This document shows positions 1-64,000 of a stretch of DNA of 64,000 nt, piece after piece. A model generated the notes under the pieces. The model was given only the letters and a program-made list of their open reading frames with translations. It was not told the origin of the DNA and did not search any database. The stretch's first letter is position 1. Each line of letters opens with the position of its first letter. The translations under genes and the position numbers were made by a program. Where the stretch lies: positions 3,240,001-3,304,000 of the forward strand of contig LR882958.1 of assembly GCA_904830895.1 (NCBI GenBank). Reading direction: 5' to 3'. The DNA is from Planktothrix rubescens CCAP 1459/22 (GTDB lineage Bacteria; Cyanobacteriota; Cyanobacteriia; Cyanobacteriales; Microcoleaceae).

Positions 1-28
1 GGTTTCCCCAAATGGTGCCCGATTCTTC
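1..28 (-). other. Group I intron, 5' end only (in tRNA-Arg)
   Basis: On the minus strand, the sequence directly after the CCU anticodon does not continue as an anticodon stem. The expected partner of AGCGC is absent. Instead the sequence can form a group I P1 helix: exon CCU pairs with intron GGG, leaving a U.G wobble at the splice site. A GGGGAAACC segment follows, which resembles the conserved P element of cyanobacterial tRNA-Leu introns. Only 28 nt are inside the window, so the intron core cannot be checked. Confidence 0.55.
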
Positions 29-65
29 AGGAGGCGCTTGCTCTATCCACCTGAGCCACAGCCCC
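29..65 (-). tRNA. tRNA-Arg(CCU), 5' exon
   Basis: Read on the minus strand, the sequence gives acceptor strand GGGGCTG, D-arm GCTC...GAGC with a GGTGG-containing loop, anticodon-stem strand AGCGC and loop CTCCT, so the anticodon is CCU (arginine). The 3' half is not adjacent. The anticodon stem, T-arm and 3' acceptor strand must lie left of the window, beyond what looks like a group I intron. The tRNA decodes AGG codons. Identity is good for the half that is visible; the exon boundary is inferred from the P1 pairing. Confidence 0.7.
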
Positions 66-528
66 AAATTAACACTATTTCCATAATAGCATGATTGGTT
101 GTCTAAATTTAACCAAACTATATATAGCAAGAGGCAATAGGGAATAGGCAATCTCGCTATAGGTAAATACTTACTGTGAGCAGCTTTTAGCTTTCAAGAA
201 TGTCCTAATAGATGTGGCGACTGCTATATATCGTGCTTGCGTAATTCCTGTCAATGCTTACTCGCTGATCGTGACAATCTCAAATCTCAGGTTGATAGTC
301 AGGGAAAGCCTACTTTCAGAGGTAAGCATATTCAGGCCAAACTAATGAGTAAATTTGGTTAACTTGCTCTACAGCCAGCTATTGAAACGATTTAAACTTT
401 AAGCCGAACAAAACCAGACCGAGATTAAACAACTCAGTCGGGTTCTAAAATCTGCCCAAAATCCATAGTAGGGTAAAATTATCAACAGTTTTGGCAAGTT
501 CATTAAGAACTATAAAGTTGACATAGTT
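66..528. other. Intergenic region with no supported gene
   Basis: About 460 bases separate the tRNA-Arg 5' exon from ndhF. No complete gene with a start and ribosome site is visible. Two short open stretches in different frames (about 180-362 and 380-466) translate to hydrophilic text without clear homology, so they may be remnants of a decayed gene. The promoter of ndhF1 should lie in the right part, but I cannot place a convincing -35/-10 pair. Confidence 0.4.
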
Positions 529-2583
529 ATGGAACCTCTCTATCAATACGCCTGGCTAATTCCCGTGTTGCCCCTATTAGGTGCGACCTTGGTTGGAGTC
601 GGGCTAATTTCTTTCAACACCGCCACTAACAATTTGAGACAAGTTTGTTCAACCTTCCTGGTCTCAACGTTAGGGGCATCAATGGTCTTATCTTTTGCTC
701 TGCTTTGGAGTCAACTCAACGGTCACGCTCCCTACACCTATATTATTGACTGGGCAGCGGCCGGAGACTTTAGACTAACAATGGGTTATACCATTGACCA
801 TCTGGCGGCGGTGATGCTGGCAATTGTGACAACGGTGGCTTTCCTAGTCATGATCTACACCGATGGTTACATGGCCCATGACCCCGGATATGTACGCTTT
901 TATGCCTATCTGAGTTTATTTAGTTCTTCCATGTTAGGGCTAGTAATTTGCCCGAACTTAATTCAGGTTTATATTTTCTGGGAACTGGTGGGGATGTGTT
1001 CCTACCTATTAATTGGGTTTTGGTACGATCGCAAACCCGCCGCCGATGCTTGCCAGAAAGCCTTTGTCACCAACCGAGTTGGGGACTTTGGTTTACTCTT
1101 AGGGATTTTAGGCATCTATTGGGCCACCAATACCTTTGATTTTAGCCTCATGGGAGAACGGCTAGAACAAGCCGTAGAAACGGGTTCCCTCAGTGTCGCC
1201 TTAGCCACCTTATTAGGGGTATTGATTTTTCTTGGCCCCGTTGCTAAGTCGGCCCAATTCCCCCTCCATGTTTGGCTTCCCGACGCCATGGAAGGCCCGA
1301 CCCCAATTTCTGCCTTAATTCACGCTGCCACGATGGTCGCCGCCGGGGTGTTTTTAGTCGCCCGGATGTACCCCGTGTTTGAGGGGTTGCCGATAGTGAT
1401 GAATATTATTGCCTTTACTGGATGCTTTACGGCATTCTTGGGGGCCACTATCGCCCTAACCCAAAATGACATTAAAAAAGGGTTAGCCTATTCGACTATT
1501 TCCCAACTGGGTTACATGGTAATGGCGATGGGGGTGGGGGCCTACAGTGCCGGACTATTCCACCTGATGACCCACGCCTATTTTAAAGCCATGTTATTCC
1601 TGTGTTCGGGTTCAGTCATTCACGGCATGGAGTCTGTGGTTGGCCATGAACCTGTTTTAGCCCAGGATATGCGTCTGATGGGAGGTTTACGCAAATATAT
1701 GCCCGTTACCTCCGCTTGTTTCCTGGTGGGAACTTTAGCAATTTGTGGTATTCCCCCCTTTGCTGGTTTCTGGTCAAAGGATGAAATTCTTAGTAATGCC
1801 TTTGCTGCTAACCCGATATTATGGTTAGTCGGTTGGTTAACGGCCGGAATGACTGCCTTCTATATGTTCCGAATGTATTTCATGACTTTTGAAGGCAAAT
1901 TCCGAGGTAATGACACCACCATTCAACAAAACCTGTTAACGGAAGCTAATGGCCCCCAATTTGCCTTTGGCCCTGGGGCGATGAACCCGGACGAGTTAGC
2001 CCACGGCGACGATCACGGCCATAGCCACGATCCCCATGAGTCCCCAGTTACCATGATTTTACCGTTAATGGTATTAGCGGTTCCTTCGGTATTAATTGGG
2101 TTGGTGGGAACTCCATTTAATAATATTTTTGAACTGTTTATTCACGCCCCCGGGGAAAGTGTGAAACAAGTTCAAGACCATCTGGCGGAATTTGATTTAA
2201 CGGAATTTTTAATTATGGGGGGAAGTTCCGTTGGTATTGCTTTGATAGGAATTAGTATTGCCTATTTGATGTATTTGGCGGGTAAAATTGACCCCGCCGC
2301 GATCGCTGCCAAATATCCAGCCCTTTACAATTTTTCCAAAAACAAATGGTATCTCGATGATATTAACGAAGTGCTATTTGTTCGAGGTAGTCGTCGGTTA
2401 GCCCGACAAGTTATGGAAGTAGACTATCGCGTTGTCGATGGTGCCGTTAACCTTACCGGGTTAGTCACCTTAGTCACGGGAGAAGGCTTAAAATACCTAG
2501 AAAATGGTCGCGCCCAATTCTACGCCCTGATTGTATTTGTAGCCGTTCTCGGCTTCGTTGTCTTCTCAGGAATTACTGGGTAA
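529..2583 (+). CDS. ndhF: NAD(P)H-quinone oxidoreductase subunit 5 (NdhF1)
   Basis: 684 residues, the normal length for cyanobacterial NdhF1. It is an antiporter-like membrane subunit of the thylakoid NDH-1 complex that pumps protons during respiratory and cyclic electron flow. The protein is a string of transmembrane helices. Conserved core motifs are visible: FWELVGMCSYLLIGFW near residue 149, the lysine-bearing LGPVAKSAQFPLHVWLPDAM near 235-255, and THAYFKAMLFL near 345. A histidine-rich loop (HGDDHGHSHDPH) lies near residue 490, ahead of the C-terminal helices. The NdhD1 gene follows 104 bases downstream on the same strand, the usual ndhF1-ndhD1 order. The sequence looks intact. Confidence 0.95.
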   Translation: MEPLYQYAWLIPVLPLLGATLVGVGLISFNTATNNLRQVCSTFLVSTLGASMVLSFALLWSQLNGHAPYTYIIDWAAAGDFRLTMGYTIDHLAAVMLAIVTTVAFLVMIYTDGYMAHDPGYVRFYAYLSLFSSSMLGLVICPNLIQVYIFWELVGMCSYLLIGFWYDRKPAADACQKAFVTNRVGDFGLLLGILGIYWATNTFDFSLMGERLEQAVETGSLSVALATLLGVLIFLGPVAKSAQFPLHVWLPDAMEGPTPISALIHAATMVAAGVFLVARMYPVFEGLPIVMNIIAFTGCFTAFLGATIALTQNDIKKGLAYSTISQLGYMVMAMGVGAYSAGLFHLMTHAYFKAMLFLCSGSVIHGMESVVGHEPVLAQDMRLMGGLRKYMPVTSACFLVGTLAICGIPPFAGFWSKDEILSNAFAANPILWLVGWLTAGMTAFYMFRMYFMTFEGKFRGNDTTIQQNLLTEANGPQFAFGPGAMNPDELAHGDDHGHSHDPHESPVTMILPLMVLAVPSVLIGLVGTPFNNIFELFIHAPGESVKQVQDHLAEFDLTEFLIMGGSSVGIALIGISIAYLMYLAGKIDPAAIAAKYPALYNFSKNKWYLDDINEVLFVRGSRRLARQVMEVDYRVVDGAVNLTGLVTLVTGEGLKYLENGRAQFYALIVFVAVLGFVVFSGITG

Positions 2584-2589
2584 ATTAAT

Positions 2590-2631
2590 CAGTTAACAGT
2601 TATCAGTTAACAGTTATCAGTTAACAGTGGT
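2590..2631. repeat. Tandem short repeat (AGTTAACAGTTATC)
   Basis: Almost three copies of a 14-base unit AGTTAACAGTTATC, itself made of two related heptamers, fill the gap between ndhF and ndhD. This is the short tandemly repeated repetitive (STRR) class known from cyanobacteria. Confidence 0.8.
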
Positions 2632-2687
2632 TAGACGTGCTAACTGATTGTAGCTTAATTTTAATTCCTTCATTCAGTGCTTGATCT

Positions 2688-4082
2688 ATGGAACATTTTC
2701 CTTGGCTAACAATAACCATCTTATTTCCAATTATCGCCGCCTTACTGCTCCCAATTATTCCAGATAAAGATGGAAAAACGGTGAGATGGTACGCTTTAAT
2801 TGTGGGACTAATCAATTTTGCTATCCTCATTTATGCCTTTAATACGGGATACGATTTCCAGACCCCAGGTTTACAACTCGTAGAAAAATATACTTGGGTT
2901 CCCCAAATAGACTTAAATTGGTCGGTGGGGGCAGATGGGTTATCAATGCCCCTAATTATTCTGACAGGATTTATCACCACTTTAGCGACTTTAGCCGCTT
3001 GGCCTGTCACCCTAAAACCGAAATTATTCTATTTCCTGATGTTATTAATGTACGGCGGACAGATTGCTGTCTTTGCGGTACAGGATATGTTGTTGTTCTT
3101 TTTAGTCTGGGAATTAGAATTAGTTCCGGTTTACCTAATTCTATCAATTTGGGGTGGAAAAAAACGCCTCTATGCTGCTACCAAATTCATTCTTTATACA
3201 GCAGGAGGTTCGCTTTTTATCCTAGTTGGTGCTTTAGCAATGGCATTCTTTGGAGATACCGTCACCTTTGATATGCAGGCGATCGCAGCCAAACACTATC
3301 CCCTGAATTTACAACTGCTATTATATGGCGGTTTCCTAATAGCTTACGGGGTGAAATTACCAATTTTTCCCCTGCATACTTGGCTCCCCGATGCCCACGG
3401 AGAAGCCACCGCTCCCGCCCATATGTTACTAGCAGGAATTCTGTTAAAAATGGGGGGATATGCGTTACTAAGAATGAACGTCGGAATGTTACCCGATGCC
3501 CATGCGACTTTTGCTCCAATTTTAGTAATTTTAGGGGTGGTTAATATTGTCTATGCCGCCTTCACTTCTTTTGCCCAAAGAAACCTGAAACGGAAAATCG
3601 CCTATTCTTCAATTTCCCACATGGGTTTTGTATTAATTGGGATGGCGTCCTTAGCATTGCCGGGGATGAGTGGATTTGTGGCCGAGTTAATGGTATTTAT
3701 TGGGTTTGCCACCAGTGATGCCTATAACTCGACATTTAAAGTGATCGTGATTTTATTAGCAGCCGTTGGAGTGATTTTAACTCCGATTTATCTGCTCTCA
3801 ATGTTGCGTGAAATTCTCTACGGCCCCGAAAATAAAGAGTTAGTAGAACATGAAAAATTGGTGGATGCTGAACCGCGAGAAGTGTTCATCATTGCCTGTT
3901 TATTAGTGCCGATTATTGGTATTGGGTTATATCCGAAAATATTAACCCAAATGTATGATTCTACAACCACACAGTTAACGGCATTAATCCGTCATTCTGT
4001 ACCAACTTTAGCGCAAAAGCCAGAAGTTAAACCGAGTAAATGGAAATTCCTATCTGTGACCGCGCCTAAAATTGGCAATTAG
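2688..4082 (+). CDS. ndhD: NAD(P)H-quinone oxidoreductase subunit 4 (NdhD1), internally deleted
   Basis: Proton-pumping NuoM-like subunit of NDH-1. The N-terminal two thirds are typical: the essential-glutamate helix [16 protein letters not shown] near residue 140, the [19 protein letters not shown] segment near 225, and [17 protein letters not shown] near 305. The protein is 464 residues, against about 500-525 in the family. At about residue 318 the sequence jumps from HMGFVLIG straight to [16 protein letters not shown]. In plant-plastid and cyanobacterial NdhD these two motifs are separated by about 60 residues, including the well conserved SHGLIGASLFFLVG helix. The frame is kept across the join. 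The protein is therefore probably missing two transmembrane helices and may not function, unless this is an assembly error. A hairpin terminator follows. Confidence 0.9.
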
Positions 4083-4109
4083 TTAGTGATCAAATATTAG
4101 TGATTTCAT

Positions 4110-4145
4110 AAACCTGATTTCTTCAAGAAATCGGGTTTCTTTTTA
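4110..4145 (+). terminator. Rho-independent terminator of ndhF-ndhD
   Basis: A 12-bp stem (AAACCTGATTTC paired with GAAATCGGGTTT, including one T.G pair) with a TTCAA loop is followed by TCTTTTT. It lies 28 bases after the ndhD stop. Confidence 0.85.
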
Positions 4146-4343
4146 TGTGTTATAGCGCTACGCACTCTTATAGCAGGTCGCGCTGGCTGGTTTACGATGG
4201 TCAAGCCTTAAATGTTACCACCAAGACACAAAGACACAAAGAAGTTGTCAACATTAACCTGCTCATTGATATAACTCTTGTCCCGTTGTCTCAACAACGT
4301 ATAATTATAAGCGATGCTTAAACAATAATTTGAGGCTAAAGTT

Positions 4344-4610
4344 ATGCCTGAGAATTCATCGATAATTAGTATATCTACTGAAATCATGGGAGGAACTCCA
4401 GTATTTCTAGGGACAAGAGTTCCCATACAAACGCTATTTGACTATTTAGAAGCAGGAGAGTCTATTGATGATTTTTTAGAGGGATTTCCAACTGTTAGTA
4501 GAGAACAAATTATTGCGCTGTTGGAAGAAGCTAAAAAACAACTGTTTAGCAGGATTGCTATAGTAAGCTTTGCGGTAATGGTAACTCGCTTTTTATTTCA
4601 ACCCTTCTAA
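4344..4610 (+). CDS. DUF433 antitoxin-like protein with altered C-terminus
   Basis: Residues 8-68 match the DUF433 family, a small winged-helix-like fold often paired with a DUF5615 PIN-like toxin. The hallmark MGGTPVFLGTRVPIQTLFDY and DFLEGFPTVSREQ segments are both present. Family members usually end soon after EEAKKQL. Here the frame runs on into 20 hydrophobic residues encoded by a short element with inverted ends (4540-4634). The normal tail has apparently been replaced, and no toxin gene follows. GAGG lies 8 bases ahead of the ATG. A regulatory or antitoxin role is inferred from family context only. Confidence 0.8.
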   Translation: MPENSSIISISTEIMGGTPVFLGTRVPIQTLFDYLEAGESIDDFLEGFPTVSREQIIALLEEAKKQLFSRIAIVSFAVMVTRFLFQPF

Positions 4611-4634
4611 TAGTTTAATTTTAGCTAAACAGTT
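4540..4634. repeat. Small element with 11-bp inverted ends
   Basis: AACTGTTTAGC at 4540-4550 is repeated as its exact complement at 4624-4634, enclosing 73 bases. It begins inside the last conserved codons of the DUF433 gene and ends 3 bases before the stop of the converging 72-aa gene. It could be a MITE-like insertion or a bidirectional terminator; no clear target duplication is visible. Confidence 0.55.
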
Positions 4635-4637
4635 ACT

Positions 4638-4856
4638 CTAAACCAAACGTAACCATCTTTCTTCCTGTTCATCTCGTCGGGTAAAACCACGATTAGAAAA
4701 AGAGATACAAACAGGCTTTTTAGTATCACAATGTACAAAGTTATATACCCAACTAGCTCCTGTCCACCGTCTTTCATCAACTTCATAGATGGTTCTTAAA
4801 CTTTTGGGATCATAAACACCAACTTTTTGACCTTTGGAGAATTTCGGCTTGTCCAT
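4638..4856 (-). CDS. Small conserved-looking protein, function unknown
   Basis: 72 residues, basic and rich in aromatic residues (KGQKVGVYDPKSLRTIYEVDERRW). The composition resembles small SH3-like beta-barrel proteins, but I do not recognise a family. A strong ribosome site (AAGGAGG, 7 bases before the ATG) supports a real gene. It converges on the DUF433 gene with the inverted-end element between them. Confidence 0.65.
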   Translation of the reverse strand: MDKPKFSKGQKVGVYDPKSLRTIYEVDERRWTGASWVYNFVHCDTKKPVCISFSNRGFTRRDEQEERWLRLV

Positions 4857-4987
4857 TATTCTACCTCCTTCAATCTCAATAAAAATAATAAAATAGGATC
4901 AGGGTTAGTTTTATTATAACCGATCGCTCCTCATCTAACAAAAAAAGTTAAACTATACAAGACATGAGCGTTGAGAGGTGTTTTTTT

Positions 4988-5458
4988 ATGAATCCTCAGT
5001 TATCTCAAAGAGAGTCAAGTGATTTAACTCTTTATGACCAAGATTATTATTTATGGATTGATAAAACTGTAGAACAGTTAAGTAACAACCAATTTCAAGA
5101 TATTGATCTTCAAAATTTAATTGCCGAGTTAGAAAGTATGGGGAGGAGTGAGAAACGCTCTGTTCAAAGTAATTTAACAGTTTTGTTAATGCACTTACTT
5201 AAATATAAATATCAACCGAATAAACGATCTCGAAGCTGGAGGAGTACAATTGTTGAGCATCGACGACGTTTATTAATTTTGTTTAAAGATAGCCCTAGTT
5301 TAAGGGGATATGGTCAAGAAATATTTGCAGAATGTTATCAAGATGCGCGTCAGGACGGGGCAACGGAAACTCAATTAAAAATTAGTGTTTTCCCTGATGA
5401 ATGTCCGTTTAATTTAGAAGTAGTTTTGAAAGTTGATTATTTGGCTGTTGAAGAATAA
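4988..5458 (+). CDS. DUF29 family protein
   Basis: DUF29 proteins are small helical proteins that are multicopy in cyanobacteria and have no established function. Family hallmarks are visible: LYDQDYYLWIDKTVEQL near the N-terminus, DLQNLIAELESMGRSEKR, LLMHLLKYKYQP, and the acidic FPDECPFNLE near the C-terminus. The ATG at 4988 is preferred over an in-frame ATG at 4964 because GAGAGGTG lies just ahead of it. A paralogue is encoded at 15497-15928. Confidence 0.85.
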   Translation: MNPQLSQRESSDLTLYDQDYYLWIDKTVEQLSNNQFQDIDLQNLIAELESMGRSEKRSVQSNLTVLLMHLLKYKYQPNKRSRSWRSTIVEHRRRLLILFKDSPSLRGYGQEIFAECYQDARQDGATETQLKISVFPDECPFNLEVVLKVDYLAVEE

Positions 5459-5551
5459 GCGATCGCATTTTAACTCAACGGATTGAGAAATAGGACAGAT
5501 AACAGAATAAAAATGATAAAATATCCTTAACTATGCCTGTATTATATTAAT

Positions 5552-5875
5552 ATGACTCTAACAGAATTCCAAACTCAACTTTTGTCTCTTACTCTAATTG
5601 AAAAAGCGGAACTCATTCAAGCTTTAACTCAGACTTTAAGCAATGGTTCACGGGGTATTATTAAAACCCCTGGGGTAATGGGTGGAGATGCTTGTATTGC
5701 TAATACCAGGCTTCCGGTTTGGCTATTTGTGAGTTTACGCCGTCAAGGTGCGACGGATGCAGAAATTTTGCAATTATATCCCCATCTAACGGCGGCTGAT
5801 TTGTTGAATATTTGGGTTTATGCAGAGGCGTATTCTGAAGAAATTGAACAAGCATTAAAAGAACAAGAAGAATAA
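5552..5875 (+). CDS. DUF433 antitoxin-like protein
   Basis: 107 residues. A short N-terminal helix (LTLIEKAELIQALTQTL) precedes a DUF433 domain at about 38-90, with PGVMGGDACIANTRLPVWLFVSLRRQG and a helical DAEILQLYPHLTAADLLNIW segment. The N-terminal extension is common in the cyanobacterial subgroup. DUF433 genes often sit before a DUF5615 toxin-like gene. Here only a 22-codon ORF beginning MANLYARD follows at 5896, so the partner seems to be lost or decayed. The role is inferred from family context only. Confidence 0.85.
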   Translation: MTLTEFQTQLLSLTLIEKAELIQALTQTLSNGSRGIIKTPGVMGGDACIANTRLPVWLFVSLRRQGATDAEILQLYPHLTAADLLNIWVYAEAYSEEIEQALKEQEE

Positions 5876-5895
5876 ATGTAGTAGAGAGTTGAGCA

Positions 5896-5964
5896 ATGGC
5901 TAATCTTTATGCAAGGGATGTATTTGCAGCCTACAAAGCCAGTTTAGGCTTGATTTGGGCTTAA
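5896..5964 (+). pseudogene. Possible remnant of a DUF5615 toxin-like gene
   Basis: A 22-codon frame starts ATG GCT AAT CTT TAT GCA, giving MANLYARD. This resembles the MARLYADENFP start of DUF5615 proteins, which normally follow DUF433 genes. The similarity stops after about seven residues and a stop follows. It sits 20 bases after the DUF433 stop, exactly where the partner is expected. The match is short, so this is only a suggestion. Confidence 0.25.
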
Positions 5965-5971
5965 TTTTTGT

Positions 5972-7690
5972 TTAAGTTTCATTAGGACTTCCCCAAATTA
6001 CGGTTTCATGTTTATAAATAACCATCCCAGGTTTAGCCCCTTTAGGTTTATAAACGTGCTTAGGTTTAGTATAAATAACCGGAACTTGTTCACTATTTCT
6101 AGCCCGACTATAATAGGCTGCTAAATTAGCCGTAAACTGTAAATCAATATCATCAGCAACCTGTCCGGGATTTAATCTTAATAATACATGACTTCCGGGG
6201 ATTTCTTGAGTATGAAACCATAAATCATAATCCGTTGCTAGTTTAAAGGTTAACTGATCATTTTGACGATTATTTCTGCCAATTATAACCTCAATCTGAT
6301 TCGGGGTTTGATAGCGATGGAATTGTGTTGATAAAGTAGAATTAGGACTACGATAATTAGGAATATTAATATAACCTTGTTGAATTAATTCCTCTCGAAT
6401 TTCGGCTAAGGTTTGTAAATCTTCGGCGGTTTGATAGGTTTCAACTAAACTAATCGCTGACTCGACTTGTTCTAAATAGTTAATTTCGGTTTTAACTGCA
6501 TTTAGTAGGGGTTCAACGGCTATTCTCGCTCGTTTTAACTTTTGATGTCGTTTATATAAACTTTGAGCGTTTTGGACGGCATTACTCTCTGGATTTAAGG
6601 GTATTTTAACAGGTTCTCCCGTCTCAAAATCAGGTAACTTAATCTCCTTCATTCCCGGTTTCCATTCGTGCAGAAATGCCATTAATAAATCCGCTTTTGC
6701 CCGATAATCGTCAGCTTCATCTGATTGTTGTAACCTTTGAATAAATTGATCTGCTTTAACTTGTAGTTTCTTTAAAACACTATTAAGTTTTTGACTAACT
6801 TGATGGCGCAGTTGGTTAAATTCCTGTTGATTTAACTCATTTGTATAATAAGTATTAATTAAAATTTGAACCGATTTAACTTCAGAAATAATTTCTAAAT
6901 TCCAAGGAATAATATCATAACCTTTTGTGGTATTATAAGGAATAAAACTATTATTTTCTAAGGTTTTTAGCCAAATTTGCCAACTTTGAAATAACCGATG
7001 CCAGTCTTCTGAATTTAACGTATTTGTGGGTTGAGTTGGATCTAAACTCGCGGCTTCAATCATTGCTTGAACTAACCCAGAACTTAAACCACGATAGTTT
7101 TTTAATAGTTGTTGTTTTAACGCACTGGGAATTAAACTCACCCGCTCTTGCCAAAGGGATTGATCTTGATTTAAACTCGGAATTGGTTCGGTTAATTTAG
7201 GCGGGAGTTCATAGAATTGATTCGTTAAAATCGGTCGAACACTCGACTGTTGTAGATTCACTTGATGGGCGGCCGTCACAATAATATTGTCCGATCCCGT
7301 TAAAATAATATTACTATATTTCCCCATAATTTCCACATACAAATGCCAGAGGGGATCATCCCCTGGACGTTGGGCAAATTGCAGATCTAAAACTCTTTCC
7401 CATGGGTCAAATTGCCGAATTTCAACTAATGCTAATCCCGCCAATTGATGACGGAGTTGATCACTAAAAGTAAAGGTATCAGGAATGCGAGGAGGAGGAT
7501 CACCGATGCAAATTCTGGCGGCTTGGGGATGGCAAGAAATATCCAGCCAGCCTCGACTTTTTAGGGTGCGTAAGCCCAAAGAAATGGTAAAGCGATCGCG
7601 TTGATACACCTGTTCTAACCGCGATGGAAGCCAGTCTTGTCGCAGTTCACAACAGCTTGCGATTAATGTTGTTAAATCAAAAGATTGCAT
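5972..7690 (-). CDS. rqcH: RqcH/NFACT family ribosome-associated quality control protein
   Basis: 572 residues, the usual length for this family (formerly FbpA-like). RqcH binds stalled 50S subunits carrying peptidyl-tRNA and recruits tRNA-Ala for C-terminal alanine tailing. The NFACT-N domain is at about 1-130, long helical coiled-coil arms at about 290-430, and the NFACT-R (DUF814) domain at about 465-560 with DLWFHTQEIPGSHVLLR near residue 488. In the tRNA-binding segment, where RqcH has a DR pair, this protein reads FDPWERVLDL. The DR is thus ER, apparently within a cyanobacterial variant. The gene stands alone, convergent with the DUF433 genes. Confidence 0.9.
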   Translation of the reverse strand: MQSFDLTTLIASCCELRQDWLPSRLEQVYQRDRFTISLGLRTLKSRGWLDISCHPQAARICIGDPPPRIPDTFTFSDQLRHQLAGLALVEIRQFDPWERVLDLQFAQRPGDDPLWHLYVEIMGKYSNIILTGSDNIIVTAAHQVNLQQSSVRPILTNQFYELPPKLTEPIPSLNQDQSLWQERVSLIPSALKQQLLKNYRGLSSGLVQAMIEAASLDPTQPTNTLNSEDWHRLFQSWQIWLKTLENNSFIPYNTTKGYDIIPWNLEIISEVKSVQILINTYYTNELNQQEFNQLRHQVSQKLNSVLKKLQVKADQFIQRLQQSDEADDYRAKADLLMAFLHEWKPGMKEIKLPDFETGEPVKIPLNPESNAVQNAQSLYKRHQKLKRARIAVEPLLNAVKTEINYLEQVESAISLVETYQTAEDLQTLAEIREELIQQGYINIPNYRSPNSTLSTQFHRYQTPNQIEVIIGRNNRQNDQLTFKLATDYDLWFHTQEIPGSHVLLRLNPGQVADDIDLQFTANLAAYYSRARNSEQVPVIYTKPKHVYKPKGAKPGMVIYKHETVIWGSPNET

Positions 7691-7801
7691 AATATTTGTC
7701 CGATCGCCTTAACCTTTCCCCATTGTCTCATTATTTTTACCCACCTGACCTAATATTTCTAAATCAGATGGTTTGGGAGAAACATCTCTCGGTTTAACCC
7801 G

Positions 7802-9724
7802 TTAAACTTTTCCCTGATTTAAATAAAATTGAAACCGTTGCTGCATTTGTTCTATGGTTAGTTTTTGTGTCCAATATTCCACTAAAGCATGACCAAATGC
7901 CCAAGCATTTTTTTCCGAGGGATTGGGATTTTCTAATAGTAACGGCCAGAGAATTAGTAAATCAAAATTCATCGGATCAGACTCTCCTGAATTTAATAAT
8001 AAAAACAAGTCATAGGCCATCTGTAATTTCCCAATCACCACGGGCAATTGTTCGACGGGAATTTTTTCTGCGAGTAATAATGCTAAAGTCGGAGATCCTG
8101 TGGCTAAGGTGGAAATAAAACTCAGAATTGGACTTTTTAATAAAGCCGCTAATCCTTGAGTTGTTGCCATTTGAAAGGTATAATGATCAATTATTTTAGC
8201 CGTTGCTAAAATCTGGGCTTCTTGATTTTGTAAAAATCGAGCTAAACGTATTTGTTTGGCGGGATTAATCGTTTCTAAAATAGCAATTGATAACCTATCT
8301 ACTCCCCAAGGTTGGCGCTGGGTTTGACTATCTTGGGTAACAATTGGTAAGACGCGATCGCAATATTCTCCTAACTGTTCTAATCGGTATTCTGTGGCTT
8401 CTCGAATTGATTTTTCCTTGGGACGATTTCCCCATTGCCAATCATAGGGCGGTTGCCATTCGCGGATAGGACGTAAGCGATCAACTTGGGTAACAATTGT
8501 AATAATAGGTAACTCTAATTGCTGCTGTTTAATCTCGCGTAAAAAATCCACATCCATCTGCAAAGCTGGGTCAAGGGCAGGAGTAACTAATAATAATAAA
8601 TCAGCGTTAGTTGCATATTCTAAAACCTGTTCTCGTAACTCAGGATGATGCACCTGTTCATAACCCGGAGTATCCCATAAATTGAGGCTTTCTCCGATGT
8701 CGGTTTGCCATTGATAATTTTGAATCTGATCGGTACTGGGTAAGACATCAACGACGGCTTGATCCATTTTAAATAGGGTATTGATCAAACTACTTTTTCC
8801 TGCCCCTGTACGTCCAACTAAGAGTAAATTAACGGGTTTTTGTTCTAAGGTTTTAACGGGTTCTGTTGTTGTTAAAATATCCCTAATAGTTTGGGTTTTT
8901 GCTTGGGGAAAGGAAAGATTATTAACCGAAAATTCCGTTACGGGTAAAGTGTCTCCACCATAAAGAGCGATCGCTTGACAACACAAATTTCTCAAAGCCA
9001 CTTCTCGCAAAGATTGACCCAAATTACCTAACAATTGTTGTGTGGCTTGATTGGTAGTTTTTTGAGTCGAAACTCGTGCTAAAGCCGATACTGGATTTAA
9101 CAGCCATTGCGCCCAATTCCAAACTTTTAAAAGTTTACGAGCCGAGGGTTCTAATTTCTGATAAACTTGATAAGTTTGATAGGCTTGTCCAACGGTAACT
9201 TGATTTAATGCTGGAGATAATTTTTGGATTAATTGATCTAAATCATCCATAGTTCCCCGGATTAATTGATAGGCTTGGGGAATATAAATACTCAAAAGAG
9301 GATATTTAACTTCAGGATGATAAATATTAGCAACAGTTGTCACTACATCTTGACAGCGTTTCCAAAAAATTGAACTTTCTTCCCAAATTGGCGGATCATT
9401 CTGGGCTGCTTTTAAAATTTCTTGTAAGGCTGTTTCGACTTGAGTAATATTGGGATTTGTAGCAGGTTCTAATCTCGATTGATCTAAGGATAATTCTAGT
9501 TCTTGATTAAATTTAGCGGTGATAGTTTCCATCTCTTTAAGCATCGGTTTAGTCCATCGGACTAATAGCCAACGCCAACCCACAAAAATCAGGGTAAATA
9601 CCGCCCAAATCCAATTAATTCCCCAATTATGAATCGTGACCCCCGCCGCCGTTAGCAAAAAAATCACAATCATTGCCATCGGTGTGATCAATACCATCCA
9701 TTGCCATAGTTTGAGTCTAATCAT
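7802..9724 (-). CDS. Membrane-anchored Era-like GTPase
   Basis: 640 residues. Two N-terminal membrane helices (about 8-28 and 36-54) are followed by a long helical region, then a GTPase domain starting near 298. Motifs visible are G1 GRTGAGKSS (304-312), G3 DTPG, and a G4-like TQVD in place of NKxD. The C-terminal part is helical with hydrophobic stretches (ATTQGLAALLKSPILSF). Proteins of this type in cyanobacteria are annotated as small-GTP-binding or DUF697-like proteins, and their cellular role is not known to me. It is divergent from the AI-2E permease gene, with 135 bases between the starts. Confidence 0.85.
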   Translation of the reverse strand: MIRLKLWQWMVLITPMAMIVIFLLTAAGVTIHNWGINWIWAVFTLIFVGWRWLLVRWTKPMLKEMETITAKFNQELELSLDQSRLEPATNPNITQVETALQEILKAAQNDPPIWEESSIFWKRCQDVVTTVANIYHPEVKYPLLSIYIPQAYQLIRGTMDDLDQLIQKLSPALNQVTVGQAYQTYQVYQKLEPSARKLLKVWNWAQWLLNPVSALARVSTQKTTNQATQQLLGNLGQSLREVALRNLCCQAIALYGGDTLPVTEFSVNNLSFPQAKTQTIRDILTTTEPVKTLEQKPVNLLLVGRTGAGKSSLINTLFKMDQAVVDVLPSTDQIQNYQWQTDIGESLNLWDTPGYEQVHHPELREQVLEYATNADLLLLVTPALDPALQMDVDFLREIKQQQLELPIITIVTQVDRLRPIREWQPPYDWQWGNRPKEKSIREATEYRLEQLGEYCDRVLPIVTQDSQTQRQPWGVDRLSIAILETINPAKQIRLARFLQNQEAQILATAKIIDHYTFQMATTQGLAALLKSPILSFISTLATGSPTLALLLAEKIPVEQLPVVIGKLQMAYDLFLLLNSGESDPMNFDLLILWPLLLENPNPSEKNAWAFGHALVEYWTQKLTIEQMQQRFQFYLNQGKV

Positions 9725-9859
9725 CGTTGCTTCCTCAAAATTTACAGACTATTTTTAAAGATAGATCATTTAATTAGAATTTAACCGATCAAGAAAGTGC
9801 GATTGTAAGTTAACAAGATCCGCTAAAATGTTAACGTTGGCTAAAATTGAGTCGTTCTA

Positions 9860-10936
9860 ATGGATAATTTACCCCCAAATTCTCAGGATAGTGCTTTTTG
9901 GCACCGGATTCACACTAATGGTTTAGTGCGGTTTTTATTATTTTTTGCCTCTGGATGGGCATTAATTATGATTTTTAACTATTTTGAAAGTATCTTTTTT
10001 ACTTTTATCTTAGCCGCTATTTTTGCCTTCCTTCTCAACTATCCTGTGCGATATTTAGAACGCTATTTAGGTCGAGGATTTGCGTTAGGAATTGTCATAT
10101 TTCTCAGTCTATTTATGGTTGTTGCGACCGGATTAGCCTTGGGAACTATGTTTTTTAATCAATTTCAACAACTTCTTAACCTTATCATCCAAAGTTTAAC
10201 ATCAACAGATAATCCTTTTGACGACTTACAAAAGTTTTTAACATATCGTAAAATTAATGTTAATCTCGCTCCCCTAGAAGCTGAATTTAATAAATCTTTA
10301 GTGGCACTAGGCAGTATTCTTGTCGGTACTTTTTCTTCTTTACCGAATGCGTTCATTTCATTTGTAATTATCTTTGTGATTTCCTTTTTTATGCTGATTG
10401 ATGGGGAAAGGCTATGGTTTTTACTATTAAAAATTATTCCTTATGACCATCGTAATCAGTTTTCTTTAGCTGTTCAAAGAAGTTTTTTAGGTTTTTTTAG
10501 AGGTCAACTTTTACTCTCGGTTTTCTTGGGAACATCTAGTTTTATCGTTTATAGTATCCTGGGAATACCTTTCTCTTTGTCTTTAGCTATTATTGTCAGC
10601 TTATTTGATTTCATCCCAGGAATTGGGGCAACTTTAGGAATTTTAACAATCAGTTTAATTATTTTAATTCAAAGTGGTTGGTTTGTGATGTTAAAAGTAG
10701 TGGTTGCTAGTGTGATTTTACAACAAATTCAGGACAATTTTATTGGCCCTAAAATCATGCAAAGTTCTGTTAATATTAACCCTGTGGTTTTGTTTTTTTC
10801 GTTAATGATTGGGGCTAGAATTGCTGGAATTTTAGGCGTATTTCTATCCGTTCCCATTGCGGGCGTGATTGTTAATTTATTAGATATTGAAGAAATGCAA
10901 TCTAAAGAGGGAAGTAAGGATGATCTTGAAGTTTAA
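9860..10936 (+). CDS. AI-2E family (PerM-like) transporter
   Basis: 358 residues with the family layout. There is an N-terminal pair of helices (about 25-65), a third helix at 75-100, a soluble stretch at about 105-150, and a C-terminal bundle with the conserved PGIGATLG motif near 252-260 and QQIQDNFIGPKIMQ near 290-305. The family includes exporters of autoinducer-2 and Na+/H+ antiporters, so the substrate cannot be told from sequence. It converges with the glycosyltransferase gene, leaving only 23 bases between stops. Confidence 0.9.
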   Translation: MDNLPPNSQDSAFWHRIHTNGLVRFLLFFASGWALIMIFNYFESIFFTFILAAIFAFLLNYPVRYLERYLGRGFALGIVIFLSLFMVVATGLALGTMFFNQFQQLLNLIIQSLTSTDNPFDDLQKFLTYRKINVNLAPLEAEFNKSLVALGSILVGTFSSLPNAFISFVIIFVISFFMLIDGERLWFLLLKIIPYDHRNQFSLAVQRSFLGFFRGQLLLSVFLGTSSFIVYSILGIPFSLSLAIIVSLFDFIPGIGATLGILTISLIILIQSGWFVMLKVVVASVILQQIQDNFIGPKIMQSSVNINPVVLFFSLMIGARIAGILGVFLSVPIAGVIVNLLDIEEMQSKEGSKDDLEV

Positions 10937-10959
10937 TCTTGACCTAACAACCCGGTTTA

Positions 10960-12222
10960 TTAATAAGTTCTTCCTTTCCAACCTCCTCCTTTTCCTCGCC
11001 AATATCTCAAGGCTGAATCTAAAGTCATTAAGGCATATAAAAATCCAATAAATGGTAAAGTTAATCCCCAAATAGGAGAAAGTTTATATAGTTTTAATGT
11101 GGGATAATAGGCAATTTCCATTAATAGCCCCGTTAATAAAGCTAAAAGGATAACTAAGCCATTTCCATGAACAATTCCCCAAATTAAACTTAAAGGTGAC
11201 ATTAAATAAATCAGAATCATCCCTATTAGGGTTAATCCTAATAAAATAGTAGAAAAATTCAGTTGACTAAATGCTGTTCTGGCTACCATATCCCAAATAC
11301 TTGATAAATTAGGATAGGGTCTTAAACTCTGGGTTGTTTCTGTTAACCCTAACCAAATCGGATGATAGGATTTTGAGGTAAAAGGAAAGATAAAACTCCC
11401 CATAGAAAACCCCTGATTTACAGTAGTAAATAACTGATCTTCCCCCCCATTACTAAGGGGGGTTGGGGGGTTATTCTTCACCGCTTGTGCTAAGGAACAA
11501 TCATCAATTAATGCTTGTTTTAATATTGCTAAACCACCAATTCTAGTTAATGCTTCCTGATGAATTAAAATACATCCTCCCGCCGCCGCCGCTAGTTGAC
11601 TTTGGGGATGATTTACCCAACGAAAAGGATACAATTTTTGAAAGAAAAATACAAAAGCAGGAATTAATAACTTTTCCCAAAAACTCTGACAACGTAATAA
11701 AACCATTAAGGAAACTAACTGTAATTTTTCGGTTTCAGCTTTTTCAACTAATTGCTTTAAATTATTAGGAGAATGTTCAATATCAGCATCGGTAAATAAA
11801 ATATATTGGGGGATATAATTTAACATAGAAGTATATTTAATTCCCTGTTCCATCGCCCAAAGTTTCCCCGTCCATCCCGCAGGTAAAGGTTGAGAGGTAA
11901 TAATATTTAACCTGTCTGTTTGATTTAATAATTCAGCAGTTTCTTGGGCAATATTTGCTGTATTATCACTACTTTGATCATCAACTAAAATAATAGAAAA
12001 TGAACCAGGATAATTTTGATTAAGAAGCGATCGCAAACTGGTAGAAATTAAATCTGCTTCATTTCTTGCTGGTACAATTACAGCAACGGAAGGATAATTT
12101 AATAAAGGTTCTTTAACCTCAAAAAGCCGTTGATCTCCTCGCCAAAATTGCCCTCGAAACATTAATAACACAATCCATATTATTAACGATAATAGCGTTA
12201 AAATTGAAATTAAATTTTCCAT
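10960..12222 (-). CDS. hpnB: Hopanoid-associated glycosyltransferase (HpnB-like)
   Basis: A family-2 glycosyltransferase with the GT-A fold: VIVPARNEAD (about 48-57), DDQSSDNT (about 80) and the metal-binding DAD of FTDADIEHSP (about 145). An acceptor-side IDDCSLAQAVK follows near 240, and C-terminal membrane helices span 335-405. It resembles HpnB of hopanoid clusters, and the squalene-hopene cyclase gene lies 0.7 kb away, divergently oriented. Between AQAVK and IWLGLTETT there are about 35 extra residues, including NNPPTPLSNGG. They are encoded by a GC-rich dispersed repeat inserted in frame. Whether the enzyme tolerates this insert is unknown. Confidence 0.85.
   Translation of the reverse strand: MENLISILTLLSLIIWIVLLMFRGQFWRGDQRLFEVKEPLLNYPSVAVIVPARNEADLISTSLRSLLNQNYPGSFSIILVDDQSSDNTANIAQETAELLNQTDRLNIITSQPLPAGWTGKLWAMEQGIKYTSMLNYIPQYILFTDADIEHSPNNLKQLVEKAETEKLQLVSLMVLLRCQSFWEKLLIPAFVFFFQKLYPFRWVNHPQSQLAAAAGGCILIHQEALTRIGGLAILKQALIDDCSLAQAVKNNPPTPLSNGGEDQLFTTVNQGFSMGSFIFPFTSKSYHPIWLGLTETTQSLRPYPNLSSIWDMVARTAFSQLNFSTILLGLTLIGMILIYLMSPLSLIWGIVHGNGLVILLALLTGLLMEIAYYPTLKLYKLSPIWGLTLPFIGFLYALMTLDSALRYWRGKGGGWKGRTY
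11365..11476. repeat. GC-rich palindromic repeat inserted in frame within hpnB
   Basis: The core at about 11438-11470 has a run of seven C, then ATTACTAA, then GGGGGG TTGGGGGG. Related cores with CCCCTTACTAAGGGG lie at 23908-23951 and CCCCCCGTGCACGGGGGG at 40803-40846. The wider segment matches the extra residues seen in the glycosyltransferase, so the repeat has entered a coding region without breaking the frame. Outer limits are approximate. Confidence 0.6.
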
Positions 12223-12229
12223 TTCAAAA

Positions 12230-12505
12230 TCAATAAATACTCACGGTTTTTAACTGTATCGGTTGCTTGGATAAATAGGAATACAATACATCAGGATCTA
12301 AGTCAGCACCGCTATCCCAATAAACAGTTCCCCACTCGCTAGAAAGTTTAACTTGATTAAAATAATCAGGATTTTTTAGAGGTTCAAATACCCCTGTAAA
12401 CTGAACGAGTTTAGACACATCAATTACCCCTTCTACTCCATCTTCAAAACGAAGTCTTAGCTGGTAATTTATTAATGGATGAACTTCAACAATATCTTTA
12501 AGCAT
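12230..12505 (-). CDS. DUF2442 family protein
   Basis: 91 residues. The family pattern is clear: an N-terminal beta-rich part (VEVHPLINYQLRLRFEDGVEGVIDVSKL) followed by FEPLKNPDYFNQVKLSSEWGTVYWDSGADLDPDVLY. DUF2442 genes commonly sit directly after a DUF4160 gene, as here (3 bases apart). The pair behaves like a mobile toxin-antitoxin-type module in many genomes, but no activity has been shown as far as I know. The two genes lie between hpnB and the cyclase gene. Confidence 0.88.
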   Translation of the reverse strand: MLKDIVEVHPLINYQLRLRFEDGVEGVIDVSKLVQFTGVFEPLKNPDYFNQVKLSSEWGTVYWDSGADLDPDVLYSYLSKQPIQLKTVSIY

Positions 12506-12508
12506 GAT

Positions 12509-12769
12509 TTACTCCAGGGGTTCAATTTTATTCAAAATTAGATTTTGTCTGGCTAATTCCCAATTAGCGAGTAGTTCGTTCTGGTATAATGCTGTCCATT
12601 CTTGAATTAATTTTAGCAGTCTGGGGGAAAGATTTCCTGCTAATATTTCTCCAGTTTGAATGCTGATCAATGCCTTCTGTTGACCATAGCGAACATGAAA
12701 ATGAGGGGGAGGATGATCGTTATAGTACATAGTAATTACAGCCCCAAAAAATCGGCTAATTTCTGGCAT
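12509..12769 (-). CDS. DUF4160 family protein
   Basis: About 86 residues. The family signature ISRFFGAVITMYYNDHPPPHFHVRYG is present. It is followed by a short strand-helix part (IQTGEILAGNLSPRLLKLIQEWTALYQNELLANW). The ATG at 12769 is chosen because GAGAAGG lies 5-11 bases ahead of it; a GTG two codons earlier overlaps that site. It is the first gene of a two-gene unit with the DUF2442 gene. Function is unknown, and the pairing suggests a small accessory module. Confidence 0.88.
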   Translation of the reverse strand: MPEISRFFGAVITMYYNDHPPPHFHVRYGQQKALISIQTGEILAGNLSPRLLKLIQEWTALYQNELLANWELARQNLILNKIEPLE

Positions 12770-12904
12770 AAACACCTTCTCGATAACAACATTAAATCGG
12801 CAGTAAACAGAAAATTACAAAATTAGCTTTAAAATTCATTATATCATAAAATTATGATTGATTCAATAAAAAACATGATAGAATATCTATAACTAATTAA
12901 AAAA

Positions 12905-14896
12905 ATGATATCATCAAAAACAATAGCAGGAGTTAAACAGATAACAATGGAAATAGAAAATCAAGTCTCTGTAAATCAATTAAAAGATGCGATCGCAGCC
13001 AGCCAAAACTTTCTATTCTCTCAACAATATCCCGAAGGTTATTGGTGGGCGGAATTACAATCTAATGTCACAATTATATCAGAAGTTATCCTCTTACACA
13101 AGATTTGGGGAACCGATAAAACTCGCCCTTTATATAAAGCTGAAACCTATTTACGTTCCCAACAACGAGATCATGGCGGTTGGGAATTATTCTATGGGGA
13201 TGGAGGAGAACTAAGTACCACCGTTGAAGCATATATGGCGTTAAAAATATTAGGGGTATCTGAAACAGATTCTGCCTTAATTAAAGCCAAACAATTTATT
13301 TTAGAACAGGGTGGAATTACCAAAACTCGGATTTTTACTAAGCTACATTTAGCCTTGATTGGATGTTATGACTGGCGCGGGATTCCCTCAATTCCCCCTT
13401 GGATTATGTTGTTACCCGAAGGTTCACCTTTTACCATCTATGAAATGTCTAGTTGGGCGAGAAGTAGTACAGTTCCTTTATTAATTGTATTTGATAAAAA
13501 GCCAGTTTTTAGGTTTAATTCTAGTCTAAATTTAGATGAATTATATGTAGAAGGACGAGAAAATGCTATTTTTGAATTACCTAAAAATAATGATTGGACA
13601 GATATTTTTTTAGGCTTAGATCAGATTTTTAAATTTGCCGAACTTTTTAATGTTGTCCCCTTACGAGAACAGGGATTAAAAGCAGCAGAAAAATGGATTT
13701 TAGAACGACAAGAAATTACCGGAGATTGGGCAGGAATTATCCCGGCAATGTTAAATTCTTTATTGGCGTTAAAATGCTTAAATTATCCGGTATCTGATCC
13801 GATTGTTCAACGGGGTTTAGAAGCCATAGATAATTTTGCGATAGAAACAGAAGAAAGTTATCGAATGCAAGCCTGTGTGTCTCCAGTTTGGGATACAGCT
13901 TGGGTTGTTCGAGCTTTAATTGAATCAGGAATTGACCCAAATAATGCTGATATAGTCAAAAGTTCAAAATGGTTAATTCGTCAACAAATTTTAGATTATG
14001 GAGATTGGAATATTAAAAATAAACAGGGAAAACCTGGGGGATGGGCGTTTGAATTTGCGAATAAATTTTATCCTGATTTAGATGATTCTGCCGTTGTAGT
14101 AATGGCATTAAATCAAGCTAAAATTACCGATGAACCCTTGAAAACAGCAACAATAATTAGAGGAATTGATTGGATGATCTCAATGCAGTGTAAAGCCGGA
14201 GGTTGGGCGGCTTTTGATATTGATAATGATCAAGATTGGATTAATGCGGTTCCCTATGGGGATTTAAAAGCCATGATTGATCCAAATACGGCGGATGTTA
14301 CCGCTAGAGTGATTGAAATGTTAGGGGAATTAGATCCTAATTCTTCAGAATTTCAATTGAAAATTCAATCTTTAAAACCCTCAATTGAACGGGCAATTTC
14401 CTATTTAAAACAGGAACAAGAAACCGATGGGAGTTGGTTCGGACGTTGGGGAGTTAATTATATTTATGGAACCAGTGGAGTATTATCAGCTTTAGCGGTA
14501 ATTAATCCTATTTATAAAAATTGGGGTTATACTTCTCTAAACCCCTTAATGGAACGGGGGACAAATTGGTTAGTTAGTTGTCAAAATATTGATGGGGGTT
14601 GGGGGGAAACCTGCCATAGTTATAATGATACCAAATTGAAAGGAAAAGGGGTTAGTACCGCCTCACAAACGGCTTGGGCGTTAATTGGTTTAATGGCAAC
14701 GGGATGTTATGAAATGGAGGTGATTCAAAGGGGAATTAACTATTTAATTTCAATACAACTTTCCGATGGTCGCTGGGATGAGTCGGAATTTACGGGAACT
14801 GGATTTCCGGGTCATTTCTATATAAAATATCATTACTATCAACATTATTTTCCGTTATTGGCATTAGGTCGTTATCAAAAGTTGCAACAACTTTAA
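12905..14896 (+). CDS. shc: Squalene-hopene cyclase
   Basis: 663 residues, close to the family norm. The enzyme folds squalene into the pentacyclic hopene that is the core of membrane hopanoids. Several QW repeats are visible (QQRDHGGWELFYGD, QCKAGGWAAFD, QETDGSWFGRWGVNYIYG, QNIDGGWGETC). The catalytic DXDD acid motif appears as PDLDDSAVV near residue 391, and the C-terminal GTGFPGHFYIKYHYY is intact. An alternative in-frame ATG lies 14 codons in. The HpnB-like glycosyltransferase nearby fits a hopanoid locus, although the two are separated by the DUF4160/DUF2442 pair. Confidence 0.95.
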   Translation: MISSKTIAGVKQITMEIENQVSVNQLKDAIAASQNFLFSQQYPEGYWWAELQSNVTIISEVILLHKIWGTDKTRPLYKAETYLRSQQRDHGGWELFYGDGGELSTTVEAYMALKILGVSETDSALIKAKQFILEQGGITKTRIFTKLHLALIGCYDWRGIPSIPPWIMLLPEGSPFTIYEMSSWARSSTVPLLIVFDKKPVFRFNSSLNLDELYVEGRENAIFELPKNNDWTDIFLGLDQIFKFAELFNVVPLREQGLKAAEKWILERQEITGDWAGIIPAMLNSLLALKCLNYPVSDPIVQRGLEAIDNFAIETEESYRMQACVSPVWDTAWVVRALIESGIDPNNADIVKSSKWLIRQQILDYGDWNIKNKQGKPGGWAFEFANKFYPDLDDSAVVVMALNQAKITDEPLKTATIIRGIDWMISMQCKAGGWAAFDIDNDQDWINAVPYGDLKAMIDPNTADVTARVIEMLGELDPNSSEFQLKIQSLKPSIERAISYLKQEQETDGSWFGRWGVNYIYGTSGVLSALAVINPIYKNWGYTSLNPLMERGTNWLVSCQNIDGGWGETCHSYNDTKLKGKGVSTASQTAWALIGLMATGCYEMEVIQRGINYLISIQLSDGRWDESEFTGTGFPGHFYIKYHYYQHYFPLLALGRYQKLQQL

Positions 14897-15014
14897 CCTA
14901 ACTTTGGGTGGGTTTTACCCCATCCCAACTTTAATGTTTGTCAACAGTGGATTCAGGGCTTATAATTTTTGGAATTAGGGCTAAAGCCCAACAACGTTAT
15001 AATTTTAATTAAAC

Positions 15015-15458
15015 ATGGGTAATCGAGAAAAAGTTATTGTTTCATTGGGTGTGATTGTATCAATTACATCTTTAGTAATTGGGATGGCTAGAACAGCTAC
15101 AGTGTCGGAAAAAACCAGGGTGAAACCGGATTATGAACGATTAGCTCATTTATTATCAGCAAAACAATTCACTAAAGCTGAACTACAAACCTATAGAATC
15201 ATGCTGTTAGCTTTAGGAAAAAATCCTAAATATTCTGATCCCATTGAGTTAAAAAAACGAGATATTGCTAAACTTCCCTGTGAAGATTTAAGTAAAATAG
15301 AAAAAATTTGGCATCCTTATACCCAGGGAACTATTCATTTTAGAAATAAAATTATGAGTTGGCAGAATGATCAACAAAATTTAAGTTCTGCAATTATTTC
15401 TCGATTGGATATTTGTAGAATTGAAGATATCAAAAATTCTACTGCTCTGAATCAATAG
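15015..15458 (+). CDS. Membrane-anchored GUN4-like domain protein
   Basis: 147 residues. An N-terminal membrane helix (about 7-25) precedes a GUN4-like core at about 40-112: a helix LLSAKQFTKAELQTYRIMLLALG, then DIAKLPCEDLSKIEKIWHPYTQGTIHF. This matches the GUN4 pattern in which I(K/A)xxPCxDLxxIDxLW is conserved. True GUN4 binds protoporphyrins and stimulates Mg-chelatase. This protein is short and lacks the extended porphyrin-binding loops, so it may be a divergent paralogue with another role. Confidence 0.7.
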   Translation: MGNREKVIVSLGVIVSITSLVIGMARTATVSEKTRVKPDYERLAHLLSAKQFTKAELQTYRIMLLALGKNPKYSDPIELKKRDIAKLPCEDLSKIEKIWHPYTQGTIHFRNKIMSWQNDQQNLSSAIISRLDICRIEDIKNSTALNQ

Positions 15459-15496
15459 GATATTTAAGTTTGCTTAATTTTTGTAACAAATGGAGA

Positions 15497-15928
15497 TTAA
15501 ATTGGTAAAAATTGAGAATCTAAGGTTTGTTCTAAGGTATAGGGACAAACTTCGGGAAAGATTTGTTCATCGAGTTTTGTTTCTCGAATAGCTAAGGCTA
15601 ATCCTAATTCATAAGCATCGGGTAAAACTGGATTCAAATAGGATTTTAAACTGGGACTATCTTGTAATAAAAACTTAATTTGTACTCGTTGTTCTCGAAT
15701 TGTTCCTAACCAGCTATTCGTTCGTTTATCAGGTTGAAATTGCCATTTTAATAAATGTCCTAAGAGAATCCCTAATCTATTTCTCAGTTCTTGCCGTTCT
15801 TTTCGTCCCAAAGCTTCTATTTCCTCAATTAAATTTAGATGATCTAACTGTTGCCATTGTTTAGTTTTAAGCAAATTAACTTGATTTTGAATCCAACCAT
15901 AAAAATCGGTTTCATATAAATCTGTCAT
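15497..15928 (-). CDS. DUF29 family protein
   Basis: 143 residues: LYETDFYGWIQNQVNLL, HLNLIEEIEALGRKERQEL, LLGHLLKWQFQPDKRTNSW and FPEVCPYTLEQ are all DUF29 hallmarks. The ATG at 15928 is chosen because AAAGGAGG lies directly ahead; a longer frame upstream would overlap the GTPase gene. The gene starts 10 bases after the GTPase stop, so the two are probably cotranscribed. Paralogous to 4988-5458. Function unknown. Confidence 0.88.
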   Translation of the reverse strand: MTDLYETDFYGWIQNQVNLLKTKQWQQLDHLNLIEEIEALGRKERQELRNRLGILLGHLLKWQFQPDKRTNSWLGTIREQRVQIKFLLQDSPSLKSYLNPVLPDAYELGLALAIRETKLDEQIFPEVCPYTLEQTLDSQFLPI

Positions 15929-15938
15929 ATTTCCTCCT

Positions 15939-17228
15939 TTATTTTGATAAATTGATCCCTTTAAATCTTTCTTTTGCTGTTTTGAATGCTTCGTCCATAA
16001 CAACTTGAATTTTTTGCGGATCAGGTTTTTTTCCTCCCATTAAATCCCCGAAATAAACACAAGCTCCTTCCCCTAATGCCCAAGTATAAGCAGCAGCCCA
16101 AGACGCAGCAATAACACTACCAAAACCGGGGATAAATTTAATTAATTCTCGACCGATCATTTGGGCAAAAAACCCTCCAGCGATCGCACTAACTAAACCT
16201 CCAGCTTGAGAAATATTTAAGGTTTTTCCATAGAGATTTCCTAATAACACCACTAGAGAAACTTGTACGGCTGTTAAGACAGGCATAGTAGCAAAAGGAA
16301 GGGGAACTACTGCAACGGTTGCCGCCATAATACTAAAAGCTAAAATATAGCGTCGCCCCACATCTCGATAGATGTTTCCCAGTTGATTATTAACCTCTCC
16401 ATTTAATAATTCATGAATCATTCTAGCTTCGGCTTCAGGAAGCAAATCAGCTAAGGTATCCCGTAGAGATTCTAAGCCATAAAATACAGGATTATAACCA
16501 TCTTCTTCTAGGGTAAAATCAATTAAAACCGCCTGATCATACAACCCTTTAAACGCTATTTTTAAGGCTTCAAAAGCTCTGCTAATATCCTCAAAATCTG
16601 GGGGATAAATGGGATGATTTTCGGTTTGGGGCGGATAAATTTCATGCAAGCAAGTAATTGCTAATAGACAGGGAATATGGGGATAGTTTTTGCGTAAACT
16701 TTCGGCAATTATGCGGAGGGTATCGGTAGCAAAATCGTTAATTTTAACGGTTAAAATTAAAACCCTAGCTCCTTGACTTTCTTTCTGCAAATCGCCGATT
16801 AATTCTTCAATTATGATAGAAGTATCTTGGTTAATATCTCCTAAACCCACGGTATCTTTAAAAATTAGCAAAGGTAAATCATTAGACGGATAAGCATAAC
16901 GTTCTGTATTTTGAGTATGGGGACGAAATCCTTGACCAATAATTTCCGATGAAACCCCCGTTAACCCTCTAACAATTGAACTTTTTCCCGCTTGAGGTTT
17001 ACCAATTAATAAAGCTTCTGTCGTGGGAAGTTCTGCCCGAATTGTTGCTAAAATCTCAGCAATTTGTGTCTCATTGACATTAAACCATTGGACAAAGGTT
17101 TTAGAGATTCGGTCAGTGGGGAATAGTCTTTTTAATTGTTGGGTTGTCCGATGCCAACCCCCTTTTATCCTAGGGAGATTAGCTGATGTCGGTTGATTAG
17201 AGGGTGGGGTCTCCGGGGTTTCAGTCAT
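15939..17228 (-). CDS. GTPase with C-terminal membrane region
   Basis: 429 residues. The G domain begins near 70 with G1 GKPQAGKSSIV (76-86) and G3 DTVGLGD near 129. The usual NKxD is replaced by TCLH, so base specificity is uncertain. The C-terminal third is hydrophobic: a helix pair near 295-335 and a glycine-rich GGLVSAIAGGFF and IKFIPGFGSVIAA segment near 350-390. The same IPGFGSVI-type tail occurs in the GTPase at 29202-30437, so both belong to one subfamily related to Era-like/DUF697 proteins. A role at membranes is inferred. A DUF29 gene follows closely. Confidence 0.85.
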   Translation of the reverse strand: MTETPETPPSNQPTSANLPRIKGGWHRTTQQLKRLFPTDRISKTFVQWFNVNETQIAEILATIRAELPTTEALLIGKPQAGKSSIVRGLTGVSSEIIGQGFRPHTQNTERYAYPSNDLPLLIFKDTVGLGDINQDTSIIIEELIGDLQKESQGARVLILTVKINDFATDTLRIIAESLRKNYPHIPCLLAITCLHEIYPPQTENHPIYPPDFEDISRAFEALKIAFKGLYDQAVLIDFTLEEDGYNPVFYGLESLRDTLADLLPEAEARMIHELLNGEVNNQLGNIYRDVGRRYILAFSIMAATVAVVPLPFATMPVLTAVQVSLVVLLGNLYGKTLNISQAGGLVSAIAGGFFAQMIGRELIKFIPGFGSVIAASWAAAYTWALGEGACVYFGDLMGGKKPDPQKIQVVMDEAFKTAKERFKGINLSK

Positions 17229-17347
17229 AGGTCGAGTCTGATATTTACTAAATAGAGCTAATCGGTTTAATATTAATAGTATGCTAATGGTAGCGTACTT
17301 GTTTACAAGTAGTGTTAATGTTGAGGTAGCATAATTTAATTATACTC

Positions 17348-17857
17348 ATGGTAACAAAGAATATCAGAGCCGTGACTTACGTTCCGCCAGACTATCATAA
17401 AAAGCTGCGTCAGTACATGAAACGGCACAACTTAACTGAAAGTGCCGCTTTAGTCCAGATGATTAAACAGTTTTTTGATGGGGAACAACCTCAATTCAAT
17501 TCAGAATTGAAAACTGAAGTCGAAGAAATTGTACAAGAGCAACTGAAACTGTTCCAAGAGGATATTGATCTTTTAAAAGAACAAATTGCTTTAATGCAGA
17601 AGTTATCAGAGAAAAAAACTCCTGTCGAAACTAACCGTCGATCCTCAAATTCTGTGAATAGTAATCATCCTAGAAGTTTATTGAGGTTAACACCAAAAAC
17701 CGAGGAAGAACTAACTCGCCGTTTAGGGGTAAATACAGGAAATGTTGCTAAAGAATTCTCTAAAGGTGCAGAACATTTTAGCCATTGGAGTCAACAAAAA
17801 GATCCCAGTGGTATTGGTTGGCACAGACGGGGGGATGGTTTGTACTATCCTGTTTAA
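17348..17857 (+). CDS. Probable ribbon-helix-helix/coiled-coil protein
   Basis: 169 residues. The first 45 residues (RAVTYVPPDYHKKLRQYMKRHNLTESAALVQMIKQFF) look like a beta-strand plus two helices of a ribbon-helix-helix DNA-binding fold. A coiled coil follows at about 55-95, then a polar linker, then a second helical segment TPKTEEELTRRLGVNTGNVAKEF that resembles a helix-turn-helix. It ends with a tryptophan-rich tail (DPSGIGWHRRGDGLYYPV). I infer a regulator from this layout; no target is evident. Confidence 0.6.
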   Translation: MVTKNIRAVTYVPPDYHKKLRQYMKRHNLTESAALVQMIKQFFDGEQPQFNSELKTEVEEIVQEQLKLFQEDIDLLKEQIALMQKLSEKKTPVETNRRSSNSVNSNHPRSLLRLTPKTEEELTRRLGVNTGNVAKEFSKGAEHFSHWSQQKDPSGIGWHRRGDGLYYPV

Positions 17858-18048
17858 ATAATTACACCATAGTCGGATTTTTTCAATAACCTGCTACCAC
17901 TAGGAATATTAAATTATGAGTTGTTTGAATGATTAGGGTGTAGCCAAAGTTTAGGGTTTACACCCTGATCAACTAACCCTCGTAATTGCCTTAAAAGATT
18001 AATTTGTGGTCACAATCCTGTGATTTTAGGTAACACCATAACTAATGA

Positions 18049-18417
18049 TTAATCCTCTATTTCTACCCAAACTGTAACCGCAGCAACAGCAATTAACATC
18101 TCATCATTTTTGTCTTGAAATTCTTCAATTGCCCTTCCCTGTACTACCATTCCCCCATTTTCAACGATAATACTTTTCTGTCCAAAGGGTAAAACTGCTA
18201 ATACTTCTTCAGTTCTAACTTGTTCGGGATAGGGAACTGCAATTTGCACTTCTACAATCATTTGATTCGGATGATTTAACCCGGCAACTTCCCAAATTCC
18301 GGGTAAAGCATTATTGGCGATCGCATTTCTAACCGCCCTAGCTGCGGCGATGGTGGGTTCCTGTCCATGTTGATCAATACCCATTCCCATTTCAATCACA
18401 AATCGTTTTTTAGCCAT
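18049..18417 (-). CDS. Lin0512 family protein
   Basis: 122 residues. It matches the Lin0512 family by RFVIEMGMGIDQHGQ at the start, AAARAVRNAIANNALPG, and the repeated alternation of strands in VEVQIAVPYPEQV and AVAAVTVWVEIED. The family is compact, conserved and found in several phyla; its reaction is not known. It lies 53 bases upstream of the transglutaminase-like gene on the same strand, so the two may be cotranscribed. Confidence 0.8.
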   Translation of the reverse strand: MAKKRFVIEMGMGIDQHGQEPTIAAARAVRNAIANNALPGIWEVAGLNHPNQMIVEVQIAVPYPEQVRTEEVLAVLPFGQKSIIVENGGMVVQGRAIEEFQDKNDEMLIAVAAVTVWVEIED

Positions 18418-18470
18418 GATTTTTACCTGTTATTTTTTTTAGTTTAGTTGATGATAAATCATTAAGATAC

Positions 18471-19307
18471 TTAATGACTAATGGCTTGATTTGTATATTC
18501 AGAATCATTTACATCAGACATAGTTTCTAAACCCTCAACATCCACGTTCATTTGAGTCATTTCTACATCCCCAAAAATCGTAGCAAAAGCAGTATCCGCC
18601 GCATCTCGTCCGGTTCCAATTCTGATTAATCCATCCAGGGGAGCTAGACGAGTCGCATCAAATAGATACCAGCGATCGCTTAAATATACCTCAAAATAAG
18701 CATGAAAATCAGGCGGTTGTAGTTTATAAGCATAACCCGATGCAAACCTAGCTGGAATATTTAAAGCCCGACAAAAGGCAATTCCTAAATGGGCAAAATC
18801 TCGACAAACTCCCGCTCTTTCTGTCACCGTATCAAAGGCAGAAGTATGTTGATCACTACTTCCAGATAAATATGTCACGTTATCATAAATCCAATTACAA
18901 ATTGCCGTAATTCGTGAATAATCTGGCAGTAAATAACCAAATTCCGATTGTGCTAATCGCATTAATCGATCGGATTGACAATAGCGACTTGGATAAATAT
19001 ATTGTAACATTTCTAAGGGAATTTGAGCAACGGGAACTTCATTAATTGTTGTCGGATTTGTTTCTTCATAAATTACATCAACAATGGCTTGATAGGATAG
19101 GCGAAATTTTCCCGAAGGTACATTAATCCTCAGATAACGATTACCTAAAACCGGATTAACATATTCTTCAAAATGGAGATTTGATTCTAATTGTAGATGT
19201 TCTTCTAATATCCGTTGATTGTGAGCTTTAGCAACATTGATATTAAAAATAAACGTACTATAATCCCTAACTTCATACTCTAATTGACAACCAACTTTAA
19301 ATTTCAT
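18471..19307 (-). CDS. Transglutaminase-like cysteine peptidase family protein
   Basis: 278 residues. A beta-rich N-terminal domain (about 1-105) precedes a transglutaminase core with a complete catalytic triad: Cys168 in ERAGVCRDFAHLG, His202 in PPDFHAYFEVYL and Asp217 in WYLFDATRLAPLDG. Bacterial members act as proteases or amide-bond hydrolases, and the substrate is unknown here. There is no signal peptide, so a cytoplasmic location is likely. The exported protein gene lies 21 bases upstream on the same strand. Confidence 0.9.
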   Translation of the reverse strand: MKFKVGCQLEYEVRDYSTFIFNINVAKAHNQRILEEHLQLESNLHFEEYVNPVLGNRYLRINVPSGKFRLSYQAIVDVIYEETNPTTINEVPVAQIPLEMLQYIYPSRYCQSDRLMRLAQSEFGYLLPDYSRITAICNWIYDNVTYLSGSSDQHTSAFDTVTERAGVCRDFAHLGIAFCRALNIPARFASGYAYKLQPPDFHAYFEVYLSDRWYLFDATRLAPLDGLIRIGTGRDAADTAFATIFGDVEMTQMNVDVEGLETMSDVNDSEYTNQAISH

Positions 19308-19328
19308 ATTTCCCTCCGTGATGGCAAT

Positions 19329-20159
19329 TTATCCTGCATTCCTAACTAACTTTAATTGATATCTATATAAGGCCACCGGATGACCACTTGCCGTAAAGAA
19401 ATTTGGATCTTTAGGAGATAAATAAACCGCCGTAACTTGATCTGCAACAATGGATTTAACTTCGGATTTTGATCCAACTTTCTCAAATTCTGCTTTGTAA
19501 CCTGTGGTTGTTTCCACTTCATTCAAATAGATTTGAGATGAGCTTTCAAACACCTGTTGACTGATTTCCGTTGCAATAAATTGATCCTCCCTGGGACTTT
19601 CACTACTCCGACCCGTAATGGTGGAAACCAATTCTACATTTCCGGGTAAAGCGGTCATTTGACGATTGGGATTAGTCGGATCAATCTTAACCGATAAAAT
19701 TCCATTTTCTCCCAAGGTTGCCTTACCAATATTAAACCCATTAAAAGCGCGATCTCCCACTATCTTAATATCTATTTTATCATGATTTTTGGGATCGGAT
19801 TCCTGGGGAGAAAAAAATAAAGTTAGGGGAAAAATCTGTAACTTAGGTAACAATTCAACCCGTTTAAATCTAACCTGAAACTGTATCGGTTGCTTCAGAG
19901 ATTCAGAACTATTTTTAAACCCAGGAGTGGTCACTTTAGGAGCAAGGGGAGCCACTTTATCTACTAACATACTCGTAACATTCCATTCCCCCTCCATCCA
20001 CTCAGGATAATATAAATCTTCCTTCACCGCCTGCACCATTGGTTTATGATTCCAATTTGGAAATGCGGATAAACGGTCGGCTAACTGTCCCGCTTGAGCT
20101 TCGGTTTTCCCTATAATTAAACCAACAATTAAACCCAGAATTAGAATTAATTTCTTCAT
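19329..20159 (-). CDS. Exported protein, DUF6816-like
   Basis: 276 residues with a clear signal peptide (KKLILILGLIVGLIIG then a small-residue AQAGQ cleavage region near 22-24). The mature part has the pattern LADRLSAFPNW..., YYPEWMEGEWNVTSMLVDKVAPLAP and a C-terminal GHPVALYRYQLKL. This pattern belongs to cyanobacterial and plastid lumenal proteins often grouped as DUF6816. I infer a thylakoid-lumen or periplasmic lipocalin-like protein; its function is unknown. Confidence 0.75.
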   Translation of the reverse strand: MKKLILILGLIVGLIIGKTEAQAGQLADRLSAFPNWNHKPMVQAVKEDLYYPEWMEGEWNVTSMLVDKVAPLAPKVTTPGFKNSSESLKQPIQFQVRFKRVELLPKLQIFPLTLFFSPQESDPKNHDKIDIKIVGDRAFNGFNIGKATLGENGILSVKIDPTNPNRQMTALPGNVELVSTITGRSSESPREDQFIATEISQQVFESSSQIYLNEVETTTGYKAEFEKVGSKSEVKSIVADQVTAVYLSPKDPNFFTASGHPVALYRYQLKLVRNAG

Positions 20160-20173
20160 TTTTTTTTAATAGT

Positions 20174-20217
20174 GAATAGGGATCACTGATTTAAGAGGAT
20201 TTCACGGATTTTAATCT
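20174..20217. repeat. 44-bp dispersed repeat, copy 1
   Basis: The segment GAATAGGGATCACTGATTTA... continuing to AATCT is found in inverted orientation at 33617-33660 with one difference seen by eye. It lies in noncoding sequence at both sites. Confidence 0.8.
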
Positions 20218-20247
20218 GTCATGACTTACGCATCACCGCTATCAATA

Positions 20248-20272
20248 GTAGGGGTAATTCATGAATTACCCC
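20248..20272. repeat. GGGGTAATTCATGAATTACC palindrome, copy 1
   Basis: A perfect palindrome centred on CATG. Other copies lie at 24036-24063, 33457-33484 and 34803-34830. This copy lacks the final TAC. Confidence 0.9.
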
Positions 20273-20290
20273 AAATTTAGATGATTAATC

Positions 20291-20695
20291 CTATAAACTT
20301 TCCAGAGGAATAGGTTCCCAAACTTCCCCATATTGTTCTTTTAAACCCTGCCAATTTTCCACCTGTCCTGGCTCATATTCCCCTGGTTTTCCCCATTGTA
20401 AAAATGCACTTAACGCCACTTCATTTTGTTCATTTAGGAAGCGAATCGCGTAGGTAGTAAAATTGCCCCGTTTCGCTTCTCCGGTTTCAAATTTAACCTG
20501 TTTAATATGATCCATATTCAGATGAAATTCAAAGCCCTCGGTGTGCATATTCGCATATTTTCCTTTGGGTAATTCTGCATAAAATAGCTTTTCAATCTTT
20601 CCCCGGGCTTCTAATACAGCCGAACTACTGGTAACAATTAACCGTAAAGTTCCTAAACTTTCACAATCTTCTAAAAATGCTTTGAGATTACTCAT
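20291..20695 (-). CDS. ChuX/HutX-like heme-utilisation family protein
   Basis: 134 residues. The single alpha/beta domain contains EKLFYAELPKGKYANMHTEGFEFHLNMDHIKQVKFETGEAKRG... and ends with a tryptophan-rich EVWEPIPLESL. Cyanobacterial proteins of this pattern are commonly annotated as ChuX/HutX family, which bind or handle heme in the cytoplasm. The assignment rests on recall of that pattern; heme binding itself is inferred. It stands alone between the exported protein gene and phoH on the same strand. Confidence 0.65.
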   Translation of the reverse strand: MSNLKAFLEDCESLGTLRLIVTSSSAVLEARGKIEKLFYAELPKGKYANMHTEGFEFHLNMDHIKQVKFETGEAKRGNFTTYAIRFLNEQNEVALSAFLQWGKPGEYEPGQVENWQGLKEQYGEVWEPIPLESL

Positions 20696-20783
20696 GGTTC
20701 AAGTTCCCAATTTAATTAGTTTTTAAGACTTAATTTTACTAGATTTTTGGGAACTTCAGCTTAAATCTTTCTAAGATATATTT

Positions 20784-21743
20784 TTACTTAGGCTTTTCAT
20801 GCTTTTCATAAGCCGCCACAATGCGCTGGACTAATGAATGACGCACGACATCTGCTTGAGAAAATTCACAAAAGGCAATTCCCTCAACATTTTTTAATAC
20901 TTTTAAAGCCATTGTTAACCCCGATGTTTGATTGGGTAATAAATCCGTTTGGGTAATATCTCCCGTGACCACCATTCGAGAACCAAAACCTAAACGTGTT
21001 AATACCATTTTCATCTGACCCGGAGTAGTATTTTGGGCTTCATCTAAAATCACAAAGGAATTGTTTAACGTCCGACCCCGCATATAAGCAATGGGAGCCA
21101 CTTCAATCACCCCACGTTCTATTAAATTTGCTGTTTTTTCTGGGTCAATTAATTCATAAAGCGCATCATATAATGGTCGTAAATAGGGATTAACTTTTTG
21201 TTGTAAATCCCCAGGTAAAAATCCTAATTTTTCCCCAGCTTCCACCGCCGGACGAGTTAAAATTAACCGTTCATATTGATCAGATAATAGGGCTTGTAAC
21301 GCTAAAATTGCCGCCAAATAGGTCTTTCCTGTTCCCGCCGGGCCAATACAAAATACTAAATCATGACTACGCATCGCCTGGATATATTGACGTTGACGAA
21401 AGGTTTTTGCCCGAATTTCTATTCCTCGCCTGGTTTTCGCTAAAACATCACGCTGAATATCTTTAAAAACATCCTCTTGATTAGTATTAATTGCATGACG
21501 CGCCGTTAGGATATCTACAGAACTAATCGGTTTTCCATCCTGCCATAACTCGTTCAAAGATGCAACTAATTTTTGACACAATTGAATCTGACTAGCGGTT
21601 CCACTGATTAGCAATTCCTGTCCCCGCATTACCAGTTCAGCGCCCGTTTGTTGAGATAGAATTTTAAGATTATCTTCTTGATAGCCAGAAAGCGCCATTG
21701 CACTTTCCATACTTGGTAACCCAAGGGTGAATCGCTCAGTCAT
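20784..21743 (-). CDS. phoH: PhoH family ATPase
   Basis: 319 residues, standard for PhoH/YbeZ-like (PhoL) proteins. An N-terminal KH-like part (about 20-70) is followed by the ATPase with Walker A GPAGTGKT (134-141), a Walker B-type FVILDEAQNTTPGQMK near 232 and the sensor MVVTGDITQTDLP-like motif near 260. These proteins are linked to RNA metabolism and ribosome maturation. It is the third gene of the rpsP-khpA-phoH run on the minus strand, a cyanobacterial arrangement that ties it to translation. Confidence 0.93.
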   Translation of the reverse strand: MTERFTLGLPSMESAMALSGYQEDNLKILSQQTGAELVMRGQELLISGTASQIQLCQKLVASLNELWQDGKPISSVDILTARHAINTNQEDVFKDIQRDVLAKTRRGIEIRAKTFRQRQYIQAMRSHDLVFCIGPAGTGKTYLAAILALQALLSDQYERLILTRPAVEAGEKLGFLPGDLQQKVNPYLRPLYDALYELIDPEKTANLIERGVIEVAPIAYMRGRTLNNSFVILDEAQNTTPGQMKMVLTRLGFGSRMVVTGDITQTDLLPNQTSGLTMALKVLKNVEGIAFCEFSQADVVRHSLVQRIVAAYEKHEKPK

Positions 21744-21801
21744 TAGATATTACAAAATATGATTACTTTTAATAAAAATTCAAAACCAAATTACCATTAT
21801 C

Positions 21802-21836
21802 CGTAATTCGTAATTCGTAATTCGTAATTCGTAATT
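21802..21836. repeat. Heptamer tandem repeat (CGTAATT)5
   Basis: Five copies of CGTAATT in the gap between phoH and khpA. The same unit recurs at 35685-35707. It belongs to the cyanobacterial STRR class. Confidence 0.9.
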
Positions 21837-21974
21837 CTTCAGAGAAGACGTTGGGCAAAATTGTTAGGGTTGGTTAAACCTAATTCTGCCCAACATTAAA
21901 AAACCAATTCCAAGGGCAAACCTATCCTCAATAGTGATTAGGAATTCACTACTAAGAATAGAGTTAAAACCACT

Positions 21975-22424
21975 TTATTCTTCGTATCTTCGATTCAAAC
22001 GAGGCTTAGAAGGGGCTGCACGGACTGGACGAGCCTGTTCCGAATATTGACCCGGGGAACGCTGATTAAAGCTCTCCCTGGGTTCCCTCGGACTCGCGGG
22101 TTCATCGGATTCACCATTGTTATAGATATCCAGATAAACCGTTTCACCAGAGGACACAGCCAGGGCCGTTAAAACCATCCGAATCGCCTGAATATTGCGC
22201 CCGCCACGACCATAAATCCGTCCCTTATCTTCGGCTTCTACAGCTAACCGAATCCAAGTTCTGCGTATGCTAGAAAAACGCTCACAATCAACCTTCAGGG
22301 ATTCTGGAAATTCCAGAAACGGCTTGACTAAAAACCGCACCAGTTCGTCATAACTGGGACTAGACTGCGGATTCTGCGACAGTTGTTTCGGGTTCGACTC
22401 CAGACTTGAGTAGTTCAAAAACAT
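21975..22424 (-). CDS. khpA: KH-domain RNA-binding protein KhpA
   Basis: 149 residues. The KH core (about 25-100) includes [21 protein letters not shown] and the nucleic-acid-binding GRGGRNI loop at 72-78 (GxxG type). A charged, proline- and arginine-rich tail follows from 105. KhpA forms a complex with KhpB, which is also encoded in this window (63097-63573), and binds many RNAs. The first ATG lies 65 bases inside the 3' end of rpsP. No other ATG is available before the KH core, so the overlap suggests translational coupling. Confidence 0.92.
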
Positions 22425-22647
22425 TTTCTTTTCTCAGGATGTCACGCACAGTATCAGTCGGTTGTGCCCCTTGCTGTAGGCGACGGATAATACCAGCCTT
22501 ATCCAATCGAACTTCGTCGGTTCTAGGATTGTAGAAGCCCAGTTCTTCTAGGGGACGACCATCTCGGCGAGACAAACTATTCATCACCACAATGCGGTAA
22601 CTAGCTTCCCGCTTTTTTCCGAATCTCTTTAAACGCAGTTTGATCAT
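22360..22647 (-). CDS. rpsP: 30S ribosomal protein S16
   Basis: 95 residues starting [20 protein letters not shown], the invariant S16 beginning, with [15 protein letters not shown] and the following [21 protein letters not shown]. The ATG at 22647 is chosen over one four codons earlier because S16 proteins start MIKLRL. The last 65 bases overlap khpA in another frame. It is the first gene of an rpsP-khpA-phoH unit. S16 is needed for 30S assembly. Confidence 0.97.
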
Positions 22648-22784
22648 TAATTGATGCAAAACACTTCTCTATGGATTGTAAGCTATTTTTCAACAACCGA
22701 GCCATTTCTTTGGGATAAACTTTAGCCAACACTTGTTGTATGGGCGATTGACCCCTGAAAACGACTCAAACTGTCAGAAATACT

Positions 22785-23861
22785 ATGCCATCACCTATTC
22801 TATCTCACTGGATTGACCTGAAAAAAAATAGTCGTAAATTCCTGTTCCCAGCTTTGGGTATCATTACCCTGATCTTGATTTTACAGTTGGGGAAATATTT
22901 CCGTACCCCGACCCCACACCAAAATTCCTTAATTTATCAACACCTAACCGAAATTCCCGCCACCGCCCAAAAAGTTACCGTTGGGGTTTATGCTCAAAAT
23001 ATTTATGAATTGAATGCTTCAAGCAATACCTATTATCTGGATTTCTATTTATGGTTACGTTGGAAAGGCAAAATTGACCCCGTTGCTAACTTAGAATTTA
23101 TGAACGGCGTTGAAGACTGGGGAAGAATCATCGAACCCGCTTATGAAGAACCAAAAAAACTCAAAGATGGTAGTTTCTATCAAATTATGCGGGTAGAAAG
23201 TCGGTTTCGAGAACCCTTTGAATTTTCCCGTTATCCCCTAGATGAACAACGCTTAGGGGTGACAATTGAAAATGCTGTTTATCCATTAAATCAATTAGTC
23301 TATATCGCAGATACAAAAGAATCAGGTTATGCTGCGGATTTAACTGTTCCCGGATGGAAAATTAGAAATTCTGAAATTAAAACCTTATCCCATCAATATC
23401 CCTCTAATTTTGGGGATTTGGACGAAGGAAAAAATAACTCGATTTATTCTACTCTGCGGTTTGAAATGCACATTTCCCGTCCTCTAAGTTTCTTTACTTG
23501 GAAATTATTACTCCCGTTATTCGTAGTTTTGTTTTCTAGTTGGGGTGCATTATTACTCTATCCCATCTACGTTGACTCTCGAATTATTCTTCCCGTCACC
23601 GCTTTATTAACGATTGTTTTTCTGCAACAATCCTATTCCGATGCTTTACCTGATGTTGGCTATTTGGTATTATTAGATAAAATCTATGCCTTAGTCTATG
23701 TTTTAATTATTGCCGGGATTTTAGAAACCATTATTACCGCAGATTGGGCAAAAAGTGAAGATCCCGAATCCATTGTCCGAGTCAAAAAACTTGACCAATG
23801 GTTTTTAATTGCAAATATCGTAATTTTATCCGGGGGAATGATTCTATTTTTGCTATTTTAA
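22785..23861 (+). CDS. Prokaryotic pentameric ligand-gated ion channel homologue
   Basis: 358 residues. A hydrophobic N-terminal segment (18-36) is followed by a beta-rich ligand-binding-like domain (about 45-235) and four membrane helices (about 239-258, 266-283, 290-318 and 337-357). Cys-loop family features are visible. YYLDFYLWLRWKG (83-95) matches the strand-2 region, FSRYPLDEQRL (147-157) takes the place of the FPFDxQ motif, and ALPDVGYLVLLDKIY marks the M2-M3 loop into M3. The Cys-loop cysteines are absent, as in the Gloeobacter channel GLIC. Ion selectivity and ligand are unknown. It is divergent from rpsP. Confidence 0.8.
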   Translation: MPSPILSHWIDLKKNSRKFLFPALGIITLILILQLGKYFRTPTPHQNSLIYQHLTEIPATAQKVTVGVYAQNIYELNASSNTYYLDFYLWLRWKGKIDPVANLEFMNGVEDWGRIIEPAYEEPKKLKDGSFYQIMRVESRFREPFEFSRYPLDEQRLGVTIENAVYPLNQLVYIADTKESGYAADLTVPGWKIRNSEIKTLSHQYPSNFGDLDEGKNNSIYSTLRFEMHISRPLSFFTWKLLLPLFVVLFSSWGALLLYPIYVDSRIILPVTALLTIVFLQQSYSDALPDVGYLVLLDKIYALVYVLIIAGILETIITADWAKSEDPESIVRVKKLDQWFLIANIVILSGGMILFLLF

Positions 23862-23867
23862 GACTTT

Positions 23868-23992
23868 TATAGCAATCTTAAATGATTTGCGATCAGAATA
23901 TAGAACCCCACCCTAGCCCTCCCCTTACTAAGGGGAGGGTTGGGAGGGGTCGAGATAGATGGAAATATTACAACTGATTTAGGATTGCTATA
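23868..23992. repeat. MITE-like element with TATAGCAAT ends, copy 1
   Basis: TATAGCAATCTTAAAT at the left end (23868-23883) matches the inverted right end ATTTAGGATTGCTATA (23977-23992). The interior carries a GC-rich palindrome (CCCTCCCC TTACTAA GGGGAGGG, about 23908-23951). The element lies just after the channel gene and encodes no protein. A second element with the same ends is at 33433-33534. Confidence 0.75.
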
Positions 23993-24035
23993 GCTAATTG
24001 GTGTTAGTTTTGGAGCGATCGCAATTAAGAATAAA

Positions 24036-24063
24036 GTAGGGGTAATTCATGAATTACCCCTAC
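24036..24063. repeat. GGGGTAATTCATGAATTACC palindrome, copy 2
   Basis: Full 28-base version with GTA and TAC at its ends, a perfect palindrome. It lies between the channel gene and the 3' end of carB, which converge, so it could act as a bidirectional stem-loop. Confidence 0.9.
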
Positions 24064-24090
24064 TCAATTGTCAACACCCGACAGGATGGG

Positions 24091-27000
24091 TTAGATGTAA
24101 TAATCCTGAATCGCTTTCACTTCCAGGGGAGTAGACTTTAAGGAATGAATCGCTGCCACCGTCGCCTTAGCCCCAGCAATAGTTGTAATAATCGGGATTT
24201 TGTAGGCTAAAGCCGAACGACGAATCAGAATCCCATCACTGCGGGACTCCTCCCCAGAAGGAGTAATAATAGCCAACTGCACCGCCTGGTTTTTGATAGC
24301 ATCCAAAATATTCGGCCGTCCTTCGTGCAGTTTCAACTCCATCTCCACTTTCACCTCATTTTCCCAAAGCACTTTGCGAGTCCCAATAGTCGCGGTAACT
24401 TTGAACCCTAAAGCCAAGAAATCCCGCACCACGGGCACAATAGCCTGTTTATCCCGTTCATTCACCGAAATAAACACCGTCCCCGATAGGGGTAACACCT
24501 GTCCGGCGGCCAGTTCTGCCTTGGCAAAGGCTTTGCCGAATTCGGTATCAATCCCCATCACTTCCCCTGTAGAGCGCATTTCCGGCCCTAACAGCACATC
24601 CGTACCAGGGAATTTAGCAAAGGGTAACACGGCTTCTTTCACAGAAACGTGGGTGGGAATTATTTCTTCGGTAAAGCCCAATTCAATTAAACTTTTACCC
24701 GACATCACCCGGGAAGCAATTTTGGCTAAGGGAACCCCAATCGCCTTAGAAACAAAGGGAACAGTTCGAGACGCCCGGGGATTAGCCTCTAAAATAAAGA
24801 CATTTTCCCCCTGTACCGCAAACTGAATATTCATTAACCCAACCACATTTAAGGCCTTGGCCAGTTCAATGGTTTGACGGCGAATGGTGGTAACGGCGGC
24901 TTCCGATAGGGTTTGGTAGGGAATCGAACAAGCGGAGTCCCCAGAGTGAATTCCAGCCTGTTCGATATGTTCCATAATTCCACCGATCACAACATTTCCC
25001 TGTTGGTCGGCGATCGCATCCACATCAACTTCTATGGCATTTTGCAGGAACTGATCGACTAAAATGGGGTGATCGGGTTCGACATGAACCGCAAACAGCA
25101 TATATCGTTCCAATTCTTCATCGGAATAGACGATTTCCATGGCCCGTCCCCCTAACACATAGGAAGGACGCACAACCACCGGATATCCGATGCGCTTCGC
25201 CACTTTTAAGGCTTCTTTGAAACTGCGGGCCATACCGTTTTCGGCTTGCAAAATATTCAATTCCCGCAGAATTTTTTCAAACCGTTCTCGGTCTTCAGCA
25301 ATATCAATCGAGTCGGGAGAAGTTCCCCAAATCTTGGTTTTTAGGGTAGTTTTTTCTAAGGCACGTTGCAGAGGTAAGGCTAACTTCAGAGGAGTTTGAC
25401 CACCGAATTGAATAATAATTCCTTCCGGTTCTTCTGCTTCAATAATATTCAGAACATCCTCTTTAGTTAGGGGTTCAAAATATAAGCGATCGCTCGTATC
25501 ATAGTCGGTGGAAACGGTTTCTGGGTTAGAGTTAACCATAATTGTTTCATAACCATCCGCCCGTAAAGAATAGGAGGCATGACAACAACAATAATCAAAC
25601 TCAATCCCCTGTCCGATGCGGTTAGGGCCACCGCCTAAAATCATAACCTTGGGTTTTGTAGACGGTAAAATTTCGTCTTCTTCCCAGTAGGTTGAATAGT
25701 AATAGGGTGTGGTCGATTCAAATTCCGCCGCACAGGTATCCACCATTTTATAAACAGGTTTGACTCCTAATCCTTTGCGATAGGTTCGGACTTCATCTTC
25801 CGTGGTTTTGGTGGCAAAGGCAATTTGGCGATCGCTAAATCCTAGGCGTTTTACTGCCAATAGTTTATCTGGTTGTAACTGTTGTAAAGAACTGCGTTTG
25901 AGAAATTTTTCCGTTTCTAAGATTTCCTGCATTTTATCTAAAAACCAAGGATCAATTCCGGTCAGTTCATAGATTTCTTCTACGGTCATTCCCAACAGCA
26001 TCGCATTCCGAACTGTTAAAATTCGTTCTGGGTTAGGTGTGCGTAAACCGGAACGAATATGATCCAAACTAGAGAGTTTTTCCGAGCGATCGCAACCCCA
26101 ACCTGCTAACCCAGTTTCCAAGGATCGTAGGGCTTTTTGGAAGGATTCACAGAAGGTTCCACCAATCGCCATCGCTTCCCCGACGGACTTCATTTGTGTG
26201 GTTAAAACAGGTTCCGAACCAGGGAATTTCTCAAAGGCAAAGCGGGGAATTTTTGTCACCACATAATCAATTGTGGGTTCAAAGGAAGCCGGGGTTTTCT
26301 TAGTAATATCATTGTTGATTTCATCTAAGGTATATCCCACCGATAATTTCGCGGCAAATTTAGCGATCGGGAATCCTGTGGCTTTTGAAGCTAAGGCAGA
26401 AGACCGACTCACACGGGGATTCATCTCAATCACAATAAAATCACCCGTCACCGGATTAACTGCAAATTGAATATTAGATCCGCCGGTTTCTACCCCAATT
26501 TCTCGGATAATTTTAATCGAGGCATCCCGCAATCTTTGATATTCTTTATCGGTTAAGGTTTGGGCAGGAGCAACGGTAATTGAATCCCCCGTATGGACTC
26601 CCATCGGATCGATATTTTCAATCGAACAAATAATCACCACGTTATCAGCCAGATCCCGCATTACCTCTAATTCATATTCTTTCCAACCAATTAAGGATTG
26701 TTCGATTAAAATTTGAGAATTGGGAGACGCATCTAAACCCGATTGAGCAATTTCTTCAAATTCTTCTTGGTTATAGGCAATACCACCCCCAGTTCCTCCC
26801 ATGGTAAAGGCTGGACGAATAATTAAGGGGTAGCTACCAATTTGATGCCCTACCTGAATCGCTTCACTCATGGTATTGGCAATTCCCGAAGGGCAACAGG
26901 CCACTCCGATTTTTTCCATCGCCTCTTTGAACAGTTGCCGATCTTCGGCTTTTTCAATCGCTTCTAATTTGGCCCCAATCAGTTCGACTCCATATTTCTC

Positions 27001-27324
27001 TAAGGTGCCATTTCTGGCTAAAGCTACGGCTAAGTTAAGGGCGGTTTGACCTCCCATTGTGGGTAATAGGGCATCGGGACGTTCTTTTTCGATTACCTTG
27101 GCCACGATTTCGGGAACCAGAGGCTCAATATAGGTGCGTTCGGCCGTTTCTGGGTCGGTCATAATTGTCGCTGGGTTGGAGTTGACCAACACCACCTCAT
27201 AGCCTTCTTCCCGCAGGGCTTTACAGGCTTGAGTTCCTGAATAGTCGAACTCACAGGCTTGTCCAATCACAATCGGCCCAGAACCCAGGAGCAAAATTTT
27301 CTTTATGTCTGTACGTTTCGGCAT
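24091..27324 (-). CDS. carB: Carbamoyl-phosphate synthase large subunit
   Basis: 1077 residues, the full family length. It makes carbamoyl phosphate from ammonia (delivered by CarA), bicarbonate and 2 ATP for arginine and pyrimidine synthesis. The two homologous halves are clear: [19 protein letters not shown] near 11-29 and its counterpart [19 protein letters not shown] near 565. Each is followed by an ATP-grasp domain (about 128-335 and 675-870, both with EVNPR/EANPR-type metal sites). The C-terminal allosteric MGS-like domain is at about 940-1070. carA is not in the window. Confidence 0.97.
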
Positions 27325-27501
27325 TATGAATTCTGTGTATATCAGTTGAGGTTTAGCTTCATTAAACGGGATTGAGTATACAACTTACTCTTAAGTCTCT
27401 AAACATTTTAAGGGTATCCCTTTAAATTCTTGTCAACTGTTTGATTAAACCTTGACAAATTCAGTTTTGGTTTTTTTTACAAAAATTTAAAATTTTTGGG
27501 G

Positions 27502-27531
27502 TTGCCACCGGATGCGCCGCCGTGCTATATT
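27502..27531 (+). promoter_or_regulatory. Sigma70-type promoter candidate
   Basis: TTGCCA at 27502-27507 and TATATT at 27526-27531 with an 18-base spacer. It points toward the hairpin and T-run at 27550-27657, so it could drive a small RNA or read on to the 95-aa gene. Confidence 0.4.
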
Positions 27532-27539
27532 AATGATAT

Positions 27540-27657
27540 TGGTAATTATATATAATGGGATAGTTGCAAAAATTTTAAAATTGCGACCATCCCATTATAC
27601 TATAAGCATCTTCCCACGAATCCGCAGCCCTGTCAAGGGGGAATCCGGTTTTTTTTT
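27540..27657 (+). ncRNA. Candidate small noncoding RNA
   Basis: A promoter-like pair lies just upstream. The segment contains a 19-bp imperfect stem (TATAATGGGAT... paired with ATCCCATTATA, 27551-27600) and a short CCCT/AGGG hairpin. It ends with a run of nine T (27649-27657). No open reading frame of note is inside. The two arms also contain a -10-like TATAAT, so the palindrome could instead be a regulatory site. The final stem is weak for a terminator, so confidence is limited. Confidence 0.35.
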
Positions 27658-27781
27658 CGATTTTTGGTAAATTTTTGTAATGATTGGGGTCAGTAGACTT
27701 TATCGACAATTGATGAGAGACTAAGAGCAAATGGTTAACATCCTGTCAGTTTAGCCAATCTGTTTTTAGCTGCGAGTCATT

Positions 27782-28069
27782 ATGCCCAGAACGCCCGATG
27801 AATATGTAGTTCACATCATGATTGAGGGGGGTCATCGAGAAGAAATTAAGTTTCCCACGATGCAAGACTTTCAGGTGTGGTACAACAAAGTTTTACTGCC
27901 AAAATTTGATAGTACCGAATTTGTCAATGTTCCCATCAAACAACGGGCAGAAGATAATAATGCTAAAGAATATATGGTTGTTCGTCCGAGTGCGATTAAG
28001 GCTATTCGGGTGGAACCTGTATTTAACTCCAGTATTGACCGTCGCATGGTTGACGAACCCGATATTTAA
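27782..28069 (+). CDS. Conserved small protein, function unknown
   Basis: 95 residues: MPRTPDEYVVHIMIEGGHREEIKFPTMQ... followed by FQVWYNKVLLPKFDSTEFVNVPI and EYMVVRPSAIKAIRVEPVF. It reads like a conserved cyanobacterial single-domain alpha/beta protein, but I cannot name the family. It has no signal peptide or membrane helix. It is preceded by the long regulatory-looking gap and followed by three hairpins, so it is probably monocistronic. Confidence 0.75.
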   Translation: MPRTPDEYVVHIMIEGGHREEIKFPTMQDFQVWYNKVLLPKFDSTEFVNVPIKQRAEDNNAKEYMVVRPSAIKAIRVEPVFNSSIDRRMVDEPDI

Positions 28070-28080
28070 GTATTGACACT

Positions 28081-28176
28081 CCCACGGGTGAACCGCGTGG
28101 GCTTTGTGCGAGGTTGTTGTAAGCCCGACCGGGCTTATTCAATTATTAATGTTAATGAGAAAGCCCTTTAGGGCTT
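28081..28176. repeat. Three consecutive hairpins, possible IS200/IS605-derived element
   Basis: Hairpin 1 is CCCACG...CGTGGG (28081-28101). Hairpins 2 and 3 have identical stems, AAGCCC/GGGCTT (28121-28136 and 28161-28176). Such subterminal palindromes are typical of IS200/IS605 ends and their nonautonomous derivatives. The element ends 10 bases before the ROK kinase start, so it may affect that gene's expression. Confidence 0.55.
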
Positions 28177-28186
28177 ACTACGAGAA

Positions 28187-29101
28187 GTGAACACAGTGCA
28201 AGTTATTGGGATAGATTTAGGTGGGACGGCGATAAAATTGGGCTGTTTTGCACCGGATGGAACTTGTTATCAATCCTTAACGGTTCCCACACCTCAACCA
28301 GCGACACCGGAAGCGGTGTTAATAGCAATAGTTGAGGCTATAGCACAAATCAGGAAAAATGTCAATAATATTGTGGCAATTGGATTGGGAACTCCTGGGC
28401 CTGTGGATGGGACGGGAAAAATTGCCAAAGTAGCGATTAATTTAGCCGGATGGCAGGATGTTCCCTTAGCTGATTGGTTAGAAGAAAAAACGGGTTTACC
28501 TGTGATTTTAGCCAATGATGCTAACTGTGCGGGGTTAGGTGAAGCATGGTTAGGGGCGGGGAGACGGTTTCAAAATTTAATCCTATTAACATTAGGAACA
28601 GGCGTTGGCGGGGCGATTATTTTAAATGGGGAATTATTTGTCGGACATCAGGGGGCGGCGGCGGAATTAGGATTAATTAGTCTTAATTTTGATGGCCCTA
28701 TTTGTAATAGTGGAAATCGAGGTTCCTTAGAACAATATACCTCAGTTCAAGCTATTCGCCGGGATACGGGATTAGAACCCGCAGAATTAGCGGAAAAAGC
28801 CTTAGCAGGGGATGAAAAAGCTATAGAATATTGGCAAGAATACGGCAAGTTATTAGGGATAGGATTAGCGAATCTAATTTATGTATTAACCCCAGAAGCG
28901 ATAATTTTAGGCGGGGGAATTAGTGCGGGGGCGGATTTATTTTTCCCGGCGATGAAAGCGGAATTAGAACAAAGAGTATTATTCAGTTCCAGAGAGGGGT
29001 TAGAAATATTAATTGCCGAATTAGGGAATCAAGCGGGAATGATTGGGGCGGCAAAATTAGCGTTTCAGAAGTTTGTTAGGATAGAGGATCAACTTGAATA
29101 G
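28187..29101 (+). CDS. ROK family sugar kinase
   Basis: 304 residues with a GTG start (a second GTG lies three codons on). The N-terminal ATP motif GIDLGGTAIKLG (8-19) is present. So are AIGLGTPGPVD (65-74), catalytic Asp111 in LANDANCAGLGEA, and LTLGTGVGGAIILNG (134-148). ROK kinases normally carry a zinc site from one His and a CxCGxxGC motif. Here the equivalent stretch is LGLISLN...PICNSGNRGSLEQY (161-184), so the His and two of three Cys are lost. It is probably a glucokinase-like or other hexose kinase. A second, GlkA-type glucokinase is at 33705. Confidence 0.88.
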   Translation: MNTVQVIGIDLGGTAIKLGCFAPDGTCYQSLTVPTPQPATPEAVLIAIVEAIAQIRKNVNNIVAIGLGTPGPVDGTGKIAKVAINLAGWQDVPLADWLEEKTGLPVILANDANCAGLGEAWLGAGRRFQNLILLTLGTGVGGAIILNGELFVGHQGAAAELGLISLNFDGPICNSGNRGSLEQYTSVQAIRRDTGLEPAELAEKALAGDEKAIEYWQEYGKLLGIGLANLIYVLTPEAIILGGGISAGADLFFPAMKAELEQRVLFSSREGLEILIAELGNQAGMIGAAKLAFQKFVRIEDQLE

Positions 29102-29201
29102 TCATGATTTTATAACTTTTTCAAATTATAAATAGTTAATACATTAAATTAATGTGTGCTAAAATATACTTTACTAGCTTTTAAATAATGGGAGTCCCTA
29201 T

Positions 29202-30437
29202 ATGGCTATTGATGAGGATAGAAATAAACTACAGGCTTTAAAGCGTAATGAAGCCATAATAATAGCTTTAAACGAGATTATTGATAAAATCCCTAATATT
29301 ATTCCTTTTAAAACAGATTTACAAGACAATGTTAACAATCTGCGTTCTGTGATGTTAGGACTGCGACCTCCAAGAATTATGGTAATTGGGCGGTCTAGAT
29401 CTGGTAAATCATCTTTAATTAATGCAATTTGTGGTTTAAAAGTAGCTGAAGTTAGCGATACAAAGCCAGAAACAGGTAAGGCTGAATGGAAGGACTATTA
29501 TCACGATGGGATTGATTTATTGCATCTGTTGGACACAAGAGGTTTACAAGATGCTCAAGCTCCAAGACAGGATGATCCAGCTACAACACCCTATGAAAGT
29601 ATTATGAAAGCGATTCATCAAGAATGCCCAGACGTAATCCTTTTTGTCTGTAAAGCAACTGAAGTTCACAGTGGTAGTCAAGAAGATCTCAATATTTGTG
29701 AATCAATTGTTAATGAGATTAAGAAAAAATATAAACGCGCGTTACCAATCATTGGAGTATTAACTAAATGTGATGAATTAGCTCCTCCTAAAGTTCGGTT
29801 ACCAACGGACAATGAAAGAAAAAATCAGAATATTCAATCAGAAGTTAAAAATTTTTACGGTTATTTGCAAACAAGAGAAAACTTGCGTTCTCATGTGCAG
29901 GATGTTATTCCAACTGTTGCTTATGCTGAATATGAAGAGGGAAAAAATGGTTTAATACTTCCTGACACAGATGAGCGTTGGAATATCAACCAATTAACCG
30001 AAAAAATGATTCAATGTACCCCACAAGAAACAAGGGGAGCTTTGGCTCGGATGGCTCATTTTCAAGAATTTCAACTTACCATTGCCAGGACTGTTGTTAC
30101 TGCTTGTGTAGCTCTTTCTGGTATTGTTTCTACAAACCCCATTCCAGGTTCTGCAATTCTACCCGTTGCAACTATTCAAACTTTTATGGTTATGTATATT
30201 GGTTGGCTAAGTGGTCGTGAGTTTTCAGAACAAACAGTTAAAGACTTTGTTGTTACTTCGGGGGTAGGTATTGGCGCAAATGCAGGAATGATTGCTATTG
30301 CTGATATTGGCTTGAAGTTTGTGCCAGGTTTTGGTAGTGTAATTTCTGCTGGTGCAGGTGCAATTGCTACAAAAGGTTTAGGAGATACTGCGATCGCATA
30401 TTTTTTACAAGATGCGAAACAAGGCGAAGCATTATAA
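29202..30437 (+). CDS. GTPase with C-terminal membrane region
   Basis: 411 residues. G1 is GRSRSGKSSLI (63-73), G3 is DTRGLQD near 104, and G4 is TKCDEL near 188, so the G4 motif is better kept than in the paralogue at 15939. A hydrophobic C-terminal third holds RTVVTACVALSGIVSTNPIPGSAILP and a glycine-rich LKFVPGFGSVISAGAGAIA (about 365-383). The GFGSVI tail is shared with the 15939-17228 protein. A membrane-linked role is inferred. The gene stands alone. Confidence 0.85.
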   Translation: MAIDEDRNKLQALKRNEAIIIALNEIIDKIPNIIPFKTDLQDNVNNLRSVMLGLRPPRIMVIGRSRSGKSSLINAICGLKVAEVSDTKPETGKAEWKDYYHDGIDLLHLLDTRGLQDAQAPRQDDPATTPYESIMKAIHQECPDVILFVCKATEVHSGSQEDLNICESIVNEIKKKYKRALPIIGVLTKCDELAPPKVRLPTDNERKNQNIQSEVKNFYGYLQTRENLRSHVQDVIPTVAYAEYEEGKNGLILPDTDERWNINQLTEKMIQCTPQETRGALARMAHFQEFQLTIARTVVTACVALSGIVSTNPIPGSAILPVATIQTFMVMYIGWLSGREFSEQTVKDFVVTSGVGIGANAGMIAIADIGLKFVPGFGSVISAGAGAIATKGLGDTAIAYFLQDAKQGEAL

Positions 30438-30483
30438 TTGAAATCTACTAAACTGTTTGTTAAACTTCCTTAAAACTATTACA

Positions 30484-30957
30484 TTAGGAAACTAATCGCC
30501 ATTCAATAAACATCTTAGTAATTACCCATAACCCCTGTTCAGGACGAATTTCACAACGAATAGGGACAGAATCATAATTTGTTAGGGGAATACCTAAAAA
30601 TGATGTCTTTGATTGGGTATCAATAATTCCAGAAAATACATCGTCACGATTTTCAATAATACTATAAACATTAATTGATAAGCAAGGCGAGACTAAAAAT
30701 AAACTATCAAAACCTCGTTTTGTGATACTAAGGTATTCTTGCTTAGTAGAAACTCCATATAAATCTCCTTGGTAATGATCTGAAAGAGTAAAACCAAGTT
30801 TAATAATATTTTTTGTATCATAAGCCTCTTTAAATCGCTTAAACAGCAAGAGAGCATTATCAGGAAGATGGGGCGGATTAGCCTGTTTTTCATGCCACAT
30901 CCGAATCCAATTATAACCTTGCATTGCGGTTGGAATTAAAGTAATAGGATCTACCAT
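30484..30957 (-). CDS. Hypothetical protein
   Basis: 157 residues with no family I recognise. The start (MVDPITLIPTAMQGYNWIRMWHEK) is amphipathic. The rest, FKEAYDTKNIIKLGFTLSDHYQGDLYG to PEQGLWVITKMFIEWRL, has the helix-then-curved-sheet rhythm of NTF2-like (SnoaL) domains, a guess from pattern only. It converges with the GTPase gene 47 bases away. No ribosome site is obvious at the ATG. Confidence 0.55.
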   Translation of the reverse strand: MVDPITLIPTAMQGYNWIRMWHEKQANPPHLPDNALLLFKRFKEAYDTKNIIKLGFTLSDHYQGDLYGVSTKQEYLSITKRGFDSLFLVSPCLSINVYSIIENRDDVFSGIIDTQSKTSFLGIPLTNYDSVPIRCEIRPEQGLWVITKMFIEWRLVS

Positions 30958-31109
30958 TTTAAATCTTTTACTCCCCTTGACTAAGGATAGATTGTAAATA
31001 AAGTGTTTCTTGTAAACTTTCCCAGTCTTCTATAGAAACATTCAAGCAAAATGAAGTAATTCAGGACTATCAATATCAACGTTTTGATTCCTAGACTTTG
31101 AAGTATCAA

Positions 31110-32144
31110 TTAAGCCACTAACCATAGACTAGAATCCAAGGAATCTGTTAATGATGGAACCCGATCAATTATACCATATTGAGCCAGTTTTTCTGACATT
31201 TCTTGCCAACGGTTTGCCGAAATATAACCAATTTGATCAGGGTTAATTCCGTGGGTAAGATAATCAGCAATTAACTGTAAAGATTTGGTTTGATAATCTA
31301 AATTGTGATATTGACTATCGGGTTTTGTATAAACATCAACGACAATTTTAGCCGTTTGATTAATATTATCTAGGGCTAATTTCCATCCAGCAAAAGATGC
31401 TTTTAAAAACTGATTCACCCATTCAGAATGATGGTCTAATAACTGTTGATGGGCAAAAATGACCTGTACATAGGCATCATATCCATAATCGCTGAATTTT
31501 AAAATATTGGGTTTAATTCCAGTTTTGTAGCTAAAACCAATGGGTTCATCAACACTATAACATTGAACGGCTGCTAATTCCCTACTTTGTAATCGATCAT
31601 ATTTATCCTGATAGGAAATCGGGATAATTTCAATATCTTGAGGTGATAAACCATTGGTATTAATTATTAATTCCATGACTTTTTTTATGTTTCCATGAAT
31701 CCCAACTTTTTGTCCAACCAAATCATTAAGAGAATGGATATTTTTTTCGGGAATAGACATTAACCCCAAAGGGGATGCTTGAAACATAGTTGCGATCGCT
31801 TTAACCGGATATCCTTGCACTTGGGCGGCTAAAATAGCATCCTGTTCCCCACAGCCTAATATTAAAGGATTTTCTGCCATTTGTTCAAATACATTTTGTG
31901 AACTTGCGGGTAGAATCTCAACCTTTAATCCCCGTTGTTGGTATAATTTATAATAGTCTGCTAATAGTAACCCTGCAAATTGAACATTATATTTCCAGTC
32001 CAACTGCATAGTTAAATGGGGAGTTGAGGTTGGGATAATATCAAGAATAGAGGTTGAAGGATTGGCTAAAAGCGCAAATCCCAAACCCCCACAATATTTT
32101 ACAAAATCTCGACGCGAAATTAATTCTATTTCCGGTTTATCCAT
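31110..32144 (-). CDS. ABC transporter substrate-binding protein, NMT1/ThiY-like, Tat signal
   Basis: About 344 residues. A twin-arginine leader is visible: SRRDFVKYCGGLGFALLA, then a hydrophobic stretch. The mature part starts with LTMQLDWKYNVQFAGLLLADYYKLYQQRGLKVEIL, the signature of the NMT1/THI5-like family. Members bind pyrimidine, thiamin-precursor, nitrate-sulfonate-type or similar ligands for import. No permease or ATPase gene is adjacent. The ATG at 32144 avoids overlap with the upstream hydroxylase gene; another ATG at 32171 would overlap it by 23 bases. The ligand is unknown. Confidence 0.82.
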   Translation of the reverse strand: MDKPEIELISRRDFVKYCGGLGFALLANPSTSILDIIPTSTPHLTMQLDWKYNVQFAGLLLADYYKLYQQRGLKVEILPASSQNVFEQMAENPLILGCGEQDAILAAQVQGYPVKAIATMFQASPLGLMSIPEKNIHSLNDLVGQKVGIHGNIKKVMELIINTNGLSPQDIEIIPISYQDKYDRLQSRELAAVQCYSVDEPIGFSYKTGIKPNILKFSDYGYDAYVQVIFAHQQLLDHHSEWVNQFLKASFAGWKLALDNINQTAKIVVDVYTKPDSQYHNLDYQTKSLQLIADYLTHGINPDQIGYISANRWQEMSEKLAQYGIIDRVPSLTDSLDSSLWLVA

Positions 32145-32148
32145 GGAT

Positions 32149-33402
32149 TTAAGGGTTAAGTTTTGGCGCACGACCGATTAGACCTGTCATTAATCTTAAT
32201 GCCAAATAGCGGAATATTTGCACCTTTGTTAATACCCCTAATCCTAGGCGACGTAAACTAACTTTTGGAGTCCAGTCTCCTGAGAAAGTTCGATCTAAGA
32301 AATCCGTTAATCCCAAAACAATTAGATTCTCCTTTTGTCGCCAACCTTCATACCGTTTTAACACCCGTTTTTGCCCAATATCCTCGCCTTTTTGAGTAGC
32401 TATTTTCAATACTTCTGCTAAAGCTCCCCCATCCCGAATCCCCATATTTAAACCCTGTCCTCCTACGGGATGACAACAATGGGCGGCATCTCCAACTAGA
32501 GCTAATCGGTGTTGAATATAGCGATCGCTCTGCATTAATTGTACTGGATAAACATAGCGATCGCTCAATAATTCCAACTTTCCTAATAATCCTCCGGTGC
32601 GATATTCTAATAACTTTAAAAACTCCGTTTCATCTAACTCCTTTAAAGCCTGGGCTTCAGCATGGGGAGCCGTCCACACCACCTGACAGCGATTTCCGGG
32701 TAAGGGTAAAACCCCCATGGGGCCACTTGGCCAAAACCTTTCAAAAGCAATATTTTGATGGGATTTTTCGGTTTTAATCGTCATCGCAATACAAGATTGC
32801 CAATATTTCCAACCGTGGGTTTTAATTCCCGCTTCTTCCCGCAATCGAGATTTAGAACCATCTGCTGCTACAATAATTTTACTATAAAAAGTGTTAAGAT
32901 TACCTTGATTTTCGATTTCAACTTCTACATAATCGGGGTGATAATTAACATTTTTTAAACTAGCCGGACATTGCCAAGAAATATTCTGACACTGGGATAA
33001 AAATTCATACATTGCCGATAAAATTATCCCATGTTCACCGACATATCCTAATTGATCTGTTCCCAAATCTTGACACATAAACTGCACTACTCTATGATAA
33101 TCAGAATCACTTAAATTAATCTGATAAAAGGTAGTAATTTTTGTGACAATTTCATCCCAAACCCCAATAGATTTAAGAATATGTCCCGTTTGTAAAGTTA
33201 AAGCATAGGCCTGTTTTTTACTAATGGCAACCTCTGGCTGTTGGGATTCAATTATTGTTATTTTCAACCCCGAATCTTTCAACCCACAAGCCAAAGTTGC
33301 CCCAACAATTCCACCCCCAACAATAACGACATCATAATCGATCTTGGGTTTTGATGAATCGACCACGGAAGATTGAGTTTGTGAACGCGACTGCACCAGC
33401 AT
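32149..33402 (-). CDS. UbiH/COQ6-family FAD-dependent hydroxylase
   Basis: 417 residues. The FAD dinucleotide-binding motif VVIVGGGIVGATLACGL lies near 26-42. A middle DG motif (AADGSKSRLREEAG near 170) and the second FAD motif ALVGDAAHCCHPVGGQGLNMG near 295-315 are intact. This is the aromatic-ring monooxygenase family of ubiquinone synthesis. In cyanobacteria, which lack ubiquinone, such proteins may act in another ring hydroxylation, possibly in quinone or related metabolism. It is followed closely by the substrate-binding protein gene. Confidence 0.88.
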   Translation of the reverse strand: MLVQSRSQTQSSVVDSSKPKIDYDVVIVGGGIVGATLACGLKDSGLKITIIESQQPEVAISKKQAYALTLQTGHILKSIGVWDEIVTKITTFYQINLSDSDYHRVVQFMCQDLGTDQLGYVGEHGIILSAMYEFLSQCQNISWQCPASLKNVNYHPDYVEVEIENQGNLNTFYSKIIVAADGSKSRLREEAGIKTHGWKYWQSCIAMTIKTEKSHQNIAFERFWPSGPMGVLPLPGNRCQVVWTAPHAEAQALKELDETEFLKLLEYRTGGLLGKLELLSDRYVYPVQLMQSDRYIQHRLALVGDAAHCCHPVGGQGLNMGIRDGGALAEVLKIATQKGEDIGQKRVLKRYEGWRQKENLIVLGLTDFLDRTFSGDWTPKVSLRRLGLGVLTKVQIFRYLALRLMTGLIGRAPKLNP

Positions 33403-33432
33403 TGTACTCTATAACTATATTTACAATTTGAC

Positions 33433-33534
33433 TATAGCAATTCTAAATCAATCGTGGTAGGGGTAATTCATGAATTACCCCTACAGTCAGAGTTAAATTT
33501 GAAAAAATATGACAACTCAAATAGGATCGCTATA
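33433..33534. repeat. MITE-like element with TATAGCAAT ends, copy 2
   Basis: Left end TATAGCAATTCTAAAT and right end AAATAGGATCGCTATA are inverted repeats. Here the interior carries a GGGGTAATTCATGAATTACC palindrome (33457-33484) rather than the GC-rich core of copy 1. It is noncoding and lies between the hydroxylase and glucokinase genes. Confidence 0.75.
33457..33484. repeat. GGGGTAATTCATGAATTACC palindrome, copy 3
   Basis: Perfect 28-base palindrome with GTA/TAC ends, nested inside the MITE-like element at 33433-33534. Confidence 0.9.
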
Positions 33535-33616
33535 GCTCTATTCTTACACAGTTATCAGTTATTCGTCTATTACCCATTACCTATAACGGATTTAAGCGAA
33601 TTACGCAGATTAACAC

Positions 33617-33660
33617 AGATTAAAATCCGTGAAATCCTCTTAAATCCGTGATCCCTATTC
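33617..33660. repeat. 44-bp dispersed repeat, copy 2
   Basis: Inverted copy of 20174-20217. It lies immediately upstream of the glucokinase start region. Confidence 0.8.
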
Positions 33661-33704
33661 CTATATGTCACAATAGGGGAGATAAAACATTAATCACTGT
33701 AAGT

Positions 33705-34790
33705 ATGACATTATTATTAGCCGGAGATATTGGGGGAACAAAAACGATTTTGCGCTTGGTGGATGGGACGGAAATTGTGAAAGGTAGCCAAACCCAAGAG
33801 CGATTAAAAACCCTCTATGAATCTCGTTATTTAAGTGGGGATTATCCTGATTTAGTTCCTATTGTACAACAATTTTTACAGGAAGCCCAGGAACAATTGG
33901 GTGAGAATCTGCATCCCGAAAAAGCCTGTTTTGCCATTGCGGGGCCAGTGGTGCATCAAACCGCCAAATTAACCAATTTACCTTGGCAATTAGATGCTCA
34001 ATATTTGGGGTCAGAATTAGCTATTTCCCAGGTAACTTTAATTAATGATTTTGAGGCGGTAGGATATGGCGTTACGGGTTTACCAGAAAGCGATCTTTTA
34101 GTATTACAAAAAGGACAGCCACAGGCGGATTCTCCCATTGGAGTGATTGGGGCGGGAACTGGCTTAGGACAATGTTTTGTTACGCCTTTAGCTAATGGAA
34201 TCAAGGTCTATCCCTGTGAAGGAGGTCATACGGATTTTGCCCCACGTTATGAATTAGAATTTCAGTTAATGAAGTATTTATTAGCTAAACATAGTATTGA
34301 TAGAATATCCGTAGAACGGGTGGTATCTGGGCCAGGGATTATAGCGATTTATCAGTTTTTACGCGATACTGCTACGCAACGCTGGCGCGATCGCAATATG
34401 GCTAAAGAATCCCCAGAAATTAGCGATATTGTCAAGGAATGGGAACATCAAATCGGGTTAACAGAAGTAACAGTTGATCCCGCCGCGGCTATTTCTCAAG
34501 CTGCTTTAGAAAAACGGGATCATTTATCAGAACAAACCATGCAGCTTTTTGTAGAATCCTATGGAGCAGAAGCGGGAAATTTAGCGTTAAAACTATTACC
34601 TTATGGCGGGTTATATATTGCTGGAGGAATTGCACCTAAGATTTTACCTTTATTAGAAACTTCTGAATTTATGCAGGCTTTTTCTAATAAAGGACGCATG
34701 AAACCCATCTTAGCCAAAGTTCCCGTTTATGTAGTCTTAAATCCCCAAGTGGGATTAATTGGGGCGGCGGTTTGTGCCGCGATTTTTTAA
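33705..34790 (+). CDS. glk: Glucokinase (GlkA type)
   Basis: 361 residues from the ATG at 33705, which gives the usual start MTLLLAGDIGGTKTILRLVDG; a longer frame upstream runs through a repeat. Features are the ATP motif LLAGDIGGTKT, FAIAGPVV, catalytic INDFEAVGYGV, GAGTGLGQCF and EGGHTDFAP, then AGGIAPKILPLL near the end. It phosphorylates glucose released from storage polysaccharide or imported. A short insert TATQRWRDRN near residue 215 is encoded around a HIP1 site. A ROK-type kinase is also encoded 5 kb upstream. Confidence 0.93.
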   Translation: MTLLLAGDIGGTKTILRLVDGTEIVKGSQTQERLKTLYESRYLSGDYPDLVPIVQQFLQEAQEQLGENLHPEKACFAIAGPVVHQTAKLTNLPWQLDAQYLGSELAISQVTLINDFEAVGYGVTGLPESDLLVLQKGQPQADSPIGVIGAGTGLGQCFVTPLANGIKVYPCEGGHTDFAPRYELEFQLMKYLLAKHSIDRISVERVVSGPGIIAIYQFLRDTATQRWRDRNMAKESPEISDIVKEWEHQIGLTEVTVDPAAAISQAALEKRDHLSEQTMQLFVESYGAEAGNLALKLLPYGGLYIAGGIAPKILPLLETSEFMQAFSNKGRMKPILAKVPVYVVLNPQVGLIGAAVCAAIF

Positions 34791-34802
34791 CCTTTAAAAA
34801 TA

Positions 34803-34830
34803 GTAGGGGTAATTCATGAATTGCCCCTAC
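34803..34830. repeat. GGGGTAATTCATGAATTACC palindrome, copy 4
   Basis: One base differs from a perfect palindrome (TTGCCCC instead of TTACCCC). It lies between the convergent glucokinase and IMPase genes, where it may serve as a bidirectional stem-loop. Confidence 0.88.
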
Positions 34831-34850
34831 TTGAGTATAAAAATCCCATA

Positions 34851-35672
34851 TTATTTGTCTTTCCAACTGGATAACGGAGGGGTTTCTGTTAACGCTTGAC
34901 TTAAACTTTCATGTAAATAACCATTAGTTGCTAAAATTCGACCCGAACTAATTTGAAAGGGACTGGTATCATAAGCTGTTACTTTCCCTCCCGCTTCTTC
35001 TACTAATACAATTCCAGCCGCCATATCCCAAGGAGATAAACCCCTTTCCCAATAGCCATCTAACCGTCCACAGGCCGTATGCGCTAAATCAATTGAAGCA
35101 GCACCACTGCGACGAACTCCCTGGGTTAAATGGGTTAAATGGGCAAATTCAGCATAATTATTATCCGTGGTTTCTCGGCGGTCATAGGCAAAACCTGTGA
35201 CTAATAAACTTTTATCTAAACTATCGGTTTTAGATACACTAATTAAACGATTATTGCAAGTTGCTCCTAATCCTTTAGCGGCTTGAAATAATTCATCATG
35301 GAAGGGATCATAAATCACCCCAACTTGAGGAACTCCATTAATTAATAATCCGATAGAAGCCGAAAAAAACGGATATTGATGAGCAAAATTTGTAGTTCCA
35401 TCTAAAGGGTCAATAGCCCAAAGATAGGGACTTTTCAAATCACCCAATTCCCCCGATTCTTCGGTTAGAATCCCATGGTCAGGGACATGACGCTCCAATA
35501 CGGCCAAAATCGCCGATTCCGATGCTTTATCCGCTTCGGTTACTAAATCCCCAGACCTTCCCTTTTCTTGAACATCGGTTAAATTCCCCAAATAGTATTT
35601 TAAAACATTCCCTCCCGCCTGAGCAGCTAAGGTGGCAACATCTAAAAAAAACTGTAATTCATTTTTAGTCAT
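34851..35672 (-). CDS. suhB: Inositol monophosphatase family protein
   Basis: 273 residues. All metal-site motifs are present: ILTEESGE near 76, IDPLDGTTNFAH near 91-102 and WDMAAGIVLVEEAGG near 217. The family dephosphorylates inositol-1-phosphate and sometimes histidinol phosphate or fructose-1,6-bisphosphate, so the exact substrate is uncertain. The gene converges with glk. Confidence 0.92.
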   Translation of the reverse strand: MTKNELQFFLDVATLAAQAGGNVLKYYLGNLTDVQEKGRSGDLVTEADKASESAILAVLERHVPDHGILTEESGELGDLKSPYLWAIDPLDGTTNFAHQYPFFSASIGLLINGVPQVGVIYDPFHDELFQAAKGLGATCNNRLISVSKTDSLDKSLLVTGFAYDRRETTDNNYAEFAHLTHLTQGVRRSGAASIDLAHTACGRLDGYWERGLSPWDMAAGIVLVEEAGGKVTAYDTSPFQISSGRILATNGYLHESLSQALTETPPLSSWKDK

Positions 35673-35684
35673 ATTATTTCAGCA

Positions 35685-35707
35685 TTCGTAATTCGTAATT
35701 CGTAATT
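35685..35707. repeat. Heptamer tandem repeat (CGTAATT)3
   Basis: Three copies of the CGTAATT unit, followed by a degenerate CCAATTCATAATT. Same family as 21802-21836. Confidence 0.85.
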
Positions 35708-35742
35708 CCCAATTCATAATTGTGCCCACTACTCCCTGCCTT

Positions 35743-36375
35743 CTAAGGCTGTTGCTGTCGAAATTCTATTGGCGTTAAACGCATGGGTTTATCGGGGTTC
35801 CAAATGCCATTTCCCATGAGTCGGGCATATTCCTGAGCATAGTTAAACCTTTGACTATATTGAGTCTGGAAATTGGAAGTCACCGGGCGATAAATAGAGG
35901 ATGTTTCTGCTAAAACATATCCTTCTTTGAGCAACTGTTCATTAATTAAAATTCCGTCAATCCAGATATAACCTGAGATGCGACCATAGCGATCTTTTGC
36001 GGTTAAATCTGCTTCTAATAGGATTTTTTTACCCTCGGAAAGTTGTTTTAAATGTTGTTTAGCTCTAATTCCCCAAGGATCTTGTTTCAAGTCAGGGGCA
36101 ATAATTCCAGCGAGTCTAACCTGTTGCAATACCGGAATTTTAGCCGTTTTATCGAGAATTTCCAGGGTTTGACCACTAATCACCCGTTCAACTTTGGTAA
36201 AAATGCCTTTGGGAAGGTCAGGTTGAGAACAACTGGTCAGCAGGAGTAATAAACCCAATACTATTGCGCCATACCATTTTCCTCTAAACCTGAAATCCAG
36301 TAGATTAGTCTTCGTCCAGGGGTAATCTGGTTTTAACTTTACCTTTACCAAAGTAGCGTCCGAATTGAAGTTCAT
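35743..36375 (-). CDS. SNase-like (thermonuclease family) lipoprotein
   Basis: About 210 residues. The lipobox LLLLLTSC is followed by a staphylococcal-nuclease fold: VERVISGQTLEIL, RLAGIIAPDLKQDPWGIRAKQHLKQL, DRYGRISGYIWIDG and LLKEGYVLAE. In nuclease the catalytic residues are Arg35, Glu43 and Arg87. Here the second position is less certain (RLAGIIAPDLKQ, with D in place of E). The start is unclear: the ATG at 36375 has GAGG nine bases ahead but overlaps the ferredoxin gene by 71 bases and gives an unusually long leader of about 50 residues before the lipobox. A TTG further in is an alternative. Confidence 0.75.
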   Translation of the reverse strand: MNFNSDATLVKVKLKPDYPWTKTNLLDFRFRGKWYGAIVLGLLLLLTSCSQPDLPKGIFTKVERVISGQTLEILDKTAKIPVLQQVRLAGIIAPDLKQDPWGIRAKQHLKQLSEGKKILLEADLTAKDRYGRISGYIWIDGILINEQLLKEGYVLAETSSIYRPVTSNFQTQYSQRFNYAQEYARLMGNGIWNPDKPMRLTPIEFRQQQP

Positions 36376-36673
36376 ACACTTCATCCTCGTCTTGGGTTTC
36401 CACAACTAAATCGGAGTGGGGATAACTGACACAGAGTAACGCATATCCCTGTTTCTGTAAGTCCGGGGAGAGTCCCATGGCTTCCGGTTGGTACAACTCC
36501 CCAGAAACTACCCTTACTGCACAACTGGTACAGGCACCATTGCGACAAGAAAAGGGCAAGTCTACCCCTTGATTTTCGGCACTTTGCAGAATATATCGGT
36601 CTTCGGGGACGTTGACATAAAAACGCTCACCTGTCTGACGATAATGAATTTCTACGCGATGGGAACTGGCCAT
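36305..36673 (-). CDS. [2Fe-2S] plant-type ferredoxin with C-terminal extension
   Basis: 122 residues from MASSHRVEIHYRQTG; a longer frame upstream is AT-rich and unlikely to be coding. The cluster ligands are CRNGACTSC and the distal Cys of YALLCVSYPHSD, so the CX4CX2C...C pattern is complete. After the ferredoxin core there are about 20 extra residues (DEVYELQFGRYFGKGKVKTRL) rather than the usual short end. This marks a non-photosynthetic, low-abundance ferredoxin paralogue. Its 3' end overlaps the SNase-like gene. Confidence 0.9.
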   Translation of the reverse strand: MASSHRVEIHYRQTGERFYVNVPEDRYILQSAENQGVDLPFSCRNGACTSCAVRVVSGELYQPEAMGLSPDLQKQGYALLCVSYPHSDLVVETQDEDEVYELQFGRYFGKGKVKTRLPLDED

Positions 36674-36756
36674 AAAAAAAATTTCTGAGATCGTGTTGAC
36701 TTTCCGAAATTTATGATAGTATATATTTTCGTGGGTAAAAATGAAATATTCCACCT

Positions 36757-36843
36757 GGAGAGGTGGCCGAGCGGTTGAAGGCGCGACACTGGAAATGTCG
36801 TTTAGGGGTGACTTTAACGAGGGTTCGAATCCCTCCCTCTCCG
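36757..36843 (+). tRNA. tRNA-Ser(GGA)
   Basis: 87 nt. Acceptor strands GGAGAGG/CCTCTCC with discriminator G; D-arm with AGCGGTTGAAGG; anticodon stem CGACA/TGTCG with loop CTGGAAA, so the anticodon is GGA; a long variable arm (class II); T-loop GTTCGAATC. No CCA is encoded. A T-run follows directly (GTTTTTG). Confidence 0.97.
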
Positions 36844-36853
36844 TTTTTGTTAG

Positions 36854-36917
36854 AAGGTAATGGGTAATGGGTAATGGGTAATGGGTAATGGGTAATGGGT
36901 AATGGGTAATGGGTAAT
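36854..36917. repeat. Heptamer tandem repeat (GGTAATG)9
   Basis: About nine uninterrupted copies of GGTAATG directly after tRNA-Ser. Cyanobacterial STRR class. Such runs are prone to length change. Confidence 0.95.
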
Positions 36918-37095
36918 AGAAAGAGTTTACTCCCCCTGCTACCGGTGCTCCTCTTGTTCGGACATTGCGATCGCTAGATCAGCAACAACCGAACCCAATC
37001 CTGTTAATAAGTTTGATACCCTATATACAGGGAGCATACTATCCAAAAATGAGTAGCCTAGGGATCACTATCACTGTATTGAGGAAAGGGGAAGA

Positions 37096-38109
37096 ATGTC
37101 TGCGACTGACTATAAAGACTACTACACGACTTTAGGACTAGATAAAACCGCAACGGCGGACGATATTAAAAAAGCCTATCGCAAACTAGCCCGCAAATAT
37201 CACCCGGACATGAATCCGGGGAACAAACAAGCTGAGGCGAGTTTTAAGGATGTCAGCGAAGCCTATGAGGTGTTATCCGACCCTGAGAAACGTGGAAAAT
37301 ACGATCAATTCGGTCAATATTGGAATCAAGCTGGAGCGACAGGTTGGCCGGGTGGTGCGGGTTCGGCTCAAGACGTTAGCGGGTTTGATTTTAGTCAATT
37401 TAACAGTTTTGATGATTTTATTAATAGTCTTTTAGGTCGTGGGGCTACCGGGGCTAGACCCGGAAGTAGTAGCAGTCGTAGTTATTCCTATCGGACTCAA
37501 ACTGGAAACCCTTCTGGATTTGGGGGGAGTCCCTACGGTAATGATCTTGGTTCGGGATTTAACACCCGTAATCCTTCCTCTGTCGCTGATACGGAAGCGA
37601 TTATTACTCTAACTCTGGCTGAAGCCTTTCATGGGGTACAAAAACGCTTTGCAACTGGAGAGGTAACGATTCCGTCGGGAGTTAAGCCTGGAAGTCGGAT
37701 TCGAGTGAGAGGCCAAGGTCAACTTGACCCCTACAATCAACAACGGGGGGATTTATACCTGAAAGTGGAAATTCAACCCCATAGCTTTTTTCAATTTGAT
37801 GGGGATAATCTGGTTTGTGAAGTTCCGGTTACTCCCGATGAAATGGTTTTAGGGACATCAATTGAAGTTCCGACACCTGATGGGATGGTGACGATGAATA
37901 TTCCAGCCGGAATTCGTTCAGGACAGTCGTTAAGGTTACGGGGCAAAGGATGGCCAAAACCTAAAGGGGGCGGTCGCACGGATCAATTAGTTAAAATTAT
38001 TGTTGTGCCACCAAAAGAAATTAGTCCAAGTGAACGGGAATATTATGAGAAAATTCAGGCGACTCGTACCTTTAATCCCCGCAATAGTTTAAAAGACATC
38101 AAGCTTTAA
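37096..38109 (+). CDS. DnaJ-type co-chaperone (CbpA-like)
   Basis: 337 residues. A J-domain at 5-72 holds the Hsp70-activating HPD ([10 protein letters not shown]). It is followed by a glycine/serine-rich linker (about 90-165) and two C-terminal substrate-binding subdomains (about 178-325, [22 protein letters not shown]). There is no cysteine-rich zinc domain, so it is a type II (CbpA-like) protein. GAGGAAAGGGG ahead of the ATG is a strong ribosome site. It works with DnaK in protein folding. A stem-loop at 38118-38151 follows. Confidence 0.93.
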
Positions 38110-38117
38110 AAATTTTA

Positions 38118-38151
38118 AAACCGATCAGGAGAGATTGATCCCGATCGGTTT
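38118..38151 (+). terminator. Stem-loop after the DnaJ-type gene
   Basis: AAACCGATC (38118-38126) pairs exactly with GATCGGTTT (38143-38151). There is no strong T-run, so it is a terminator or a transcript-end stabiliser. Confidence 0.5.
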
Positions 38152-38374
38152 ATGATATAAAATCCCATATAATCTCAATCCGGTGGCATCTCTCTTTGAA
38201 GATGTGGTAGCAGGTTCGTTAGTAGGGGTTGAAGTCACAAAAGGTCTAAGTTCCCCTTTGATGTGATATTTGTTCACCCCTACACTTTTTTTTGCTCTGG
38301 CAGGGAATAGGGAATAATATAAAAAGTTCCAATCTATTGGTACACTCGAAAAAGTGATCAATAATTGGTTTTTT

Positions 38375-40060
38375 ATGTCTACTTATGATGTGATTATCAT
38401 TGGTGCAGGTCATAATGGGTTAGTTTGTGCGGCCTATCTCCTCAAAGCCGGATATAGTGTTTTACTATTAGAAAAACGTTCTGTTCCTGGAGGTGCGGCC
38501 ACAACGGAAGAAGTCATGGCAGAAGACGCACCCGGATTTAAGTTTAACCTCTGTGCAATTGATCATGAATTTATCCATCTTGGCCCGGTGGTGCAGGAAT
38601 TAGAATTAACCAAATACGGCTTAGATTATTTATATTGTGACCCGGTGGTGTTTTGTCCGCACCCCGATGGACGGTATTTTTTAGCTCATCGTTCCGTGGA
38701 AAAAACCTGTGCGGAAATTGCGAGATATAGTGAAAGAGATGCGAAAAAATATAAGGAATTTGTTGAATATTGGCAACGAATAATGAGTGCGGTTAGTCCT
38801 TTATTTAATGCTCCTCCGACTTCAATTATTGATATTGCTAAAAATTTTGATCGGGATTCTTTTCTGGATTTATTAGCCGTATTAGGAGGAAAGGATAAAA
38901 TTTTGGATTTTGTCAGAACTATGTTAATTAGTCCAGAGGATTTAATTAATGAATGGTTTGATACGGAAATTGTTAAAGCACCTTTAGCTAGATTAGCCTC
39001 GGAAATTGGCGCTCCTCCCTCTCAAAAAGGGATTTCTGTGGGTGCTAGTATGTTAGCCATGCGCCATGAACCAGGGATGTCTCGCCCTCGCGGTGGCACA
39101 GGAGCGTTAACTCAATCTTTGGTAAATTTAGTTAAACATTTAGGAGGAGTTATTTTAACAGAAACTCCGGTGCAAAAAATATTAATTGATGATGGTCGGG
39201 TGGTGGGGGTTAGGGTTTCAGAACATCAAGAATATCGTGCTAAACGGGGCGTAATTTCTAATATTGATGCTCGACGTTTATTTTTACAATGTGTTGATCC
39301 GACGGATATAGATGCGGCTGATCCGAATTTAAGAGAACGATTAGAACGGAAAATTATTAATAATAATGAGACTATTCTTAAAATTGATTGTGCGTTGTCG
39401 GAACCCTTACGATTTGATGGCTATAATCATCAAGATAGCTATTTAATTGGCTCGGTTTTAATTGCAGATTCCGTAAATCATGTTGAAAAAGCCCATAATT
39501 TATGTACAGTTGGTGAAATTCCTGATCAAGATCCTTCGGTTTATTTAGTTGTGCCAACGGTTTTAGATCCTTCGATGGCTCCTGAAGGAAAACACACTTT
39601 ATGGATTGAATTTTTTGCCCCCTATCAAATAGCAGGAGCCGAAGGAACGGGGTTAAATGGAACCGGATGGACGGATGAGTTAAAATATAAAGTAGCGGAT
39701 CGGGTGTTGGATAAAATTGCTGAATACGCTCCTAATATTAAGCATTCAGTTTTAGCCCGTCGGGTGGAAAGTCCGGCGGAATTAGGAGAACGTTTAGGAT
39801 CTTATAAAGGGAATTGCTATCATATTGATATGACCTTAGATCAAATGATTTTTTTCCGTCCCCTACCTGAATTAGCTAATTATACTACCCCAATTCAAGG
39901 TTTATTTTTAACGGGTGCAGGAACTCATCCAGGGGGATCAATTTCTGGGATGCCTGGTCGTAATTGTGCTCGTGCATTTATCCAGGCTCAAAAACCTCTT
40001 AATCAAGTTTTAAAGCAGACTCAAAATACTCTCAAGTCTGTCTGGAGTCGATTAAGGTAA
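38375..40060 (+). CDS. crtO: CrtO-type carotenoid ketolase (FAD-dependent)
   Basis: 561 residues from the ATG at 38375, which gives MSTYDVIIIGAGHNGLVCAAYLL with the FAD motif at the start. Further features are EKRSVPGGAATTEE, the middle region RPRGGTGALTQSLVNL near 232, and the C-terminal FAD-closing motif LFLTGAGTHPGGSISGMPGRNCA near 512-534. The family is phytoene-desaturase-like. In Synechocystis, CrtO makes echinenone from beta-carotene, and I infer the same here. The paralogues CrtI, CrtD and generic desaturase-like proteins are less likely because of the SISGMPGRN ending. It is monocistronic. Confidence 0.88.
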   Translation: MSTYDVIIIGAGHNGLVCAAYLLKAGYSVLLLEKRSVPGGAATTEEVMAEDAPGFKFNLCAIDHEFIHLGPVVQELELTKYGLDYLYCDPVVFCPHPDGRYFLAHRSVEKTCAEIARYSERDAKKYKEFVEYWQRIMSAVSPLFNAPPTSIIDIAKNFDRDSFLDLLAVLGGKDKILDFVRTMLISPEDLINEWFDTEIVKAPLARLASEIGAPPSQKGISVGASMLAMRHEPGMSRPRGGTGALTQSLVNLVKHLGGVILTETPVQKILIDDGRVVGVRVSEHQEYRAKRGVISNIDARRLFLQCVDPTDIDAADPNLRERLERKIINNNETILKIDCALSEPLRFDGYNHQDSYLIGSVLIADSVNHVEKAHNLCTVGEIPDQDPSVYLVVPTVLDPSMAPEGKHTLWIEFFAPYQIAGAEGTGLNGTGWTDELKYKVADRVLDKIAEYAPNIKHSVLARRVESPAELGERLGSYKGNCYHIDMTLDQMIFFRPLPELANYTTPIQGLFLTGAGTHPGGSISGMPGRNCARAFIQAQKPLNQVLKQTQNTLKSVWSRLR

Positions 40061-40177
40061 AGCCATTATCTGAAGAATTGAGACATCAACAAGATGACTA
40101 AATTAATATTTTTGATTCCTGTTCCCAATTCCCTGCTATAACAGAAGTATAGTTAGCAACCCATAACCACAAATGTC

Positions 40178-40732
40178 ATGAAGCCACCTGAAACCAGTGC
40201 CAATTCTATATTAATGAGTCCCCGGGAATTATTAGACCGTTATGCGGCTGGAAAACGGGGTTTTATTGGTGTGAATTTACAATGTGCTGATTTAAGGGGG
40301 GCTGTATTAAAAGATATTTTACTTTGGCAAGCTAATCTCAAGTCCGCTAATTTAAGTGGGGCTGATTTAAGTAATGCCCATTTATTTGCTAACTTAATTC
40401 AAACGAATTTAAGTGGTGCTGACCTATCGAGTGCCAAATTGATTTATGCGGATTTAAGAAAAGCAGATTTAACCTGTGCTAAGTTGTTTAAAACTAATTT
40501 GAAAGGGGCTGATTTGAGGGGGGCGGATTTAAGGGGGGCTAAGTTGATTTATACTAATTTGGATGGAGCTAATTTAAAAGGGGCTAATTTAAAAGGGGTA
40601 ATTTTATTTGCTGTTAATTTGAATCAAGCGAATTTAGTGGGAACTGATTTGAGCGAAACTACACTAATTAAAACTGATACTAGGTATACAATTTTATCGG
40701 AATCTGAGGAAAATCAAGATATAAAATATTAA
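40178..40732 (+). CDS. Pentapeptide-repeat protein
   Basis: 184 residues. An N-terminal segment (ILMSPRELLDRYAAGKRGFIGVNL) precedes about 25 tandem A(D/N)LXX repeats from about 36 to 170, such as ADLRGAVL, ANLSGADL and ANLKGANL. These fold into a right-handed quadrilateral beta-helix. The protein is small, soluble and without signal peptide. Functions in cyanobacteria are mostly unknown. It follows crtO by 117 bases on the same strand. Confidence 0.92.
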   Translation: MKPPETSANSILMSPRELLDRYAAGKRGFIGVNLQCADLRGAVLKDILLWQANLKSANLSGADLSNAHLFANLIQTNLSGADLSSAKLIYADLRKADLTCAKLFKTNLKGADLRGADLRGAKLIYTNLDGANLKGANLKGVILFAVNLNQANLVGTDLSETTLIKTDTRYTILSESEENQDIKY

Positions 40733-40802
40733 AGTTGTGAAACTGTCCTAAATATCTGTTAAGTAGTTGCACAAAATAAATTACCTAGTTGAGAGAGGGA
40801 AC

Positions 40803-40846
40803 AGCCCCCCAAACCCCCCGTGCACGGGGGGCTAGGGGGGGAGGGA
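40803..40846. repeat. GC-rich palindromic repeat
   Basis: CCCCCCAAACCCCCC, then GTGCAC, then GGGGGG CTAGGGGGGG. Related to the cores at 11438-11470 and 23908-23951, each with its own centre. Confidence 0.75.
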
Positions 40847-40883
40847 ACAGGGTAGAGGATGTGTAATTAATTTTGTTTAGGTA

Positions 40884-41100
40884 CTTATAATATTTTTAAG
40901 TTTAAAATAGTTTCTAAGGTTAATTGTAGATTGGTTTTAAGTTGGTTTTGTGAATGGCGATCGCTTAAATAATCCAGATGTTTATGTTCTCCTGTGGAAA
41001 TTTTAAATAAGCGGTTTTCCTGCTGTATTTTTGTAAAGAATGTAGGAATATTACCTCGATTTAGTAATAATATTTCAGCTAATTTAGAATAGTTACATTT
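40884..41100 (-). pseudogene. Fragment of an unknown gene (3' end)
   Basis: A 70-codon frame with no start codon reads YSKLAEILLLNRGNIPTF, then a charged central part, then [18 protein letters not shown] and a stop. The codon choice and hydrophobic rhythm look like a real protein C-terminus. It is blocked upstream by an in-frame TGA, and no start is available. I do not recognise the family. Confidence 0.35.
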
Positions 41101-41361
41101 TCATTGGGCAAACTCAAGAAACCCGGTTTTTTCCGAGGGACTTTTAGGGATTTCCATCAGCTTACCTGCCTAGCTCTACAAGAAGGAGAATGTCAATGCT
41201 AAGATTAAGGAATTGTTGAATTATGGATTTAGGCTCATTGCAGCTTAAACTATTGTGATAGGACAGGTCTATCTTGTTGATTCTATCAAGGGTAAAGAAT
41301 TTGAGGGTGCAGCTATCTTACCCGAAGTCAAAAATTGAGTTCTACCAGCCATTAATCAACT

Positions 41362-44300
41362 ATGTCAGGTGTACGAGTCGGGTTACTGCATTCTCTAAGT
41401 GGAGCGATGGCCTATAGGGAAAGACCATTGCTAGAAACTGAATTAATGACCATTGCCCAAATTAATGATCAGGGGGGGGTTTTAGGGCAAATCATTGAAC
41501 CCGTTATTGAAGATGGTGCTTCAGACTGCTTCACCTTTGAACAAAAAGCCCAAAAATTAATTCAACAGGATGGTGTCACGACCCTTTTTGGCTGTTGGAC
41601 GACCGCAAGTCGTCACGCCGTTAGACCGGTGCTTGAAGCCTTTAATGCTCAACTTTGGTATCCGGCTTCCTACGAAGGGTTAGAAAATTGTAGCCAAATT
41701 TTCTACACAGGATTTTGTGCGAATCAGCAAGTAGAATTAACTATTAATTGGTTATTGCGAAACCAGAAAACTCGATGTTATTTATTGGGTTGGGATCAGG
41801 TGTTTTCCTATACCCTAAATAAACTGATGAAAGTCCACCTCAAACATTATGGTGGGGAGGTAGTTGGAGAAGCATATCTTCCATCTTCAACAATGGATTT
41901 TGAAGCGATTATTACTCGGATTCGACAGGCACAACCGGATATTATTATTAATACTCTCAGAGGCGATCGCAATTTAAGTTTTTATCGCCAATTTTATGAA
42001 AGTGGAATTAGGGCTGCTGATTTACCAATTTTAGCCACATCCTTCTCCGAATCTGAAGCGCAAAAACTTCAAGAGGCTGCCGTTGGTCACTTCAGTTGTT
42101 TTCATTATTTTCAAAGTTTAAATACCCCAGAAAATCATCAATTTGTTCAAGTATTTAAACGCTTTTATGGAGAAGAACGGGTTATTAATAACTCTATGGC
42201 AACCGCCCATACTCAAATTCATCTCTGGAAACAAGCCGTTGAATTAGCTGAATCTTTTGATGTAGAACGGGTGAAAATTGCAGCCTATGGACAGTGTTTT
42301 GTGTCTCCTGGAGGGTTAGTCCGTTTAGAACCAAATCATCATGTTGCTAAGGTTTGTCGCATTGGTCAGGTATTACCAAATCAGCAATTTGAGGTTTTAT
42401 ATACCAGTGAAAAACTGATTAAACCTTTGCCTTGGTTGGGGTTTAATGAAGATAATTTTAATGCCTCTGGTATTGTTTTTGAGTTGTTATCTGAAGTGAG
42501 TCAAGGCATTGAAAGAGCCGAACAATTGGAACAAAAATCGATTGAACTGGAAGCAACAAAGGCACAACTCCAGCAGGAAATTGAAACTCGCAAACAGTTT
42601 GAATTAGCACTTCAAAAAGCTAATGAACAATTAGAAAAAAAGGTAGCAGAACGCACCGCTGCATTAAAAGAATCAAATGATAATTTAGTCCAAGAAATTG
42701 TCCAGCATCAACGATCAGAAAATGCTCTTCGCATGGCTACAGATCAACTACAAACGGTCTTAGAAGCAGTTCCGGGGACGGTTTCTTGGATTGACTCAGA
42801 TTTGTGTTATATCGAAGTGAATCAACGATTAGCCAATATGCTTAACCTTCCTAGGGAGCGTTTTATCGGTCAACATATTGGATTTTTAGGAACCAGTTCG
42901 GAATTCCAAGATTTTGTTCAATATTTATTTGATAGTCCTGAAATTGACGCCTATCGAGAAGTCAGAAATCAGGTGAATGGGGAATGGCGACACTATTTAA
43001 TTGTGGCCCAAAAATATAATTATAATCGAGCAGCTTTTGTAGTGGGAATTGATATCACCGAACGCAAACAAGCTGAAGAATCTTTAAGAAATGCTAAAAA
43101 TCAATTGCAAACGGTCTTAGAAGCAGTTCCAGGGACGGTTTCTTGGATTGACTCAGATTTGTGTTATATCGAAGTGAATCAACGATTATCGAATATGCTG
43201 AACCTCCCCAGGGAGAGTTTTGTCGGTCAACATATTGGATTTTTAGGAACCAGTTCGGAATTCCAAGATTTTGTTCAATATTTATTTGATAGCCCTGAAA
43301 TTGATGCCTATCGAGAAGTTAGAAATCAGGTGAATGGAGAATGGCGACACTATTTAATTGTGGCTCAAAAATATAATCATAATCAGGCGGCTTTTGTGGT
43401 CGGAATTGACATTACTGATCGCAAACAGGCTGAAGAATCTTTGAGAAATGCTAAGAATCAATTGCAAACAGTATTAGAAGCGGTTCCGGGGACAGTTTCT
43501 TGGATTAATTCAGACCTACGTTATATCGAAGTTAATCAACGGTTGGCAGATATGTTTGGGATGCCAAGGGAAACTTTTATTGATCAACATATTGGTTTTT
43601 TAGGCAATCATTCGGGGTTTACTCAATTCATCGAGGATTTATTTAATAGTTACGCTATTGATGCCTTTCAAGAAGTTTCATTTGTCCTGCATAACAAGTT
43701 ACGATATTATTTAATTGTGGCTCAAAAATATAATGATAATCAAGCGGCCTTTGTGGTCGGAATTGATATTACAGAACGCCGGGAAGCTGAAGCAGCATTA
43801 AGATTAACCCAAGACCAATTAGAAGCGGTATTAGATGTGGTTCCAGGTACGGTTTCTTGGATTAGTTCGGATTTACGTTATTTGGGAGTCAATCGTTATT
43901 TGGCATCAACTTTTGACCTCCAACCTGAAGATTTTGTTAATCAAGATATTGGGTTTTTGAAAGCTAGTTTTGAGTTTAATGATTTTGTCCAAAACTTTTT
44001 TGATTATCCCGAAAAAGACTCCTATCAAGAAGTCATGTCTGTAATTCAAGGCAAACCTCGGAATTATTTAATTGTTGCCCATAAATATAATCAAAATCAA
44101 GCCGCTTTCTTTGTGGGAATTGATATTACCGAACGGAAACAAGCGGAAGAAGCATTAAAACAAGCTGAAGCTAACTATCGGAGTATTTTTGAGAATGCGG
44201 TTGAAGGCATATTTCAAACCACACCCACGGGGATTTATTTAAGTGCAAATCCAGCTTTAGCTCGAATTTACGGTTATCAATCTCCTGAAGAATTAATCCA

Positions 44301-45711
44301 GAATATAACCAATATTCAAGACCAACTCTATGTTCAACCCCAACGTCGCCAAGAGTTTGTTCAACGATTGGAAGAATTGGGTGCAATTGTCAGGTTTGAG
44401 TCTCAAATTCGACGCTTAGATGGACAGTTAACTTGGATTTCAGAAAATGCTTTTGCTGTCCGAGATGAAGCTGGAAACCTACTCCATTATGAAGGAACCG
44501 TTGAAGATATTAACGAGCGCAAACAAGCAGAAGCCGCCCTACAAAGGGCAATGGAACAGTTAGAAATTCGGGTAGAAGAACGCACTGCCGCCCTCCGAGA
44601 AGCCAATCATCAATTAGTTCGAGAAGTTGCCGAAAGAACCAGGATTGAAAATGCCTTACGAGAGTCGGAAGCTGAATTGAGAGCTTTATTTGCTGCGATG
44701 ACAGATGTAATTACAGTGTTTGATACAGAAGGAAGATATAAAAAAATTGTCACCACAAATTCAGAGGTTTTATATAGTCCCACAGAAGAACTGCTTGGGA
44801 AAACTGTGTTTGAAGTTTTTCCAGCTAGTCATGCCACTTTATTTTATAATCAAATTCAAGAAGTATTAAACACAAATCAAACTTTAAATATTGAATATAG
44901 TTTAGTTGCTTCTGACTATCAACCCGGACATCATGGAACTAATTCATCTCCTTTGAATCCTGGAGATGAAGTTTGGTTTGCAGCAATGGTGTCTCCGATG
45001 CCGGATAATTGTGTAATTTGGGTAGCAAGAAATACAACGGAAAGACGCCGGGTTTTAGAAGCATTACAAGCAGAAAGAGAAAAATCGGAACGGTTATTAC
45101 TGAATATTCTGCCTCCGTCCATTGCCGAACAACTTAAACAAAATCAGCATTCTATTGCCGAACGCTTTGAACAAGCTACGATTATGTTTGCAGATATTGT
45201 TGATTTTACCGGATTTTCTGCTCGCATTTCTCCCTCAGAATTAGTCAATTTCCTGAATCAAGTTTTCTCCGCTTTTGATGAATTAGCCGAAAAACATCAT
45301 TTAGAAAAAATTAAAACCATTGGAGATTCCTACATGGTGGCGGGCGGTTTACCCACTCCTCGCCATGACCACGTGGAAGCGATGGCAGAAATGGCTTTAG
45401 ATATGCAGGCAGAAATTCGCCGATTTCAAGGACAAATGGGTCAATCTTGTAATTTAAGAATTGGAATTAATACCGGGCCAGTGGTGGCGGGTGTAATTGG
45501 CACGAAAAAATTTATCTATGATTTATGGGGAGACGCCGTTAATATTGCTTCTCGGATGGAATCCCAAGGAGAAGTGGGTAAAATCCAAGTTACAGCCACT
45601 ACTAAAAACCTTTTAAATGGTAAATATGACTTTGAAGAACGGGGTTTAATTGATGTTAAAGGTCGTGGAGAAATGCTCACCTATTGGTTAACTAAACGCC
45701 GATTGGTATAA
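41362..45711 (+). CDS. Adenylate cyclase with UrtA/AmiC-like sensor and six PAS domains
   Basis: 1449 residues. Residues 1-370 have the fold of type-I branched-chain amino acid/urea-binding proteins (VRVGLLHSLSGAM, GASDCFTFEQKAQKL, FGCWTTASRHAV, YPASYEGLE). There is no signal peptide or membrane helix, so this sensor is cytoplasmic. A coiled coil (about 385-455) leads into six PAS domains (about 456-568, 577-689, 698-810, 815-930, 935-1055 and 1106-1235). PAS 1 and 2 are almost identical. The class III cyclase domain (about 1250-1449) has both metal aspartates (FADIVDFT near 1276, TIGDSYM near 1320). The adenine-selecting Lys (KIKTIG) and Asp (YDLWGD) and Arg in ASRM point to cAMP rather than cGMP. 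Confidence 0.9.
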   Translation: MSGVRVGLLHSLSGAMAYRERPLLETELMTIAQINDQGGVLGQIIEPVIEDGASDCFTFEQKAQKLIQQDGVTTLFGCWTTASRHAVRPVLEAFNAQLWYPASYEGLENCSQIFYTGFCANQQVELTINWLLRNQKTRCYLLGWDQVFSYTLNKLMKVHLKHYGGEVVGEAYLPSSTMDFEAIITRIRQAQPDIIINTLRGDRNLSFYRQFYESGIRAADLPILATSFSESEAQKLQEAAVGHFSCFHYFQSLNTPENHQFVQVFKRFYGEERVINNSMATAHTQIHLWKQAVELAESFDVERVKIAAYGQCFVSPGGLVRLEPNHHVAKVCRIGQVLPNQQFEVLYTSEKLIKPLPWLGFNEDNFNASGIVFELLSEVSQGIERAEQLEQKSIELEATKAQLQQEIETRKQFELALQKANEQLEKKVAERTAALKESNDNLVQEIVQHQRSENALRMATDQLQTVLEAVPGTVSWIDSDLCYIEVNQRLANMLNLPRERFIGQHIGFLGTSSEFQDFVQYLFDSPEIDAYREVRNQVNGEWRHYLIVAQKYNYNRAAFVVGIDITERKQAEESLRNAKNQLQTVLEAVPGTVSWIDSDLCYIEVNQRLSNMLNLPRESFVGQHIGFLGTSSEFQDFVQYLFDSPEIDAYREVRNQVNGEWRHYLIVAQKYNHNQAAFVVGIDITDRKQAEESLRNAKNQLQTVLEAVPGTVSWINSDLRYIEVNQRLADMFGMPRETFIDQHIGFLGNHSGFTQFIEDLFNSYAIDAFQEVSFVLHNKLRYYLIVAQKYNDNQAAFVVGIDITERREAEAALRLTQDQLEAVLDVVPGTVSWISSDLRYLGVNRYLASTFDLQPEDFVNQDIGFLKASFEFNDFVQNFFDYPEKDSYQEVMSVIQGKPRNYLIVAHKYNQNQAAFFVGIDITERKQAEEALKQAEANYRSIFENAVEGIFQTTPTGIYLSANPALARIYGYQSPEELIQNITNIQDQLYVQPQRRQEFVQRLEELGAIVRFESQIRRLDGQLTWISENAFAVRDEAGNLLHYEGTVEDINERKQAEAALQRAMEQLEIRVEERTAALREANHQLVREVAERTRIENALRESEAELRALFAAMTDVITVFDTEGRYKKIVTTNSEVLYSPTEELLGKTVFEVFPASHATLFYNQIQEVLNTNQTLNIEYSLVASDYQPGHHGTNSSPLNPGDEVWFAAMVSPMPDNCVIWVARNTTERRRVLEALQAEREKSERLLLNILPPSIAEQLKQNQHSIAERFEQATIMFADIVDFTGFSARISPSELVNFLNQVFSAFDELAEKHHLEKIKTIGDSYMVAGGLPTPRHDHVEAMAEMALDMQAEIRRFQGQMGQSCNLRIGINTGPVVAGVIGTKKFIYDLWGDAVNIASRMESQGEVGKIQVTATTKNLLNGKYDFEERGLIDVKGRGEMLTYWLTKRRLV

Positions 45712-45921
45712 TAACATGAATGTTGGAATTAACCTCCTATTTCTTTAATCAATAGACATTTTTAGAAACTCTTATTGATTTCCACGTATAGAGCTATATT
45801 CCGCCTGAAATTTAATTGGTTGTTAAACTAAACGCTAACAGCCAATTAAGTCACGCAATTGTCGGAAATGTTTCCCTGCTATACTTATAGCCTAGTGGCA
45901 AAAAATGTCCACACAGTATTG

Positions 45922-46476
45922 ATGGCTCTCACAAATTCTATGCAGAAACCCGATATTCCAGCTAATGAAAGCGATCGCTTAGTAGCACTAGATCGTTACA
46001 AGATTCTCGATACCTTGCCAGAGCAGGTGTACGACGATTTGACGCAACTAGCGGCGGATATATGCGGAACCCCGATCGCGCTCATCTCATTAGTTGACAA
46101 AGATCGCCAGTGGTTTAAGTCCCGCGTTGGCATTGACGCAACCGAAACACCTCGTGATATTTCTTTTTGTGGTCATGCAGTTGCGGAAGGTTCTATTTTA
46201 AATGTTCCTGATGCCAGCCTCGATCCTCGCTTTGCTGACAATCCACTGGTCGCACAATATCCGAATATTCGTTTTTATGCTGGAGTTCCTTTAATTACTG
46301 ATGATAATTTTGCTTTAGGAACGCTATGTGTGATCGATCGCCAACCTCGCTATCTCACTGAGCAACAAATCAGTCAACTAGAAGCCTTGAGTCGGCTGGT
46401 CATCAGTCAATTTGAGCTAAGACTCAAGGAAGAGTCATTTCGGCTACTTAGCATCTGTGGTCGAATCCTCCGATGA
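45922..46476 (+). CDS. GAF domain: 5' part of a frameshifted hybrid kinase gene
   Basis: 184 codons from the ATG at 45922 (an upstream TTG would add 21 residues). The GAF domain is full: LDTLPEQVYDDLTQLAADICGTPIALISLVDKD, then PRDISFCGHAV and FYAGVPLITDDNFALGTLCVID. The frame ends 20 bases into the following kinase frame, at EESFRLLSICGRILR. Removing one base near 46447-46450 would give RLLASVVESSDDAI, a normal GAF-to-PAS transition. These are therefore two halves of one gene, broken by a frameshift or a sequencing error. Confidence 0.8.
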   Translation: MALTNSMQKPDIPANESDRLVALDRYKILDTLPEQVYDDLTQLAADICGTPIALISLVDKDRQWFKSRVGIDATETPRDISFCGHAVAEGSILNVPDASLDPRFADNPLVAQYPNIRFYAGVPLITDDNFALGTLCVIDRQPRYLTEQQISQLEALSRLVISQFELRLKEESFRLLSICGRILR

Positions 46477-49400
46477 CGCAATTATCACTAAAACTATAGA
46501 GGGGATTATCACCAGTTGGAATCCTGCTGCTGAGAGATTATTTGGATATTCAGAGGCTGAAGCAATCGGGCAACCTATTTCTATGCTTTTTCCCCCTGAC
46601 CGCTTGGATGAGGAACCTCAAATTTTCGCGCGTCTCATGCGAGGAGAACGGGTAGAACATTTTGAAACTGTCCGTATCAGCAAAGAAGGTAAAAGCATTG
46701 AGGTCTCGGCAACTATCTCTCTTTTAAAGAACGCCGCAGGAGAGGTGGTCGGGGTTTCTAAAATTTTGCGCGATATTAGCGATCGCAAACAGGCGGAAAA
46801 GTCTTTACAAGAGTCTCAACAGTTTATTCAAACAGTGATCGATACTGTGCCACTGCCATTGTTTTGGAAAGATCGATCATCGGTCTTTTTAGGATGCAAT
46901 CAGCAATTTGTGCGAATCTTAGGTGCGCCATCATCAAAAGAGGTTGTTGGCAAGACTGATTTCGATTTGTTACCCACAGAAGAGGAGGCGAGCGCTTTTC
47001 AAGCCGACGATCGGGGCGTGATGGAATCTGGTCAAGCTAAACTGGGAATCGAAGAAATGTTGACTTTCGCTAATGGTGAACAAAGATGGCTAGAAACTCA
47101 TAAAGCTCCTCTACGAGACTGGTCAGGTAATGTGATTGGGATGGTAGGGACGTTTCAAGATGTCACCGATCGCAAACAAGCTGAATTAGAACTACAAAAA
47201 AACACAGAGCGTTTAGTTTTTGCTCTTAAATCTGGAGCGATCGGTTGGTGGGAATGGGATCTGCAAAGCGATATTGCTGTTTGGGATGATCGGGTATACG
47301 AACTGTATGGAGTTTCCAACCAAACAAACCCTCAGCCTACTTACGAAATTTGGAAGAATGCGCTACATCCCCATGATGCTGAGGCTATTGAAGCAATAAA
47401 TCGCAAAATTGCGGCGGGACAAATAGACGAATATGATACAGAGTTTCGAGTTGTGCATCCTGATGGCAGTATTCATTTCCTCAAAGCCTATGGAATGCTC
47501 AAACGCGATGCAGATGGTAAGCCTCAGAGCATTACTGGGATCAATTTTGATGTTAGCGATCGCAAAGAATTTGAAGTGCAATTACAGCAAACAACTGATC
47601 GCCTATCTTTAGCACTCAAGTCTGGGGCGATCGGCTGCTGGGAATGGGATATTCAACAGGATTTTCTGGTTTGGGATGATCGGATGTATGAACTGTATGG
47701 ATACTTAAAAGAAAATTATTCCCATTTGCCTTATGAAATTTGGGCAAACGCAGTACATCCCGATGATCGTAACGCTACTGAAACTTTACTCCAGAAAGCC
47801 ATTTTAGGACAAGCTGAATATGATTATGAGTTTCGAGTCATTCATCCCGATCGCAGCGTTCACTTCATTAAAGCCTATGGAAAGGTTAAACAAGATAGTC
47901 AAGGTAATGCTGAAAGTATGATTGGCATTAACTTTGATATTAGCGATCGCAAACAAGCCGAGCAAATTATTCTCCAACAAGCAAATCGAGAAACTCTATT
48001 GCGAGCAATTACTCAGCGTATCCGTCAATCCCTCGATCTCTCAATAATTTTTGATACCGCTTGTCAAGAAATTCAGCAATTACTGCAATCCGATCGCGTC
48101 GGTATTTTCAAATTCTATCCTGAATCCAATTTTGATGATGGTGAATTTGTCGCCGAATCCGTTGTCGATGGATTTACTTCAGCAATGGAAGTTCACATTC
48201 ACGACCATTGCTTTGGCGAAGGCTATGCCGCCGCCTATGCCCAAGGTCGAATACAGGTCTTGAATGATATAGATAATGCTGGGCTGATGGACTGCCATCG
48301 TGATGTCTTGGCTGAATTTCAGGTGCGGGCAAATCTGGTGATTCCATTACTATGTGGCAACAACCTATGGGGCTTAGTGTGCATCCATCAATGCGCTCAT
48401 ACTCGCCAATGGCAAGAGCATGAGATTAATCTGATTCAACAAATTGCTAATCAATTAGCGATCGCTATTCAACAAGCCAGTCTCTATGAGCAACTTCAAG
48501 AGGAACTATTAATACGTCAGCAATCTCAATCGAAAATAGCGCAGCAATTGCGAGAACAGCAAACCTTAGCGACAATCACCAATAAAATTCGCGAATCACT
48601 TAGTATCAAAGAGATTCTGGCAGTGGTGACTCAACAGGTTAAAGATATGCTGTCTGGCGATCGCGCGATCATCTTTCAACTATTTGATAATGGTAACAGC
48701 CAAATTGTCGAAGAATCTGTACATAGTAACTTTCTCAATCTCAAAGCCCTTAATTGGGACAACGAAGTTTGGTCACAGGAAATTCTCGATTGCTATTGGC
48801 AAGGCAAGCCTCGCATTGTTCCCGATGTGATGAATGACATTTGGACAGAATGCCTAGTGGAATACTCGCTCAAAGGTCAGATCAAGTCCAAAATTGTCGC
48901 GCCAATTCTCCTAGAGTCGCACATTAGCGAAAATCATCGCTGGGTAGCAACGGACGGATATAAAAAGCTGTGGGGTGTTTTAGTAGTCCATGCCTGTGCA
49001 GAACAGCGAGAATGGCAAGATTCAGAAGCTCAACTGCTCCAACAAATTGCGAATCAATTAGCGATCGCTATTCAGCAAGCTAATCTATATGAGCAATCTC
49101 AACAAGAAATTGCGGAACGTAAACAAGCCGAGCAACAATTAACGGAAACCAACCAACAACTCGCCCGTGCAACCAGACTCAAAGACGAATTTCTCGCCAA
49201 TATGAGCCACGAACTGCGGACACCGCTCAATTCGATTTTGGGAATGAATGAAGCTCTACAGGAAGAAGTATTTGGCGGTATTAATGAGCGTCAACTTAAA
49301 GCATTACAAACCATTGAGAGTAGCAGTAGGCATCTTTTAGCATTGATTAATGACATTCTCGATGTTGCCAAAATTGAGTCTGGACAAGTGACGCTAGAGC

Positions 49401-50347
49401 TAACAGCGACAGATATTGACAGCCTCTGCAAGTCGAGCCTAGCATTTATCAAACAGCAAGCATTAACAAAGCGAATTCAATTAATACCTAGAATTCCTAA
49501 GCATTTGCCAAAAATAATGCTAGATGAAAGGCGGATTCGACAAGTCTTAATCAATCTGCTCAATAATGCTGTTAAATTTACTCTGGAAGGAGGGACAATT
49601 ACTTTAGAAGTATCGCAAGTTCAACTTGAAAGTAGTACAACTAATCCAACGCCCCTAAAATACTTAAAAATAGCCGTGATTGATACTGGAATAGGCATCT
49701 CAGCAGAGAACATCCAGAAACTGTTCCAGCCCTTTATCCAAATCGATAGTGCGCTGAACCGACAATATAATGGCACTGGATTGGGTTTGGCTTTAGTCAA
49801 AAGACTTGTTGAAATTCATGGAGGAACCGTAGAACTGACAAGTGAGTTGGGAGTCGGTAGTTGCTTTGCGATTAATCTTCCCATTAATATCGTCTCCCCA
49901 GCGATTGAAGAACAAACTGAGCAGGACTTGTCAGGACAGTCTCAGATAGGTCAAAGCCAAACTGAAGGACTAATTTCACCCTTAATTTTGCTGGCAGAAG
50001 ATAACGAGGCTAATATTGCGACATTCTCCAGTTACCTCGAAGCTAAGGGCTACCGCATTTTATCAGCAACTGATGGACAACAGGCGATCGATCTTGTTAA
50101 AGCGGAGCATCCCGATTTGATTTTGATGGATATCCAGATGCCAGTTATGGATGGATTAGAGGCAATTAAACAAATTCGCCTCGATCCTAATCTGGCTGAT
50201 ATTCCAATTATTGCGCTGACGGCTCTAGCAATGGAAGGCGATCACGAAAGATGTCTGGCAGTAGGAGCTAATGAATATTTAAGCAAGCCTATTAAGCTAA
50301 AAGCATTAGCTGATACAATTCGGAATATTTTAAAAAATAGGAACTAA
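46457..50347 (+). CDS. Hybrid sensor histidine kinase (PAS4-GAF2-HK-receiver)
   Basis: 1296 residues from a GTG. Domains in order are PAS 1-115, PAS 120-240, two related PAS_3 domains (about 245-375 and 375-500) and phytochrome-type GAF domains (about 515-680 and 710-880). Then come HisKA (about 905-970, MSHELRTPLNS with His about 919), HATPase (about 1015-1140, with N-box and GTGLGLALVK) and a receiver (about 1175-1292, LILMDIQMPVMDG with Asp about 1224). The first GAF lacks the Cys-His pair of phycobilin-binding domains, so it probably binds no bilin. It is the downstream part of a frameshifted gene, with the upstream GAF at 45922. The HATPase end is almost identical to that of the next protein. 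Confidence 0.9.
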   Translation: MVESSDDAIITKTIEGIITSWNPAAERLFGYSEAEAIGQPISMLFPPDRLDEEPQIFARLMRGERVEHFETVRISKEGKSIEVSATISLLKNAAGEVVGVSKILRDISDRKQAEKSLQESQQFIQTVIDTVPLPLFWKDRSSVFLGCNQQFVRILGAPSSKEVVGKTDFDLLPTEEEASAFQADDRGVMESGQAKLGIEEMLTFANGEQRWLETHKAPLRDWSGNVIGMVGTFQDVTDRKQAELELQKNTERLVFALKSGAIGWWEWDLQSDIAVWDDRVYELYGVSNQTNPQPTYEIWKNALHPHDAEAIEAINRKIAAGQIDEYDTEFRVVHPDGSIHFLKAYGMLKRDADGKPQSITGINFDVSDRKEFEVQLQQTTDRLSLALKSGAIGCWEWDIQQDFLVWDDRMYELYGYLKENYSHLPYEIWANAVHPDDRNATETLLQKAILGQAEYDYEFRVIHPDRSVHFIKAYGKVKQDSQGNAESMIGINFDISDRKQAEQIILQQANRETLLRAITQRIRQSLDLSIIFDTACQEIQQLLQSDRVGIFKFYPESNFDDGEFVAESVVDGFTSAMEVHIHDHCFGEGYAAAYAQGRIQVLNDIDNAGLMDCHRDVLAEFQVRANLVIPLLCGNNLWGLVCIHQCAHTRQWQEHEINLIQQIANQLAIAIQQASLYEQLQEELLIRQQSQSKIAQQLREQQTLATITNKIRESLSIKEILAVVTQQVKDMLSGDRAIIFQLFDNGNSQIVEESVHSNFLNLKALNWDNEVWSQEILDCYWQGKPRIVPDVMNDIWTECLVEYSLKGQIKSKIVAPILLESHISENHRWVATDGYKKLWGVLVVHACAEQREWQDSEAQLLQQIANQLAIAIQQANLYEQSQQEIAERKQAEQQLTETNQQLARATRLKDEFLANMSHELRTPLNSILGMNEALQEEVFGGINERQLKALQTIESSSRHLLALINDILDVAKIESGQVTLELTATDIDSLCKSSLAFIKQQALTKRIQLIPRIPKHLPKIMLDERRIRQVLINLLNNAVKFTLEGGTITLEVSQVQLESSTTNPTPLKYLKIAVIDTGIGISAENIQKLFQPFIQIDSALNRQYNGTGLGLALVKRLVEIHGGTVELTSELGVGSCFAINLPINIVSPAIEEQTEQDLSGQSQIGQSQTEGLISPLILLAEDNEANIATFSSYLEAKGYRILSATDGQQAIDLVKAEHPDLILMDIQMPVMDGLEAIKQIRLDPNLADIPIIALTALAMEGDHERCLAVGANEYLSKPIKLKALADTIRNILKNRN

Positions 50348-50482
50348 GATATATATAGTTGAGGCTTGCTAAAAAAAACTAAAATGATAAGTAGCTAGGC
50401 GCAATTAAATATAAATATAAAATCCCAAAAAACGCAATCGCTGGTTGCTCTGCTTCATTAATTAAAAGGAGTACAAAAAGAA

Positions 50483-53400
50483 ATGGAAAAAACGGAAAAA
50501 GATTATCTAGCCCTACAAGAAAGTGATGAGAAGTTTCGGCTTGCCTTTGATAAGGCAAATATTGGTATGTGTTTAGTCGATCTTCAAGGCAATCTTTTTC
50601 AGGTTAACGAGAAGATAAGTGAAATATTTGGTTATAGCCAAGACGAATTGAAAGGTTTAAACGTTAGCGATTTGGCAATTGCAGAGGACAAACAGATTAG
50701 TCAAAAGTTTATACATGGGGCGGTAGTAGCGCATGACGATAGCGGGAGATTGGAAAAACGCTATCGTCATCGACTGGGGCATATCATTTATGGAGAAGTC
50801 TCGTCATCTTTGGTACGGGATACCGAGGGAAATCCTTTATATTTTATTTCCCAAGTGCAGGATATCTCTGAACGTAAACGATATGAAATTGATCTAGAGG
50901 AAGCTCGTAATGCTCTTGCAAAAGCCAATGCGGAATTAGAAGAAAGGGTGTCTGTAAGAACAGCAGAGTTGCAAAAGAGTGAAACGGCTCTACGTCAGAG
51001 TGAAATGCAATTTCGTCGTTATTTTGAACAGAATCTCATTGGGATGGCAATGACTTCTCCTAGTAAGGCTTGGATCAATGTGAACGACAAACTCTGTGAG
51101 ATTTTAGGGTATTCTTTTGCCGAATTACAGGAATTATCTTGGGACAAAATTACCCATCCCGAAGATTTAGCTATAGATTTAGAGAAGTTTAATCTGGTAA
51201 TCGATGGTCAAATTGAAGGTTATGAAATTGATAAACGCTTTATTCATAAAACTGGTCAAATAGTCTATACCAGTCTGGCTGTGCAATGTCATAGAAAACC
51301 TAATGGTAAGCTGGATTTCTTTATAGCGTTGATCCAAGATATTAGCGATCGCAAAAAAGCTGAAATCGCTTTACAAGAAAGCCAAGACTTTCTGCAAAAA
51401 GTGACCGATACTTCACCAAATATTATCTACATTTACGATCTCCAACAACAATGTAATATCTATGTGAACCGAGAGATAGCAACAATTCTGGGATATAGTC
51501 CTATAGAGATTCAGGCAATGGGGGCAAATTTTTTCTCAACGCTCATGCACCCCGATGATCTGCAAAATATGCCTGCTGAATATGCACGATTAGCAAGAGC
51601 ATTAGATGGCGAAATTTATGATTGTGAATACCGCATGAGAAATACTCAAGGAGAATGGCGTTGGCTCTACAGTAGGCATTCCGTATTTAGTCGAGATCTA
51701 AAAGGTCAGGTAAAATGTACTGTTGGTTCTGCACAAGACATAACTGAGCGCAAACTAGCCGAAACCCAACTTCAACAAACCTACGCAGAACTGCTCCAAG
51801 CAACTCGTCTTAAGGACGAATTTTTAGCTACCATGAGTCATGAATTGCGAACTCCACTTAATGCCATCCTCGGAATGACTGAGCTTCTTCAGGAAGAGAT
51901 CTATGGTTCCATCAATGAAGAACAGATGACGGCGCTACAAACTATTGAAAATAGTGGTTCCCACTTACTAGAATTAATTAATGATGTTCTAGATGTAGCC
52001 AAAATTGAATCGGGGCAAGTGCATTTGGAGATATCGAGTATTTCTATCGCGGCTCTCTGTGAATCAAGTCTCCTTTTTATCCAACAACAAGCTCGAAAAA
52101 AGAATATTCAAGTCCACAGGGTTCTACCGTCAAACCTACCGAATATCCATGTGGATGAACGCCGCATTCGTCAAGCCCTAATTAATCTTCTCAATAATGC
52201 TGTTAAATTTACTCTGGAAGGAGGGACAATCACTTTAGAAGTATCAGAAGTTCGCCTTGAAAGCAGTACAACCAATCTAACGCCCATAAATTACTTAAAG
52301 ATAGCCGTGATTGATACGGGGATAGGCATCTCATCGGAGAACATCCCGAAACTGTTCCAACCCTTTATCCAAATCGATAGTGCGCTGAACCGTAAATATG
52401 ATGGCATGGGATTGGGTTTGGCTTTAGTCAAAAGACTTGTAGAACTTCATGGAGGAACCGTAGAACTGACAAGTGAGTTGGGAGTCGGTAGTTGCTTTGC
52501 GATTAATCTTCCCATTAATTTCGGCGACCCATCAATCGAAGATCAAACTAACTCTGACTTGTCAGAACAAGATCAGATTGGTCAAAGCCAAACTGAAGGA
52601 CTAATTTCACCCTTAATTTTGCTGGCAGAAGATAACGAGGCTAATATAATGAATATAAATACCGTTAATGATTTAGAGCTAGTTACTCTCACAAATTGCG
52701 ATCGCGAACCGATACATATACCGCGATCGATACAGCCTCACGGGTTACTCATGGTACTCAGTGAAACTGATCTAAGCATCGTGCAGGTTAGTGCCAATAG
52801 CCTTGATATTTTGGGGGTTGAACCCTTAGATTTGCTCGATCGCCCATTAGCTGATTTTATTGGTAGCGATCGCATTACCGATATTGCTAATTGTTTAGAG
52901 CGTGATTTTGAGAATATTAATCCCTTAAGCATTAGCTTTGTTCGCGCAGGATCTGACACCTTAGACTTTAAGGGGATTGTCCATCGCGCTATCAGTGGCG
53001 AAATAGTTTTAGAGCTAGAGCCGATCTTAGATAATTCTAATAAGGACTTTTTCCATTTTTATCATCAAATCAAGAACACTCTTAGCAAAATTCAGGCGAC
53101 CTCGGATCTGTCCAAACTGTGTAATGTAATCGTGCAGGAAATCAGCGAAATTACGGGCTTTGATCGCGTTATGATCTATCGTTTTAACGAAGGTGGGGAT
53201 GGCAATATCATTGCTGAGATAAAACAGCCAGAACAAAAAGCATTTCTGGGATTACGCTATCCCGACTCTGATATTCCCAAACAAGCAAAACATCTCTACA
53301 CGCTCAATTGGTTGCGCCTAATTCCAGACATGGATTACCAACCTTGTCAATTAGTAACAAGCCCCACAGCAAATCCAGAAGTGGAGATCCAGCCCCTTGA

Positions 53401-54952
53401 CATGAGCTACTGCGGCTTGCGCTCCATATCGCCGCTCCATATTGAATATCTCAAAAATATGGAAGTTGCAGCATCGCTAACTATTTCCCTAATTCAGCAG
53501 CAAAAGCTATGGGGTTTGATTGCCTGTCATCACAATAGCCCCAAATTTATCCCCTACGAAGTACGGACTGTTTGCGAGTTTTTGGGACAGCTTATGTCTA
53601 CGGAATTAGCTAATAAGGAAGCGAACGAAAATCTTGATTACAAATTGCAACTTAAAAATATTCAAAGTCAATTTGTCGAACGTCTCAGCAAAGCTAACGA
53701 CTTTGTGAAAGAACTTACAGCCGATCCAGAAGCCTTATTAAAACTGACGGGCGCTGCGGGGGCGGCGATATGTGACAACGAAGAGATTACTTTGCTCGGT
53801 AAAACTCCGCAACTCGATCAATTAAAGCTGCTCTTGACTTGGATTCCGCCGCAATTTGATCAGGATATTTTTGTCACCGATGCTCTATCTCATTTGTATC
53901 CTGAAGCAGTAGCATATAAAGATGTCGCTGGTGGGCTGCTGGCAATGGCGATCTCCAAGATTCAACAGCGCTATGTGATATGGTTCCGTCCTGAGATCGC
54001 CCAAACTGTGACTTGGGCGGGAAATCCAGAGAAGCCGAAACGCATAGAAGAAGATGGCTCGGTGACAATATTTCCACGTCAGTCTTTTGAGGCGTGGCAA
54101 GAAATTGTGGATGGTCGCTCTCTGACTTGGCTGGATTGCGAAGTGGCGGGGGCACGTGAATTACGACAGGCGATCGTGGATATTGTGTTACGCCAAGCGG
54201 AAGATATTGCCCTAATCAATGTGGAATTAGAACGCAGCAATAGCGAGCTAGATGCCTTTGCCTACATTGCTTCCCATGATTTAAAGGAACCTCTACGGGG
54301 TATTCATAACTATGCAACTTTCTTGTTAGAAGATTACAGTGAGCTTCTTCAGGGTGATGGTGCTGACAAATTAAATACGCTAGTACGATTGACTAAAAGA
54401 ATGGAGTCATTAATTGAATCCTTGCTGAAGTTTTCGCGTTTGGGCAGACAGGAATTGCAGATGTCGCCGATCGCTCTCGATCACTTGTTAGAGAATGTAA
54501 CAGAGTTATTTGGCATGAATCCTCAATGGGAAAATTGCCAGATTCGGATGCCCCAATCATTGCCGACAGTGTTGGGCGATCGCATTTTGCTTGAAGAAGT
54601 CTTTACTAATCTAATTTCTAATGCCTTTAAATACAATGATCAATCTGAAAAATGGGCGGAAATTGGGTGGATTGAGACTAATGCACAGAACCCTGATTTT
54701 GTGACGATCTCTGTCCACGACAATGGCATCGGTATTCGTGAGAAACATTTAGACTCGGTGTTTCGGATCTTTAAACGTTTACATTCTCCTAACAAATACG
54801 GAGGCGGAACGGGTGCGGGGTTAACTATTGTCAAAAAAATTATTGAACGTCATGGCGGCACTATTCAAGTACAATCAATTTACGGGCAGGGAACTACATT
54901 TTTGTTTACTTTACCAATTAAAGTAAATATCTCTAGCCTAGAAACTGTTTAA
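50483..54952 (+). CDS. PAS histidine kinase fused to a bacteriophytochrome kinase
   Basis: 1489 residues in two complete modules. Module 1 has three PAS domains (about 10-130, 170-295 and 300-430), HisKA (MSHELRTPLNA, His about 453), HATPase (about 560-690) and only the first 11 residues of a receiver (LILLAEDNEANI). Module 2 starts at Met723 and is a full bacteriophytochrome: PAS-2 with the biliverdin-type Cys739 (TNCDREPIHIP), GAF with the DSDIPKQAKHLY motif, PHY with PRQSFEAW, HisKA (YIASHDLKEPLRG) and HATPase. The GAF reads SPLHIEYLKNM, without the Cph1-type Cys, so biliverdin rather than phycocyanobilin is expected. GAGG lies 8 bases before Met723, so the phytochrome may also be made alone. 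Confidence 0.88.
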   Translation: MEKTEKDYLALQESDEKFRLAFDKANIGMCLVDLQGNLFQVNEKISEIFGYSQDELKGLNVSDLAIAEDKQISQKFIHGAVVAHDDSGRLEKRYRHRLGHIIYGEVSSSLVRDTEGNPLYFISQVQDISERKRYEIDLEEARNALAKANAELEERVSVRTAELQKSETALRQSEMQFRRYFEQNLIGMAMTSPSKAWINVNDKLCEILGYSFAELQELSWDKITHPEDLAIDLEKFNLVIDGQIEGYEIDKRFIHKTGQIVYTSLAVQCHRKPNGKLDFFIALIQDISDRKKAEIALQESQDFLQKVTDTSPNIIYIYDLQQQCNIYVNREIATILGYSPIEIQAMGANFFSTLMHPDDLQNMPAEYARLARALDGEIYDCEYRMRNTQGEWRWLYSRHSVFSRDLKGQVKCTVGSAQDITERKLAETQLQQTYAELLQATRLKDEFLATMSHELRTPLNAILGMTELLQEEIYGSINEEQMTALQTIENSGSHLLELINDVLDVAKIESGQVHLEISSISIAALCESSLLFIQQQARKKNIQVHRVLPSNLPNIHVDERRIRQALINLLNNAVKFTLEGGTITLEVSEVRLESSTTNLTPINYLKIAVIDTGIGISSENIPKLFQPFIQIDSALNRKYDGMGLGLALVKRLVELHGGTVELTSELGVGSCFAINLPINFGDPSIEDQTNSDLSEQDQIGQSQTEGLISPLILLAEDNEANIMNINTVNDLELVTLTNCDREPIHIPRSIQPHGLLMVLSETDLSIVQVSANSLDILGVEPLDLLDRPLADFIGSDRITDIANCLERDFENINPLSISFVRAGSDTLDFKGIVHRAISGEIVLELEPILDNSNKDFFHFYHQIKNTLSKIQATSDLSKLCNVIVQEISEITGFDRVMIYRFNEGGDGNIIAEIKQPEQKAFLGLRYPDSDIPKQAKHLYTLNWLRLIPDMDYQPCQLVTSPTANPEVEIQPLDMSYCGLRSISPLHIEYLKNMEVAASLTISLIQQQKLWGLIACHHNSPKFIPYEVRTVCEFLGQLMSTELANKEANENLDYKLQLKNIQSQFVERLSKANDFVKELTADPEALLKLTGAAGAAICDNEEITLLGKTPQLDQLKLLLTWIPPQFDQDIFVTDALSHLYPEAVAYKDVAGGLLAMAISKIQQRYVIWFRPEIAQTVTWAGNPEKPKRIEEDGSVTIFPRQSFEAWQEIVDGRSLTWLDCEVAGARELRQAIVDIVLRQAEDIALINVELERSNSELDAFAYIASHDLKEPLRGIHNYATFLLEDYSELLQGDGADKLNTLVRLTKRMESLIESLLKFSRLGRQELQMSPIALDHLLENVTELFGMNPQWENCQIRMPQSLPTVLGDRILLEEVFTNLISNAFKYNDQSEKWAEIGWIETNAQNPDFVTISVHDNGIGIREKHLDSVFRIFKRLHSPNKYGGGTGAGLTIVKKIIERHGGTIQVQSIYGQGTTFLFTLPIKVNISSLETV

Positions 54953-55008
54953 GAATTGTCTATATCCCCCAACGATTCTAAACAATCATCAAATATACAA
55001 AGTAACTT

Positions 55009-58000
55009 ATGCTAAAAATTTTGATTGTCGATGATGCTGAAAGCGATCGAGTTAGTTATGTGCGTTATTTACAATCAGACTCAGAACGCCCTTATTGCAT
55101 TATTGAAGCCGAGACGTTAGAAGAAGGGCTGGAATTATGGCGATCGCAGCAGCCAGATGTTGTATTACTAGATATCAACTTGCCCGATGGCGATGGCTTG
55201 GAATTTTTAGAAGAAATTGGTATTGAGTCGCCAACAAACAAACTACCCGTGATCATGTTAACGGGAGAAGGAGATGAGCGCATAGCGGTACGCGCCATGA
55301 AATTGGGAGCGATGGACTATGTGGTAAAAGGAGATGTGACTGCGAAATCGCTTTTAACCTTTATCGCTCAGGTACATGAAAATAATTTACTCCTTAAACA
55401 ACTAAGGCGATCGCAACTACAGCAAACAGTAATTGCCTCAATGGCGCTACATATTCGTAGATCTCACACATTTGAGGATGTCTCCAATACGATTGTCCAA
55501 GAAATACGCAGCTTTTTAGTTGCTGATCGGGTGATCATTTACCGATTTAATCCCGATATGAGTGGGGAAATTGTTGCTGAATCGGTCATTTCACCTTGGG
55601 ATTCATCCTTGAATGCTCAAATCGAAGATACTTGCTTTCAGGGAAATCTCGGCGGGGAATATCAAAAGGGTAAAGTCTTTGCGGCGCATGATATTTATGA
55701 GGCTAACCTGACGGAATGCCATATTCAACTCCTTGAAAGATTTCAGGTAAAGGCAAATCTCGTCGCCCCCATCTTGCTTAATGGCATGAATACCCTGTGG
55801 GGCTTGCTGATTGTGCATCAATGTGATGCTCCCCGCCAATGGCATGAAGAAGATATTCAGTTATTGCAGCAGCTATCCATACATTTAGCGATCTCTTTAT
55901 ATCAAGCTGAACTCTATCAAAATCTGGAAAGCCTGAATGCCTCTCTGGAGGAAAAGGTACAGGAACGGACACAAGAAATACAACTGCAAGCGCAAATGCT
56001 AGAGCAGATTAATGATGCTGTCATTTCGACGGCGATGGATGGCACGATCCTCACTTGGAACATTGGATCGGAGAAACTCTATGGATACGAGTCTCATGAA
56101 GCGATCGGGCAGAATATTAGTATGCTTTATCTAACTGAAGATTTGCCTCTCCTACAATCCTCAGTCTTGATACCGCTATTAGAAAAAGGAACTCATGAAG
56201 TTGAGCTACGGAATCGGACAAAATCAGGAAATATTCTTTATATCAACTTACGTCTTTCCCTCGTTCGGGATGAAATGGAAAATCCCATTCGCGTGATTGG
56301 TTGCTCTAATGATATTAGCGATCGCAAACAAGCTGAACTCGAACTAAGAAGGAGTGAAGGTCGTTTTCGTCAGTTGTTTGAATCTGATGTAGTTGGTACA
56401 CTCTCTGCTGATTTGCAGGGGCAAATTACTGATGCCAATGATCTTTTTCTAGATATGCTTGGATATACTCGACAGGAGCTTGAGTCGGGTTTAATCCGTT
56501 GGAACGAAATCACACCGCCCGAATATGTTGCCGCCGATTTTTATGCGATGTCACATTTATTGGAGTATGGCACGATCACTCCTTGGGAAAAACAATATTC
56601 TCGTAAAGATGGTAGTCGAGTTTCTGTACTAATAGGTGCGGTACTTCTTACAGACTCTGACGATCAAACCATTTGTATTGCCGTAGATATTAGCGATCGC
56701 AAACGCGCTGAACAAAAACTTCAGCAACTCAATCAAGAGCTAGAAACTAAGGTTGCCGAACGCACTCAAGAACTAGCACAGGTTAACAGTCTCCAAAGTG
56801 CCATCTTAGGAAGTACCAGTTACTCGATCATTTCCACCGACTTAAATGGCATTATTCAGACCTGTAATCCTTCAGTTGAAAGGATGCTCGGTTACAGTCC
56901 CTCAGAACTGATTGGCAATACGCCTGAGATTATTCACGATCGCCAAGAGGTAATTGACAGAGCCGCAGAGCTAACTGAGGAACTAAAGCAGGATATTCCT
57001 GTTGGTTTTGAAGTGTTTATTGCCAAATCCCGTCGAAATCTTGTTAACGAACAAGAATGGACTTATATCCGCAAAGATGGTTCTCGCTTTCCCGTTTCGC
57101 TATCTGTCACAGCACTTAAGGATGACAACGATCAAATTATTGGTTTCTTAGGCATTGCAAATGATATTAGCGATCGCAAAGAAGCGGAAATTGCCTTAAT
57201 TGAGAGCGAAACGAAATTCCGTCGTTTGGTAGAAGGTATTAACGACTTAATTTGGTCAACTGATAAAAATGGTGCATTCTCCTATCTATCACCTCAATTT
57301 CAAACTCTCTTTGGCTTAGAAGTCAATGAATGGATTGGCAAAAAATTTACCGATCTAGTCCATCCAGATGACCTTGATGGGTTAATCAGTGCATACAAAC
57401 AGTCTATTCGCTCTCAGCAAAAGACTAGCAATATTGAATTCCGTCATCTCCATCAAAATGGTGACTATATTTGGGTGAGTATCAATACCACACCGATTAT
57501 TAATTCTGAAGGTATCGTCATTGGTGGTCATGGAATTTTGGCAGATATTAGCGATCGCAAACAAGCCGAAGTACAGCTACAGAAAATTAACGAAGAACTC
57601 CTTCGCGCCACTAAACTCAAGGATGAATTTCTTGCCAACATGAGCCACGAACTCCGCACGCCGCTAAATTCAATCTTAGGGATGTCAGAATCTCTTAAAG
57701 ACGAGATTTTGGGATCGCTAAACGAAAAGCAATTAAAGGCGATCGGTATAGTCGAATCAAGCGGCGAACATCTTCTATCCCTAATTAATGACATTCTCGA
57801 TCTATCAAAAATCTCATCAGGGATGATGGAATTAAATACTGAATCAGTCTCAGTCAAAAATCTCTGTGATTCTAGTCTGGTCTTTGTGAGACAGCAAGCA
57901 TTTCAAAAGAAAGTGCAACTCAACAGCAACATTCCTAAGAATATCAACAAGATTAATGTCGAAGAGCGTCGCATCAGACAGGTTTTAATCAATCTGCTCA

Positions 58001-58458
58001 CTAATGCTGTCAAATTTACTCCCAGCGAAGGGCAAGTAAATCTTCTCGTTGCAGTTGGTGGCGGCGATACATGGCAAGGAGAGGCAACAATCCCCCAGTA
58101 CATCAAACTGATGAATTCACCGATGATCGTATTTCAAATCGTAGATACTGGCATTGGCATTGCTCCCAAAGATTTGCAACGCCTCTTCCAACCCTTCGTG
58201 CAAGTTAGCAGCAGTCTCAATCGTCAATACGAAGGCACGGGCTTAGGGTTAGCCCTAGTCAAGCAGATTGTCGAACTACATGGCGGTCAGGTCATGGCTG
58301 AGAGTAAAATCGGCAAAGGTAGCTCTTTCTCGGTTGCCCTACCCTATGATATATCCCAGTCTAGCGCTCCAGAATCCACAACAGTTTCGACTACTTTAGA
58401 GCCCACATTCCGCAGATATTTAAGCCAATTGAATTGCCAATTAAATTGGAATAAATAA
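55009..58458 (+). CDS. Receiver-GAF-PAS4 histidine kinase
   Basis: 1149 residues. An N-terminal receiver (1-125) has DD at 8-9, phospho-acceptor VVLLDINLPDGDG with Asp about 54, and a MDYVVKGD lysine. A GAF domain (about 150-310) is followed by a coiled coil, four PAS domains (about 325-440, 445-565, 585-725 and 730-855), HisKA (MSHELRTPLNS, His about 878) and HATPase (about 980-1125, GTGLGLALVKQIV). It starts 56 bases after the phytochrome fusion. By analogy with cph1-rcp1 pairs, its N-terminal receiver is the likely phospho-acceptor for the phytochrome, but this is inference. There is no C-terminal receiver. Confidence 0.9.
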   Translation: MLKILIVDDAESDRVSYVRYLQSDSERPYCIIEAETLEEGLELWRSQQPDVVLLDINLPDGDGLEFLEEIGIESPTNKLPVIMLTGEGDERIAVRAMKLGAMDYVVKGDVTAKSLLTFIAQVHENNLLLKQLRRSQLQQTVIASMALHIRRSHTFEDVSNTIVQEIRSFLVADRVIIYRFNPDMSGEIVAESVISPWDSSLNAQIEDTCFQGNLGGEYQKGKVFAAHDIYEANLTECHIQLLERFQVKANLVAPILLNGMNTLWGLLIVHQCDAPRQWHEEDIQLLQQLSIHLAISLYQAELYQNLESLNASLEEKVQERTQEIQLQAQMLEQINDAVISTAMDGTILTWNIGSEKLYGYESHEAIGQNISMLYLTEDLPLLQSSVLIPLLEKGTHEVELRNRTKSGNILYINLRLSLVRDEMENPIRVIGCSNDISDRKQAELELRRSEGRFRQLFESDVVGTLSADLQGQITDANDLFLDMLGYTRQELESGLIRWNEITPPEYVAADFYAMSHLLEYGTITPWEKQYSRKDGSRVSVLIGAVLLTDSDDQTICIAVDISDRKRAEQKLQQLNQELETKVAERTQELAQVNSLQSAILGSTSYSIISTDLNGIIQTCNPSVERMLGYSPSELIGNTPEIIHDRQEVIDRAAELTEELKQDIPVGFEVFIAKSRRNLVNEQEWTYIRKDGSRFPVSLSVTALKDDNDQIIGFLGIANDISDRKEAEIALIESETKFRRLVEGINDLIWSTDKNGAFSYLSPQFQTLFGLEVNEWIGKKFTDLVHPDDLDGLISAYKQSIRSQQKTSNIEFRHLHQNGDYIWVSINTTPIINSEGIVIGGHGILADISDRKQAEVQLQKINEELLRATKLKDEFLANMSHELRTPLNSILGMSESLKDEILGSLNEKQLKAIGIVESSGEHLLSLINDILDLSKISSGMMELNTESVSVKNLCDSSLVFVRQQAFQKKVQLNSNIPKNINKINVEERRIRQVLINLLTNAVKFTPSEGQVNLLVAVGGGDTWQGEATIPQYIKLMNSPMIVFQIVDTGIGIAPKDLQRLFQPFVQVSSSLNRQYEGTGLGLALVKQIVELHGGQVMAESKIGKGSSFSVALPYDISQSSAPESTTVSTTLEPTFRRYLSQLNCQLNWNK

Positions 58459-58500
58459 AAGCCCAAATCATTATATGGCAATCATTTGGGCTATTTTCAA
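58459..58500 (+). terminator. Terminator-like hairpin after the kinase block
   Basis: AGCCCAAAT (58460-58468) pairs with ATTTGGGCT (58484-58492) and is followed by ATTTTC. It closes the signalling block and lies 39 bases before the transposase gene. Confidence 0.7.
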
Positions 58501-58538
58501 TGTAGAATAATAATTAGAGTAGCTGAACAAATAAAAAT

Positions 58539-60182
58539 ATGAAAAACCCCCTAGAAGCGATAGAAATCGTGAATTTAGACCATTTAGGAATAGTAGCAGG
58601 CGTAATAGATGAGATGGAATTAGTAGAAGAAGTGAATAAAAAAGTGGGATTAAGAGGAAAAGAAGCCATAAGCCCAGGACAGGTAATGAAAGCAATGATT
58701 TTGAATGGATTAGGGTTTTTGAGCGCGCCGCTGTACCTATTCGAGAACTTTTTCGTAGGGAAAGCAACAGAACATTTAATAGGAGAAGGAGTAATAGCAG
58801 AGCAACTAAATGATGACAGAATCGGGAGAGCATTAGATAAATATTATGAAGTAGGAACAACAAATCTATTCACAGCAATAGCCCTAAAAGCCGCCCAAAA
58901 ATTCCAAGTAGAAAAGGAAAGCGTACACCTAGATAGCAGTTCGATATCAGTAGAGGGAGAATACAAAAGTAAAGAAGAAGAAAATCAGGAAATAGAAGAA
59001 GAAATGAAAGCCATAAAAATAGTGCATGGATACTCAAGAGATAAAAGACCAGATCTGAAACAATTTATAATAGATATGGTAGTAAGCGGAGACGGAGATG
59101 TGCCATTATATCTAAAAATAGATGACGGAAACGCCGATGATAAAAGCGTATTTGTAGAAAGACTAAAAGAATTTAAAAAGCAATGGACATTTGAAGGAAT
59201 ATGTGTAGCAGACAGTGCATTATACACAGCAGAGAATATAGGAGCAATGGCAGGAATGAAATGGATAACAAGAGTACCATTAAGTATAAAAGAAGCGCAA
59301 AATAAGATTGTAGAGATAGAAGAGGAAGAATGGGAGCAGAGTCAAATAAAAGGATATAGAATAGCAACGAAATCAAGTGAGTACGCAAACATAAAACAAA
59401 GATGGTTAGTAGTAGAAAGTGAAGCCAGGAAAAAAGCAGCCCTAAAAAAAATATCAGAGCAAGTAGAAAAACAGTTAGAGAACGCCAAAGCATCACTGCG
59501 GAAGCTATTGAAACAAGAGTATGCTTGCATAGCGGATGCAGAGATTGGGATAAAAATGTTATCAGATTCGTGGAAATATCACGAAATAAAAGAAATAAAA
59601 TGCACAGAAAAAGCCAGTAAAAAAAGCCAAAGTAAAACAGAAAAAGGGAATCAAGAAAAGACAATAGTTTATCAAGTAACAGGAGAGATAGAACCTAGAG
59701 AATCAGTGATAGAAGCGGAAAAAATCAAAGCCGGAAGATTTATATTAGCGACAAATATATTAGACAAGAAAGAGGTGAGTAATGAAAAGCTATTAGCCGA
59801 ATACAAAGCGCAGCAAAGTAACGAGAGAGGATTTAGATTTTTAAAAGATCCGTTATTTTTCACAGCAAGTGTATTCGTGAAAAAACCAGAGAGAGTGGAA
59901 GCAATAGCGATGATAATGGGATTGTGCTTGTTAGTGTATAACCTAGCTCAAAGAAAATTGAGAAAACAATTAGAAACAGCCCAAGAAGGGGTAAGAAATC
60001 AGGTCAAGAAATTAACGAATAAACCGACGATGCGGTGGATATTTCAAATGTTCCAAGCGGTGCATTTAGTCAGGATAAATGGAGAAAACCAAGTGAGTAA
60101 CTTAACCCAAGAACGTCAAGAAATATTGCAGCATTTAGGGAAAGATTGCTGTCAATACTATTTAATGATTCCTGGGGGATAA
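58539..60182 (+). CDS. IS1634-like (DUF4277) transposase
   Basis: 547 residues with no frame break. The N-terminal DUF4277-type start (IEIVNLDHLGIVAGVIDEM, GQVMKAMILNGLGF, DRIGRALDKYYEVG) precedes a DDE catalytic core. The likely carboxylates lie in VHLDSSSISVEG, ICVADSALYTAEN and NERGFRFLKDPLF. The gene uses A-rich codons throughout (long runs of GAA, AAA and ATA), unlike its neighbours, consistent with recent arrival. I could not find convincing terminal inverted repeats by eye, so the IS ends are not marked. Confidence 0.9.
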   Translation: MKNPLEAIEIVNLDHLGIVAGVIDEMELVEEVNKKVGLRGKEAISPGQVMKAMILNGLGFLSAPLYLFENFFVGKATEHLIGEGVIAEQLNDDRIGRALDKYYEVGTTNLFTAIALKAAQKFQVEKESVHLDSSSISVEGEYKSKEEENQEIEEEMKAIKIVHGYSRDKRPDLKQFIIDMVVSGDGDVPLYLKIDDGNADDKSVFVERLKEFKKQWTFEGICVADSALYTAENIGAMAGMKWITRVPLSIKEAQNKIVEIEEEEWEQSQIKGYRIATKSSEYANIKQRWLVVESEARKKAALKKISEQVEKQLENAKASLRKLLKQEYACIADAEIGIKMLSDSWKYHEIKEIKCTEKASKKSQSKTEKGNQEKTIVYQVTGEIEPRESVIEAEKIKAGRFILATNILDKKEVSNEKLLAEYKAQQSNERGFRFLKDPLFFTASVFVKKPERVEAIAMIMGLCLLVYNLAQRKLRKQLETAQEGVRNQVKKLTNKPTMRWIFQMFQAVHLVRINGENQVSNLTQERQEILQHLGKDCCQYYLMIPGG

Positions 60183-60408
60183 AGATTAAAAGAAAGGGGG
60201 AAATAGTTGTAAAAAATCTAAGTTATGAGTCAAGATGAGAACTCTTGGCTGAAAAGAATTTGGTGATAAAATACAAATATATTAAAAAAATGGAGTTCTA
60301 TTTCTATTAAAAAATAGTAATTATTTATGTTTAGTTAAATAGCGGTAAACTAGCTATATAATTTGATAGTAAAGCCTCGGAAGTTCACCGAAAAATTGGA
60401 ATAGGTTT

Positions 60409-60882
60409 CTATTTTTTAGAATTAGTGGAAAATTTGACCCCTATCTGCGGAATGTGGGCTTTAATCCATCCCGTGCGATCTCTATCAGTCAAAACCCGCA
60501 CTTTTTGCCATTGTTTATCATCACTTTCTCCCAAAACAACCACTTTTTCTTGATAGGCAATGCCACCAATTCGGTTAGCCTCGGTACTGGGAGTATCGCG
60601 TAAAATCAAACCGATAGGCTGGGTCACAATTGCCTGATAAGCACCAGGTTCAAGTTTTTCTGCTTCTGGAGTTGGGATCGGGGTTGGCGTGACCGCGGCT
60701 TGGGGAGTAACTGGCTTTGCTGCTATTTTTGTTTGGGGGTTATCATTAGGAAAGGTCGGACGTTCTGGAAGTTCTGATAAACGGGCTGCAAAATATAAGG
60801 CGGTAGCGACCGTTGCACCCGCTAAAATTAAAATTGCCAGAAAAAAACCCACAATAAATTTAAAAACACCATAAAGATTCAT
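60409..60882 (-). CDS. Membrane-anchored SH3-domain protein
   Basis: 157 residues from the ATG at 60882 (MNLYGVFKFIVGFF). One membrane helix (about 8-30) is followed by a proline/threonine-rich linker (PTPIPTPEAEKL) and a bacterial SH3 domain (about 80-142): IVTQPIGLILRDTPSTEANRIGGIAYQEKVVVLGE. SH3b domains of this kind usually sit in the periplasm and bind cell wall. The SH3 gene lies 62 bases downstream of ycf46 on the same strand, so they may be cotranscribed. Confidence 0.8.
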   Translation of the reverse strand: MNLYGVFKFIVGFFLAILILAGATVATALYFAARLSELPERPTFPNDNPQTKIAAKPVTPQAAVTPTPIPTPEAEKLEPGAYQAIVTQPIGLILRDTPSTEANRIGGIAYQEKVVVLGESDDKQWQKVRVLTDRDRTGWIKAHIPQIGVKFSTNSKK

Positions 60883-60944
60883 AGTTTTGGGAATAGTTCT
60901 ATACATAGGTTTTAAACCCCGATCTAAAGATACCTATAATACCA

Positions 60945-62456
60945 TCAACCGGATAGGCGACGATTTAAACTACTCTGTCGAGAAGCTAAACGAGCTTTCC
61001 CCGCAGCAGCCCAATTTTGCAGAAACTCAATTTGCTCCTTCGCTGTTCTGGCTAAGGGGACAATTTGACTCGCCGCTTCTAAAATATCATCGGTGACGAA
61101 ATCTCGGTTTTGACTAAAGCCAATGTGCATCGCTTCAATTAAAGTCTGTTCAATTTCCGCCCCAGAAAAATCCGGGGTTTCATAGGCTAATCGTTCTATA
61201 TCATAGTTTCTAATATTTTGGGGACGTAGTTTGGATAAATGAACTTCAAAAATGGCTTTTCGTTCTTCTTGATAGGGTAATCCCACAAAGAAAATTTCAT
61301 CAAATCGCCCCTTTCTTAACATTTCCGGGGGCAAAGATTGAATATTATTGGCCGTTGCGACCACAAAAACCGGGGAGGTTTTTTCGGCTAACCAAGTAAT
61401 AAATGTCCCAAATACCCGATTACTGGTTCCTGAATCTCCTCTACCATCTAATCCCGAAAAGGCTTTATCAATTTCATCAATCCATAACACACAAGGCGCT
61501 AGGGCTTCTGCTAATTGAATCATTTGTCGGGTGCGAGATTCCGATTCTCCAACCAGTCCCGCAAATAAACGCCCCACATCTAATCTTAATAATGGTAAAT
61601 GCCAATGATGGGCGATCGCTTTTGCCGTTAAGGATTTTCCCGTTCCTTGAATTCCTACTAATAATAACCCTCTGGGATAGGGTAAACCATATTGTCTCGC
61701 CCGTTCTGAAAAGGCACTTCCCCGGAGTAATAACCAATCTTTTAAATTATCTAATCCCCCAATATCCGAGATATTTTCCTGGGCAGAATAGAAGTCTAAA
61801 ATTTGAGTTTGACGAATGGTTTGGCGTTTTTCTTCTAATATTAATTCAATATCATCAGCCTGTAATTCTCCATGGGTAGCGATCGCCTTTGCCAAAATTC
61901 GGCGAATCCTTTCCATCGAAAGTCCTTGACAGGAACGCACCATTTCATCTAATAAACGAGGATCTAAAGGCTGTCCTGTTGTAATTAATAATCGTTCAAC
62001 TTCCGTCTTAATTTCTATTAGATTGGGTAAGGGAAATTCTAAAACCGTTAACACTTCACTCAAGTCAGAGGGAATCGCAATTTGGGGAGAAATAATTACT
62101 AAATTCTTAGGTTGAGACTTTAATTTTTTGGCTAAATTTCTTAATTTCCGCGAAATTGAAATATCTTCTAAAAATCTATGAAAGTCCCTTAAAATAAAGA
62201 CAGCAGGCATCGCCTCTGGTAATTTTTCTACGAATTCTAAGGCTTGTAACGGATTCCGTTTTCCGGCGCCTAAATCATTAGGATTTCCCTGCTGATATCC
62301 TTCCACAAAATCCCAGACATAAACCCCACGGTTGCCCTGATCTTTTGCCGCTTGTTTAATTACAGTTTCGACTCGTTCTTCTTCTAAGGTCGGAATATAG
62401 ATAATAGCGTAGCGCGATCGCAATAATAACTTCAATTCCTCATTGAATTTACTCAT
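60945..62456 (-). CDS. ycf46: AAA+ ATPase, Ycf46-like
   Basis: 503 residues, the normal Ycf46 length. An N-terminal degenerate AAA-like region (about 1-215) precedes the active AAA domain: Walker A GIQGTGKSLTAKAIA (about 267-281), Walker B VLWIDEIDKAF (about 324-334), sensor FVVATANNIQSLPPEMLRKGRFDE and the C-terminal helical lid DFSGAEIEQTLIEAMH. The protein is conserved in cyanobacteria and red-algal plastids and has been linked to inorganic-carbon use in Synechocystis. It lies next to the yidC-khpB-yceD group on the same strand, separated by a G-rich spacer. Confidence 0.92.
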   Translation of the reverse strand: MSKFNEELKLLLRSRYAIIYIPTLEEERVETVIKQAAKDQGNRGVYVWDFVEGYQQGNPNDLGAGKRNPLQALEFVEKLPEAMPAVFILRDFHRFLEDISISRKLRNLAKKLKSQPKNLVIISPQIAIPSDLSEVLTVLEFPLPNLIEIKTEVERLLITTGQPLDPRLLDEMVRSCQGLSMERIRRILAKAIATHGELQADDIELILEEKRQTIRQTQILDFYSAQENISDIGGLDNLKDWLLLRGSAFSERARQYGLPYPRGLLLVGIQGTGKSLTAKAIAHHWHLPLLRLDVGRLFAGLVGESESRTRQMIQLAEALAPCVLWIDEIDKAFSGLDGRGDSGTSNRVFGTFITWLAEKTSPVFVVATANNIQSLPPEMLRKGRFDEIFFVGLPYQEERKAIFEVHLSKLRPQNIRNYDIERLAYETPDFSGAEIEQTLIEAMHIGFSQNRDFVTDDILEAASQIVPLARTAKEQIEFLQNWAAAGKARLASRQSSLNRRLSG

Positions 62457-62460
62457 AGAA

Positions 62461-62500
62461 AGTGGGAGCAGGGGGAGGTAGGGGGGCAGGGGGAGCGTCC
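62461..62500. repeat. G-rich low-complexity spacer
   Basis: GTGGGAGCAGGGGGAGGTAG followed by more GGGGG blocks separated by A/C. It lies between yceD and ycf46 and encodes nothing. On the plus strand it could form a G-quadruplex. Confidence 0.6.
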
Positions 62501-62542
62501 TCGCTCGCTGACTATCAAATGTTAACTATCAACACCTCTTAA

Positions 62543-63043
62543 TTATTGTAGATTTTGCTTCAAAGATTGTAATGAAGCCCAACGTTGATCAACAATAGGC
62601 CGGGATTCGGTTGATATTGGTTGGGGAAGTTCACAGGGCCCCTCACAGAGTTGGCGTAGGGGTAGGGCTAAACACAATTGTTGATAGAGCCAATCCCCAA
62701 GTAAAAAATGACCTTGGGGATGCAGACTTTCCACAGGTTCATCTAAAGAAATTTCTACTTCAGCTTTAGAAGCATCGACTTTATCTACCGAAGCCATCAA
62801 CCAAATTAATTCAGAAGTATCGACCTTTAACCGATGGTTATATTGTTTTAAACATCGGTCACAGGTCAGGGTAACAATAGTTTCCGCCTGAACCACCGCC
62901 TCGATATAAGTGGTTTTATGACTGACCCGCATCCGACCTCGAACCGGAGTTAGAGTTTCTAAGTCGGGGAAAAACTCTTGAAACTCAAATTCTAAAGATC
63001 GGTTTTGTGTCCTAAGTAAATCTGGGATATAGATGGAGTCCAT
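62543..63043 (-). CDS. yceD: YceD family (DUF177) protein
   Basis: 166 residues from the ATG at 63043 (MDSIYIPDLLRTQNRSLEFEFQ...). The family Cys pair is in TLTCDRCLKQYNHRLKV near 80. The C-terminal end has PLRQLCEGPCELP, another Cys pair. YceD proteins act in 23S rRNA and large-subunit metabolism, and are often cotranscribed with rpmF, which is not here. It follows khpB by 53 bases, in keeping with an RNA/ribosome operon. Confidence 0.88.
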   Translation of the reverse strand: MDSIYIPDLLRTQNRSLEFEFQEFFPDLETLTPVRGRMRVSHKTTYIEAVVQAETIVTLTCDRCLKQYNHRLKVDTSELIWLMASVDKVDASKAEVEISLDEPVESLHPQGHFLLGDWLYQQLCLALPLRQLCEGPCELPQPISTESRPIVDQRWASLQSLKQNLQ

Positions 63044-63096
63044 AATTATTTTCCCACCTGCCAAAAATAAGCAAGGCTAAACAAAGTTTTCGGTGT

Positions 63097-63573
63097 CTAG
63101 CCTTTTATTTTAACCACCAAACGACGATCGGGTTCCTGTCCCCGACTATAGGTTTCTAAATCATCGCTTTCTTCGAGAAAAGAATGAATCAGACGTCTTT
63201 CTGCCGAAGACAGGGATTTAATTTCCACCTCTCCCCCGGTCTCTCGGACACGACTGGCCGCATGGTCAGCTAAAGCCCGCAATTCCAAATGACGTTGAGT
63301 TCGATATCCGTTGAGTTCTACGGTGTAAGAGGTGCGCTCCTCGTCGTCTTTGCCCAGGTTATGAATGGCGTTGAGTAAATATTGAATCGCATCTAAAACT
63401 TCCCCGTCCTGACCGATTAAAGTTGCCACCTGTTCGGGGGTGAGATTAACTTGATCAATGGTTAACCAACAGGAATCCGCTTCTAAACTAGGTTTTACCT
63501 GGGAGGGAACTGCCCCTAATTTGAGCAATTCCTCCAACCATTCTTGGCCCTGTTGTATATCGCTATTATTCAT
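63097..63573 (-). CDS. khpB: KhpB/Jag RNA-binding protein (KH-R3H)
   Basis: 158 residues. The N-terminal GQEWLEELLKLG leads into a KH domain with LIGQDGEVLDAIQYLLNAI near 52-70, then an R3H domain with LRALADHAASRVRE, SSAERRLIHSFLEE and RRLVVKIKG (about 95-158). KhpB pairs with KhpA, whose gene lies at 21975-22424. It starts 2 bases after the yidC stop, the standard yidC-jag order, so the genes are cotranscribed. Confidence 0.93.
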   Translation of the reverse strand: MNNSDIQQGQEWLEELLKLGAVPSQVKPSLEADSCWLTIDQVNLTPEQVATLIGQDGEVLDAIQYLLNAIHNLGKDDEERTSYTVELNGYRTQRHLELRALADHAASRVRETGGEVEIKSLSSAERRLIHSFLEESDDLETYSRGQEPDRRLVVKIKG

Positions 63574-63575
63574 TT

Positions 63576-64000
63576 CTACGACTGCGCCTTTTTCTTAGAA
63601 CGTCCCGGCTCAAAGGGTAATGCTTCTCTTTCCCCATCAACCGTTGCTAATTTAGCGGTTTTACTGGATTCTTCCACAATTTTTTGCAAGTGTTCGGGTA
63701 GAGGTTCCCGGGACAAAATAAATGCTTGAACCGTTTGGAAGATATTCGCAATCAGCATATACAGCAACACACCCGCCGGAAGGGGGAAGAAGAAAAACAT
63801 CCCACTGAACAGCACAGGTGTAATTTTATTAATCGTATCTTGCTGAGGATTACCACTACTCGAACCTTGTCCCGATAAGACTTGGTTGAGATATAAAGAT
63901 ACCCCAAAAGCCAGAATCATCCCGACAATATCCCAGTGAATCGTACCATCGGGATCAACGGCCCCGACTCGACCCAAAGCATCAATAAACAGAAATCCTT
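63576..64000 (-). CDS. yidC: YidC/Oxa1 membrane insertase, C-terminal part
   Basis: The frame enters from beyond the right edge as [17 protein letters not shown] and runs 141 residues to the stop. Three membrane stretches are visible: [40 protein letters not shown] and the following helix [13 protein letters not shown]. The middle loop carries the Yid[14 protein letters not shown] pattern. The C-terminal tail is basic ([11 protein letters not shown]). YidC inserts membrane and thylakoid proteins. Only this part is in the window. Confidence 0.93.

Follow-up and report, generated by a model that had tools for sequence, protein, structure and literature searches.

In phytochromes, the N-terminal segment is threaded through a loop that belongs to the protein's own GAF domain. 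We take NCDREPIHIP, DIP and PRxSF to be motifs with phytochrome roles. Bacteriophytochrome histidine kinases (PDB 8uph, full length; 9jry and Cph1 2vea, photosensor) have these motifs, and the domain order PAS-GAF-PHY-HisKA-HATPase, in common with a chimeric protein that we describe here from the bloom-forming cyanobacterium Planktothrix rubescens CCAP 1459/22. For hybrid histidine kinases, a report on GacS chimeras describes how exchanging the receiver rewires the kinase (PMC8175716). Across the titles and abstract beginnings surveyed, no phytochrome with an upstream kinase is described, and none pairs a phytochrome with two histidine kinase domains.

Within the window (the 64,000-nucleotide stretch of DNA that was analysed), positions 50483–54952 (+) form a single stop-free frame of 1489 codons in the ORF list. 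It runs through three PAS domains, HisKA and HATPase, then a 12-residue receiver stub, then a whole bacteriophytochrome with its own HisKA/HATPase (Pfam). We refer to the kinase half as K2, to the preceding hybrid kinase as K1 and to the following kinase as K3. The parts are as follows.

50483–54952 (+): the chimera, consisting of the K2 kinase (residues 1–710), the receiver stub (711–722) and the bacteriophytochrome (723–1489); ORF, Pfam and motifs.
52190–52647 (+): tract derived from K1 that closes the K2 part, its start approximate and its end the last base common with K1; silent differences and outgroup comparison.
52613–52648 (+): receiver stub LILLAEDNEANI, residues 711–722; sequence and motif reading.
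52637–52640 (+): GAGG, with an 8-nt gap to the internal ATG; sequence and a control count of internal ATGs.
52649–54952 (+): bacteriophytochrome, complete, with a native-type start; stand-alone orthologues with a matching N-terminal region.

The K2 half contains PAS-type folds (best Pfam stretches 17–128, 207–289 and 326–416) and a kinase core (HisKA 444–511, HATPase 558–678). SHELRTP at 452, NAVKF at 572, DTGIGI at 611 and GLGLAL at 643, presumably the HisKA His, N, G1 and G2 boxes, place it among the histidine kinases. No complete receiver follows the core, so K2 does not classify as a hybrid histidine kinase; Pfam gives no Response_reg match in the chimera, where only 12 receiver residues are present. 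In the phytochrome half, PAS_2 (739–847), GAF (875–1037) and PHY (1058–1239) all score over the cut-off, forming the photosensory core of a bacteriophytochrome. HisKA and HATPase are each matched in two stretches of the chimera, the second pair with its motifs at 1263–1449, and the kinase motifs of both cores are present. So are the photosensor motifs NCDREPIHIP (beginning at residue 738), DIPKQA, SPLHIEYL (at 983), WAGNP and PRQSF. We take the first to be the N-terminal biliverdin Cys segment and SPLHIEYL to be the GAF SPxH site; as in bacteriophytochromes, a Cys lies in the N-terminal segment and none at the SPxH site. A photosensor usually stands at the protein N-terminus, although this is perhaps not defining; here it begins at residue 723 unless an internal start is used. 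A PDB search matched 105 sequences, and among the 60 listed most are named as, or made from, phytochromes. The open frame and the Pfam set bear out, at the level of the reading frame, what the sequence-only reading had proposed, one protein with two kinase cores and a photosensor in the middle, and the fusion is confirmed as real in this sequence.

This kinase–phytochrome fusion did not turn up in any relative that we examined. A PHY survey of 244 cyanobacterial genomes, an even sample of a larger set, gave 108 matches (the sum over the matches column) in 62 genomes; the chimera frame (1496 codons in this survey) is the longest, the next having 1224, and all frames in a separate survey are also shorter. 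Nine other long PHY frames (1110–1354; seven from the 244-genome survey, one of these from the own genome, and two from the separate survey) were looked at for the side of extension: in none of these nine do more than 31 residues precede the matched photosensor, and their extra length is therefore C-terminal. Further frames run to 1079–1216 residues (separate survey) and to 924–1043 residues (244-genome survey). Among the best 80 of 468 genome loci, no more than 48 open codons precede 77 of the 78 N-terminal phytochrome matches; ahead of the one in L044 there are 224, with 60 residues read, and the L047 phytochrome is without its N-terminus. Looking for the same fusion in related genomes, as had been suggested, brought up no second genome with it among those examined: in 61 family genomes (44 matched at 1e-55, own included), no other match extends into the kinase side by more than 46 residues. 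The exact junction was not found in viral contigs, and 0 of 156 plasmid records has one place covering 80%.

Among the genomes compared, the cluster that holds the chimera is a strain-specific, foreign-looking island. Four sensor ORFs lie in it, together with one insertion sequence.

45714–60458 (no strand): strain-specific segment (island) of 14.7 kb, where the conspecific Planktothrix genome G080 has 71 bp; genome comparison.
45859–46476 (+): ORF with a GAF domain, probably the K1 head split off by a frameshift; domain assigned by eye, link to K1 proposed.
46457–50347 (+): K1, a PAS/GAF hybrid histidine kinase with a complete C-terminal receiver, source of the tract; ORF, Pfam and K1/K2 comparison.
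55009–58458 (+): K3, REC-GAF-PAS-HK, its C-terminal receiver lost at the insertion sequence; Pfam and alignment with L040 and L027.
58402–60458 (+): IS1634-family insertion sequence with its transposase at 58539–60182, forming the right island edge; G080 matches, inverted repeats and plasmid annotation as IS1634.

G080 matches the window at 38167–45713 and 60459–64000, with the 71 bp between, and these flanks are colinear at ~98%. The same flanking neighbours lie close together, with no kinases between them, in three congeners: G003, G007 (~1.2 kb apart) and G004. In G001, G002, G005 and G008 the left neighbour was not found in the stretch compared; these four, and G006, which was left out, do not bear on the empty site. 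Read by eye, the left neighbour (41362–45711) seems to have a receptor-like N-terminus, similar repeated PAS units of ~360 bp and a nucleotide cyclase domain; it gives self-matches at ~360 bp spacing.

The neighbours on both sides of the chimera appear to be damaged. At 46440–46480 the GAF ORF and K1 overlap in different frames, with EESFRLLSI in one and VESSDDAIITK taken up at ~46450; judged by related proteins, the sequence should be continuous there, and a frameshift splitting off the K1 head is probable. The K3 gene begins 57 bp downstream of the chimera and is without a C-terminal receiver, whereas its relatives in L040 and L027 have one; it is truncated at the insertion sequence, and no REC remnant was found to the right of that element. 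The element has inverted repeats at 58396–58418/60442–60464 and five near-full G080 matches (98–100%). Copies at 98–100% occur in G080, on its chromosome as well as its plasmids, and on further plasmids of P. agardhii; the two G080 plasmid matches share coordinates with the P. agardhii NIES-204 records AP017993 and AP017994, on which the species inference rests. A 361-bp part of K1 (47593–47953) is 82% identical to a plasmid of Synechococcus sp. PCC 7502.

The phytochrome half has its nearest relatives elsewhere. Among the best 80 of 468 genome matches these are Pseudanabaena-type loci, at 67–76% identity, and their stand-alone phytochromes (74–76% in L024, L025 and L040; 73% in L026; 67–68% in L027 and L028) have a matching start region, which agrees with the earlier view that this segment begins at a natural start. 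The four own-genus phytochrome genes are at ~54–55%. In a 26-row tree (one row, L032, filling only 10% of columns), the chimera phytochrome falls among Pseudanabaena-type rows with support of 98/97, the next fork having 100/100, and the own-genus rows form a separate group. Its end branch is 0.19, against 0.20 and 0.21 in two sister rows, and the phytochrome half is thus without sign of relaxed evolution.

In all six Pseudanabaena-type loci the phytochrome is a separate gene with an upstream stop, and in the three read further (L040, L027 and L025) a short receiver protein follows, which we take to be an Rcp-like regulator. In the chimera, by contrast, the phytochrome is fused and the regulator missing: a close copy was not found among 52 matches in the own genome, of which the top one (33%) is the K1 receiver. 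A full receiver and stop ahead of the phytochrome in relatives had been named as evidence against the fusion; the stop is there in all six loci, but no window gene is matched upstream at 1e-5 in L027, L028 and L040 (~8 kb each) or L025 (1.7 kb), L024 and L026 having <0.5 kb of upstream sequence. We rejected on this basis a simple loss of receiver and spacer between donor genes already adjacent, which is conceivable, if unlikely, for the real donor; judged from these loci, kinase and phytochrome were therefore brought together, rather than merely losing the relatives' spacer.

The junction bears on how they were joined. K1/K2 DNA likeness, taken per 20 codons, is 48–78% up to ~52190; from there to the junction it is 88–100% in every window but one, which lies in the linker (52508–52567, 77%). 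Identity is 90.6% across the last 149 codons compared, and the 68 bp ending at 52647 are identical. Base 52648 is the first to differ from K1 (codon 722, silently, ATA vs ATT), and the K1-derived tract terminates at the phytochrome start codon. That the chimera was joined inside a receiver domain is upheld, K1 likeness running through the stub and stopping at the junction. The near-identity to K1 claimed for the last 150 bases is real and extends further than was thought, but does not hold throughout, given the linker window. Silently differing codons among identical residues fall from 61/102 before the tract to 13/129 inside it, and with a Pseudanabaena homologue (L203) as outgroup, K1 and K2 share a residue that differs from its own at 23 of the tract's 149 columns, versus 4 of 154 before (in both counts the K1 slice stops four codons short of the junction). 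The tract therefore derives from K1 after the split from the L203 homologue, which upholds the preceding hybrid kinase as its source. Before the tract, K2 departs alone at 26 columns and K1 at 10; inside it, K2 has 7 changes of its own and K1 has 4. The tract holds 20 replacement and 13 silent differing codons, with 8 of the 20 replacements in one linker window. Judged from these counts, the rest of K2 is an older, distinct paralogue of K1, and only the last ~455 bp before the junction come from K1.

The explanation that we favour as a whole, and consider reasonably likely, is an acquired sensor cluster in which the K1 tail was copied onto K2 up to the phytochrome start, giving one dual-kinase photoreceptor. 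Counted against it is the single genome with the fusion among those searched, so that there is no sign of selection keeping it. The damaged neighbours also count against it, as does the internal start, from which the phytochrome might be made by itself. An assembly or sequencing artefact joining two genes might be suspected from the near-identical K1/K2 stretch adjoining the junction, but K1 likeness stops there, K2 differs upstream as a distinct paralogue, and the region lies inside a 5.46-Mb contig with flanks colinear with G080; we regard this as highly improbable. The fusion might instead be a by-product of decay, its open frame recent and useless as a fusion in an island that is falling apart. 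The probable K1 head frameshift, K3 cut at the insertion sequence, the lack of a close regulator copy and the limitation of the island to one strain in the genomes compared all fit such decay, and the replacement and silent codons of the tract, with their concentration in the linker window, can be read as weak constraint. Set against this are 1489 open codons with their motifs present, a phytochrome branch that is not long, and the tallies of own changes in the tract (7 in K2, 4 in K1), and we think decay unlikely.

Translation could also, or only, start at the internal Met (residue 723, ATG 52649–52651), the phytochrome then working alone and the upstream kinase being a separate activity or a by-product. 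The GAGG at 8-nt spacing noticed in the sequence-only reading is indeed present before the native-type start, and four long window genes together have 86 internal ATGs in frame, of which just 3, among them this one, have a GGAG/GAGG/AGGA tetramer 4–10 nt upstream. Such a site is uncommon but within chance, and is not strong evidence for initiation; the same GAGG stands in K1, as inherited receiver coding sequence. No stop precedes the ATG either, so a free phytochrome needs initiation within a translated region. This alternative is possible, if rather unlikely.

On the favoured explanation, one Planktothrix lineage would have taken up a sensor kinase cluster with a bacteriophytochrome from a Pseudanabaena-type cyanobacterium, this direction of transfer being the one we propose. 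The K1 tail (HATPase, linker and first receiver strand) would then have been copied onto K2, ending in frame at the phytochrome start codon; copying and fusion may have been a single step, or a conversion may have preceded a deletion. The product, most likely made as one chain of 1489 residues, would comprise a PAS-controlled kinase, the 12-residue receiver stub as a linker and a putative biliverdin-binding, light-controlled kinase, and would probably dimerise in parallel, with both DHp domains forming the contact. The K2 core would no longer be able to pass phosphate to its own receiver. Since the relatives' regulator is missing, each core would have to rely on a receiver from elsewhere; the closest candidate acceptors would be the K3 N-terminal receiver and the K1 receiver. 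Coupling of light to the first (K2) kinase may also occur. The chimera is probably a working, strain-specific dual-kinase photoreceptor formed by K1-to-phytochrome recombination. It is a more doubtful proposal that red/far-red light gates the unrelated upstream PAS-controlled kinase, with two cues integrated in one dimer and sent to foreign receivers.

The locus offers a traceable new sensor protein that arose when adjacent kinase genes recombined on a segment gained by horizontal transfer, and for which donor clade, tract source and empty site are all identified. Compared with bacteriophytochrome histidine kinases, 722 residues including a whole kinase core precede its photosensor, which is not so in the frames checked; if working, the chimera tests whether a phytochrome can bear a complete kinase ahead of its N-terminus and pass a signal to it. 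The GacS chimeras are designed receiver swaps (PMC8175716), whereas here the receiver has been replaced by a photosensor kinase.
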